Positions 1 to 64,000 of a stretch of 64,000 bases of DNA are shown in pieces. Where the stretch lies: the NCBI GenBank assembly GCA_963402885.1, contig OY727095.1, positions 10,669,001 to 10,733,000 on the forward strand, given 5' to 3'. Position numbers and translations under genes: made by a program. The notes beneath the pieces are model-generated. The model ran no database searches. It saw only the letters and a program-made list of their open reading frames with translations, and was not told where the DNA came from. Each line of letters opens with the position of its first letter. The stretch's first letter is position 1. This DNA is from Antedon bifida (taxonomy: Eukaryota > Echinodermata > Crinoidea > Comatulida > Antedonidae).

Positions 1-1
1 T

Positions 2-280
2 GTAGAAAATATTATAACAATACTGTTATGTATTGCGCCAGCTTCCTCACTAATGGTTAGTTGGTCATCAGTACCTGGTGTTTCAGTGGACCCGAATTTA
101 ACCCTAGCAATCAGCTCCGAGGCCAAGTGGTATGATGAACAGGGAAGAGTGAAATTCTTCCCTGATGAACAATTGCGCCAGAGTAGCAAAAACATCCCAC
201 CCATCTACCATTTTTATAACCTACCAAGCGCAGTAGTAAATTATCAAAAATATCTGAAAAACCTTTCAAGAAATAATTAA
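2..280 (+). CDS. Unidentified open reading frame, possible 3' terminal exon
   Basis: The frame is open from base 2 to a TAA at 278-280, about 92 codons, and runs off the left edge. An internal ATG lies at 53. A hydrophobic stretch at the start is followed by a polar part containing AKWYDEQGRVKFFPDEQL. I do not recognise the family. Nothing in the window precedes it, so it would be the last exon of a plus-strand gene convergent with the Ig gene on the other strand. It could also be chance; the minus strand here is less open. Confidence 0.3.
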   Translation, partial: VENIITILLCIAPASSLMVSWSSVPGVSVDPNLTLAISSEAKWYDEQGRVKFFPDEQLRQSSKNIPPIYHFYNLPSAVVNYQKYLKNLSRNN

Positions 281-317
281 TTAACTGTAATTAACCGTAT
301 ACAAAGGTGATACGTAC

Positions 318-2609
318 TTGGCTGAGACAAATAAAGTGTAAAACTCTGGACTTCCTCACGACTTACGAATAAGATGTATTCTCCAAATGATTCTTCCGAT
401 ACATTGTATATATAGAGGTAAGTGCCACGCGTGTGGTTCTTCCTGTAGAATACATATAAATATTAAGCAATGAAATAAAGTTAAAGTAAATGTTTAGAAT
501 GAACAAGATATTCTGGATTCTAATGAAAAAATTAAAGACAAAGTATAGCATTTAACAAAATGACAGTCGAGTATCGACGGTATTGTATTAGGTCTGGCGA
601 CAGTAAACATCAAACTCTTAAATATTAAACCTCTAAATGATTATACTTTAAAGTGTCAGTAGAGGGTATACAGTATCCAACATGGGATGCAGGTTTTTCT
701 TTTGTGACGTTTATTGCGTTAGACATGATACCGGTACCACTCGTGTAACAGGTGTGTAAGGTAAATATATAATGTGGGTTGACGCACACGAAAGAGAATC
801 AAACGCTTGCTATTTAGTCCATATACGTGAAATGTTGCATTTGCTAGCGTATTATCATAATAATATAAACAATAACGAACCCTTCTGTACAGGCATCATG
901 ATCCACGACATAAGTTGAATAACCGATGGCCGAAGAAGAATTGAATATTTGCAGATATGAACCATTTTTGGTCCATATAAATTCTGTGCATAGATTGTCG
1001 TCCGACACCAAAAAGACGCAGTGGAACGTCACATTATCGCCAGTGTTAGCCTTTTGCTTGGTACAAAGTTCATTATGCAAGCGCACAGGCTTTCCATAAG
1101 CTGTACGAAAAATAGCATATCAATTAGCTTTATTGAAACTGTCAATAATAACCAATAAAGGATGATGAAAATAGTAAAGAGTATTAGTATTATCTACAGA
1201 ATACCGTCAATCTCTAAACCTAATTTCACAGCCAAACTATAGGCGGAACCAAAGACTACTCAATTTCGAAATTTACTGTGGAAAAGATAGGACATTAGGT
1301 TCATATCAATAAATTACTTACATTTCGGTTCTACAAGTAACTTCACAACATGCTCCAGTTTTTCGGCCTCACTAATTACAACGCATGTGTAATTTCCACT
1401 TAATTCGGCGATAGATTGAATGGAGAGGACCTGACTGTTTTCCCATAGAGTGAAAGGAGCTCCATTGATTAATTTAGTGTTGTAGTACCATTCGATTCGG
1501 TCAAAATTTACAGCGCAACACGATAAAAACTGGTCTTCAGTGCCGACGTCCACCACATGCAAGTTCGAAAATGGTTGCCCAATAAAGGCAATGGACGTTT
1601 CTATACGTTAGAAAGAAATGAGAACGAAAATGAGAAAAAAAATTAGAAAGAAGATTTAAGAAAGAAATTTAGTTAGGTGCTGCAGGTTTTCAATATGAAC
1701 ATTTAAAGTTCTACATATAATAAATTAAATAATTAAATAATAATCCATTCAATTTAATGGCAAAGCTAGTGTATATATACCATATGAACATAAGTGTAAG
1801 CGTTTTATTACATTGTTGTTGAAATTCTATGCAAATTACCTTAACGCATTATTCTGTACATCCGTGAAAACAGTCGTAACATAGTTATATTATTGCTAAT
1901 TGTAGAAGACGTGAGTTGCTACAGGTTATCATTACATAAATTACAATAAGTATCGATAGTATCCACAACATAAATGTAGAATGTTCTCATTCTTACAACT
2001 ATTTAATGAAAATTCTACGAAGATTAAATGTAAACGGTACATTACTAATCACACTTAAGTAGTGAAATCATCAAATGTTCTTTGAAGTCATTAGTTTTTG
2101 CTATTGACTATTCTACATTAACAAATCTAAGAATCGACTTCATCAAGTACATAAATATGAAACAATGAAAGAAATAATGATAGTAAATTATGAAACTCTG
2201 AAAAGTATTATATTTTAAAAAGTGGATTTTTTCGGATTTATAGTGGAAAATGAGCGGAAACCATGGGACACATGAACCCAGAGAATCTAATGTAAATCTA
2301 TTTAAAAAGCTATTTGAGAGCCTTTTGGGCACACGATTTATGATAACCAAGCGTTATAGTATTATATATTATATATAATTATATATATGTATTTATACAG
2401 TAACATTGTAATATGAGTCTCATTTTACACCGGTTAAATATGCCGCGTATTTGGCATTTATAACGCAACAATTTTGATTTACCGTTAATTGGATCTGAAT
2501 AATTGCAGACAGGTTGTACATCCTTATAGCGAGTCGTCGTCGTTGTTAATGTACAAGAAACCGACGAGATAACTATCATAAACAAGAATCTTCGTAGAGT
2601 GTTTTCCAT
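318..2609 (-). CDS. Immunoglobulin-superfamily receptor-like gene, 5' part (three Ig domains, continues off left edge)
   Basis: Exon 1, 2483-2609, begins MENTLRRF and encodes a signal peptide, then a short Cys-containing segment; it ends in phase 1 at a GTAAAT donor. Exon 2, 1322-1600, is a symmetric phase 1-1 exon holding one Ig domain (IEWYY near strand C, LSGNYTCVV at strand F). Exon 3 starts at 1100 after a TACAG acceptor and carries the first half of a second Ig domain (GDNVTFHC, FIWTKNGSY). Reading through, it meets a stop at 844-846, so a donor is needed; a phase-2 GT at about 887 is possible. Likely second-half pieces are 631-739 (ASHVGYCIP) and, for a third Ig domain, 318-442 (YLYIYNVSEESFGEYILF, acceptor CTACAG, donor GTACGT). 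Signal peptide plus three Ig domains, two of them split, recalls IL-1 receptor-type proteins, but no TIR or membrane segment is in view. Exons 1 and 2 are sound; the internal joins after 1100 are tentative. Confidence 0.55.
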
Positions 2610-4356
2610 TACATTTAGTTCCTGAAATTAAACAAATTATCTTAATAAATACGTCATTGTGGTACAATTTACTCACAAAATCGTACGTGTCGGCCATTTT
2701 CTTCATCACGTTCACAAACTACACCATAAAGATGTAGTATATAGTTGATGAGTATAAGAATTCGGATTAAATCAAGTTATAAGGGACCATGTCAAGATTA
2801 TTGTACTGCAGTTGCTGCAGTAACTTTGTTTACTCTGTTTATGAAATAAAAGTTTTTTGGCTAATCATGTTAAAGTGAATTTCGCATAAACCTAATTCAA
2901 TTCAATTCAATTGTGCCTGTATTTCGGATTCGCGTTCAATACAAGCTACACTATAACAACAAGTATAAAGATATAAGTATATAAATAAAGACACCGGCAT
3001 CAGATCACCTCAAGATCTCCATCATTTTGTAATGAAGACTAGATAATTTAAATGATCATACCATTATACACTCTAGCAGATTTTTCTATAACAATGGAAA
3101 GTCTGATTTTCTTAAATACAGTAGTCTTCAAAAAAAAGGGACGGCATTATTATTATTAATGTCACTCACTGCATTGTCTATAGAAAATCTTAAAAATACA
3201 CTGAAACAAACTTACTAAAAAACCATGTACAATATTACTACAATAACTGCAGTACAATAATTTAGACATGATCTCTAAATATAGCCCTATGACTTTAAAT
3301 ATACATAATTAAAAACTACCTACGTGGCCACTTTGATTTTCATTAAACATTTATCATATTAGTTTAGGACATTTACATTTCATTCAATCCGCATCTCATT
3401 TGGTTAGTATGCATATAAATTAGCCTTCATCCTAATCTCTATGATTTGCAAAATACCAACATTATTTTGTTTATAAGTCAAAATAAAAACATATAGAAAT
3501 ACAAAATGATAATGGAATGGGATACAAAATAAACCCTAACAAAATTGAACAAACATTTATAACCATTGGCCAAGAGTTCAATCATTTTGTCGACAAATTA
3601 TAGAACAAGAAAATCGCAAAAATAAAAGATCAAGAAATAGTTGGAATAGTAAAATCGTGAATATTTAGGGCGGCGTAAACTTTACAGTAGTATTCATGAA
3701 TACAGTAGTATTTATGAATACTATGGTAATTAAGACAGTGAATAACACTAATAGCGGCCTAAATACTCAATAAAGACGATGGTGTACCATAATAAGTTAA
3801 ACAGTCGGTCAAAATAGGCCCCTAACTGGCGGGCGAAAAAATCAGGCACCGGTCGTTTTTCCCGACTAATAAACTGGCTTCACATTGTCCACCTGAACCA
3901 AACCAATGAAAGTATTCACGACATGGCTTCCCTAAAATGCTAAAAAACCATTATTCTCTATAATTTTTAAGAAAATATGTGACCTAGGTCTAGGCATAAT
4001 ATTATTTTATAGGATTTGATACCTCACCTTATCGTATAGGACAGTCAGGTCTGGAAAGCTAACGTTCAATCAATTCTTACTTTACTAAAACTGCATTGAT
4101 TGTTTGATCTAGTCCTTTACTTGAATAACGTTCGAACCGATTATTATTAAACTTATGTGGATTGATGAGAAATAATATCACGAGTTGACACAATGAGGGT
4201 GACAGATAGAATGCTTACCACCGTTATTCGATTAAACCGGCTGTATTAAGATGTTTTTCCGCCCTCTCAAGACATTTGTAAATAAAAGCATACCGCATTT
4301 AATTAGCTTGGAGTACCATGTCACTCCTTGTGTAATCTAGATACAATGGGCTGCCA
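2610..4356. other. Intergenic stretch without a recognised gene
   Basis: AT-rich DNA upstream of the Ig gene. A short tandem tail of the unit caatt at about 2896-2911 looks like a non-LTR retroposon end. I see no other coding or RNA feature. Confidence 0.4.
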
Positions 4357-4609
4357 CTAAGGAAGGCAATCTAAAAAGAGGACACTTATCTCGACATGTC
4401 CAGATAGAAACTTGGAATAGTCCTTTGATCTTATTTCTGGCTGGGACAAATACCAAATGCTATGTACATATTCCTCCGCGGCGCGTGGTGTCATGTTGGG
4501 TGTGGACATGACGATGTCGCAGCCAGATAAACCTTTTGATCTCTTGATTGCCTTGCACAAGTAATATTCAGTATATATTACAGGATTCAAATGCCACGTG
4601 TACACGATC
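4357..4609 (-). CDS. Unassigned terminal coding exon
   Basis: After a plausible acceptor (TCTCTGCGACAG) at 4610-4611 the minus strand is open for about 83 codons to a TAG at 4357-4359. The translation has a protein-like composition, including HLNPVIYTEYYLCKAIKRSK, then DIVMSTPNMTPRAAEEY and IWYLSQPEIRSKDY. I do not recognise a family. No partner exon is visible between it and the ADAMTS gene 0.8 kb upstream, so it is either the last exon of a gene whose other exons I missed, or a decayed fragment. Confidence 0.35.
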
Positions 4610-4750
4610 CTGTCGCAGAGAAAGTGTAGTTTATGGGTTTACTACTGTACCATAAATCTTTATCATCATGATTATTATCATAATCATTAAATTATCATCG
4701 TCATATCAATGCATAACGACTATTAGTCATCTTAATTATATCACATTATT

Positions 4751-4833
4751 CGTCATCATCATCATCGTCATCATCATCGTCATCATCATCGTCATCATCA
4801 TCATCATCGTCGTCGTCACCGTCGTCGTAATCT
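4751..4833. repeat. Trinucleotide microsatellite (atc/gtc)
   Basis: Run of tcatca/tcgtcg triplets. The apparent Ile/Val-rich frame across it is a by-product of the repeat. Confidence 0.9.
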
Positions 4834-5436
4834 TCATCAATAATCATAGTACTAACACAACACAAGGTAGGCTAAAATATGTTAAAGAAGTTTATTCTAA
4901 TCGAGGACCAGCCTTTCAATAGAATTGTTATAAAAATTAACTTAAATAATTTACATATATATTTATACAAAAACACAAATATGCTCGGGCATACGAGTCA
5001 ACATTTTCAAATAAATACAAAGAATATTAAAATATTAAATAATTAGACGGTACGTTAATATTGCTTAATATTAAGGTGCATTAATTAATCTGTCATTGTG
5101 AATCTTACTCTTCACTGTAAAAAAAGTTGAGGTAGATGCTTAAAGTCTATAGATATAGTTGTATTGTATTGTATAGGCTATTAGCGCATTAAATTCCAGA
5201 TTGTATGGAAGGCGATCGCCGCCAAAATTACAGTTGCAAACGTTTAAAAAACGTTAAATGTATGGGGACTGTGAATGTCCAGTAAAAACTTACGTTCAGT
5301 TCTATAACTTCAAATGTTCTACATTAATATAGTATAGCTTTGTTTTGATTTACTATCATCAAACATGTTTTCATACTAATGTCAAATTCTGAATATGCAA
5401 ATATTTTTAAATACTGTAAATCTCTCTTTGCATGAC

Positions 5437-8400
5437 CTATACAAATGTATAGGTGGCTAAGAATCCAGATTTTTCTAAAGCTGGGTCACTATGAAATTGA
5501 ACTTGCACCTTATTGGTTGTAGACACCCACGTGAACGGATTACGGTCACTGCAGTAATAAACGGTGTAGTAAGCTTCAAAATCATTGATCTGTAATAAAA
5601 TTCATAAACAATAATTATTTTTTAATCTAACGGTTAAGGCAAGGACGCCATAAAATCGGCACAGGTTCAAGCACTACTCAATCATAGTTCTGGTGGTAAA
5701 ACGTCATCTCAGATTGACTAATACTGGAGGTCCAGTGCACTGGCTCTTGTGCACTTAAAATATCCCAGTGCATGCAGGAGTAGGGGATACCACCACCCGC
5801 TGGTAAAGATGCATGCAGCTCCTGTGGCCAATTGTAGGCAATAGTGTGGCTGATGTGGGTCCATATAGGGCCTAATCCAAATTTCCCAAATTTGTAAGGA
5901 TTTATTTATCGAAGTAACCAGTTAAAATGTGCTTACCCTGACACTATCGTATCCGCATCTTGGGTGATATTCTATATCAAATGCCGTAAATGAAATACTA
6001 ATGCGTTTTCCAGGGGGCGCTACAATGTAGTTAAAGCAGTCCGTATTTGCTGGGTAGTTAGATGGATAGTTTGGACTGGATAACGATCCAACGTCTGAGG
6101 TATAAACAGTATCGCAACCTTTGATAAATAAGATAAAATAATTAGTTTAATTAATATTAAATTTGAAACCTTTTATCAGATGTCTTGTTGTTTGTCTTGA
6201 CTCATTGGGTTTGTTGGGCCCGCGAATGTAGGCCTACAACACTAATACTAAGTATTAAGGTATGCCTAAAATTTGGTTTCTGAATAGTTATCAGATCTAA
6301 AATAATATATATATATATATATTCCTGTATTATTATTAAAGACAATCAAAACGATTGAAAAGATATTACTAAATTCATATGAATACGGTAGTGACTTTTA
6401 TTACAATCGTAGTCCCTAAACAGGAGATCTTATAAAATGAAACATATTAAACTTACCATCATTTTGATAGTTCACAGTTTCGAATCTGAATGATATCTCA
6501 TACCCGTGTGCGTTTGTCAGAGTTTTGGCAGATATTTCCATGACGTTGGTATTCGAACGAGGCCAGTCACTGTTCGTTTGTACCGAACACACTCTGTAAC
6601 CGCTTCTACCGTCTTTAACAATGAAATCACCACCTATAGAATATACCACATATTTAGTTATCAGTTGGTTTGTATGTAGAAGTGTCTACGGTTATGGATT
6701 TATACACGATAATGATATACTAAATAATAATGTAGTTTACATGCATAATTACCTAAAAAGTAATCATGTTAAAGAGAACATTTCAGAAACTGAAAAACAA
6801 ACAAAACTGTTTACTATGAAATAAATCAAAACCTACCGTTTGCACAATCAACATCAACTTTTACAAATGTGAGAACAATTCGCTGATCAACTGGTGCAAC
6901 AATCGTCGTGTTACAGTATTCACCATTCGTGTTACCCACCACTATTCTAGCATTTTGATTGGTCAATACTACGTTACACATTCCACCTTAATCACAAATA
7001 AAAAATGAAAAAAATATGTAAATAACAATGTCTATTGAGAACATTAAATAAGCAAGCTTTCATCAAACAAATCTGTTCGTTTGTAAGCGCAACATTGTTC
7101 AAAATATTGAACCTGATTGGAATTTGCCTTTCTGTATTTTTGTGTACGATGTGTACGTCAAGGAAGCCGTTGTACTCTAGAACATTATATATTATTCAAG
7201 TCGTAAACAAGACCTATATCTGTTGCAAACAGATGTGTATAAACAATCGGTCTTATTTGCACTAAGTATGCCTAAGTTTTCTGTGCTTTTTTAAATCAAG
7301 AAGGCACCGTATAACGTTAACTTTCAGAAAAATATTACCGTACGGTAAAGGCTATTGTACATATGTATTTTGTCTGTGACATTTTTTATCTACCGACCAG
7401 TAGTGCTTAGGGACTACTATATTACATATTCACATGCATAAAACAGTTTCCTTACCTGGGTTAGACGGTGCGAGAGTAGGACAGGACTCGATATTACATT
7501 GCTCTTGAGTGGAAGGTTTACCCGATGGACATTCGGATTCTATAAAATATATGTTGCTGGTAATGGATTGTTTGCAATCAACGGTGCGAGAACGAACTCC
7601 TCCTCCACAAGACTTTGAACACTATAAAATAAATGAAAATACGTTTTATACACCACGAATCATACGTTGTAATCCGTGGTTCCCACTAGAGACGCAACAC
7701 AACGACGTAGCGCGACGTAGCGCAACAATCGCAAGCGATGGAGTATTCCATCTGTCGCTTGCTGTCGGTCAACTCGCTTGCGTTTGTCTAGGTCCTTGCG
7801 TTGCGTCCAAGTGGAAAACAATCTTAACCAATGCAATGTATATAATAATATTCTGTTCTGTGACTGAGACTTTTGGAATAGTTCTCAGCACAAACTCTTA
7901 TATAAGACTACGTCTTCACAAAGCTACTGGTAGATGTACTGCAAGCTATAAATAAGACTTACCGTGGACCATTCACCAATCACCCACACGCCTTGGTCAC
8001 TAGTACACGGGTCTTCATTACAATTTCTCTGTTGCATGGGTTTGGTATTCGGATCACAGTTACTTTCATCCACCAAACTGTAGGTAAAACCAATTTGTTG
8101 CACGCAAAATAATCCTCTAGTTTGGACTCCACCACCACACGTTTTGCTACAACTGCCATAGTTTCCAGCGTAAAATCTATAAAAGTATAGAATGTTGGTT
8201 TATGGAATGGTTATTGTACCAGAGGGAACGGTATCGATCGATTTGAATTCTCACCCACTGTGCGTTCTGACAAATACAATATTTAATTGTTACTTCTGCA
8301 CCTTATAAACACAGTGTGCTTTTAAAAAGACACAACTTCCACGTAATGTACATAAGCGCATCGCAAGTAACTTGATCAGTCACGACACGTGTAACATCAA

Positions 8401-10186
8401 CGTTGTCGCGCTGCGTCCATGTGGGAGTTGTGTCTCTTTGTTCCGTGTGTTCAAACGTCAGAGTGTTAATCTAAAAGGAAATTATTCGGCACAAAACATA
8501 ATTATATTACTTACGTTCCAGGATAATTATTTGAACAATCGGCTTCATTGCAGACTTCGGTAATTTCTGTAGGACGTGGTTGAGAATTACAATTTGTTTC
8601 ATGAACTTCAACGTTGCCGCTTCCCAAACACACGATTATTTTGGATCTTGTACCTGCAAATAAAGTAATTGTAAATGTATCATATTTCCCGAATTTGACA
8701 AATATTTTCAGTTATACTATTACTATGTAGAACAATTATGCATTGTGAACTGTACACAATAATAATATCTATATTTAAAAGAGGTAAACGTCTCGAAATG
8801 TAACCTCTATACATTTGCTATAGGGCTAGTAGTATGTGTGTATATGAATAGAAAGCTGCTCTTTCTATTTTCTCTTGTAATTGTCTTTGACCACACGGGC
8901 TATTAGTTGGATTAAACCGCCCCGGTCGTTGTAACTTGCCAATATCCGTCTACCGAATGACGTTATTCCTTCAATCCTTCAATAAAGCTCTGTCTATACT
9001 ATAAAACTTTATGTGACACAAAAATGTGATTTGCCTATATATGGAAATGATGATGATGTCATATCACTACTATATTTGGGTGTATCACTACCATATTTGG
9101 GCACATCACACTTTTTCGTCAAACTAGTTTGATAGTGTAGACAGAGCTGAAGGATGCAATTTAACCTACCTTGTCCACAAGTTACTGAGCATTCTGTGAA
9201 CTGGTTTTTGGTAAACCATTGTGGGCAGTCAGCGATGTTACAGTTTTCAGTGACTGTTGGACGTGATTGTCCATTGCAGAAAGAATCGTCAACTTCTGAA
9301 CCGTCATGGCGTGTACATACTACTACTCTTGTTCTTGTTCCTAGAAATAAAACATATTAAACATGTTGTTAGTGAGTAATTTAAAAGAGAGTGTCGTTAC
9401 TTCCAAACACCTTCTGGACACATTGGGAGGCAAAGATGACCACACTTGTACTCAAATGGTGTGGTTATCTGAAAATGATCTACCACACAAATGTATTTAA
9501 TTCATGTTACTGAAAAACATGTTTACTAGTTTATTAAAAGTGCATACCTTGTCCACATGTTGCTGAGCATTCTGTAAATTTGTTTTTGGTAACCCAAAAG
9601 TAAGTTGGCTGGACACAATCACCAAGGTTGCAACTTTCGGTGACTGGAATTGGAGGTGATTGGCCATTGCAATAGGAATCTTGAACCGGCTCGTAATCGT
9701 TTCGAACACATACTATTTGTTTTGTTCTTTGGCCTACACGATTAAAAATGTATTTATGATAAGGTATAGGAAAGAGAATCGTTCCGTTAAAGATATCCAA
9801 ACAGCTACAACAATTGTGTTTAATAATACCTGTCTGTATCTCTACATCTGGTATTGTCCAGTATCATGCGAATTATATAATACAGTGACACACTTGTGAT
9901 AATGTGATGTACATTGTATTACGGAATTAGCCCATGATACCTGGAAAATTACAGTCGTACCGCAGTATCTGAAAATTACTACTACTAATGAAAAGTTACA
10001 TACCCACTCCACAGGTTACTGAGCATTCTGTAAATTGGTTACTGGTAAACCATTGATACGTTGGTACACAGGCAGCGATGTAACAGTTTACTATGAGTTC
10101 ACTTGGTCGTGATTGCCCATTACAAAATGAATCGTCAACTTTCACACCATTGTTTTGAGTACAGGCTACAATTCTTGTTCTTTGAC
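5437..10186 (-). CDS. ADAMTS gene, exons 18-27: C-terminal TSP1 repeats and two CUB domains
   Basis: Exons: 10004-10186, 9548-9733, 9170-9340, 8515-8653, 7963-8176, 7456-7621, 6837-6986, 6457-6633, 5937-6118, 5437-5589. Exons 18, 19 and 20 (183, 186, 171 nt) are near-copies. Each enters in phase 1 after CG(Q/V)G of one TSP1 repeat and ends at the same point of the next. Exons 21-23 complete the last repeats (CSKTCGGGVQTRG, CSKSCGGGVRSRT). A Pro/Thr linker follows. CUB1 is split over exons 24-25, and CUB2 over 26-27 (SLSSPNYPSNYP, CGYDSV, YYCSDRNPF). The protein ends ATYTFV. Confidence 0.92.
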
Positions 10187-13100
10187 CTACACATAAAGAA
10201 AAGACATAACATGTCAAATCATGACACATATATGTCAGTATTAGAGCAATACGCTATTTTGAATTTTTTTTTTTTTTAGTTTAATTAATTATGAGATCCA
10301 CTGATATATCTACACAATGATTGCACAGTTGATCTGTAGATGGCACTTGAGTAAAGCGATCAGAGGGCACATGACTTAAAGATAGTCAGAAAGAACAAAT
10401 CGATATGGGTCAAGATTAAGAGGGACATTTGCGTGTTATTGCAAACAATTCACAACTGATGCCATAAACTAGTTCCATACCTTGTCCACATGTTGCAGAA
10501 CATTCTGTATACTCATTCGCGGTCCATTGATACGTTGGACCTTCTGGCTCTGGATCTATTGGGCTTACACCATTTGGTAGGTAATACTCCCAGTTCACCT
10601 GGGTATCAGAGTAACTAAACATGTACACATCGATCTCAACAATACTGGTTGTCGGTCCGGGAATAGTGATAGATTCTCCATTGCTTCTATCGTAATAGAA
10701 GGATTGGGAATCGTGTTTGTACTCCTTTTGTGCCGGAAGAGCGCCATCACCGCCAATGATGTATTGGTTGTTTATTTTAAGAGCTGAAATAAGAATATAT
10801 TACATATTTAACATAAAGTGATGAATACTTTTTACTGCTGTACTAAAAAAGTACTGGTAAACAAGAAAACAGTAGACATATATGTTATTACTTATAACAA
10901 AAATAACGTTGTTATTCTGATTTATTTCAAAACTTTGAATACTTGTTACTACTGTATCTAAACAAAATACCGGTAAACAAGAATACAGTAGACCTATTAT
11001 GGTATTACTTACAACAAAAAAAAAACGTTGTGATTATTTCCAAAAATGTGAATACTTTTTATTTATTGCGTAAAGTTGTATGTAACGTGACAGCTTGAAT
11101 ATGGCGCCCCGGAATTAGGACAATAAATGTATAAAATGATACTAATCATTTCATAACTTACCAATATGACCGTTGTTTTTGAGATTGGTGATCTTTACAG
11201 ACGTGGCCCCGACCGCAATAGTTAATATCTTGAAGTATGCTGCAGAAGAAGAACAAAAATAATTTTAATAATTTGTTAGTTTAAAAGATCCGTAATATTG
11301 CTTTGGAAATAAGGAGGAATTCAACATTTTGTTTAAATTTCAACAGTAAAGATACGAGAAAACTCTTACTTGAAATAGGCGGAGATGTCCTTGTGAATGT
11401 GCCTGAATGTCCGCTACAGATTACTCCTGTTCCTCGACAGACACCGCACTTATCGTATATAGCATTTGAATATGGTTCGCCATCACAGCCAAATTCCTAA
11501 TGAGTAAAAACAAACTCTAATAAAATATTCAAAACAAAATCATCCATATTATATTCTTTAATTTTGTACCAAGTAAATTTACACAAAACGATTGTAAGCC
11601 TACTTACAACACATTTGCCCATGACACAATATTTGTTACTATTAGGCTGATCGACATCACACCTGGTACCGTCAATAAAATAGTCACCACGACTTAGTAC
11701 TACGTTGGGACCCGAGGTGGAAGAACATAGAAAGTTGCATAAATCGTCACCTGTCAAAATAAATAGTGTATTGTTATCGATTTACTAATTTAATGCTCTC
11801 ATTGAATGTGACGATAATGATGATGATGAAAACGATGACGACGGCGACGATGACGAGGGCGACGATGACGTTGATGATTTTTTATGATGATACGATGATG
11901 ATGCTACGATATGTGCCTCTTCCCGTCAGCAGCCACAGCGGCACAGCAGAATGTGTATCGTCATAAAAACATGATACCGTGGCTTCGACCTACTAGTATC
12001 TCAGACTTTGCATGACATAATAATAATAATAAAATAAACCGTACCTGTTGTGCCAATTGTGAATCCTGTCCACTCTAGAAATTGGTTATTGTATAACACA
12101 TTGTTTGTCGAAGCGCACTGTTCATTTCTGAAGTCCTCTTGAGTGGCGGTTTCGCATGGTTCTGAATTGCATATTCTTGACATGTAACTATCGCCTTGGC
12201 ATTCTTCACCTCCATAGGCAGCTCTATGTTAGAAATATCGTTATGAATAATTAAAATGGTGATAGAAATAAAAATCAATAGGTCTACACAATAAAAATAT
12301 AGAAAAATGAGCGATTTAGCCCAATTCTTGTAATTATAAACATATATATTTGTTTCTTGTTTTTTTTTATGTTAACATTATCAATTATGTATAATAAAGA
12401 ATGGAAAACAAAATTATATTAACATTTAAAATGTGACTTACGCTGGATTATTACAGAATCTATATTTGTATTGAACACCGCCTCCACACGGACGACTGCA
12501 ATCTCCGTAAGTGGGTTGAAATGGACTCCAACCTCCGTCGACTGGAGTTGGTGCAACATCCGCACCATACTCACAGCTTCCTTGCTTACAAATCTGAGAA
12601 TAAACACATTCATTTTAATTATAGGGATGAATAACTTCGACAAAGAAAAAATGCTTAAAATAATTTCAAATGTTATTTGAAATTGTGGTATCTATTGTAA
12701 GACTTGCTTTTATTAAATAGGCCTACAGCGACAGCGCTAGAATGATATACCAGGGCGCCAATAAGCGCAGTTACATCGGCAAAAAACCGACATACGTTAA
12801 CATTCAACAAAGATGCATCTTATTTTGATTCGATGTGGCTATAATGGCTATAATACTTACTTGTTCGTAGCCGCAAGATGTTCCGTCCATTTTGGCAGAT
12901 CCACTACTAAAACAGTTAAATGAACCTGGTAAAGTACACCACAGATATGCACATTCATCCTAAAATTGAGAAGATAGAACATAATAATAAATATTTTTCC
13001 TCTTCCATTCAGTGACAAGTGTGAATGTTGCTTAAAAAACGCCATACACATTTACAGATACACAATTGTAGACATACTTACATTTTGTGGATAGGGGTTG

Positions 13101-16100
13101 CTTTCACATTCCTTATATGCGGAACCAAATACCAGTTCACACTGCCTGTCCGCAGGGTATCGTAGTCCTGGTAGATCATTGGTGATTGGTTGAGCTACAT
13201 TCAAATTGCTACTCGGTACATCTCTTGTGCAAGCACCATTTGAGGAACTTTAAAAATAAAAACCATGACATTCAGGATAATATATTTTGCAGCTGCATTA
13301 AAAATGTACAAACGTTTTTACATATCAATATTGTATACTTGTTACAAAGTATGTTTAAGGAAGATCAATGTAGACAGGCAGTGTAAATAGGTTTTTCTTT
13401 ACTGCAGAAAGTCAGAGAACCTGTTTAACAAATATGGAACTCCTTATCTCTTCTCCTCTGTAATGAGGCAAATTACTGCATCACGGAATTGTAATGATTG
13501 TTGAACCATGTATAAATGTTAATGTTTTGATAATTAATAAATTAATAATAACAAATACACATCACATAACCTCTGGATGACCAACAAAGAAAAGCACATA
13601 AAATATTGGTATATTAAGGAATTATTGAAAAAAACCTACCCGAAAAAATTATTTAGCTGATCTTTGCTGCAAGTTGACCAGATATATGAACCAGGTCCAG
13701 CGGTTCTAGAAGATCCCATGATGTTAACATTATCTTGACATTGGTTTCCATCATCATGATTTACCCCAAGACTGTAGAGAAAAATAAATTTAAACCCAGT
13801 TATATAAGAAATATCTGTAGACCTATTCTTTTAGAAGACAACGCCGTGTAGGCCTGGGAATCAAGACGAATTTTGCAAGAACCATCCAACTACTTACTTA
13901 TGTCCTATTTCGTGGGTGATCGTCAGTCCGGAGGCCATTCCAGATTCTTCATTCAGAGAACATTGATTGTATTCTGTACAGGCCCCCCATAATCTTGCTA
14001 TTCCAAGAAGGTTGTTGTTACCATACAGATCCAGGTTAAATCTATAAATAGCGCAAAACGTATAATCATAAAAAAGAAAAAGTAACAGTTTCAATTAGGC
14101 CTACATTCTGTAAAAATTATTACATTTCATTTATCAAAAAAAAGATGAAGGCGATCTTAGTGAAGACGACACCATGAAGATATAAGATAAAGATACTGGT
14201 AAAAACAATGTATAGAGCATTTACCTGCTGATAAGCAGAGCGTTATCCCAATGAGTTGGGTCACTATCCGACGCTGGGTTAATTAGCCTTTGGAAATCGC
14301 AGAATTTCGGCAAGGTATATTCTGCTTGTTGTGTAACGTCTAGAAACGCCGTTCCGCCATTTGGGGTTTCCACCTGAATCTAAAATATAATTTTGTTGTT
14401 GTAATGTTAGTGTTTAGAAATTATCTTGTTGGTTAGCCATTATTACATTATTGTCCCAGATTGTTAAATTCTTTATAATATATTATATGCCAATGTAATA
14501 ATTTATAATAAATAAAGACACATTTATTATTGAACATTCTGGGAAAACAAATCGTACTTACTGTAGGTGCATCAAATAAAATAAAACGTGTAATGTAAAT
14601 ATTGACTCTTGTTCCAACTGACGGATCTGCATATCGACCGGCAACCTGCAAAAACATAATTATTTATTTATTATATGAATATTGAGTACTTACTCATTAC
14701 ACGGTAATGATATTTATTTATGTCTGCAACAGCCAAACTGTCAGACAAACTGAACATCGGCTGTTCTATCGGCTCTATACGTTTTGGCTTGGACATAACT
14801 TTCAAGGTTTTTCAGAATTTAATAGCGATTTAGCTGTTTCATGTGGTTTTAATTTTAAACAAGCCAGCTACATGTACTCACGATATTCATAAGTGTCAAT
14901 GTGTAGTCTTCTAATTCGGCACCATGATATAACCTCATTTGCCAATCTGTAACTACGAGCAGTTCTAAATGACGGCCGGAGGCTGATGTCTGTCTTTTTG
15001 TTCGCGTTGCTTTCTTTTCGCCGTCACTGCCATCAAACTCTCTCGCTGATTCTGCCATCTCATTCTGATTATTCTCGTCGTGGTAGTATTCTAATATTGA
15101 TGAAACATTGTTATTATAATAATATGCAACACTAGTAAATTTAGGTCAGCGGTACACCATTTGTTTACAAAAGAAAATAAAGTATGGTTGAGAATGTATT
15201 GACATCTTAACTTGCCTATATTCTCAATCTTCAACTTTTTTTGTGGAAGAAAGCAGATGACAATTTCCAGTATTTAAAGGTTTAAATATACTTAATTTTA
15301 ATGTTTTTTCATTCAATTCTCCTTAAAAAATATTCTTACTTTTATCGTTGCCACAAACATGCTTTTTCATTTCTCTAGTTTCTTCTGTTTCGCCGTTTGG
15401 TATATCTCCTGCTGATCTTCTGTAGATTACATGAGGGTTTTCAATGTCTCTCCTCTGTCGAAGTTTTTCTGCATGATCTTCTTGTAAAGGTTGTATATAC
15501 ACATCGGAATCTCCATGGCTGAACATTCCAGACTGATTAAAACAAAACGAAGTGTTTAATTATTTTGCTGTTTCGTACTTTATGACTTTTAGTCTACTAA
15601 TAACATGCAAGGGAAGTACATACAAAGGCCTACTGTTTTTATTTTAGCGTAGGCCTATGTTTGATTATTGCCAAAAGAAAATGAGCTTGAGGTTTGATTG
15701 GAGGTAGCCAATTATAAAGAAAATACATAGGTTCTTAATCAAGCTTTAATGTATATAACGAGCAATGGATCAACTATATTAATTATAAATGCTACCTACC
15801 AATCCTTTACATGTGCTAATTGCTGCTCTTGAACCATCGTGTGAATGCACCTCTCCGAGGTAGTGACAATGATTTACCAAGGGCTTTTTTACAACTGTGC
15901 CGTTTGCGTACGCATACTCGGCAAAGGTACCAGGTGGAATAAGGGCTTTATTCTTCCACAGTTTAATATGGTAATCCTCGCCAAAAGCTGTAAACTTGAC
16001 CTCGTGTTGGTCAGGGTATTCACTGCCATCTATTGATCGTCTGCGGCGTCCATGCGATGTTCCGATAATTTCATATTCTGGTACTAAAATAAAACGTTGT

Positions 16101-17054
16101 AATAATATTGATATTAATATATTTCAATTCAATTCAATTTATTCAAAATTATTCGAAAATAATTTAAATCGAAATGACAATTGAAATCAAATACAGTCCA
16201 AATGTACATAAAAATAATGAAATTCACAAAAATTACACTTTCATCGAACCATTTTCTAATGTATTAAATTTCTAGTAATGTGGGTAGCCCATGTAACCAT
16301 GCATGGGATCTATATTAATCTAAGATCATGCGGAAATAAAAATGACCAGTTGAAACGTCCTTAATGCAAAATAAATATAGTATTATTGCCAGGTTATGTC
16401 AAATACCCAATAACTTACCTTCGTCAAGTGAAGAAACACTAAAATATCTTTTCATACTATCTTCCGTCAACATATCATTTATCTTTGGTAAAAAAAGAAA
16501 AAAAAATACAAATTTATTTGGTTATTAATAGTTGATAAATATTTGGCCGTCATAAAAATTCAATAATTGTTATTCTCTATTAACCATTGATTTTTACTGT
16601 AACCTAATATAGATTTATAATGTCTACAAGGCATGTCTGATGACGTACAATAACTAAAGTTGACTCAAAAACAAATAGTTGTTTCGAAGTTCAATGCCAT
16701 GCTGACTGTATTGAAAATCCAATATCGATTTATTACAGAAACAGTGTAACGCTTATTTTAGAGGCAAAATTAAAATAAGTATTACATATTAATTAAAAGA
16801 TCCCGTAACAATTTGAATTTAAATAATCTATATGATTTGATTTTATTTTATTTGGAAAATGAGTTAAAAGTATTGCATTAACACAAATATATACTATTTA
16901 AACCTCATAAATATAAACAAGTTAAACAAAGAATAACGAAAAGAAAAAAAATGAGAACGTAAAGAGAGTTGCTGGTACTTACTGCTTTTGAGTTTGCTAA
17001 AGTAAAATACGCTACAAGTAGAGTGAAGACTGAACCTCTTATTAAACCAACCAT
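5437..17054 (-). CDS. ADAMTS metalloprotease with ADAMTS13-type architecture, complete 27-exon gene
   Basis: A secreted zinc metalloprotease. Twenty-seven exons join in frame with GT-AG junctions to 4305 nt, 1434 residues plus stop, very near human ADAMTS13 (1427). Domain order: signal peptide (1-~20), propeptide with a furin site RTKR ending at residue 237, catalytic domain with HEIGHNLGVNHDD at 397-409 and Met-turn M420, disintegrin-like (about 446-534), TSP1 repeat 1 (about 554-605), Cys-rich, spacer (about 734-845), six further TSP1 repeats (about 845-1200), CUB1 (about 1215-1323) and CUB2 (about 1324-1434). Two C-terminal CUB domains are the hallmark of ADAMTS13 among vertebrate ADAMTS proteins, whose substrate is von Willebrand factor; the substrate here is unknown. 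The GON and PLAC modules of other ADAMTS subgroups are absent. The start is the ATG at 17054, followed by a good signal peptide and preceded by a TATA box. The stop is TAG at 5437-5439. Orthology to ADAMTS13 is inferred from architecture only. Confidence 0.93.
5620..5890 (+). mobile_element. tRNA-derived SINE in the last ADAMTS intron
   Basis: An A-box-like CGGTTAAGGC is followed about 35 nt later by a B-box-like GGTTCAAGC, resembling a Ser/Leu tRNA head. A non-tRNA body follows, with gtgcacttaaaatatcccag, a core seen in marine invertebrate SINEs. It lies between exons 26 and 27. Confidence 0.6.
6305..6322. repeat. AT dinucleotide run
   Basis: Short (at)n in an ADAMTS intron. Confidence 0.7.
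7676..7816. mobile_element. MITE family A copy in the ADAMTS exon 22-23 intron
   Basis: Starts with ggttcccactagagacgcaa and ends with the inverted counterpart ccttgcgttgcgtccaagtg. The inside is itself palindromic around an attggtca-type block. Related copies occur at 33.5-35.2, 42.9, 55.35 and 61.3 kb. The long plus-strand frame across it is not a gene. Confidence 0.75.
8327..8440. mobile_element. Degenerate MITE family A relative in the exon 21-22 intron
   Basis: Inverted ends acacaacttccac and gtgggagttgtgt enclose cgcaagtaacttgatcagtcacgac-like internal sequence, a diverged relative of the copy at 7676. Confidence 0.5.
8986..9148. mobile_element. MITE family B copy in an ADAMTS intron
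   Basis: Terminal inverted repeats agctctgtctatactat and atagtgtagacagagct bound a core with two copies of the phrase tatcacta-catatttggg. Relatives occur at 20.4 and 27.4 kb. Confidence 0.75.
9858..9955. mobile_element. MITE family C copy in the ADAMTS exon 18-19 intron
   Basis: Begins gtccagtatcatg and ends catgatacctgg, with tacagtgacacacttgtgat inside. The same termini recur at 34.8, 40.3 and 56.8 kb. Confidence 0.6.
10481..13247 (-). CDS. ADAMTS gene, exons 10-17: disintegrin-like, TSP1-1, Cys-rich and spacer
   Basis: Exons: 13082-13247, 12861-12959, 12442-12593, 12045-12223, 11608-11750, 11370-11496, 11162-11239, 10481-10783. Exons 10-11 encode the disintegrin-like module (LPGLRYPADRQCELVFG, then CAYLWC). 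Exon 12 carries the central TSP1 repeat (GGWSPF, CSRPCGGGVQ). Exons 13-15 form the Cys-rich region, ending with the conserved DKCGVCRGTG. Exons 16-17 encode the spacer, which ends in NWEYYLPNG; exon 17 also contains the start of TSP1 repeat 2 (YTECSATCGQG). Together these modules form the substrate-binding exosites in this family. Confidence 0.9.
11805..11905. repeat. Trinucleotide-rich low-complexity tract (gat/gac)
   Basis: Imperfect gatgat/gacgacg run in an ADAMTS intron. Confidence 0.8.
13640..17054 (-). CDS. ADAMTS gene, exons 1-9: signal peptide, propeptide and catalytic domain
   Basis: Exons read from the minus strand: 16983-17054, 16419-16482, 15800-16083, 15340-15532, 14882-15090, 14562-14645, 14225-14379, 13898-14041, 13640-13771. 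Exons 1-5 hold the signal peptide and propeptide: HCHYLGEVHSHDGS is the typical Pep_M12B block, CGN at Cys200 is a candidate cysteine switch, and RTKR marks propeptide removal. The catalytic domain begins at once with SGRHLELLVVTDWQM. HWDNALLISR in exon 7 matches the conserved strand of ADAMTS catalytic domains. The zinc motif is split across exons 8 and 9 (HEIGH / NLGVNHDD). All three His, the Glu, the Asp after the third His, and the IMGS Met-turn are present, so the enzyme is predicted to be active. Confidence 0.93.
16118..16146 (-). mobile_element. Non-LTR retroposon tail
   Basis: Tandem ttcaa units (tttcaattcaattcaattta) form a short 3' tail, read as repeated gaatt on the minus strand. 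The same type of tail is at 2896, 40385 and 41665. The body is too diverged to name. Confidence 0.4.
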
Positions 17055-17174
17055 ATTGGTAGTTTAATTTGTAAAATAGACTATTTGCACAATTATAAGA
17101 TCACAATTTTTTGTTCTTCACGTGTTCTCTTCGATTTAAATGCCAGAGTAAGGGTATGACAGAGTTTATATACT
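17055..17174 (-). promoter_or_regulatory. ADAMTS promoter and 5' UTR
   Basis: A minus-strand TATATAAA occupies 17165-17172. A start of transcription near 17140 would leave a 5' UTR of about 85 nt before the ATG at 17054. The TATA box is seen; the start point is inferred. Confidence 0.5.
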
Positions 17175-19576
17175 GTTAGGTTTCAAAGGCACTGACGTTT
17201 CATAGTGATAATAACAAAAGAAACAAAAATCAATTGAAGTTGTTCATTGAGGCGGTGCCGACAGGTGAGTTGACAGGGTTCCGGCTGATTAGCTTACCTG
17301 TCTGAAATTATCTGACTGTATCGATATTGAATTAAAGATATTTCTATATTGTTACGTAGGAGGCCTATTATATTGATAACAATTACATTAAAAACAAAGA
17401 AAACACCCAAATTCTTCCTACGATTTTCTACCCACCAATATTTCACTTTACAATAACTAGGCCTATATATTCGAAATATTTACTTAATTGTTTGTAGCTT
17501 TAACTGGGGCAAATGTAATCCAATCATTTAGAAATAATATTTCTATTCGCTTTTATGCTTTTAATATTACTTTTGAGAATAGTTTTAAACTTTTAATAAC
17601 CCTTGCAACAGAAAAAGTTGTTAAAACAGCACCATTTTTGGAAAGATTTAATACTTTTCAATATAACGAAAATAATGATTCATAATTTGTAAAACTACTT
17701 TCTGAGAATCTATTTTCTATACGATGTCGTAAAACTGATGACACGGTAGGTAAAACAACTTTTATATAATGTCATTCAACTACAAACTTATTAGTCACAA
17801 ATCCCATTATTACAGGTGTCATTATATAGGCCTACATGTGGATCTCTATATAAGGATGTAGGGCAAAAACAAATATTAATAATAATAATGCTATTGAAGC
17901 TAAAAGGGCAATAAACACGACCGTGTGGTTTTAAAATAGTAAACGAAATCCGGTTGTATTTTAATTTTATTTATTCAACCACGTACTACCTGTATTCCTT
18001 CCACTGAAATTCGGCGAGATATTTGTTTTTAATTGTTAAAAATATTAATATATTTACCAAGAAAGCACATTATTTATTTTATAGGCATATATTACTAACT
18101 GTTTTGCACATGGTTAGTTAATACATCATGCACAATACGGTGGTAAAACTAGATGTTGTTGAACCTTTATTTCTTTATTTCTATCTATAAAACAAGGTAG
18201 GCGCGCCTATAAGTTAAAGCATAGAGGAATTCAACGGTAATTCATTCATGGTTAATGGTCGGTCATGTTTCCAATCCAAAATATGTGTTTAAGACTTTGT
18301 AGAGCAGCTTTTTTGTTCAGTGAACATGTGATTGTAACTTTTTAGATTATTAAACAAGTTTATGTAAGGTTAGAGTTATGGCTTTGGAAATGTTAATGTA
18401 TTACAATATACCGCAATAAATAAATAAAAACATGACTGCCAAGAAGTGAATGAATGAATGAATAGACATTTTTCCTAAATATGTTATCAAAAAAATATCC
18501 ACATAACGTCAGGTTCCACCTGCTGGCATAACCGCCGTTCCTCTTGTTTTGGATAGGCCTATTAACTCACTGTACCGTCTAGCACCAAGACCCAACAGCA
18601 ACATGTGTCATGATGATGTCACCTCAAACAAATGCTACCGTCCTTTACCGCTACCCTGAATTATTTATCGCTGCACTAGAACAAAGATCACTGGGTTTGC
18701 TTTTCTGAAACAATTGAGCATAGGCAATGGGGCAAAGTATATTTAAATTGGCTGAGTAAATTTGAATAAATGACTAGCAGATTAATATAGCCACAATGAT
18801 TAAGCATTCTATTTTAAAGTTTTTGAAATTACATCATTGACGACATGCGATCTAGGAACCATTATTTAGTCTTTGAATATTTTAAACCTGAGATGGGACT
18901 GTGTTTTACTGCTGATGAATGAGGTAATCCACGAATCAGGTACATTGAATTACCTTATTTGGTATAACTAGATTGTTATTTTGTTCGTTATAAACAAAAT
19001 GCATATTGTATCTGCATCGTGCATTGCCAACTGTATGTTACAAAATACATATTTATATGGTACCATCTTTATTTACAGTATGAAAATATAATTGTTAAGC
19101 TTATGATTCGGATCTATTATTTAATGCTAAAAAAATCCGATATTACATGCAATGCATATTTTGTTTGCTGCAAATAAAACTTTAAGTTTCTGTGTTTGTA
19201 GGCCTAGTTGCCGAGAAAGAAGATGTTCTGTCTCACAACTCATTACAAATCATGTTCTATTTTAAGCGTATTGTTTAAATGACAATAACGATGACGAACT
19301 CATGGACGAGTATTTTGCATTTGTATTGTTACCTGGGAATCGTTACCTCTTAAAAAAAAGTTATGTAAGTATTTGACTAGTGAGGTCATTTATTCAACAA
19401 AGTTTTATTGATTACATCAAGAGCTTCCATATTTAGCATGGATAAAACATATAATTGAAACGGTTTAAAAGAAGTTGGCAGCAGGAATAGCTAAGTGAAA
19501 GGAACATTCCTCTATGATTTGGAGAAGACAGGAGGTGGTGTCATATCTCTACATAATGCAATAAGAAATATGAATA
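17175..19576. other. Spacer upstream of the ADAMTS promoter
   Basis: AT-rich DNA. Open frames are short and of low complexity, for example 17488-17685. The word taggcctac occurs repeatedly. I see no gene, RNA or clear element. Confidence 0.4.
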
Positions 19577-19925
19577 GTTAAAATATATATTCACTGGAAG
19601 CTAGATTTTCGTTCCTTTTCTTGGGCCTCTGTCGCCCTTTGGAACGGTTTACCAATCTCTATCTGTCAGACTACTTCGATCGCTTATTTTAAAACTGCTT
19701 TGAAAACTCGCCTTTTACCTCTTTTTACTCTTAATTTTTTGCTTTTTATTTTGCATAATGCGGCTATAAGCCTCATTTATTATTTATTAAGTCTAGAAAA
19801 CATAATCATTTGTTGGCCTACTCAACTATCCAAACGAGACCTTTGGACAAGACTACAGTAGTAATGCAGCACCTACACCTACAGTTTTATGGAAATCCTT
19901 AATTATTGTTAAAGAATTAAATAAA
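19577..19925 (+). pseudogene. LINE 3' end, reverse-transcriptase C-terminal fragment
   Basis: A frame open from about 19577 to TAG at 19859-19861 reads FRSFSWASVALWNGLPIS followed by QTTSIAYFKTALKTRL. This matches the C-terminus of CR1/L2/Jockey-type retrotransposon polyproteins (usual form: LWNSLP, then FK..LK). A short AT-rich 3' end with ttaaataaac follows. It is 5'-truncated, as is usual for LINE insertions. Confidence 0.7.
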
Positions 19926-20389
19926 CAGTGTGATGGTTATTTCGAAATCTAAAACCGCGTGTCGCGTGTAAAAAACAGCCTTGAAAAAGACAAAGATAAA
20001 ATTGTACTGTAATATAACATGCACTTTGAAAGGTATGCCTACCGTATCTTTATTATAAATGGAGTTATTCTTAAAATAGACAGTCTGGACAGTGTATAGC
20101 TTAAGTGTGTGGTCAAATTGAAAAATTAGATTAAATTATAGTTAAAACTGAAAGTAAAATTATGAAGACATGTTGTGTAGGCGTGTTACTGGTCAGTTAG
20201 CCATGTCTTGGATTTGTCAAATATGGGGGTTTGTTGTGGGAGGAGTGTCTTAAAAAACACGGCTGAGATTAGCAGTGCAAATGTATGCTCTCATTTCAAA
20301 TTCGATAGACCTACCTTGTTTGTGAAGTTTAAAGTTTTTATGAATGTAAAGTTTTAATTTTTTAAACTCACAAATTAACAAAATCATAA

Positions 20390-20497
20390 AGGCTACTAAC
20401 CGTTTTGCCCAAATATGGTAGTGATATGACATCATCATGTCCATTGGCAAATCACTTTTTTTAAACATATAATTTGATAGTGTATATAGAGCTTTAG
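20390..20497. mobile_element. MITE family B fragment
   Basis: Contains gcccaaatatggtagtgatatgacatc and the terminal tgatagtgtatatagagct shared with 8986-9148. The left end is not clear. Confidence 0.55.
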
Positions 20498-22444
20498 CCT
20501 TAAAAAAAGGTCCAAGATCAGGCCATTATCAGAAATATTGTAAAACAAGTATAGGCATAACTGAACTATTCATAATTATTATAATAACAATAGTATAGCA
20601 CCAAATCCCCACGATGTAGACAGATCAATAATAATTTTTAAATTACTAATTATTGAAATATTTTACAGGTTAAACCTTTTTAATCTTCTTATTTCAGATA
20701 GTGTATTCGCAATAAATACTAATTTTTAATATAAATTATGGCAATTGCAATACGGTGACCCACTTTCACTGCCAAATTTTTAAATAATATTCACTCCATA
20801 AATGTACTACTTTTAAAAGGATTAATTCAACAGAATATATTAATTGCTTATGTAGCCTAAAAGTGACTTATATTACTAGAATATACATACGTTTATCAAA
20901 GTGACTTGAGTATAAATATATTATACATAACTGCTGATGTATAAAATAAATTTGTTGAATTATATTAGGTAGGATAACAACATGTATATTGATTAAAATT
21001 AATCTATAAAACAACGCTTGTTGGGCCTAAATAGTGCGTATACAGTCGATCTGTATATTATACAATATAGTTACCTAATTCTATCTAGATCAATTAGTTC
21101 ACCTTTGAAACAGATAAACAATTGATACACAACAAGTGATGAGTGTAAGTGGGTGATATAGGATATCTGGGATTCACAATTCCATATAAGGTAAAACCTA
21201 TACACCGTGGTCGAATACAAACAACCACAAACAAAAGTCACCATGGCCAGTCAACAGTTACATCTGAATATGACTCACTTTATTATATATTGTTACGACG
21301 GTTCTGTAGGGGCGTGAGTTGTGTATTATACATCCTTGGTTCTATGGATTTCCCTCTATACGTTGTATTCAAAAGTGTGACTAACGGATTCGATAATGCG
21401 TGACGAAGGGATTAATGACAAAGTGAATAACAATACCGGTAAATAAACACCTCTGACAGGTTAACAAAATGCTTTACTAGACGGAACCCTCTTTTTTTCG
21501 TGGAAATAATGATTCAAATAAACGGTCACGACCAGTAAGATATTCTGAAAACATTCCGGGTCTTAGAAAACATGTCCCTTTATGCACCTGTGACCACGAT
21601 AGTGTCGAAACAGAATTTTTTCCTAGTATCTTTTGGCCCTACACAAGTAGGATTTTTGTAACACATCGTACTTTTAGTAACCTTTCCCTTTTGAAAAAGT
21701 TAAATCACAACTCGTAGGGTGCCATTTACCTTGTTTAACAAAATACAATGCAAACGATAAGCTAAGCGCATCATTTCATTTTGTGGTCCTTAGTCACAAA
21801 TCCCTCAAATCTCAAAATCCTCTGTTCCATAGGTTGTTTTCTATTCTATAAATGAAGAATGCTTGCTACTTAATGTGTGTAGAAATGACATTTTCCAAAA
21901 TATGTTATTGTTAATAATAAGTACAGGAATATTTCAAATCTCCATTTCTAAAATAATCATAATTTCCATGTAACAAAAACGACGAACGGCGACTTCACGA
22001 ACAATCAAAGTTCCTGTCAAAACGCACTTTTTAAGGCAAAATAACTACTTCTGATGACGACAGGAAACTAGGCTTTAGGTTACCATATTACTGTCAACAA
22101 CGGTAAAGGTTTTAATTTGAAAAGACCGATAAATATTAATTGTAAGGATTAAAGAATTTGTTTTTCCTCGGGATTAACTTATTTCGATTTTATGCACGAT
22201 ATAAATTGATGAACTATGCCATTAAAATGGCCTGGATGATAATTAGAATTCAAATGTTAAGTGATAAGCATAAATAGGCCTAGCAAATTTGGATTTTTCA
22301 GAATATTTTATTTATCTGGAGACTTTTTGTCTACGACTGTCAAGTTAGTACCGCAGGTTGAACAGATATCAAGAAGATTTTAATCCTAATCCACAAGTAT
22401 AGTATATAATGGAGTTTGTGTTTCATCTGTTTCACTTTATTTAA
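20498..22444. other. Spacer without a recognised gene
   Basis: The open frame 21149-21403 has no ATG at its start and no recognisable motif. Nothing else is supported. Confidence 0.35.
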
Positions 22445-23345
22445 GGTATATTTTTTTTATTTCTTTATTCTGATATAAAATCAATAGGATAAAAACACAA
22501 AAAAGTACCGAGACGGCAAACTTATTTCCATTGTGGTCCTAAACAAATATAACAGAATAAACAAGGAAACCACAATAACTTTAACATAATACACAAACAT
22601 ATAGCAAATTAAATTTCTCTTAATCTAAGAATTTCACAAAAATAACCTTTTGATCTCTGTTTAAATAATTGTAATGAAGAGGAGCTTTGAACAAAATAGG
22701 GGAGTGAATTCCATAACTGAATACTTGTTATTAAGAAAGTTGACCTGTTGTGAGTTCCTATGACTGGAATTTGAATCGAAATGCTGTCTCTAGCAAATCT
22801 TGTATTATGATTGTGACGTTGTCTCGTCAGGGTAATTGTATCCAGGTAAGTTGGAGCACTTTTATTAATTATTTTATACATAATACATAGTTTCCTCTCT
22901 TGTACTCTTAGGTCAACTGGCAACCAATTTAAGTTTACAAACTCATGTATACCTATATGAGATCGTGGTCCTAGGTTCGAAATGCACCTAATAATTTTGT
23001 TTTGAGACGTCTGTAGCCTATTTTTAATATATTTATTTGCACATGAGTACCATACACAGCACCCATAGTCATAATGACATTGTGTCAGAGAAGATGCAAT
23101 TAATTTAAGAGCATATTTAGTAGTATATTTTTTATTTCTATTAAGAAATTTAAGTATACAATGCATTTTATTGATTACTTTCATACCTGTAGCTGTACCA
23201 GTCAGATTCTGGTCAAGATCAATTCCAAGGTATGTGATTGAAGATTTAGCAGTTATGTTTTTATTATTACAGGTAATTTTCATTTCTGACTGCTTTCTAC
23301 ACATGGTTTTTGTACCAAATAAAATTGACTCCGTCTTACCTAAAT
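22445..23345 (-). pseudogene. 5'-truncated LINE: reverse-transcriptase C-terminal part and 3' UTR
   Basis: The frame from about 23345 to 22609 starts HLGKTESILFGTK, the segment just after the reverse-transcriptase palm. It continues with ITYLGIDLDQNL, LNWLPVDLR and IQLWNSLPYFV, all typical of CR1/L2-like LINEs. The 3' UTR contains ggaccacaatggaaataag and ends in aataaagaaataaaaaaaat near 22445. Upstream of 23345 the similarity stops, so this is a truncated insertion. The remaining frame has no stop, which suggests it is fairly recent. Confidence 0.85.
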
Positions 23346-26154
23346 GACGTGTATGTGTGTGTTTGCCATTGCCTCTGTCACTGATTTAGGTTCAAACTGT
23401 GTTTGACCTGATATCAGTAAAAAGAGATATATATTTTGACAAACAGACATATCATACGTATGATACTTGAGTTCAAAATCTTTCTAGACAAATTTTTCAA
23501 CTTTTCTATTCATTATTAAACGTTATTAATAAATTAACATATCAGAGTGTTTTTTATAATTCTCATTTATGAAAGTCATTTTGAGTGTTGATTTCAATTC
23601 GTTTACAAAGAAGTATACGTTTTATAAATACTATACTGCCTAATAATACGCTGTTGTAGCCAATTCGTTTAATGAATGGAAAAGTAGGATATACAACTGA
23701 CAAGTGCTTGTGGTTAAGTTTTGATGTTTAAACAACATTAATAACAATGTACGTATCTAGGCCTACGTGCCCGGATTTCGATCTTTAAAAACAACCCATA
23801 AATCCTAGTAATAAACGAATCAAAGGTTATCATAACCTTACTGTGGGTTTTACTTTCCAAAGGAAAGTTTAATATACAGAAATATGACTTAAGTAATAGA
23901 TTAAGTAAAAGGTTATGATATACCGCAGATATATATTAGGTTTTAACGAATTTATAAGAAATCCGTTGTTCATTGTGTTTACTAAAACAACCTTGTGATT
24001 TTAGAAGTACATTATTTTTTAAGGTGGTTTAAGGATTAGGCTGAAATATAAAACAAACAACAGCAGTGTTCTAAAAATAAGAGTTAAGCCGTACTTGGAC
24101 TTGTGGGTTTTAGTGCCTGGATGACCAATGACTCTGGCATTCTCAATCTGTAAAAGTTCATACAAATTAACAAAAGCAACACATCTATATGTAGGCCTAT
24201 TAAAAATAGAAAACATCTTAATATACAGAAAATATTACTACAGTACAAGCAGTTAGATAATTTCTGTTTTGAATATAAAATTAAATGTAAGGCAACCTCG
24301 TATTGAAATTGAAGTATAGCTTAGCCTACTTTATCTATCTTACATAACATTGAGCATGACAGGAGTATTGTCTTATAATTATTTTAAGAATATATCGGTT
24401 TTTGTAAAGTTTATTGTACTGTTTTTAATAAAGTGATGAGTCAATGCGGAAATAAAACCTGTAATGTAAATGTCTTAAAACAATAAACACAATATTATTC
24501 AAAAGATTTTCCGATGAAAGAAATTAATAAAGAATTATTTATAAGGAGATTCTTAGCCCCAGGATTAACTTTTAAATTAAATTATGTATAATTTATATAT
24601 AGATAGAATTGATGAACTATGCCATTCAGATGGAAGATAATGAAGAAATCTGGAATTTTGATTTTTATGACAACAGACGTATTTTCTCCAAAACTGTTGA
24701 TGACGTTCGCAGATTTTATGTGTAGTTCAAACCCGATAGAGTTAAAAACAAAATTTCTGTTCTTTTTAATAAATTATGTGGTGAGGTAAATCGATAGCAT
24801 GAATCAGCTTAGATTATTCCTATTTATGCTTTTTATTTCGTAATGTTTCCAAAGAAATAAACGGAAATTCATCAAATACACGAATACTATGTAGTTCATA
24901 GTAATTAATTAATGATAGTAGAAAATACAATAATCAAACTATAGCATTAATTAAACCTGTCAACGGTAATCAGCAATTCTTTCCTATAGTTATTAGTCGT
25001 TTTGCCTTTTGCGACCTATTGTCCCATCTAACCTGATTTTAAACTTATCGTCCTTACTTTTTTTTTATAACCGACCATATAAACCCAATATTTTGGTGAC
25101 GTCACAAAAGCTTTAGTAAAAAGTTAGTAGCAAAAGTTATCTTTTGTCGAATTATTGCTCTTTGCATTTCTTTAAGTTTATGCAGGAAAAATTTGTTTGC
25201 GAGCTTAATTTATTTGTACATTGTTTGATCATTTTCTTACATGATTGCATTAAATGGCTTATATGTCTTTATGGTATTGATAATAAATATGTACCTAGTG
25301 ATAACATAATCAACGAATGTAAAAATTCAAATTTACAACAATATTTAAGAATGATGAAGATTTATTACATCATTTAAAAAGCAACATCAATTAAATCTTT
25401 ATGTAACATTACTATTTATTTACATTTCAAATCTACGAAACAACACTGTACTTCTAGAATACGACAACCGTAATCGTAGGGATTGCAGTTTGTTTAGGTC
25501 TATGCCTGATCCATGCTAAGTCTCTTGTTTGATCCTGTCACATTGCAAGGTCTTTGCTAACCACCATACCCAAAACGACAAAACACAATAAATGTTCGAT
25601 TGGTACGTAAAACACAAGCGAAATATAAATTTACAAATTAATAATATTGTTCATAAAATGTATGCCACTTTATTAAGGCGAATTCAAGGTACTTTATAGG
25701 ATAGGTTATTTCATATATTTACCAGACTATTATCAACTGTATACAATGATAAGGTTTACTACTGTTAATTGTAGTTCAATCTGTTCGATATATTCTAAAA
25801 GCTTTTATACTTAGTTGTAAATATAATAATACTTTTGATATAATGGATTGAATGTTTTGTATGACATTTAAAATGTAATTGATAACAATCTCACATCAAT
25901 TCTACTGCAATAGAACCATAACGCCATATAAGTTATTACAGTTCAGCCTCTTTTGTATATTATTATGTAATATCTTTGTATAATTATTATTATTATGAAT
26001 ATTTGTTAAATTGGATTCAAATAAAACTGTATTAGAAAAGTGATGATGATCAACTACGGCAAAAATATCAATTATCTTAAACTATCATAAACCACTGACT
26101 AGGTACAAGTCCAACCCTTCATCTAGTTAACCAAACAAAATGGCCGAATTAAAC
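23346..26154. other. Spacer without a recognised gene
   Basis: The open frame 25144-25377 (plus) is Phe/Leu/Ile-rich with no motif I know. A tail-like aaataaaactg near 26020 could end a plus-strand retroposon. No gene is supported. Confidence 0.35.
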
Positions 26155-26487
26155 TTAAATGTCCAGGTTGAATGTTCTTGGTGGTCGTGATCTCACACTA
26201 CCATACGGGGGAATGTTTCTTCGGTGAGCCCGTGATCCGGATCTCTTCTGGCTAAGTTGTTTGGCGATTTCTCCGTCCGTTTCGGCGGCTTCAGCGGCGA
26301 GTTCCGATTCAAATATCAAGTCGAGTGCCCGCTCCGTAAGCTCTGTCCGTAAAGCGTTATACCAGGAACTATCTTTAAGCTCATGTAAATCAAATTCTCG
26401 TTCGTCCAGCATTGCATGAACGCATATTACAGGGAGTAAGGCGCCTAATGATACCATCAGTAAGATTACATTCCTATTAGTCGTCAT
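26155..26487 (-). CDS. Small secreted peptide precursor, family unknown
   Basis: A 110-residue protein. The ATG at 26487 directly follows an acceptor (TTTTTGTTCAG), so the 5' UTR must lie in another exon. Residues 6-25 are a signal peptide (VILLMVSLGALLPVICVHA). An acidic, helix-prone spacer of about 55 residues (ELTERALDLIFESELAAEAA) follows, then a Lys-Arg at 81-82 and an Arg-Arg at 89-90, leaving a basic C-terminal peptide NIPPYGSVRSRPPRTFNLDI (91-110). This layout is that of a neuropeptide or peptide-hormone precursor. There is no C-terminal Gly for amidation and no Cys in the product. I cannot match the peptide to a known family. A further RSR at 99-101 might also be cut. Confidence 0.6.
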   Translation of the reverse strand: MTTNRNVILLMVSLGALLPVICVHAMLDEREFDLHELKDSSWYNALRTELTERALDLIFESELAAEAAETDGEIAKQLSQKRSGSRAHRRNIPPYGSVRSRPPRTFNLDI

Positions 26488-27437
26488 CTGAACAAAAAGA
26501 AAAAAAACGATAGTAATATATTCAAAACATATAATTAGGCTTAAATGTAATAGATACTAATATAATCTATGTGGATCTAAAAACACAAAACAACATGAAG
26601 AGACATACAATTATCTAAGATTTATAACCGGCTGTTTTTTCTGAAACCATTTGGAGAGGGCGTCCCATAACATGTCTCACAGCCATAATACTGTATTTGA
26701 AGAGTTACGACATTGAATGGATTAGAAGTCATTTTGTGTCCAAGAATTCAAATATATGACTCCGGTGTCTCTTAGCATAGAGATAGGTTCTAGACGGTGA
26801 TTCGACTTAATTTTCGCAAAAGGAAAAACATTTTGGCACACATGACGTGTCATAACTATACTTGAATTAGACATCAACACGGCTACTGGTGGCGCACTTA
26901 AAAAAACAACTAGAGAGGGAGCTGCTCTTTTAGGTATAAGTATCACTTTTTTGGTAATTATTCACGATAACAACCCGTAAAAGGTTACAACGCAGAAAAT
27001 ATTAATTATACATAAAAAGTATTACATGTCTGGATGAAGATTAAATTGTCAGAACTTCTTTTCAGTAGCGACTTAAACAAATGTGATATTTTAACCCACA
27101 ATTAACGTTTAATAATCTTTATTTAGGATCGACAATTGGAAATATGGAATGAAGTATGCCTCTGAAATGTAGACCTACCCTATAAATCAATTAAAGCGCC
27201 AAGGTTCGATTTAAGTGATTGAAGAACCACAGAACACGTTAATAGTATCGGTTTAAAGAAATATTAAAATCAAATTTTAGAGATTTATTCGTAAACTGAT
27301 GTCGTTAAATGACACGAATAAAAGCAATATCAATTTACATATAAAACACCTAAAATAAATAATAATAACATACCTCACAAAGTGTTAAAATACTTTAAGG
27401 TAGATGAATTGTTAGGCTTAGGCTAATACCGAGAAGT
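26488..27437. other. Intron or spacer
   Basis: The minus-strand frame 26722-26946 has no start context or recognised domain. It may be repeat-derived (ctccctctctagttg, then gcgccacc). Confidence 0.3.
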
Positions 27438-27640
27438 GCATAACTACACTATCATCAACTAGTTTTACGAAAACATGTGTGTGCCCAAATATGGTAGTGA
27501 TATACCCAAATATGGTAGTGATATACCCAAATATGGTAGTAATATGACATCATCATATCCATATCATCATGACTCATGATTATCTAGACATTTTTTAAAA
27601 GCCAATTCATGATATGCCGGCATAAGATTGCAACCTACTC
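27438..27640. mobile_element. MITE family B copy with tandem core units
   Basis: The left end actacactatcatcaactag matches the family terminus. The core has three consecutive copies of about 21 bp containing cccaaatatggtagtgata. The right terminus is not clear. Confidence 0.6.
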
Positions 27641-29811
27641 TCTGCAGTGTAGGCCAATATTGCCCCACCAAAACCAGTTTTGAGTAATCAAGCAAAACGT
27701 GTTCTTGTACTAGCCGTTCTGGTGAAATGTGTTTATATGGGCTTATGTGACTTTTTTATAGGTAATTATGAGACTATTCTAGGTATAATAATAAAAAAAA
27801 GTGTTATTTTAGCTCAAAATGTCCTTTACTTCCTTCTGCTTTGGTATTATGAGCACACTATCAAATCAAATCCACACTAATTATAGTAAATCATGATCAC
27901 ATGGAAAATAACATTATAAATTAATGGTAAGCAGTATTCACTACATCAATTATTACTCAAAACCAGTATATCAAACTTTGATTTATATAAATAGACATAA
28001 ACATAATTACTTGAAAAATCTCCTGAAATATTTGTTTTTGTTCTAGAAAGTATTTCATACCCCAACATGTTAATTATTAACTCAAAATATAGTACTATTA
28101 ACACGATATTTTTTCTTCTCTTTACTAACACCTACTGAGGTGTGAACCACAATCTTTCTACAAGCAACTTACACAATCAATTTTTTTAAAAAGAATTATG
28201 ATTGATGAATGTAATTAGTTTGTAATTTCCTCTACATCATCACCGTCACACCACGAACGTGCCATTGTAACGTATGACCGATTACCAGCAGGTATTACCG
28301 GGTTTAGTAAAGAGATTGAATATCCCACAGACATGCCGCCAATACCTGTACTAAGTTCTAATCACAGTCAAACGTATGAATTTTTTAGGATGTAAAAGTG
28401 ATTGCCAAGAACCCATATGAGCCTAAATCAATTCTAACACGGGTTGTCTACACATTTAGCCAACATCACAAGTCTTTAATGGAAATCCATTATTCCGTTT
28501 GCGCTAATGTTTCATATACATTAATCCTCTATCTTATTTTATTGTGTTGTAGATTTCAGTTGTAATTGGTTAAAATAGAACACGTGACTATAATACGCAC
28601 GTGTTTGTTTAAAATCGGTAATATATGATAATACTCTAATAGTTTGCACTTTTACCGTAACGGAAATATGGGCTGAAAATAGAACAGAAAAAAAATTTAA
28701 AAATGAGAAAAGTTCATTTTAAATGTTTCCATTGACGTCGTAAATAAAGTGATAATTGGCTGAATATTATTTATAATCATTACAGTAATAACAAAAACGG
28801 TTGCAAAAGTTCAATGTTTTTTCAATAATATAAACAAATTAAACATTATCTTAACGTCATTTAAAATAAAAATTTTTCTCTAGATGAATTTAACAGAAAA
28901 TTAAGAATCATGAGGAAGACCAAGGTCTACATAGAGCATGACAGTTAAAAAGGAGATTGAAAAAATACACAACCATCCTGTCCATGACAAAGGAAAATGG
29001 TTTAGAATTAGGAATCGTCATGTCGCAAGCTGGCAGACGTATCTAAAGATAGGACAACTGAATTGATTTGATGGAATCATACATCACCAACCAAATAGTG
29101 CCAGGGACTATGTCATTCCAAGAAGTTATATAAGAACAAGATCAAAACAGATCTTACACCACACCGTATAAGCATATTAAATAGGGGAAAAACTCCAACA
29201 AATTCTGCAGAAAATGTTTTCTACTATATCGACAAGTTTATATTTAGAGAAACATATGGTAGGCTATATTCAATCCGGTCACTCTATGTACACCTCTTTT
29301 TATAAATCCCATTCGGATCCATATCTAATTTGTATTTTCACTAAGGTTCACGATTTTATAATCAATAATCCTTTTAAAACCGTATTTACGTCTTAATTTC
29401 TCATTCAATATTTTGTTACAAATGGCCAATGCGCTTGTTATTTTATAATAAATTAATAAATTGTCTGTATTCAGATAAATTAACTTTAAAATATTGAAAA
29501 TAAAAATGTAACCTCTTATCTATATTTTCACAGATTTCACTTAATTTCACCTATGATCCTGTGTTCAATTAGCATCCCTGCTATTATAACTAATAACTTA
29601 TAATATTGAAAATAACAATTCTTACTAGCGAATTAATCAAAATTTTGTTAAAATATAGTATATCGAGACTGATTTACTGTTTGAATTTAATTTTAGATTA
29701 AAAGTAGATAACTTACAGCACACTTGAATTCAACGAGGGCTCTACTTTTGATAATTATCAAATTTAAAACGCAATATGTCTATAAATTGTCGACATCAAG
29801 TAAAAGACGAC
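27641..29811. other. Spacer without a recognised gene
   Basis: AT-rich, with short low-complexity open frames only. Confidence 0.35.
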
Positions 29812-29991
29812 GAGCTTTCGATTTATGACGACTACGTCATTTTAGTTAATTGTGCGCATTGGGGAATATTGAGACGTGTGTCTTCACCTCGACACAGGTT
29901 TGATGTTTTTTTTATTTCCATGCGACGGTCGACAAACACCGATTGACCTGGTTGGTCGTCGGTCCTCGGTCGTCGCAAATCGAAAGCTCCC
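29812..29991. mobile_element. MITE family D
   Basis: Terminal inverted repeats gagctttcgatttatgacga (left) and gtcgcaaatcgaaagctcc (right) bound 180 bp with a gtcgtcggtcctcggtcgtc block. No coding capacity. Confidence 0.65.
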
Positions 29992-31869
29992 TAATCTGAC
30001 AATGCGGAGATGAAATGGTACTTCAGTATTAGTATGTGTCCCTTCTTCTTTCTCTGTTTAAGCGCACATAAATGTAACATTTAAATAACTTCACTATTGA
30101 TGTTAATTGCAAATGGATTGCATTTGTTGCTTGTACATAATTGTAGTGAAGCCGTTCGTACACAAATCATGATTAGTGTTCTTCAACATTTCAAAGTTAC
30201 CCATCACCAAGTTCTCCTTCGAAATGAGATGCTTAACTTATGGTTAACTGTACTTTATTACGATCAGTTAAGGAAAATGAGCCGTCATTATTAATTTATC
30301 AACAGAGTCTAAACAATGTTGTCCACTGGAACCTAACCCTAATTCATAGAAACAATGAACATTAATTAACGTTAGTGCTACATAAGAAACATTGCATTAT
30401 TCCTATACATGATTGATCGTAATTTGAAAATTATTTCTTATCACATAATGAATTACTTATAATATAGAGCGCTATTGGAAGAAGATCAAAGCTCTTCACT
30501 AAGATTCGTATGCAGTGGATTACATATCACATACAAAAAAAAATCATTTATTGAAAAAAGAAACATTAATTAACTTTAGAATCTATTAGTCTAGTTACAC
30601 ATGCCTATGATTGATAATAATAGTACCTTGTGTTATCAATTATTTTCATAAATTCTAATTGAATATTACCTCTTATCATTACAATAATAAATTACTAGTT
30701 TTATAGCGCCTTCACTTTTCTGGTGAAGGTTTTTCTGTTAAAAAATAAATAATGTTCTAATAATGGGCAGTAGGCTACCTACAACTTCCCTAGATACTTC
30801 AAGTGTGAAGTATTCTATTACAAACAAAAACTTCAATGGACTGTTTTGATAATAATTCAATGATTATCTGACAGCGAATTACAGTAATATCATGGGACTC
30901 ATAAATACCAGAAATGCTTTGGGATTTGTCGTTCAACTGTCGACTCTTTTCCCATACGTTTTTTGGGTCCAGCTGGTACCTATACATTATAGTCGAGAAT
31001 CCTTTTTCGCAAAAATGTCAGTGACTAGTACTATAACTGCTGCTTGCTTTATATCTGAATGATTTATCCATTGTGACGTAGCGGGCTAGAGCAGCAGCGT
31101 GAAAAAAACTACTGTTTGGCCGAGGAGAGCATTGTGGTTGTAGCGTCCTGTCACCCCAGGTAACTCAACTCCACTCCTAGTAGACGGTATTTGAGTTTCA
31201 TAAATAATTATTGGATTCATACTAAGATTATCTAATACTTTTCCGATTAACACCCTGAAATCATTATCGTTAATGTGTATTATATCTATGTGTAATGTAT
31301 ACATTTTCATAACAGAATTGCGAAACACGGCAGTGGGAAATATTTTATTTATCTATAACGACAGTAACTGTTAACACTGTACCCATTGTTTCAAGATATT
31401 ATTTATTACATATTAATTTAATTTATGCATTAAAAGTACACCGTGGTTAAGATAATCTAAAAGTAATCGATCTTGTTCATTAATGTCCTTAAATATGTCA
31501 TTCTTGATTGTCAGAAATTATGCTTCGTACAGTTGTATCATCATCATCATCGTTTTGATTCATCTTATTATAATACTATTAGGTTATCTTAATTCATCTA
31601 AATCTTTCTTTTGTGGTTTTCACTAAATTTTATATATTTTTTCTTTCCATTTTATATTTTATGACAGACAAAACAGTGTAGAATTCTCAAGATAAGGTCA
31701 GGCTACATTTTAAAGCCATTAAACGAAAGTGGCCATTTAATAGGAGTGTAGCATGTAGGACCTTAAATGATGGTGCATATACTTAGAGGGTATCGTATAC
31801 CTTATCTGAAAAGATGGCACTAAGCGGTAGCCCTACTGGTCATTTGGGAGTGTATTCTACGGTTTGAAT
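29992..31869. other. Spacer without a recognised gene
   Basis: Nothing beyond short, composition-driven open frames. Confidence 0.35.
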
Positions 31870-31920
31870 CAGTGGCGGATCATGCAGGATTTTGAAGTAG
31901 AGAATGGTAGAGGCGAGGGC
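31870..31920. mobile_element. Possible hAT-like element end
   Basis: Contains cagtggcggatcatgcagga, like the cagtggcgga terminus seen in hAT elements. The other end was not found. Confidence 0.25.
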
Positions 31921-32002
31921 ATACAAAATAATCCGATTCCCAGTGCTGTATCTCCACATAGGCCTACTATCTATCTCCGAAGTATCATATGAATATTTGG
32001 TA

Positions 32003-32060
32003 ATACAGCATTTCATTTATATCACATGTGGTGCCTGTATCATATAAGGTTTGGTTAAGG
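32003..32060. mobile_element. MITE family C fragment
   Basis: taatacagcattt, then tatcacatgtggtgcctgta and tttggttaagggttaga, match inner parts of the copies at 34.8 and 40.3 kb. Confidence 0.45.
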
Positions 32061-33512
32061 GTTAGAATACTACTATAGATAAATGTTGAACCTAACATAC
32101 TGACCTATCTTTTGTATTTTGATTTCTTAGCACCCCTTGAACTCGAACGTTCTTTTTAGGTGCTAAGCGAGTGTGCCAATAGAATAGCATATTTGACCAC
32201 CTATGCTAATTTTAGGGCCTATTTAAACTTGGTCCTAAACGATAATGGTAACCCATTTGCCTTATTCGTTTTTCCGTAATAATTATTATTAGCGCAAATA
32301 AATATTTTCCAACAAAATACACGCGTATAAACTTTAAAGTAAATGTTGATAGACCTACTTTTTAAACAAGCCCATGATAAGTTGCTTATATTGAGTGGAT
32401 ACAAACTAAATCTGATTGAAATACTAATATCATTATACGACTATTCAACTAAGCTATTGTAATACACAGATAAGACATACTATACCAACAATAATGATGT
32501 CTTCTACAGAAAATGTGACGATGAAAAAAAAAAAAGACTATCGACCTAAACGCGTCATGCGAACGTAACACAATTTATGACGTGTTTCACAGTCGGAGAT
32601 CATCAAAAGCAGTTCAATTAAGCCGTAAACATTACAAACGCGTTAATTAGAATGCGTTAATTATTAGCGAAATTATTACTAAAATAGACAATGTTGCTAG
32701 CTTCGTTAAGTAGGTGTTTGAAGGGCCGTTACAACACTAATACGATATATTTGAGTAAATAAATCATATGTATACGACGGGCTCACTGCTATTGACATTA
32801 TTACTTATTAGGTTTAAAAGCCAGTAAATTAACATTAACAAGATTTTGCGCAATATGTGTTGTTTCTACTAATACAAATTAAAAATTGTAAAAGCATAAT
32901 TTAATATATTTAATACCCGTCGATCTAAAATAAATATTTTAATAGCAATTATCTAACAAATAAAAGATGTTATAAATTGAAATTATAGCTATGGTTGTCC
33001 CTGTAATTAATTTGGGTACGTTAGAAAATTTACGCAACTTCTGTTATGATGTGGTTGGTTACCGTATAGTTGTTGCCAACTGCGTCCCCCGAAAGTGTAT
33101 GGGACTCTAAATTAGTCTGTTTTTAAAGAACAAAATGTGTTATAGATACATTTATTAAATATTACATAATGTGTTTATGGTAAGTTTTCGGGGACGGATT
33201 TTCAACTCTGATGAAAGAGGTAGTTGTGTTTGCTTGCCATATAAAGAATGCGTTCACAAGGCGCATCTTCATAAAGATCAAAAGTCCTACCTGACCGGAC
33301 CGCGTCTGCCTACGTGCGAAACCTAATTTCATTGACTTTTCAAAATAAGTGTTTACGAGTTAGAAATATCTTGGTTTATGTTACGTAAATAAATAATTGA
33401 AAATAGAATTTGATCTAGACTACTGTAGCTGATAATCATAATTATAAAATAGGGGTCAATTGACTTGGTAACGCGTTTCCAGTGTTTGCACAACTGCCTG
33501 TACTTTAAGCGT
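32061..33512. other. Spacer without a recognised gene
   Basis: AT-rich; no element boundary or gene seen. Confidence 0.35.
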
Positions 33513-34255
33513 GGTTTTCACAAGAACGCAACGTAACGCAATCTACGCAACGTAAGAAAATACCCTTCCACTCATTGTGTTTGCCCCCGCCTGCGTGAAA
33601 TCAAACCTACGATGTTTGCAGCACTATTGCGTCGTCGGTTCCCACTTGTGATTACGCGTTGCGGTCTAGTGGGAACCACGCTTTAATGTACATCGTTCGG
33701 ACAATGGGGTTACGTTTGCTATGTCAGCTGTACGAAACAAAAGGACACTACTGTTTTAGTTCCCACTAGAGACGAAACGCAAGGACGTAAGCGCAACGTA
33801 TGTGATGAGTAAAGCGTGGTTCCCACTAGAACGCAACGCAGCGACGTATTGACGCAAAGTGCTGTATTGCGTAATCACAAGTGGGAATCGACGACGCAAT
33901 AGTGCTGCAAACATTTGATTTGAACAGGTTTGATTTCACGCAGGTGGGGGCAAACACAATTATTGGAAGGGCATTTGCTTACGTTGCGTAGATTGCGTTA
34001 CGTTGCGTCGCTAGTGGGAACCAAGCATTCAGCTTGGTTCCCACTAGGAGGCAACACAAGGAAGCAGACGCATTGCAAGCAAGTTGACCAATCACACGCG
34101 ATTGTTCGAATAATCCATCGCTTGAGATTGGTCAAATCAATTTGCATTGCGTTACGTCCTTGCGTGCATGTTAGTGGGAACCAAGCTTAATTGATAACCT
34201 CACTTGCGTTGCGTCTAAATCTTTGCGTTGCGTCTTTAGTGGGAACCACGTTTTA
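33513..34255. mobile_element. Nested and inverted cluster of MITE family A copies
   Basis: Termini of the form ggttcccactag followed by acgcaacgcaacg occur at about 33513, 33683 (inverted), 33758, 33815, 34027 (inverted), 34034, 34190 (inverted) and 34250 (inverted). The block 33513-33683 and the block 33815-34027 are the same element in opposite orientation; both carry gtgtttgcccccgcctgcgt or its variant and a gtttgcagcactattgcgtc segment. The copy at 34034-34190 is a shorter subtype with the ttgaccaatca core. Confidence 0.8.
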
Positions 34256-34782
34256 GGGAAGAATAAAGTCGTCGTTGTGCGCAATTCAGTCCGGTAAATC
34301 TGCGAGTCAAAAGGTATTCCCCCACATTTACAGTTTATGGTTGAAACAAAATGTTGTCCCATTGAGAATACACGTTAGATTGCTCTGAAAAATTAATGAA
34401 GAGTTATTAATTTATGTTGTTAGCAATAAAACTGTACATTATTATGCGGTTTTGGTTCCAAGGTTGTCTTCTGTATTTCAGACTAAAACACAACATCTTG
34501 AAAAAACGCATGTAGGGAAAATGAAAACGCGTAACACGTGACTCCGTGTGTGTCGCCTGCACATCACATGACTACCCACCACCTTTGAATGTAATGAGGT
34601 ATTATATTTTTATAATTATACACTATAACGTTATTATAAACTCATTAGACAGACTTTCATTTCAACACCCTAACATTAACAGTAAATGTAATTGTAAATT
34701 ATAAGAATTACGGTGTTACCGCTCTAAAGAAAACAATGTTTTTAACGAGGATTATGTTGTGCGTAGCGTACTAAATATGTCC

Positions 34783-34950
34783 GGTATCATAGACAAATAA
34801 CACGATACAGTACCATGTGTGTCGCATGTGAAGCCTCTGTTTCATAAACCTTACCTCTTAATCTTAACGTAACCTTTCATGATACAGGAAGTACATGTGG
34901 TACACACTATAAGCTGTTTTTCGTAACCTGCCTATGGTACTGGGCAAGCA
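34783..34950. mobile_element. MITE family C copy
   Basis: Starts ggtatcatagacaaa and ends cctatggtactgggc. Inside are gtcgcatgtgaagcctctgt and an inverted acatgtggtacacac. The ends are partly inverted repeats. Confidence 0.55.
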
Positions 34951-35023
34951 TTGTCATATGTTGGGTTACAGGACTGAGAATGCGTATGAGGAAATTCACG
35001 AGACGTAGGACTCGTGAGTAAAA

Positions 35024-35222
35024 ACGTGGTTCCCACTAGAACGCAACGCATCGACCTATTGCCGCAAAGTGCTGTATTGCGTAATCATAAAGCGTGGTTC
35101 CCACTAGCGACGCAACGTAACACAATCTACGCAACGCAAGCAGGGAAAACACAATTATTAGAAGAGCATTTTCTTACGTTGCGTAGATTGTGTTACGTTG
35201 CGTCGCTCTGAGGAACCGCCAA
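35024..35222. mobile_element. MITE family A composite copy
   Basis: Two ggttcccactag termini in the same direction (35028 and 35096), then a palindrome around cttacgttgcgtagattgtg that ends in a mutated terminus. Confidence 0.7.
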
Positions 35223-35622
35223 ACTACAGTGACAATTATACGCACATTTACGAGGTAACATAAGAGCACGCTAATGTCAAATTCATTAGGCCAAAAACAA
35301 TCCGTAACACCATTACAGATTAATTATTAGACACAATGATTAATTGAGTAGGAATACAAATCATGCCGATGTATATAGATCCAAGTGAAGCCATAATTTA
35401 TAGGACATGATTCCGGAAAGTATGTAAGCGATGACGTAACGTGTGGAAGATTTGATTTAAAAGACTCAATTTAAACAAAATATTAATTAAAGCCGGGGTT
35501 GACATTATAAACCTTTGCAACAGCATTGGTAATAAACCAATTTATTTTCCGACAGTGGTGAAGCAGAATGAGCGTAATGAAATAAGCACACCCCCTTCCC
35601 CTCCCCGCCCACATCTACAGTG

Positions 35623-35757
35623 CCTTTAAGGCCCATTTACACTAGGATGATAACGATCGACGATAAACAGACAAATGTGCATTTTTCATACATAAAACAA
35701 AAGAAATATAAAAACTTTTCATTCTACAACTTTATAGCATAAAATGGGCCTTTAGAG
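35623..35757. mobile_element. Short MITE-like palindrome
   Basis: ctttaaggcccatttacact at the left and aaaatgggcctttagagtg at the right are inverted. Non-coding, about 135 bp. Confidence 0.45.
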
Positions 35758-38753
35758 TGGCGTCATAACTCACAACGTAACTTAAGAATAACGAACATTT
35801 CTCTCCAAATATTCGATTACCTCAAACACATAACTAACTTTTCACATTTTTGTCACTGCTAAATTGCATTTTAACACCTCCTTGCAGAAACTGCAATAGC
35901 TAATCCTAATTTGTGGAATGTTTCTATTGTTATTTGTTAATAATAAACACGTGTTTCTACCATTTACTTTAGCAATTATTGCCATAGTGTTTTATTTACT
36001 CATGAGAATAATACCATGATGAACTTATGCAGATAAACAAGAATTAGGTGCACATTTTATAGAGTTGTGTAGGTGAGATTTACCAGCATTTCATTGTTTT
36101 TCCTACTTGCTTTGCCACCTACCTATCACATAATTTAAGCCCAGAATCGTTAAAGTTCTCACTTATTTTCTAGTATTGATTAAAATTGTTCGTTCTAGGA
36201 TACGTTTTATTGCTATTACCACAGATTTCTTTCATCTTTAAATCTTGTAAACATCTAAACAAGCCGACCTACAATGCAGTTATCACTGCGTTAAGCCTAT
36301 TTAACTCCTATATCCACTAAGATGATTTTTACAGAGTGAAAACTCATATCCATAAAATGCATAACAAACATTAGGCTCTAATAACGCATAATACAGTTTA
36401 TAAAGTCATAATAATATAAAGAACTGCGTCTATAATCGCCAAAAAGATCAAGCATGCGTATAACTGACTAACAATAACTACCTGTGCGCATCTCGAGTGC
36501 GTTCGTTAAGTAGGCTACGGGAACTTTACGTTAAGCCTAACATTCTGTAGTAGGCTTTAAATGGCATTTATACAACTTTTATAAATATAACGGAATTTTC
36601 GAAAAGTCTTCTTACAAAAACGCTCTCTTGAAAATCTACGGAAGATGGCAATTATGATACAGATGATGATAGTTAAGATTGTTGTCATGATAAAGATTCT
36701 CCCCGGCGTTATCAGTCTAAACAGACTATTTTATGTATAAAAAAGGAAAGGCGAGTTCCGTATTCTTTCTAAACGAGGAGAATGGGCTGTTATGAGTTTT
36801 ATGTATGTTGTAGGCATTATTTGTGGCCAGTGGTTTTCCATGCCACTCTTTCCTCTTTGGAAAAACAGGTACTCACTGTGGACTGGGAGTCGTGTCCGAG
36901 TCCTTCTGTAAGTCAATCAAGTGCCCTTACTCGTTGCATAGAGTCGATGACGTGATGATGAAAATGTTATGGCGATGAATAAAATGATAAATGATGATAA
37001 TGAACGGTGGTCTTGGTGATGATGTTAATAGTGTTGAGGACGATTACTGTATTATTATTAGTATGTAAAACATAATAATGGTTTACATAGCATACGTTTG
37101 TGGCGGAGATATGTCGTGCCGAACCCTCATGAGGAGAAGTGATGATTGCTGAAGATAATAGGCTGGAGTTGATTTTCGTAATAACAATGACTATGGTACT
37201 GATTATTTGGTTATTGGTTAAGACACGCGCAATGAAAACATGAATGAATACATGTTATTATAATAGACTTTTATGGTTGTGTTGTGTCGATGACGTCGAT
37301 GAATACGTTGGGGATGAGTTGGTGTAAATAATACAGAAGAACCTCTCCTTTGAAAAACTCCTTCCATATATTATGGGAACACTCTTAAGGGGACACCTGT
37401 TGGGTCCCGAATATGGCTCCTTGATGGATGTTCGGTAAGTAATTTAATAAATAAATAAGTGAGTACTCGAAGTAAACTATTATTATGATTACTACCGGCA
37501 TATTATGAAGCACAGCATGCCTCTTAAGTTCTAGACTATTGGATTAACATTTATTAATATTATGAATTCTATTAAAAATCTAAGCCGTATGTAATGTTGC
37601 TTTTAAAGACACGAGAGGTGCATTTAATTTCAATTTCATTGAAATGCTCTTGAACTTATTATAAATGATTATCTTTGTAATAATTATTATAGATATATAA
37701 ATATTACAAGAGTTCACGTATCTGATTTCGTATAAAGTTACTAACATTGATCTAAGAAAAGCTCAATTTGATAGTTATCGCTAAGTTAAAATTTCATTTA
37801 AATCCTCTTCTATTTTATAGAATTGATAAATATGATTAGTTTGTAATATTATAAACACACAAACAATATTATACGAGCTTACGTCGTTAACATTCCTAGA
37901 AAGTTACCAACTATAAACGTTGATCTGTGATAAGATCAATTATAATAGTTATCGTTAAATTAAAATAAAAAATAGTTCATTCCTGCAAAACGTTTCAGGT
38001 AACAACTGACTAAAAGTCAATGTTTACAAAAAAAAAAACGTTTTCAAATAAAATCGAAACAAAAACTTAATTGGAAAGCAATAATTAAATGGTAAATGTC
38101 TTTAAAAACATATTTTATAGTGATACAGTACGGTAATGTTATAAAATATATTATTACAGACAGATATATGGCTTGCCATAACGGTTTATATTATTTATAT
38201 TATATTTGTATACCTCGGGTGGTGGTCAACGTATTGGATAATAAATTAAATTTAATACAGTATTTAGACATGGCTTAAACTATATGGCGTGTCATTCGTC
38301 ATTCGAAAATGACTATTCTAGTGTTAAACTATTTTACAGGTAAAAGTTGGCTTACATTGTGTAAACAATAACTTAAGATTCAAGTATCTTATTATGTAAA
38401 TATTCCTGTATTTTAACTACGTTGAACACTTACTTTAATTGTCACAAATGTACTTATATGTATGCAATATATTTATCACTGAGAATTTAAATAAACGTGA
38501 GATCAACTCACACAAGACAAAAAAAGCAATAACTTAAGATACATACACATCGACGGAAACATGCCTCAAATAAATGTGATTCAAATATCAGGTGTAATAA
38601 ATAAAACAACGACTAGGCCTGTAGCAAAACAAAACACTATAAAATATTGTGAGAATAAAAGAAATAATAAGAAATCGGATTTATGTTATGTATTGTTACT
38701 AATTAACTTTTCCAAATAAAATCAACAATATAAAAGCAATTGTTAATACTCAC
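35758..38753. other. Spacer without a recognised gene
   Basis: Scattered gatgat-rich tracts near 36.65-37.05 kb. The block at about 37375-37435 (aaggggacacctgttgggtc) resembles the repeat at 56.38 kb. No gene supported. Confidence 0.35.
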
Positions 38754-38877
38754 TGCAGTAGATATTTAGAAGTGATGGATCTGTGTCTTCGCCTCGTCAG
38801 TGTTCAAACTGTCTGTTGCCACTGATTGTGTTGCGAGTATTTGTAACCAACTGCGATGGCGAGCGAACCTTATATGA
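38754..38877 (-). promoter_or_regulatory. Candidate TATA promoter and non-coding first exon (minus strand)
   Basis: A minus-strand CATATAAGG at 38868-38876 stands about 30 nt upstream of a stretch of normal complexity. That stretch ends at a consensus donor (CTGCA / GTGAGTATT) at 38753-38754. The interval has no ATG, as expected of a 5' UTR exon. The next minus-strand coding exon I can see that needs a leader exon is the peptide precursor at 26487, 12 kb downstream. That pairing is inference. Confidence 0.35.
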
Positions 38878-39796
38878 TTAGATCTCGTCCTCCGCATGTC
38901 GGTTGTTTTGCCGGTAATACTCATTACTGACGTTTCCCGAGGAGCACTCTTATGCTGATTTGACGAATTACTAATTTTTGCATCATATTTACGAGTTCAT
39001 GGTAGAGAAACAGACTAGCTTCTCTAAAATCTGAGGAACTCTTGCCGTTGATGATGAAAAACTCTTCAGCCTACTTCAAGAAATTATATCTTATTAGGAG
39101 AAAATTGAATCTGTACGCTAATCAGGTTCCACACAAGCTAATTCAATCATTCACTGAATAATATGCAATAAATATACAGCATATCAATTGAAAACGGAAA
39201 CGGAAAAATATTAACGAAGTATTTAACATTTAAATTTCAAAGATTTCTTTGATCTAAACTCCTTTGGGTTGTTATATAAAACAACTTTTTCGTTGTAAGC
39301 GTAGTTAAAAACGTACGGTAAGAAACGATGTAATTGAAAATTCGAATGAAACGATACAATCAATTGTCATTAATATTGAACACGTTGTAATTGAACATCG
39401 GTTTGATTTGGTTAGAATTTACAGTATGAAGTGTAGGCCTATGAAGAAACACTACGGAAGGGCGTTTATTGCCTTGTAGCACAGTGAAGTTTGAGGCTTA
39501 CCGTATAAATATAAATAAATGTTTTATTTACTCTCCTCTACACCACGTTTTCTATATTAAATTTGGATCTATCGGAGTTATACATTGCGGTTTATTATTA
39601 TTATTATTTATTTATTCGGTCATCTTGTAACCCAGTGAGAAAGCATTTCGCTTGTCTAACACTCTTGTTACATCATGTTACCTATCAGAGTTAATTTGTC
39701 ATAAGATGTTGTTCTGAAACCTATCGGAGGTATCGGAGGTACATCGGAGAAATAATGTTCGATAATTATCGACACGGAGGTATAGCGAGTTAACTG

Positions 39797-40036
39797 ATCA
39801 CACGATCAGTTACGTCGGTTGTAACTCGAATAATGGTTCGGTTTCAGCTTAACTCCGAACGATTAACTCTAGAGCATGTGAACCAAATATCGTGACGTCA
39901 TCTTAAGGAAATTATTATCACACGATCAGTTACGTCGGTTGTAACTCGGATAATGGTTCGGTTTAAGCTTAACTCCGAACGATTAACTCTAGAGCATGTG
40001 AACAAAATATCGTGACGTCATCTTAAGGACATTATT
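39797..40036. repeat. Direct tandem duplication, 2 x 120 bp
   Basis: The block starting tcacacgatcagttacgtcg is repeated after 120 bp with only a few differences (gaataatgg/gataatgg, ttcagc/ttaagc, accaaa/acaaaa). Each unit holds the inverted pairs gttcgg/ccgaac. Confidence 0.9.
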
Positions 40037-40302
40037 TCCTGTTTTATTTTCATTATAGGATATAATTAGCGGCTTCTGGTTTATCAACATTCAGTTTCAA
40101 TTTTCTTTAAGGACATTCACTTTAACAAAGAAACGTTCAATGTCCTATCAAATGTGCTCAAATCAATTAAGCATTATTTTTATTATCCTCACATATTTCC
40201 GTCTTGATTTTAGGCATTCAGTACAACAAACCCTAATCATCAGCGCTATGTTATGAGACATTCATTATTCCCCCGATTCTCTTTATACCGGATCTCTATA
40301 TA

Positions 40303-40615
40303 TTGTATACGACCAGTATCATAGGTATAATATGCAATACAGCGTCACATATGTTTCACATGCGGCGCCTGTATTAATTGTTTCAAGTCAATTCAATTCA
40401 TGTTTATTTTTTTTCTATTTTTTTATTTTATTTTTATTTCATCTTCTTCCAACAGCGACCAAAGTCGCCCATAACAGGATTGAATCAATTATTTAGTCAT
40501 CGTTTATAATTACAGTTTCAAATATAATTGATGGCAATGGTCCTGCATAAAGAATGTGTTTAGGTTAGAATTATGGACTAATACAGGAGTCACATGTGAT
40601 ACAAATATGATGCTG
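40303..40615. mobile_element. MITE family C copy with a retroposon inserted inside
   Basis: The left end has accagtatcataggtataat, and the right has an inverted tcacatgtgatacaaatatg followed by gctgtatcacag. Between about 40380 and 40485 a foreign block sits, with a tcaattcaatt tail and gcgaccaaagtcgcccataa, like the 3' end of a minus-strand SINE or LINE. Confidence 0.55.
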
Positions 40616-42902
40616 TATCACAGAAATTTGACAAAAACAAAAACATAGGTATCCTTAATCGTCTAAATTGTTTATACATACATTTCACAAAATGACGATC
40701 ACTTTTATCATGGAGGAATGTATATTTCCTCCATGCTTTTATTAGGCGACATCTAGAAACCTTTTGACAATGGTTACAACACATTACAACGTTAGCGCTC
40801 TACTTAGAGTAATTAGTCAATGCTTTAATTGGAATTTTAATGTTCTGTTGATTGACATGTGATTTAAGGTTATAACTACCACCGGGAACCAACATAACAA
40901 TTTAGGAAGTTTACGACGCAGATTCTATTATTATGCAAGTGATTATTTGCAATGGTCTTATATCTTTCTTTTGACACATAAATGACGACAAAACGTGTAT
41001 AGTATGCCGATGACAACATGCCATATATAAATATAAGCGAGAACGGAAACCGTTTTGTAGAAGCGGCATTTAAAAATGTTTATAAATAATAATGACCATT
41101 TGTAAGGATATTAATATAAATTTCAATAATTGAAATTGAATACAGAACATTATAGTATATTATTATTATTATTATTATTAATTAACCAATGATGAAACAA
41201 TGACATATTATATGTATACATAGGCCTATTATATATATAATAAATATTTTGCTAAAGAATGAATATTTGACGAAATTATCATTCTACTGTATGTAATTAA
41301 AATTGTAATATCCCACAAGTATAGAATTAAAGAGGATACTAAAATAACACATACAATTAATGGCAAAAACATTAAATCACTATTCTCTGACCGAAATCAA
41401 CGAAGAAATAGGAATTTAATATTTTGCACCAGAATGATCTATAAATAAATTGATCATTATTATTTTTATTATCATCCCGCAATGAGTCGAGTTGAAGAGG
41501 ACGTTCTACCACACCTGAGGTAAATACAATACAACACGTTTATGACTTGCCATTGTGGCAATCTCGTTGTTTACATCTTATACTTCCCACACTAATTTTT
41601 CATAAATTGTAAAAGATTGTGAAAAAAATTTCTTTTTTTCGGTTATTATGATAGAACTGAAGCATTCAATTCAATTCAAAATGTATTTCACAATCAAAGT
41701 AAATTTAAAATATAATATAAAAACAGAGTAATACTGTACATAGCCTGCATTTAAAATACATTAAAAAAAAACCAAATATAATAAGATTTCTTTTGATTTA
41801 GTAATATCAATATACACATTGAATGGATTGTACATGATTGTATACCGTATGGTCCATAAACCATTATTATCATTATTTAATTGTATAACAACAATGTAGA
41901 TAAATAGACAGTAATTGTTGAGTTATACCAATTAATTATCTTTTTATCTATAATAATTGTACGTTACTGTAGCAATTTAAACGGTATGGGGTCAGACGAA
42001 TAATTACCGACCTGTTAAGCTAATAACTATAATTTCGTCTATACAATGTTATACGTGAAAATAGTGCGCAAATCAGTGCAAAATTAACTAATGAAGATGA
42101 CATTTTGGCGCCAGCTTTTCCAATGTGATGATGAGCGCCAAAGCAGATCTCAAGACCAGGGACCACCTAAGGTCTAGTCACGTGCTGGAACTAAAAGACT
42201 AATATAATACATTAATTTCCAATATACATAATTATTTTCAGTGGACACTGTCAAGAAAAGTGCAGACGGTACGAATGCACACCGTGGGCACATTTTTACC
42301 GTAGGCCTATTTTATTTCTGTTTAAGAAAATAATTAAGCCAATTTTGATCACTTCGCTTGCTCAAACAAAATCATTAGAGTCCTTTAAACGTATGCACAC
42401 ACGTCCGCGGGTTTAATGCCGATGGAGATCGTGATCTGATTTCACCATTTTTATTAACAACGCCCTCTATAGTATATTTCAAGTTTTCGCTTTTATACTA
42501 TGAATTCCAGAAGTTGTCTTGTTATTATTATCTGATTTAATAACTTCATCATACCACACTTCATCTTTGCATGTTGTTACCTTGAATCTACTTAACAAAT
42601 CAATTATTTGACGCTATATACCTATTTCTCTACGCGTCGAGTAAGAAAAGTTATTTATTACTATAGAGGGCTCACTACCGTTACCGATGTAACTTGTTGC
42701 GCATAAAACTTCATCGTGGTTTTGAGGTATGTTATTAGCAGGGTGGTAACGGTAGCGTTGCGTTTACATCAACACACAGAAATATGTTTGCTGCCACCTA
42801 CCGTAAAAGAGGGATGGGCTTCTCTTCAGTCTAAAACTACAGCAATTTAAGCAAAATTTGCCCGAAAACTAAGCCTAATTTAGGGTAAGAAGATCTTAAG
42901 GT
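40616..42902. other. Spacer with simple repeats
   Basis: A palindrome catggaggaatgtatatttcctccatg lies at about 40710-40736. An att microsatellite lies at 41159-41181. A ttcaattcaatt retroposon tail lies at 41665-41680. No gene supported. Confidence 0.4.
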
Positions 42903-42990
42903 TTGGTTCCCACTTGGACGCAACGCAACTATGTGAGCGCGACGCAAGTAATTTGATTAATCACGACGCTATGGATCATCCGAACTATCT
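42903..42990. mobile_element. MITE family A, left half
   Basis: ggttcccacttggacgcaac, then ttgattaatcacgacgctat and ggatcatccgaac. The right half is absent. Confidence 0.6.
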
Positions 42991-43165
42991 TAAGTTCCGT
43001 TCCGGCTATGCGGTATTCATCGCCTGCCTCTAGCCCCAAATAAACATTTTACACTCCAGGTCAACGTAACAGTCGAAGGGTAACATTTCACAGCATAGAC
43101 CTAATCATGTTTATAGTTTTTGAAAACAGATTATAATGCAAAATATCGATATAAAAACTACTTAC

Positions 43166-43287
43166 CATACTCTCTTACTCGTCGCACAGGTCCGTCCTGT
43201 TGTCCAGTGTTGTTTACTTCGTTCATCCATGGGAGCTGTTCTTTCACGTTCCACTGAGCATTTTTCCGTGTGTTCATCAATATTCAT
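43166..43287 (-). CDS. Candidate first coding exon, product unknown
   Basis: On the minus strand an ATG at 43287 has an in-frame TGA six bases upstream. It opens a 40-codon frame (MNIDEHTEKCSVERER, then WTTGRTCATSKRV) that ends at a consensus donor GTAAGT in phase 2. A weaker donor GTAAGA lies 13 nt earlier. The peptide is hydrophilic with no signal sequence. I could not find the next exon, so this is a splice-signal-supported candidate only. Confidence 0.3.
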
Positions 43288-43559
43288 TATTCATCGTGAC
43301 AGACAGGTATGCAAAAAAGGTATTTCAGTAAAACAAACAAAAAAGTCTAATGATGAATGATATAACTATATTTATTTAGTTCATAATTTAGTTGTTGTTC
43401 GAGATTTTTGGCCTAAACCTTTCATATTGATTCATATAATTGAAACTGGTAAATTGTTTAATCATAATATCACAGTTATCGGCCTTTATTATGTTATTAC
43501 TCATTATTGAATGAAAGATGCTATTTTATTATTTAGCTTCAGCCAATTTAAAAATTCTC

Positions 43560-43912
43560 TTCATTCAACTAATAACTGAACTTTAAATTGTACATTATCT
43601 TTGTGTAATTACAATTATTTCTTATAATTGTTGATAGCTCAATTTATATGTGCCTTTTTTATTTTGAATTTTTTCTATTTATGTTATACTGTAGTTTTCT
43701 TATTTATAATCTTTTGATCTGTATTTTATATATTTTAAAGTTAATGTGTGTTTTCAATTTATATGTGATTTATGTATGTGGTTTGGAGTATTGGAGAGCC
43801 ACTTTGATAGTGCTTGCACTGTTGGTAATCCTCAGGGTACTCCATCCACACTTAGTTTGTTAATGTTGGTTTCTTTCTGTTTGTATACCTGGAAATTGAA
43901 TAAATAAATAAA
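43560..43912 (+). mobile_element. Probable 3' end of a non-LTR retroposon
   Basis: Ends in gaaattgaataaataaataa, a typical short-repeat tail, preceded by a block of higher complexity (ggagagccactttgatagtg) that resembles a LINE 3' UTR. The Leu/Phe-rich frame 43648-43863 has no recognised domain. Confidence 0.4.
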
Positions 43913-44013
43913 TGGAGGATATATATGGGGTATATTTCCTCCATGATATAACGATAACGTCAGCGAAAACCCCAGGTCTAGAATTTAGAAACTATATAAC
44001 TTTAAGCCAACTA

Positions 44014-47000
44014 ATAGTCCAGGAGTATTAGACTTTGAGGTAGAAATAAATATGCTAAAGCTGAATTTTTCAGGATAGGTCCCTAATGTTGTCTAAAACA
44101 ACATACTAAAAGTCCCCGGGTTTCCCCGTTGTGCTTCAACTCGATTGGGCCATTTTTCAAAATGGCGGCCATCTTAAAATTATTTACCATATGTTGACAA
44201 CCAGTAGGTGTAAGTAAACAATCTTGGTGTCAAAATACTCAGAAGACCCATATTTATATTCACTGTAATGGAAAAGTTTAACAAAAAATGGTCGGAAATG
44301 CCTGTTTTGACCTTTGACCCTAAATTTGGATTATCTCAATATCTCATCAACGACTGGCCGTAGAGACTTCAAAGATGTCCCAAATTATTCAGAATGCCCA
44401 ACTTTCTATTCACTTTAATGAAAGAAAAATACCAAATTCCTTTAGAAACCTTCTATTTTGACCTTTGAACTATTGACCTAGACATATTTTAATGTTATAG
44501 ACATCTTGGTGATCAATAGGAGCACACAAGCGAAATTGGTGTCAAAATACTCAGAAGACCCACATTTATATTCACTGTAATGAAAAAGTTTAACAAAAAA
44601 TGGTCGGAAATGCCTGTTTTGACCTTTGACCATAAATTTGGATTATCTCAATATCTCATCAACGACTGGACATAGAGACTTCAAAGTTGTCCCAAATTAT
44701 TCAGAATGCCCAACTTTCTATTCACTTTAATGAAAGAAAAATACCAAATTCCTTTAGAAACCTTCTATTTTGACCTTTGAACCCTTGATCTGGTCATATT
44801 TTATACCAAAATTGTATAGAAATCTTGGTGATCGATAGGAAAACATAAGGGAATTTGGTGTCAAAATACTCCAAAACACCAATGTTTCTGTTTACTCTTA
44901 TAGAAATAATGTACTAAATGCGATTGAAAGTGTTTTGACCATTGACCTTAATCATTACATTTTAATGAGAATTAGTCTAATTCGTGCCTAGCTTACCTGT
45001 ATAAACCGACAATAGCCCGTGCTCTCCAGAGGGAGGGCTTAGATGCGAAAAGTTAAATTTAAGTTGACATAAAGATAAACAGAATCTAACAATTCATCAG
45101 TATGGCCATTGCCATGAGAGGTAAAATTCATTCCAAATTGCTCAGATGCTAAACAGACAAACCAAGCCCCAATTTTAAACTATATATATATATGATACAT
45201 TTTACTGTCTGTTTGGGCTTTAGCCTGTTTTCACTTCTTTTTTTCATTAGTAACCAAACAAATTTTATTATTTATTTATTCTTTAAATATTAAGGTTAGA
45301 AATTAGTCCTCCAAAAAAATGCCACGCCTTCTCTATATGGCTAATGTCCATGTTTAAACTTTGCAGCTACACCAATTCTGAAATGTTTCCTCTTCGGCAG
45401 TGCCATTTAATATATAGCAGAGACCACTACTGGTTGATTTGACACACACTTATTGGTAAAATTGTTTTTTTTTTCAATTGAGCTGCACTATTACATTCTT
45501 TGTGTAATAGGTCTGGAGTACATAATTCATCTTATAACATTTTTTAAATTGTCTAAAACTGCACACTGTACATAGTCACCCACCCAACCATTTATCAAGG
45601 TCTCAGTCTAAGTCTCATTTTAGGCTCTAGTCATACCTCCGATTCTTATCTGATATGATGCAATTTAAAAGAATTATTGCATTTGTCTTTAAGATGTGAA
45701 CATTTTTCTCTGTTTTTTTTCTAATCAAAATTCTCCAAAAATCGAAAATACTTCAGGACTATATGATGGTTAATAAAATAAGGGCATGAAAATCTGTTGA
45801 AGACCATAACAACTTTACAGTGACAATTTCTTTATAATCCATCTTGATAGATTTGTAAGAGTTTCATATTGTATTTTATTATTTAGGTGATTTGTCAAAT
45901 GACACATTGTGACCCTTTGATACCTGAAATTATGGCCTCATATCTATATTGATGAATATTATTATTCGTCCATCGGACATTTTTTCTGGGCTGTTTCGAA
46001 TAAATTTGACATCTCATGGCATGATGAATGGTATGATATGTTCATCATGCTATTTGGGACTTAAATTATTAAATTATAATGTAGTGATTAAAGTCAAAGG
46101 TAAAAAAACATGGGTGTTTTGGAATATTTTCGCTTATGTATTCCTATCGATCACCAAGATTTCTATATAATTATGATATAAAATACTGTATTGGCCAGAT
46201 CAATAGTTCAAATGGCAAAATAGGTGGGTTCTAAAGGCTTTAGTATTTTTCTTTAACTACATTGAATAGAGAGTTGGGCACACTGCTTAATTTAGTACAA
46301 TTTTGAAGTCTCTACGGCCAGAAGATGATGCGGTATTGATATATCCCAAATTTAGGGTCAAAAGTTATAAATTTTGAAACCAATTTCGTATCCTATCGAT
46401 CACCAAGATGTCTATAAAAATAAATATGCCTAGGTCAATAGTTCAAAGGTTAAAATAGAAGGTTTCTAAAGGTTTTTGGTATTTTTCTTTCATTAAAGTA
46501 AATAGAAAGTTGGGCATTCTGAATAATTTGGGACAACTTTAAAGTCTCTACGGCCAGTCGTTGATGAGATATTGAGATAATCCAAATTTAGGGTCAAAGT
46601 TCAAAACATGCAGTTCCGGTCATTTTTTTAAAAACTTTTCCATTATAGTGAATATAAATATGGGTCTTCTGAGTATTTTGACACCAATTTCGCTTATGTA
46701 CTCCTATCGATCACCAAGATGTCTATAAAATTAAAATATGCTTAGGTCAATAGTTCAAAGGTCAAAATAGAAGGTTTCTAAATTAATTTAGTATTTTTTT
46801 TTCATTAGAGTGAATAGAAAGTTGGGCATTCTGAATAATTTGGGACAATTTTGAACTCTCTACGGCCAGTCGTTGATGAGATATTGAGATAATCTAAATT
46901 TATGGTAAAAGGTCAAAACAGGCATTTCCGGTCATTTTTTTAAAAACTTCTCTATTACAGTGAATATAAATATTGGTCTTCTGAGTATTTTGACACCAAA

Positions 47001-47219
47001 ATTGTTTACTTACACCTACTGGTTGTCAAAATATGGTAAATAATGTTAAGACGGCCGCCATTTTGAAAAATGGCCCAATCGGGTTGAAGCACAACGGGGA
47101 AACCCGGGGACTTTTAGTATGTTGTTCCAGATAACATTGGGGACCTATCCTGAAAAATTCAGCTTTAGCATATTTATTTCTACCTTTGGCCCTTTTTTTG
47201 TCTAATACTCCTGGACTAT
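44014..47219. mobile_element. 3.2-kb fold-back (long inverted repeat) element with 310-bp subrepeats
   Basis: The left end tagtccaggagtattagac is mirrored at the right end (ending ctaatactcctggacta). A TAA flanks both sides, a possible 3-bp target duplication. The arms, about 44014-44990 and 46070-47219, are inverted copies. Landmarks are gccatttttcaaaatggcgg at 44151 and its mirror near 47050. Each arm holds about two tandem 310-bp units; for example the phrase tcaaaatactcagaagaccc recurs at 44230 and 44541, with mirrors near 46680 and 46990. The central 1.1 kb is unrelated, AT-rich and has no transposase frame. A non-autonomous DNA transposon is the likely nature. Confidence 0.85.
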
Positions 47220-47318
47220 AAAAAGATATTTGAATAAAAAGGGATCGTAATTGGTCAGATATTTGCCATATCTCTGACGTAATTTTATGCTTTATACTAA
47301 ACACATTGATGACATCAA

Positions 47319-47400
47319 TTCTCGAGTGGTCTCGAACCCACGACCTCCACAGATCACTAGCTTGGAATCATTCATAATTGCTAAAAATTAGTTAAATTTA
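47319..47400 (-). mobile_element. Possible tRNA-like SINE head
   Basis: The minus strand reads aagctagtgatctgtgg, then gtgggttcgagaccactcg, i.e. A-box-like and B-box-like elements spaced closer than in a tRNA. A decayed SINE is possible; it is not a functional tRNA. Confidence 0.3.
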
Positions 47401-47998
47401 CTAACCTTTTCCAATATTGAATCTAAACATTAGTTGCTGTGTGATATTTTGTACCAATGTGTTTGTGTTTAAAAATAAGATTGTAAATGAGTTAAAAATA
47501 CGTAATAGTGAATCTAAATTATCGAAATCACTCCAACTAATTGAAAAAATATAATAATATAACTCAATTATGACCCTCCAGAAAATGGTCTCATAGCAAT
47601 TAATTATATCACCTGTCTGATTTTATTTGTTTCAATTATGTCTTTGCATCCAATATACCGTTGTTGTTTTCATCTTATGCTACCTATTTCTTCCTGTCGT
47701 AATAGGATTTCGTAAGAATCTTTATCGATCACTTATCCAGTCCTGTACTTGAACTATCTGCTGCTATCATTTACTATCTGTGTACTGTTGAAATCTTGTA
47801 TTATTTGGCAAAACAATTCTACGAACAATTTGACGTAGGTTGTAGATTCCTACGCTTAATTTGAACTTAATTATTTTATTTATTTCGGCACGAATACAAA
47901 TACTATGATAACAAAAAGCTTGATTGTGCTAAGGAGTGGCAAAAGAGGCCAACGGCTTCTGTCGATGATTATGAGTCTAAAATATTTTTTTTTATTTG

Positions 47999-48878
47999 GC
48001 TGCCTCCATAGTTTTAACATGGAGGCTTCCTCCATAGTTTTAACGTGGATGCTTCTTCCATAGTTTTAACATGAAGGATTCCTCCATAGTTTTTTACATG
48101 AAGGCTTTCTCCATAGTTTTAACATGAAGGCTTCCTCCATAGTTTTAACATGAATGCTTCCACCATAGTTTTAACATGGAGGCTTCCTCTATAGTTTTAA
48201 CATGAAGGCTTCCTCCATAGCTATAACATGAAGGCTTCCTCCATAGTTTTTTACATGAAGGCTTCCTCCATAGTTTTAACATGAAGGCTTCCACCATAGT
48301 TTCAACATGGAGGCTTCCTCTATAGCTTTAACATGGATGCTTCCTCCATAGTTTTAACATGAAGGCTTCCTCCATAGTCTTAACATGGAGACTTCCTCCA
48401 TAGTTTTTACATGAAGGCTTCGACCATAGTTTTAACACGGAGGCTTCCTCCATAGTTTTTTACATGAAGGCTTCCACCATAGTTTTAACATGAAGGCTTC
48501 GTCCATAGTTTTATCATGAATGCTTCCTCCATAGTTTTAACATAAATGCTTCCTCCATAGTTTTAACATGGAGGCTTCCTCCATAGTTTTAACATGGAGG
48601 CTTCCTCCATAGTTTTAACATGAAGGCTTCCACCATAGTTTTAACATAAATGCTTCCTCCATAGTTTTGACATGGAGACTTCCTCCATAGTTTTTACATG
48701 GATACTTCCTCCATAGTTTTAACATGAAGGATTCCTCCATAGTTTTAACATGGAGGCTTCCTCCATAGTTTTAACATAAATGCTTCCTCCATAGTTTTTA
48801 CATGGATACTTCCTCCATAGTTTTAACATAATTGCTTCCTCCATAGTTTTATCATGAATGCTTCCTTCATAGTTTTAG
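47999..48878. repeat. Minisatellite, 26-bp unit, about 33 copies
   Basis: The consensus unit is close to catagttttaacatgaagg plus cttcctc. Units differ at the gaagg/ggagg and atgctt/aggctt sites, and some have tttttac in place of tttaac. In the ggagg variants the core cctccatag...catggagg is nearly an inverted repeat. The array is continuous, with slight degeneration at both ends. Confidence 0.95.
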
Positions 48879-50240
48879 GCAAAATCTTGGCATGTCGTTA
48901 AAAAATATACATTAACCTTTTTAATAATTCATTAATTTGACATTTAGATTGTTGGCCAGTTAGAATGTGTTGTTATTACCTAAATCACTTGCTTTGAACA
49001 GAATAATGTACCGCTTTATAGCTATCCGCTTCGTGTCCATCACTGATTGACACTGATTGAACTTGTTCTAGTACTGTATTTGTCTGGATATATTTAGCAT
49101 ATATGATCATTATAGTCTGTAGTAATCATAATGCTTTCCATCACGACGGACGGCTACTTCAAGTTCATACTTGTGTATCCTTATGCAGTTATACACAATA
49201 TTTAGCCCACCGTAGTGGATTCCAACATATACTTATATATCTATTACTGTTTACATTTGAAACATCTTAAGCAAAACTCACGCACTAAATAGTAATACTA
49301 ATTATTAGTATAGAGCATTTTGCAACGAACTAGGAACAAGTTAGGCCAATCACGTTAATTCAAGTGCACATGCAGGGACTATTGTGCTTTACTCCCTTTC
49401 GACACAGATTTAGTGCTTAGGTCCAGCCAACGACCGTAATGTAAATAAATATAACAATAATATGTGATCCGGCATCAATTTTCGTCTCATCTAAAGGACG
49501 AGTAATAAATTAAGCGCTCACAAACTGAGCAAAATACAGAGAGGAAACAACTGAGGGCGGGCTATTTCATATTTCATATTGGTAATAAAGATAACTCGAG
49601 ATTTTAATGACTTTACCAATATACCGATTTCCTGAAATTAATAGGCATGGTCTAAATAAATCAGGAAAATTTTGGACGTTTTCGTAAAAGTGCTTTGTTA
49701 AAGTTTTTCCAAGAAATGACTGAAAGAATATATAAGCATGTCTCAAACTTTTAGTCTAATTTGTGTTAACTCACCTGCAATTACCTTTTACATTATGTTG
49801 AACAAGATTGTTGTCGACTCATCGAATAATTATTTTTTTTAACCACCAGGATCGATATTTTCAAAATAATAGCACTGAGTGGTACCCGTTTTTATTAGAG
49901 TTTAATTTAGGTATGTCGTAACGGTTGCCTAGAAACCCCTGCGATAGCTGTATGTTTGTAATGAAAAATGTTCATTTTATTTGATGATATTGGTCAAACT
50001 CCTTACATGGGTAATTATCGGATTCCCAATTGTCACGGAGGAAATACATTTAAATATCAAGTAATAACATTATAAAGTCAATAAAGTTCTGGCGTATATT
50101 GATATAACGTTTTACTAAAGAATGGACTTAAGTATATCCTCTTGTATATTGTCTTACTTTTTTCAACTAAAATTAATGAACATAAATAATATACTTATTT
50201 AAAGGTTGCTTTAAAGTTATTGTTGTAAAATTATTGAATG
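48879..50240. other. Spacer without a recognised gene
   Basis: AT-rich, no element boundaries seen. Confidence 0.35.
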
Positions 50241-51590
50241 ATATTTACTTTTTTGCTGACTTGATATGACCTACTATAATAATCGTACTTATTAAGGATC
50301 TCATGTTTGTCTTATGTTGTACTGAACACAGTTCAGGTTGGTAGAATCTAAAACCCTGTTCACACGTTAAGTTATCTGAGCTACGACTGAGGTAACGTGG
50401 ATGTTACACCATCTACCATTTCTAAATGTAAAAAAAAAGATCTTTTTCATTTCTGGTATTTATTTTGAAGTAAGACCTTTTTTGCTAACTTGATATGACC
50501 TACTATAATAATCGTACTTATTAAGGATCTCATGTTTGTTTTATGTTGTACTGAACACATGTCGGTTGGTAGAATCTAAAACCCTGTTCACACGTTAAGT
50601 TATCTGAGCTATGACTGAGGTAGTGTGGATGTTACACCATCTACCATTTCTGAATATAAAAAAAGCAGATCTTTTTCTTTTCTGGTATTTATTCTGAAGT
50701 AAGACCTATTGTCTTAATCTTCACACGTTAAGTTATCTGAGCTATGACTGAGATAATGTGGATGTTACACCATCTACCATTTCTGAATTTAAAAAAAACA
50801 GATCTTTTTCATTTCTGGTATTTATTTTGAAGTAAGACCTATTGTCTTAATCTTCACACGTTAATTTATCTGAGCTATGACTGAGGTAATGTGGATGTTA
50901 TACCATCTACCATTTCTGAATGTAAGCAAACAGATCTTTTTTTATTTCTGGTATTTATTTTAAAGTTAGACCTTTTTTGCTAACTTGATATGACCTACTA
51001 TAATAATCGTACTTATTAAGGATCTCATGTTTGTCTTATGTTGTACTGAACACAGTTCAGGTTGGTAGAATCTAAAACCCTGTTCACACGTTAAGTTATC
51101 TGAGCTACGACTGAGGTAACGTGGATGTTACACCATCTACCATTTCTAAATGTTAAAAAAAAGATCTTTTTCATTTCTGGTATTTATTTTGAAGTAAGAC
51201 CTTTTTTGCTAACTTGATATGACCTACTATAATAATCGTACTTATTAAGGATCTCATGTTTGTTTTATGTTGTACTGAACACATGTCGGTTGGTAGAATC
51301 TAAAACCCTGTTCACACGTTAAGTTATCTGAGCTATGACTGAGGTAGTGTGGATGTTACACCATCTACCATTTCTGAATATAAAAAAAGCAGATCTTTTT
51401 CTTTTCTGGTATTTATTCTGAAGTAAGACCTATTGTCTTAATCTTCACACGTTAAGTTATCTGAGCTATGACTGAGATAATGTGGATGTTATACCATCTA
51501 CCATTTCTGAATGTAAGCAAACAGATCTTTTTTTATTTCTGGTATTTATTTTAAAGTTAGACCTATTGTCTTAATCTTCTTTATCACATT
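50241..51590. repeat. Higher-order tandem array of a ~130/230-bp unit
   Basis: The phrase ttcacacgttaagttatctg recurs at 50359, 50587, 50720, 50863 (ttaattt variant), 51082, 51311 and 51443. Long units (about 229 bp) carry an extra block, cttgatatgacctactataa to accctg; short units (about 132-143 bp) lack it. The order is long, long, short, short, long, long, short, so a composite block of about 725 bp has itself been duplicated. Confidence 0.9.
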
Positions 51591-53315
51591 TTTATTTTGT
51601 TTTATCTATCAGTATTTATCCGTGGCAGTAGGTCTTTGATATTAATAACATCTCAATAACTTTGCTACTTTGCGAGACAACACAGTAGATAAATCTTAAT
51701 TAAGTTGTGGCAACCTAACAGTTAACCTGTTAAACAGCTTTGAACAATAACACATAGAATGATCTAAGGCATCCTTATGTGTGCACATGTATCACTTTTG
51801 AGAATCATTAATAAAACTTCATGAATATTTCGTTGTTAGATTGCCGACATTTAATTGATGCATCGTTATTGAAAATTACACACACTTAATGACGTCTCTA
51901 TATTAATAAATGCAGATCTAACGTTTGGCTACATAATTGATAAACTGTACGACACATTACTTTTGATCTGATGTCATATTATTTTAAGAAGAACATTTCA
52001 TTAATTATGTTTATCAATAAATAATGCATAATGTGCCGTACATCTTCGTTTTTCAACACGTGACCTTGAAAATCATAACAAGTATGAAATATGATTGCTA
52101 ACAATCATGGACAAGTCTGGATCACATCTAACTTTATCGAACTATCGTAAAACCTCTCTTTTGATCCCGTTTCGGGGACACCTGTAGAGACAGCTTCACG
52201 TGAAACAACCCTAAAGATGTACCACTGTTATTCAGAAAGAGGCCTACTTCTAAAGATTAATCGAGGGTTGTTTAAGTATCCACCTTGAAATACTTACTTC
52301 GTCGGTTTCCATTAATACTCCTCAGTATAAAGAAATTGATAGTAAAGTGTTTAATATCTTCAAAGTAAAATTAACTTCGGTAAATTAAATACTTAAAGAC
52401 AACGTAAAAAGAAATAAATAATCTTTAATAATCACGAAAAAGATTCAATATTTGTATTTATTATCATTAATTTATCATTATTTTCAATGCAAGGCCTAGT
52501 TGTAAGTTGAACTTACAGTTCCTGTTATCTTTGGTCTAAATATTACGTCACAATTACGGTAACAATTACTAATCGGTTGGTAGGCCTGTTAGAAATGATT
52601 ATACACAACCATATCCTAACATTGCCAGGTGTTATCGTTAAATTATACCATACGTATCGCTTGTAAGAAATAGTCCTAAGCTGGTCAGAATTTTTTCATC
52701 ACTTTATAAAGTTTGATGAATCCAATGTTTATTGATTTACACTAAGTATCGACGGATTTCTTCTGCATTAAATTTAAACACAACATTTTAAATTCTGATT
52801 GTAAATGTACATCAAATTCATACTCACAATTATAAGCTACACACGTATAGAGCTTTTTTATTTCACTGATAAAAATAACTGTTACAAAATTTTTACAGTA
52901 GTATATCCATTAGTGGTTTTAAATTCCGTTCCCCTTTAAAATAGCCATGCTCATTTTGAATGATACATGGATTAGGATAACGCACTATTGAGACTTTCAA
53001 CGATTATTTATACTGAAATTTGTCTTGAAAGAAGTCTTGATAAAAGTATCTTGATGTAACACCAAGATAACCATATCTTTCATGCGTACTCTATCTAAAG
53101 CAGTTTGTTTTTTTTAAATAGCAAATCTACATTCAACTTCGGAAAATGTTAACAAAATAAATTAAATACTTGTAAAATGTATTTATGTATGTATATTTAC
53201 ATCGAATTGAGCTCTTTTGACGGAATGATTAGGTATTCAATTAAAATGATGTCGTTGAAATCAACCAAAAGCGTTCTGGTGTATTTTAGTTTGAAATAAA
53301 TTAATGATTATACTT
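51591..53315. other. Spacer, including the 3' flank of the peptide gene
   Basis: AT-rich. I could not find a consensus AATAAA on the minus strand just downstream of the stop at 53316. Confidence 0.35.
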
Positions 53316-53810
53316 TCAGGGGTAGTCGTTCGTAGGAATATCATTTGACGAAACTGATCTTTTCCAGCCACCACTACATGATCGACCTTTACATTTGTTG
53401 TTCTTTTGTTTCCATGATCCGTAGCCCCTTTTCCATCCAGCACTGCACGACATTCCGCCTCGACATCCCTTCCCTCCCCATGCTCGCTTGTCTTGTTCGA
53501 TATTAGTTGGCGATGACCTCTTCCAACCGGATAGACATTGACTTCCTCTACATCTACCCCCAGACATATCTCGCCCGCCCGCCTGCCTCCATCCTCTAAT
53601 CTGGCGTGCCTCTTCTAAGCCTTGGAGCAAAAGTTCCATAGAACTCAATCTATCAGTTAAAGGTACAAACTCTCTTCCATTCATTGCCTGCATTTCATTG
53701 TTTTCATCATCGAGTAGTTCATATGTACCTTCTGAACGTGAAACTGATATAACTAGCCCAAATAATATAAGTATTATTGCTATAACATTCATTGTATGCA
53801 CTTCTACCAT
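53316..53810 (-). CDS. Neuropeptide-like precursor with three Cys-loop peptides ending in Gly-Trp
   Basis: A 164-residue secreted precursor. The exon begins at 53832 after a TTTATTTCAG acceptor. The first ATG is at 53810 and a second in-frame ATG at 53792; either gives a signal peptide (MNVIAIILILFGLVISVS). An acidic spacer (about 27-70) comes before three related units, each followed by Lys-Arg: CRGSQCLSGW (87-96, KR 97-98), CRGGMSCSAGW (116-126, KR 127-128) and CKGRSCSGGW (140-149, KR 150-151). An additional KR at 108-109 frees the start of the second peptide. The consensus is C-[RK]-G-x(2,3)-C-x(2)-G-W, predicting small cyclic peptides with free C-terminal Trp. The products are strongly basic and Gly/Ser-rich. 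The layout is that of a multi-copy neuropeptide precursor, but the ring does not match somatostatin, MCH, CCAP or vasopressin types as I know them. An antimicrobial role is possible. Confidence 0.75.
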   Translation of the reverse strand: MVEVHTMNVIAIILILFGLVISVSRSEGTYELLDDENNEMQAMNGREFVPLTDRLSSMELLLQGLEEARQIRGWRQAGGRDMSGGRCRGSQCLSGWKRSSPTNIEQDKRAWGGKGCRGGMSCSAGWKRGYGSWKQKNNKCKGRSCSGGWKRSVSSNDIPTNDYP

Positions 53811-53832
53811 GCTAGGTTTAATTGAAAGTAAT

Positions 53833-55351
53833 CTGAAATAAAAAAGAAAATGGACAATTTAGAAAAATGTATATCTTGTTAAATCAGATAAAGTACTAGT
53901 ATAACAGTGGGTTGATGTTATAAGCTTATACATGTACTTCATACCCATCATCATTGGTCACTGAAGAAGTGCCGTTTTTTTCTAACTAGAGACCATCGGC
54001 GAAAGTGGAGTAAATAATTTGGCAGTTCTAACTAGCTAAAGCCAAATTTGCTCTTCTTACAGATTAGGTCTAAACAACCTTTCCTTCAGTAGGTTTGGTC
54101 TCCATATTATCCAATACTGCTTCTTACGCTACCAATTCTCTTTAGGAAAAAGAACCTTCCTGATTACGGGCTTGACAACAGTGTAGGCCTACCATTAGAT
54201 TAACATTCAACTAATAAGATTCAAAATTTTAAACCGAAATACAAAAAGAGATTTGGCAATAGTTGTACCTGGCAGGGTCAAGATGAACCAACTCGTGGGT
54301 ATGATATCATAATGCGTGAGTGAGAAGAAATAAAAACCAAAATGTAATCACTGCTGTAACAGATGAATGAATGTATTTACTCTATATCGACAAGCATACT
54401 ACGACAATTCTACTTATATGAATCGACATTTCTACTTATCCTAAATAGAATTTTGAGATACTTTCCTACTGGTTTTGACGTATGAAGTATTTTGTATAGT
54501 ACGTAAAATACTACCATTAAATTGATTATGCCTACTTGTAATTGAGAAAAAAAACATCATTACGAATATCGATTTAAAATACAAATTATACAACATGATT
54601 TTATTGCCTTCATTAAATTTGGTTTGTTTACAGAATATTCAGTTTATATGTAGTAAGTATCTATAAAAGTGAAGCTTAAATTGTGTGTTAGTTAACAGTC
54701 CACTAATTGATCATTCTGCATCAACGTTTGATGTTTCTGGCGGAAGAACACTTGTAATGACGCAGGGGTTATTAGGTAGAAAGACTCCGCAGTGATCTAT
54801 ATTTGACACATTTAAGCATTAAATTTCACAACGCGACTCAATCAATATATATTATTTAAAATCAGTATAAGTCAGAAGTCGTTCATAATAACGTCTGTTC
54901 GCGGCATGATGGCTTGTTACAGGCCTGATAAAGTGATGAGATTTTGAGCGGTGGACTTTAAGCGCGGTTATTCTTTGAAGACCTAGCGTCGATTCATGGT
55001 TTAACTACATGGAGATGATAAATCGTTGAATTCATCTAGGGCGCTTGCTAAATAACTGAACTGATTAAATTATCTATGAAACAACGCGTTTTACCTAAAC
55101 AAATGATACCTAGCAGTATTATTAAATTGTTGTCGAGTGCTTTCGATTGATTATATTACCGATACTAGTATCAGCATACAAATTATGATAATTTAAAACA
55201 AAAATGTAAATAATCAAATAAATACAAATACTCAATGTCTAAAATCTGCTTATTTAAAGGATTTGGAAATTTTAGTTTAGTTCCACCACCATGTGACTAA
55301 ACTGAAATTTCTTTATGGAGTTTAGGAGAGGAGTTTGTGTTGTCATAAAGG
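53833..55351. other. Intron or spacer upstream of the peptide precursor
   Basis: A 5' UTR exon of the precursor should lie in or beyond this stretch. I see no convincing promoter or donor on the minus strand. Confidence 0.35.
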
Positions 55352-55440
55352 TTGGTTCCCACTAGTACGAAACGCAATTATTTTTACCAATCAAGACGCG
55401 ATGGATCATCCGCCTGCCGTTTGTGATTGGTCAGTATCTA
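55352..55440. mobile_element. MITE family A, left half
   Basis: ggttcccactagtacgaaac, then accaatcaagacgcgatgga and gtttgtgattggtca. The right terminus is lost. Confidence 0.6.
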
Positions 55441-56040
55441 TAAATAATTGTATACTATAGTCAGGTTATAGTCACATATTACAGTGTTCCTCTAATGATG
55501 AGTATTCGAATGTGACATTCATGCATCATAGTCTTTTCCTAGATATACACTAAATATAGACATGGACATAAAATGGATTGATGTTTCCATGAAACTCGAA
55601 ACATCTGCCTCCTTGTTATTTAGTTTTATAAAGACCCACAATTGATCATGTGACGTAGAGGGCTACAGTGGCGTATACGTCATTACAACTTGTACTGACG
55701 TTAATTAATGAAATAATAGCATTTTGTTTTGCAATCTAAAATGCATGATTTTAATCTAATCCCTCATTAACGCCGTGTCGCTGGTCTCGTACTCAGAAGA
55801 ATGGTTTGTTCACTACTTCCGTTTATAGTTTTAATGAAATTACGGTACTGTTCAAATGTATATTTAATGTTTATCTGATTATGTAAAAGACCGAAGGATA
55901 CAATTAGAAATTCATTTAATAATTGACAGAATAATTACTATCAATTCTAATAATGTTAATTATAAAACACCGTATTATTCCAAAGAAAAAAATACCGTAA
56001 CAAAAAATCCGATACTAAATAATGTATTCTACCTGTGACA

Positions 56041-56320
56041 ATACGGTGACAATGACGATGATGAAACTGATGATGACGTGATTGAAGAAGAGGATGATGG
56101 TGAATGAATTTAGTGATGACAATTATGACGATACACATGACGTAATGACACATTAGAATAATGACAATGATTACATTTTTATGATGATGATGACGACGAC
56201 GACAAAAGACGCCGAATGATGACAAGTTACAATGATTAAGATAAAGACAATGATAAAACAAAAAACAATACGATGATGACATCATTGATAATGTCACGAA
56301 AATGACAATAACGATGATTT
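56041..56320. repeat. Low-complexity gat/gac tract
   Basis: Degenerate trinucleotide-rich DNA (gatgatga, gacgacgac). The His-rich minus-strand frame 55956-56297 is a by-product. Confidence 0.75.
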
Positions 56321-56367
56321 TAAATATGATTAATTAGATGGTAATAATACTTTCTATATATACACAG

Positions 56368-56575
56368 TAGAAGCCCCAGTAAGGGGACACCTTCGGGGTC
56401 AAAATCATGTCCCCTTATTAGAGGTATCCTCTGAATAGGGATTTGCCGTTATATATATTATGCATCTTGTTAGTCACTAAGAAGTGCTCCCTAATAGAAA
56501 TTGTCCCTTTAATAGAGGTGTAGGGATTTCCCCTTAGGGTCGATGTCATGTTCCCCTGAATTAAACATAGGATGA
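56368..56575. repeat. Internally repetitive 'ggggacacc / aatagaggt' repeat
   Basis: Several variants of tccccttattagaggta and ccctttaatagaggt recur within 200 bp. Related fragments are at 37.38 and 63.64 kb. Origin unknown. Confidence 0.5.
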
Positions 56576-56787
56576 CGATACAAAATGGTCATTTGGTGAC
56601 AATCATTTTGACATTTTACTGGTTTTCATAACCATTACACATAGTATTCACTATTTCCTGACTCTATTAGTATGTGCATATATGCCTTCTATTGTATATT
56701 TATACATTTAATCTTGATTTTGTAATTGATAAAAACAGGCGGCTGTATAAAAAAACTCTATACAATACATATTAAGGACATTGAATA

Positions 56788-56960
56788 TGATAACATATGC
56801 GAGAATAATGGCGCCGTATTGTGTCCAATATATGTACTGCATGTATCATGACATTTTTTAAGGTTATGTTTATGTTAGGCTTATGGCCTATGCTACAGAC
56901 GTCACATGTGATACATATATGACACTGTATTACAGAATTTTCCTATGATACTGGACAAAG
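56788..56960. mobile_element. MITE family C copy
   Basis: Contains acgtcacatgtgatacatat, then gacactgtattacaga and a terminal cctatgatactggac, with inverted tgcatgtatcatga-type sequence at the left. Confidence 0.55.
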
Positions 56961-59900
56961 TAGGAGCACCGATAATTCTCAGACAACTAGTGCTTTAACA
57001 CTGTGTGGTAAGTTCAATTGGATTGAAATAGTTATTATTTATTTGCATGTATGTCTGTCATATTATTTTTGATCAAAAAAGGAAATTAGATATTAATAAA
57101 TCAATTTAAAAATATATATTTCTTATACAATTACAAACACAATTTATAATTTCTTAATTAGTTACTGATTTATATGCTATAAAGATAATGTTAATACTCA
57201 TTTGCCATTATTAATTTGACTTTACAACATGTAGATTTTTAGGTTTTTAAACACAATATAATTATTGTTTCAATTAAGTTAATTAATTTGCAATAATTGA
57301 TAATTATGTAAATGACATTGCAAATTTAAAAACATTAATCAATTACAATTTACATTTTGTCATCATCAATTGAGGTGAACATTTATATAATTTCTAATTG
57401 GTTGGCCATTAGAGTTTTGATTGAAATTCAGGATTCAATTAAAGGTAATCGATAAGAACTAATTTTGAAAATCGATTCTGCACGTTATGTTTGTTATTTT
57501 GTTTCAAGCTATTTCTAACATTGACTTATTGTGTAGTTTGCGTTGGAGGCATTTTAGGAGGAATATCGTGTTTCTTACTTTGCGATCCAATTTCTTCGTG
57601 TGAAATCATAATTTGTATTATTTGTAACATTAAATCATAAAACCTGCTTCCCACTTAAAACAAGTTAAGGTTGATGGATATTTCCACAAACTATTAGATA
57701 AGTTTACAGTTTACAAAATATAATGTGTATAAAAATGTCTATATAAGAAGAAATTTCAAAAGAAAATATGTATATATATATAACTAAAACATTATAGTTA
57801 TGGACATATAACATAAGAAAATTATAATTATTATTTGTATAGAAAAATAGATAAAAATATATTAATGAGAATGTTATATATATTTATTATAGATATTATA
57901 TGTAGTTTATATATAAATGGAAAGAATAAGTGTGGGACGCATCCACCAAAGAGGAACAAAAAAATATTTTAAAATTGAACAAATAGAGCCTTTTATATGT
58001 ATACATTATTTGTACATGGGTTTCACTGTATCAGCGGAAATTGTGACGTTTTTTTATGGTTGTAAGTAATGAATGTGAATACGTCGTAATTAACTCAGCT
58101 GGATATATCATTCACAAGTGAAAATAAAATATTTATAGAAGAGAACTGTTATTTTTGTTAACATCATTGATAAAGCTTGTCTCATACACTATAGTTCTTT
58201 CATTTACTTAACGGTTATGCAAACTAAGAAAATAAGCTGAATGAAAGAAAGTAAACAAACAATGCATTAAATAATGTTTATGCTAACTTATGAGGTTGTT
58301 ATAAGAAAACAAAATTTAAAAAGTCCATTGCACTTAGTATACCTATAGATGTAACAACTCTACAGCTCACTATGTCGGTCGGTTGGTCGGTCAGTTGGTC
58401 GGTAAACACTAACTTGAGCACGCGATTGCAGCCATGTATATGGCCTTGTTGAATATAATTGTTTCTAAATTAAAACGAGTTCGGGTTTAAATTGTATTAA
58501 CCTCAGTTGACCATTCGGTGTTCGAGCATTTTATGCTATTGGATTTCATTTGGATACTACTACCATTAGATTACCGAGTAACTTGATTTATTAGCTATAT
58601 GTATCTTGATTAACATGTTTCAGTTTAAATCGTAGTAGTGATTTATTTAGTTATCATAAAGGTATCTTCAAATGTACTGTTTGGTTATACAGTCTGTTCT
58701 AAATCAAAGACGATAATATTGATTTGATTTGATATATTCTATTTCGGCATAACAAAAACATTTTTGATACTCCATGTTTTTTTTATATGCATTGAATTTA
58801 AGTTTATATAAATACTGATACCCACAGCATTGTCATTTGAAAAACAAACAAAAAATAATGACAATTTAGAAAATGATTGTTCCAAGGTGAGGGAAGACCA
58901 TTCAATTTTTACAAAATCTAAACAAAAAAACAATAATTTCTTGGACAAATAACGCAACTTTCATCATACGAGAATCTATGATCACAAAATTTACACCTTA
59001 AATTTGTGGTCAAAAATTGACAACTTCCATTTAACCTTCACAGTGCCTATAAAACCCACAATAAGTTACAACCTTATTACTTTAAACCACTAACAAATAA
59101 ATATGAATTGAATTCACGACTGCTCATATGGCATGAATAAATACAATTTTAAAGAATAAAGTTTTTTGTTGTTGCGAATCATTGATAAAAAAGAAGATAA
59201 TAATTCGTAATGTTATCAAAATGTAATTGTACTCGCTTTGAATTTACAAGTAAAGAGTTCAGAACATTTTCTTCAATTATAATTCAATATTAGCATAAAT
59301 ATTTTGTACAACGATTAGAGTTGCAAATTAAAGTGTTCGTTACACAGTAGTGTTAATTTAATTAATGCAGCAAGTAGAATAGTGTAAACATAACAATCTG
59401 ACTCGCTGTAATTAACTAGTGGAGTTTTCTTAGACATTTATGAAATCTGTCCATATTTGAAGCACACTTCTCGATTAAATCGATCATTCTGTGAAACATA
59501 TTTTAGCTTTCTATAATACTAATACCGTACAGTATAATAACCCTCCCATATTCATGACATACTATTCAGGGCCCTATTATTACCGCTCGTCTGTGTAAAT
59601 TGGCCTTAGGTGCTTAAAGGGGCAGAATGCGTCACCTTAAAAATCTACTGTAGCCCATACATACTAAATTATGAAGAACAAAAGAACTAAATGATATGCG
59701 TTATTACGTGCTGTGCGCGCAAAATATGCACTACCATGCATGGTATACATACAGTACATACACAGTCAGATGATGATGATTACTCATATTATTTTAATGG
59801 ACAATTATATATCATTTTCAATTGATTAAAAAATATAAAAGCAATACCTAATTTAAACTTATATTAAAATCGAATTTAGCTAGTGTTGTAATATTCCTGA

Positions 59901-60279
59901 TTACCAACCCTGTTTCTATATGTCATAACATCTTTTTTAATCGCTATACCTAATTGTTTTGAACACAATTGAGATATTAATCGGTTTTAAGATCCTAAAA
60001 ACATTATTATGAAATTTTATAATAGCACTTATTCATCTTAAATATCTACATCTATTGTAATCAACCTATATGTTTTATGGTTTTACAATATTAATATCGG
60101 CATAAATATCAGTTTTGTTAACGTAATTAGAATGATAAACTATTTCTTACGTTTTTACATTATCTCTTTCTTAAAGGGTAGCTCCTAGTTTAAATTACTA
60201 GTGTATACTATAAAATATAAAACGTACAACACCATTTTATTATATCCAAACTTATTTTACGACAGCGGTGAAATACCGT
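56961..60279. other. Long AT-rich spacer
   Basis: Only simple sequence is seen: tatata runs near 57.77-57.92 kb and a ggtcggttggtcggtcag run at about 58376-58403. No gene supported. Confidence 0.4.
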
Positions 60280-60727
60280 ACGTCCCTTAAAAAAAAGTGG
60301 TGCTATTATGTATGTTTTCTGGTGTTAAATTGTAGGAAATCCACCATAATTGAATCTCATTAATGTAATTTTGAGGCATTTTTTAAAAAGGTATAGCTTT
60401 GGGTATATCGTTTCTAAAGAGTGTTTATTGTAAATAAACTTTTACTAAAACATGTATTATACCTACTATTTCCTGCAGCGTTGAAGCAAAACGAGAGTGG
60501 TAAAAGTCCCATTGCTGGTGGGTACAGGACTTTTTGTGTGTGTTTAAAAAATAGGAAATTCACTAACGTGTATCGGAAAGTTGAGGCCTTGAGGAAAAAG
60601 TATATAAATCGAAAGAACATTCAATTATTTTATAGTGGAAAATAAAATTTTTACTCAAAATAGTTAATGATTAAAATGTATTGAAAATCAGTAACATTAG
60701 GAAAAAGTAGCACCACTTTTTAAAGAG
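60280..60727. mobile_element. Inverted-ended element of about 450 bp
   Basis: The left end cccttaaaaaaaagtggtgc and the right end gtagcaccactttttaaaga are inverted repeats. Opposed 70-codon frames fill the inside on both strands (60421-60645 plus, 60414-60620 minus), as expected of a stop-poor repeat; neither shows a known domain. Confidence 0.5.
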
Positions 60728-60971
60728 GCGTATTATTTGTCAACGCTCACTGCTTGAGTTATTATTAATGTAGTTGTAAAAGTTAATATAATAAAATATA
60801 TACATATCAAACCCGAAGCTCCCTTTAATCTTGTTTTCTGTTTTTAACTTTAATTTCTTTTCGTCTTATATCCTGCAGTCTTTTTGTTTGTCATAATGTG
60901 CACTTCCGCACCTTGCGCTTTATTTAGGAAGCGTGTCCCCTCGATATTTTAATTTGATTACAATACTTTTT

Positions 60972-61060
60972 CAACATTCAAGTTCAAGTTCAAGTTTATT
61001 TTCGTCAACACAACATGACAAAGATAATACAACATACAAGATATTTAGTAACGTTTAGAA
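60972..61060 (-). mobile_element. Non-LTR retroposon tail
   Basis: Tandem ttcaag units (caagttcaagttcaagttta) followed by ttcgtcaacacaacatgaca, typical of the tail junction of a minus-strand LINE or SINE. Confidence 0.5.
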
Positions 61061-61271
61061 ACGTTGTTTGAGAAAGTACTATAAGGCTTTAGGTTTGGTC
61101 CATCATATAAGATAATATTTTTATTAAATTAAATTTGATGAGGGAAGTGACATATTTGCAAATAAGTCTTACTATTTATAAAGGATGAATTAAATGTTAT
61201 TTATGTTTTAACTGAGATAAGATATTTCTTTATTGATGACCACAGGGTTTCCTTAACACTTGATAACTACG

Positions 61272-61475
61272 TGGACGCAACGCAACGACGTAGGCACAAC
61301 GCAAGTTGACTAATCACAAATGACTGCAGTTTGAATCAGGGAAAAGTGAAATTTAAAATCTTTACTTTCACATCATTTCACACTTCCCTGGTTTGGATGA
61401 TACATCGCGATCAGTCAAATTACTTGCGGCGCGCTTACGTATTTGCGTTTGCCTCCAAGTGGGAACCAAGCTTAA
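61272..61475. mobile_element. MITE family A, full-length diverged copy
   Basis: Left acgtggacgcaacgcaacga, right gcctccaagtgggaaccaag. The core has gttgactaatcacaa and its inverted counterpart. The plus frame 61331-61585 is a by-product. Confidence 0.7.
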
Positions 61476-64000
61476 GTATTACGTTCTTTTTATTATCTAG
61501 AGCATCAAACAATATTTATCTTGACCTTATTATAACTATGATTATGGATGGATATCTACCAGACTTAAAAACATATAAAAAATAAATTATTTATTCATCT
61601 GTCCTCTATATTAAAATAACGACAATCGACAATGAATTTTTCTCTACTAATTCATATTCAATTTATATTTGGATAAACCTCAGTCTCTGATTACCATTAA
61701 GCGAACGTAATAAGAATTTATCCATTAAAATCACATTTCACATGTTTGCTGGTATAAAAATGTGGAAATGACTCCCAAAATGACTTCCTAATGATTTCCC
61801 AGGGGTAGTACTTCCATCAAACCTATATTTATAATTATATAACTTTGATAACTGTTTCTAAAAAAACTTAAGCATTAGCTATTTTGTAATTATTATTTTT
61901 GCTTAGGTCTACTGTTTAAAATAATCATTCAGTGAAAAGTGTTACCGGTATGTGATTGCGTCATAGGAAGGAACGGATGCGTTCGGCACAAACGCGTCTG
62001 TAACTTGTCTAATACTTTGGTATATAAAGTAAGTAAGCTATCATACATAGGCCTTAGATACACGAAACACACTGAACGGTAAATTGTCTATTGCGAGTCA
62101 ATTGGCTATTACCGATAGATTAGTTACTATCACATTATGTTTTGTCTTAATGCAGTTTTAAACTTCTTGAATTGACGACGATATTGAAACACTTGTATCG
62201 CCTGCCTCTTTATTACTTATCATCACCTTAAAGCGACTGTGCTATGAATTAATGACCTGATTTTATCACACCACGCAATTCTCAGACGTCGAACCTACAT
62301 GATCTACCGATGATATAATTTTATGCTATGTACGTGATACTGTTTACACGTGCTTTAATACGAGATGTAAAGGAGTGAACATTGGCAAGCTACTTTAAAG
62401 TTATCTTGTCGCCAGCAGCATACAGCGCCCTGTTGACATTGATCGATAGAAGCCTATAGGAGTACTTACATAGTGTATTGAATAGCTTGCTAATTTAAAT
62501 GTGATGACTTTTTGATCGTCATTTATGTTAGTACAAACACTTTCCAATCTATGTTTCAGCTAATAAAACAAAACTTACTTAATAACCACAAGCATAAGTA
62601 CAATGTGAAAGTTCAATGGCCAAAATGGAATAGTTTTTATAGGTAAACGTAACAGGTGCAATAAACCTTAATCGGAATATTTTGGGAAATAAATCCTTTC
62701 ACAAAATTTAATGTTAAAAACCACCTGATGTGCGCATATCCAGAGGATGTGACCCGTCAACGCTAAACCGTGGTTTTTCTATTTCATACGAACAACACTT
62801 GAAGTTAAACACCTGTAAATGGTATTCTCATTCCGCATATTTTGTTTAAAAAATGTTTGAATCATAACCTGGAGAATACTTTAATAAATCACAAACATGA
62901 AATATGTTTCTACATATTTGACATATTTTTCTTATAAATTAAATGATGTTAAATCAAATCAATATGTCTACTATTATTCAAGATTAAACAATTACAACAT
63001 TTAATCGGATTGAATAACATTAAATATTAATGTAACAGTAATATATAATATCATTGGATCTAATCATTAGGAACATTAGGCTTTATTAGCAAATTGATGT
63101 ATTTAAAACACATGAGAAACTTTGTTATTAACCGACTGTAGATTGACGAAGGGAGAAAGATCATCGCTGACTGTTATAGATAGATTGTTTATTATAAAAG
63201 CTAAAGGCAAATTGTCATAATATTATTATATATAACAGTTTTATTAAATCATTTTAAGAATGTTCTTAATGTAAGCCTATTTGTATGTTTTGTAGTGGAA
63301 CGCTCATCACAAAGTGTATTAAGGAAGCGGTGATGTTCCGTTTGAGTTGTGTTTAATGTAATGATGTTTCTTAATGATTATGTGCGTTTTGACGTGTCCC
63401 AGTGGGATTAGATATCCTCTGTGAAATGATCATTTCAAATCTTATTTCATCGATTTTCTTCCGACAACAGATATATAAATTCACAAATCAAATAATAACA
63501 ACATGCTTTGAGGTTCCTATTTATGTTATGATTGATTCCTACGTCACTCTTATTTTCGCATTATTCTTATTTAATTTATTCATCAAAAAGAATACTTATC
63601 ACCTATATAATTAAAACGTACAACGGGCGTAACCACAATAGAGTGTCCCTTTAATAACGGGTATCAAATGAGAGTTCTCCTTTAATGTTCTTTATGATGC
63701 GCAAACGCTATGTCTGCAAAAGTTTTCCGAACCAAGATTCGAATCAAAACTATTCAACTTGATATTATGTGTTGGTTTTATGGAGTTAAGTTACATAGGC
63801 CTACTAATCACTATATTAAATAAAAATAATATATTGATTTGTTTATATTTTGTCGTATTTGTATAATAATTCCTTCACATTAATTGGGAAGTTCCTCCCT
63901 AATTACAAGATGAAAATGGAGATACTTAGTAGAGTTAAGTCCCTTGAGGAGATTAATAGAGTCGATTTGAATTTTTTATACATGATCATTGAACAACAAA
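61476..64000. other. Right-hand spacer
   Basis: A plus-strand tatataaag at about 62020 has a promoter look but no downstream exon that I can support. The remainder is AT-rich DNA. Confidence 0.35.

Follow-up and report, generated by a model that had tools for sequence, protein, structure and literature searches.

A three-copy precursor of candidate cyclic Gly-Trp peptides in Antedon bifida, probably of the echinoderm np22/np23 type

A short open reading frame in the crinoid Antedon bifida contains three units, each with a pair of cysteines and a C-terminal Gly-Trp followed by Lys-Arg. Does it encode a new class of peptide, or a type that has already been described from other echinoderms? The frame lies on the minus strand at positions 53316 to 53810 of the window, by which we mean the whole 64,000-nucleotide stretch of DNA that was analysed. 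Our analysis indicates that the precursor is real and probably functional, and that peptides of its kind are already on record as candidate neuropeptides. Judging from its architecture, the precursor probably belongs to the echinoderm np22/np23 type or is a close variant of it; we put the probability at roughly 0.6.

The open reading frame listing places the first Met at 53810 and the end of the stop codon at 53316, giving a coding sequence of 164 residues plus stop, or of 158 residues if the second Met (53792) is the start. The first ATG has an A at -3 and a G at +4, the positions that matter in the start-context rule. From stop to stop, the frame spans 180 codons. Frame 1 of the plus strand shows many stops over the same interval, and the overlapping rival frames of at least 50 codons comprise one of 117 codons on the minus strand (53261 to 53614) and two on the plus strand, of 99 codons (53542 to 53841) and 56 codons (53336 to 53506). 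GC content reaches 43.8% within the precursor frame versus 31.6% in the 2 kb on either flank and 32.6% in the window. The 180-codon frame is longer than the longest frame in each of 60 shuffled windows (maximum, 169 codons), and frames of 164 codons or longer arose in 9 of 5,000 local shuffles. Frame length is weaker evidence for a real gene than the recurrence of the motif within it, which is treated below.

Just upstream of the first Met, a pyrimidine-rich tract with CAG (CATTTTCTTTTTTATTTCAG, 53833 to 53852, minus strand) resembles a splice acceptor. This tract suggests a 5' exon upstream of the precursor frame and lends mild support to the frame as an exon; it is weak when taken alone, since the same strand of the window holds 35 comparable sites (about 0.55 per kb), defined as [CT]AG with at least 12 pyrimidines among the 15 positions in front. 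AATAAA signals are found downstream of the frame at 52862 and further on. The coding region of the precursor appears to lie within one exon, and an extra upstream coding exon is possible.

The window holds 24 frames of at least 90 codons, of which 20 were scanned against Pfam (two from a Met only). Exons of an ADAMTS-type metalloprotease gene, with propeptide, cysteine-rich, spacer, and TSP1 pieces, were recognized by Pfam at about 7924 to 16123 on the minus strand. On the same strand, the piece at 1314 to 1607 matches an Ig-like/CD47 V-set domain (E value of 7.7e-06). A 258-residue frame at 22609 to 23385, minus strand, has no Pfam match; we take it to resemble the C-terminal portion of a LINE-encoded reverse transcriptase. 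Also on the minus strand, at 26155 to 26487, is a second small frame with the look of a secreted precursor: 110 residues with a hydrophobic start, an acidic middle, and a terminal KR-SGSRAH-RR-NIPPYGSVRSRPPRTFNLDI. A pyrimidine-rich CAG stands directly before its ATG, and it has no Pfam match at E values up to 1. Tandem repeats include a 26-bp unit present about 34 times (47998 to 48877), two two-copy arrays of 312 bp (44224 to 44871 and 46391 to 46999), and, downstream of the precursor gene, a 133/229-bp array (50248 to 51579). Rfam and tRNA scans of the whole window found nothing.

The precursor itself can be divided into a series of segments, all on the minus strand. It opens with a signal-peptide-like N terminus (MVEVHTMNVIAIILILFGLVISVSRS, 53733 to 53810), recognized by its hydropathy: a hydrophobic stretch covers approximately residues 7 to 23, with 11-residue Kyte-Doolittle means of up to 3.44, and the -3/-1 rule yields five candidate cleavage sites, including one after SRS. 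An acidic spacer follows (EGTYELLDDENNEMQAMNGREFVPLTDRLSSMELLLQGLEEAR, 53604 to 53732), and its first 42 residues, the segment EGTYE..LEEA, carry a net charge of -9. The region of peptide 1 (QIRGWRQAGGRDMSGGRCRGSQCLSGW, 53523 to 53603) ends in the ring and tail CRGSQCLSGW (53523 to 53552). Beyond it lies a 9-residue spacer peptide, SSPTNIEQD (53490 to 53516), between two KR sites. Peptide 2 (AWGGKGCRGGMSCSAGW, 53433 to 53483; 17 residues, with five between the cysteines) and peptide 3 (GYGSWKQKNNKCKGRSCSGGW, 53364 to 53426; 21 residues, with four between the cysteines) both have KR on either side, and a C-terminal tail of 13 residues (SVSSNDIPTNDYP, 53319 to 53357) completes the protein.

The three units read CRGSQCLSGW-KR, CRGGMSCSAGW-KR, and CKGRSCSGGW-KR, so that in each the second Cys is followed by two residues and then by GW-KR. 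All four dibasic sites are KR (91/92, 102/103, 121/122, and 144/145 in the 158-residue numbering); three of them follow GW, and the fourth follows SSPTNIEQD. Because Trp rather than Gly precedes each unit-closing KR, a free C-terminal Trp is expected. The N-terminal end of peptide 1 is uncertain: no dibasic site stands before unit 1, and the peptide would therefore need a monobasic cut or would stay joined to the spacer. An RGW found upstream of unit 1 (residues 72 to 74) has neither a Cys nor a dibasic site.

Much of what was originally predicted from this stretch is borne out by these features. The multi-copy precursor, its three units, and its KR sites are where they had been placed, to which the minus strand can now be added, and the rings of 4 to 5 residues are confirmed by the counted spacings of 4, 5, and 4. 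The hydrophobic start and the charged spacer agree with the signal peptide and acidic spacer that had been proposed, the signal peptide being a predicted one, and the absence of a Gly amide donor in all three units agrees with the proposed non-amidated Trp. The description of three Cys-loop units closed by Lys-Arg stands for the C-terminal ends, with GW-KR in 3 of 3; at the N-terminal end, KR delimits units 2 and 3 but not unit 1.

The recurrence of the unit was compared with chance using the motif C-x(3-6)-C-x(0-4)-GW-[KR][KR]. This strict motif occurs three times in the window, always in the precursor frame, versus a mean of 0.017 per window and at most one per frame in 60 dinucleotide-shuffled windows. 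When the dibasic part is dropped, three occurrences are observed versus a mean of 0.53 per shuffled window. The strict motif was absent from all 5,000 shuffled versions of the 495-bp interval, and among 200,000 shuffles of the protein, 62 had the motif one or more times, 1 had it two or more times, and none had all three copies. These figures all overstate the case, the motif having been drawn up with the sequence already in view; even so, three copies in frame are difficult to account for except by a real precursor.

Comparison of the units at the codon level points in the same direction. Seven columns (C, G, C, G, W, K, and R) are identical in all three units, and five of these seven use more than one codon; both Gly columns use three (GGA/GGC/GGT and GGT/GGA/GGC). 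Aligned over cores of 15 codons, the three pairs of units share 9, 7, and 8 identical residues, with the same codon in 4, 3, and 4 of the positions. As identical residues differ in their codons, the units do not stem from a recent tandem duplication. This pattern is suggestive of a peptide sequence kept while silent sites moved, in keeping with the selection that had been argued from conservation among the units; it draws on three units and is not a formal test.

Is the signature new? The original prediction knew of no described family that carries it, and this part does not hold: the starfish precursors Arnp22 and Arnp23 were published in 2016 (PMC4772807). It had also named a match to a known peptide as something that would count against novelty, and such a match is found at the level of architecture, to Arnp22 and Arnp23 and also to Ajnp23 and np26, with layouts compared by description rather than by sequence. 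The assignment to the np22/np23 type likewise uses the published descriptions of Arnp22, Arnp23, and Ajnp23 (KT601739, KT601740, and MF422083), not their full sequences.

Arnp22 of the starfish Asterias rubens is described as a 157-residue precursor with a 24-residue signal peptide (Semmens et al. 2016, PMC4772807). Its dibasic sites lie at 86/87, 112/113, 126/127, 136/137, and 151/152, and it contains a 24-residue and a 23-residue candidate peptide, each having two Cys with four residues between them and NQRGW at the C terminus (PMC4772807). Arnp23, from the same species, has 118 residues and contains a 22-residue and a 34-residue peptide, which keep this Cys spacing and end in RGW (PMC4772807). 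Their authors suggested a possible relationship between the two precursors and a possibly critical role of RGW in activity, and published both as candidate neuropeptides without a receptor or function (PMC4772807). As described, these starfish precursors share with the Antedon precursor a signal peptide, multiple copies of a two-Cys peptide, and a C-terminal GW before a dibasic site with no amide, and Arnp22 is also close in size (157 residues versus 158 or 164). They differ in having two copies ending in NQRGW or RGW, whereas the present precursor has three, ending in SGW, AGW, and GGW, with one five-residue ring.

GW stands directly before the dibasic site, with no amide donor, in 3 of 3 units, as in the np22/np23 type. 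The family spacing of four residues between two Cys (PMC4772807) is found in two of the three units (1 and 3), and unit 2 has five. Arg before the terminal GW, present in both starfish precursors but not established as defining the type, is found in none of the three units, which have S, A, and G instead. The precursor has a signal-like start, a spacer, three copies, and 158 or 164 residues, set beside about 118 to 157 residues and one or two copies in the members described so far; in length it comes near to them.

Two further echinoderm precursors bear on the comparison. Ajnp23 of the sea cucumber Apostichopus japonicus contains one 20-residue peptide that has four residues between its two Cys and that its authors aligned with starfish peptides; the precursor has a signal peptide, dibasic sites, and two coding exons, its length being given as 128 residues in the text and 129 in the tables (PMC6586643). 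A neighboring peptide, which the authors interpreted as an acidic spacer, was detected by mass spectrometry (PMC6586643). In its description, Ajnp23 shares the signal peptide, the dibasic sites, and the Cys spacing with the Antedon precursor; it differs by its single copy and two coding exons, as opposed to three copies in apparently one exon. The brittle-star precursor np26 has seven GW-ending copies in O. victoriae (Ovnp26, MF155259) and eight in two other species, some of them ending in SGW; in one brittle-star clade, copy number is variable (PMC5627052). Ovnp26 thus resembles the present precursor in its several GW-ending copies, including SGW, and differs in having seven or eight rather than three; cysteines go unmentioned in the description of it. 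In a literature search by peptide name, the 2016 starfish paper alone among the matches listed dealt with these peptides, and no functional study of np22/np23-named peptides was among them.

Several other families were considered and set aside. Peptides of the EP/GGNG/CCHamide group share with the present units two Cys and a Gly-Gly or Gly-Ala after the second of them; as described, each of their precursors carries one such peptide immediately behind the signal peptide, and amidation is the rule, with a tardigrade exception (PMC6617912), whereas the Antedon precursor has three copies behind a spacer of at least 42 residues and W-K-R with no Gly donor in 3 of 3 units. The vasopressin/oxytocin type, as characterized in PMC6586643 and PMC4772807, would bring a C-terminal neurophysin domain and amidation; here there is no Pfam match, the tail has 13 residues, and amidation is not expected. 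The centrocin and strongylocin antimicrobial peptides are built from two chains with one disulfide or from six Cys in three disulfides (PMC4805251), as opposed to three two-Cys units separated by KR. Starfish bombesin-type peptides gave no lead in the material consulted, and the crinoid new-type candidate peptides with cysteines, among the matches listed, are amidated and so do not match. Searches for relatives of the precursor returned 88 pattern matches in prokaryotic contigs (bacteria and archaea) and 2 in viral contigs, none of them confirmed; these misses say little, since the collections consist of prokaryotes and viruses. The precursor has no match in Pfam at E values up to 1 and none among PDB sequences at E values up to 10.

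Three other readings of the locus have to be weighed against membership in the np22/np23 type. The units could constitute a separate family of cyclic GW peptides, as yet without a name, that arrived at the np22/np23 layout by convergence. In favor of such a family, the core C-[RK]-G-x(2,3)-C-x(2)-G-W is not part of the starfish descriptions, which give only two Cys four residues apart and NQRGW or RGW (PMC4772807), and six exact unit strings turned up in none of 5.39 million papers, in a search that covered their text and not their figures. Convergence would, however, have to produce a coincidence of unusual traits, namely, precursor size, multiple copies, Cys spacing, and a non-amidated GW before a dibasic site, and we regard it as unlikely.

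An antimicrobial role is conceivable because the peptides are cationic and contain Trp: peptide 2 has a charge of +2, peptide 3 of +5, and the 28-residue stretch ending in unit 1 of +5, as opposed to -9 in the pro-segment. The locus would then encode a multi-peptide antimicrobial precursor whose acidic pro-region neutralizes cationic cyclic peptides that are released at KR and act on membranes. Sea urchins do have antimicrobial peptides that come with a pro-sequence, cationic chains, and (brominated) Trp, but those described are built differently, as a heterodimer of a 30- or 32-residue chain and a 13-residue chain or with six cysteines (PMC4805251). The C-terminal end common to the three units, the lack of a Pfam match, and the origin of the closest described precursors in a study built on a radial-nerve transcriptome (PMC4772807) also speak against this role, which we judge improbable. 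Least credible is a chance frame or a decayed gene. The failure to find a relative in contigs of bacteria, archaea, and viruses would fit it, but three in-frame units arose in no shuffle, their residues agree while their codons differ, and GC content exceeds that of the flanks, leaving very little room for this explanation.

Precursors of this kind generally follow a common course of translocation, disulfide formation, cleavage at Lys-Arg, trimming of Lys and Arg, secretion in granules, and action on receptors. As a member of the np22/np23 type, the Antedon precursor would enter the secretory pathway by way of its predicted signal peptide, and each ring would be closed by an intramolecular Cys-x4/5-Cys disulfide. 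Prohormone convertases would then cut at the Lys-Arg pairs, a carboxypeptidase would trim the basic residues, and the mature peptides would be secreted in granules with Gly-Trp as their free C terminus. We presume neural expression, and the peptides would most likely act on a receptor. The small ring together with the C-terminal GW is a natural candidate for the recognized part, as it is common to all three units.

A wider proposal is that the present gene, the starfish np22/np23 precursors, sea-cucumber np23, and brittle-star np26 belong to a single family spanning the echinoderms, whose secreted peptides are non-amidated, are mostly ringed by a disulfide, end in Gly-Trp, and have their own receptor, with a copy number of one, two, three, seven, or eight depending on lineage. 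We put this forward tentatively and consider it somewhat doubtful. Against it, the authors of the 2017 ophiuroid paper found np26 only in brittle stars among echinoderms, and they report no orthologues of Arnp21 to Arnp24 in O. victoriae, S. purpuratus, or A. japonicus (PMC5627052). The missing orthologues also weigh against placing the Antedon precursor in the np22/np23 type. The absence reported for A. japonicus sits uneasily with the later description of Ajnp23 in that species (PMC6586643).

The precursor opens no new peptide class. As a three-copy member with the core C-[RK]-G-x(2,3)-C-x(2)-G-W, it would instead provide a better query for relatives, and its units would offer natural variants for a receptor search.
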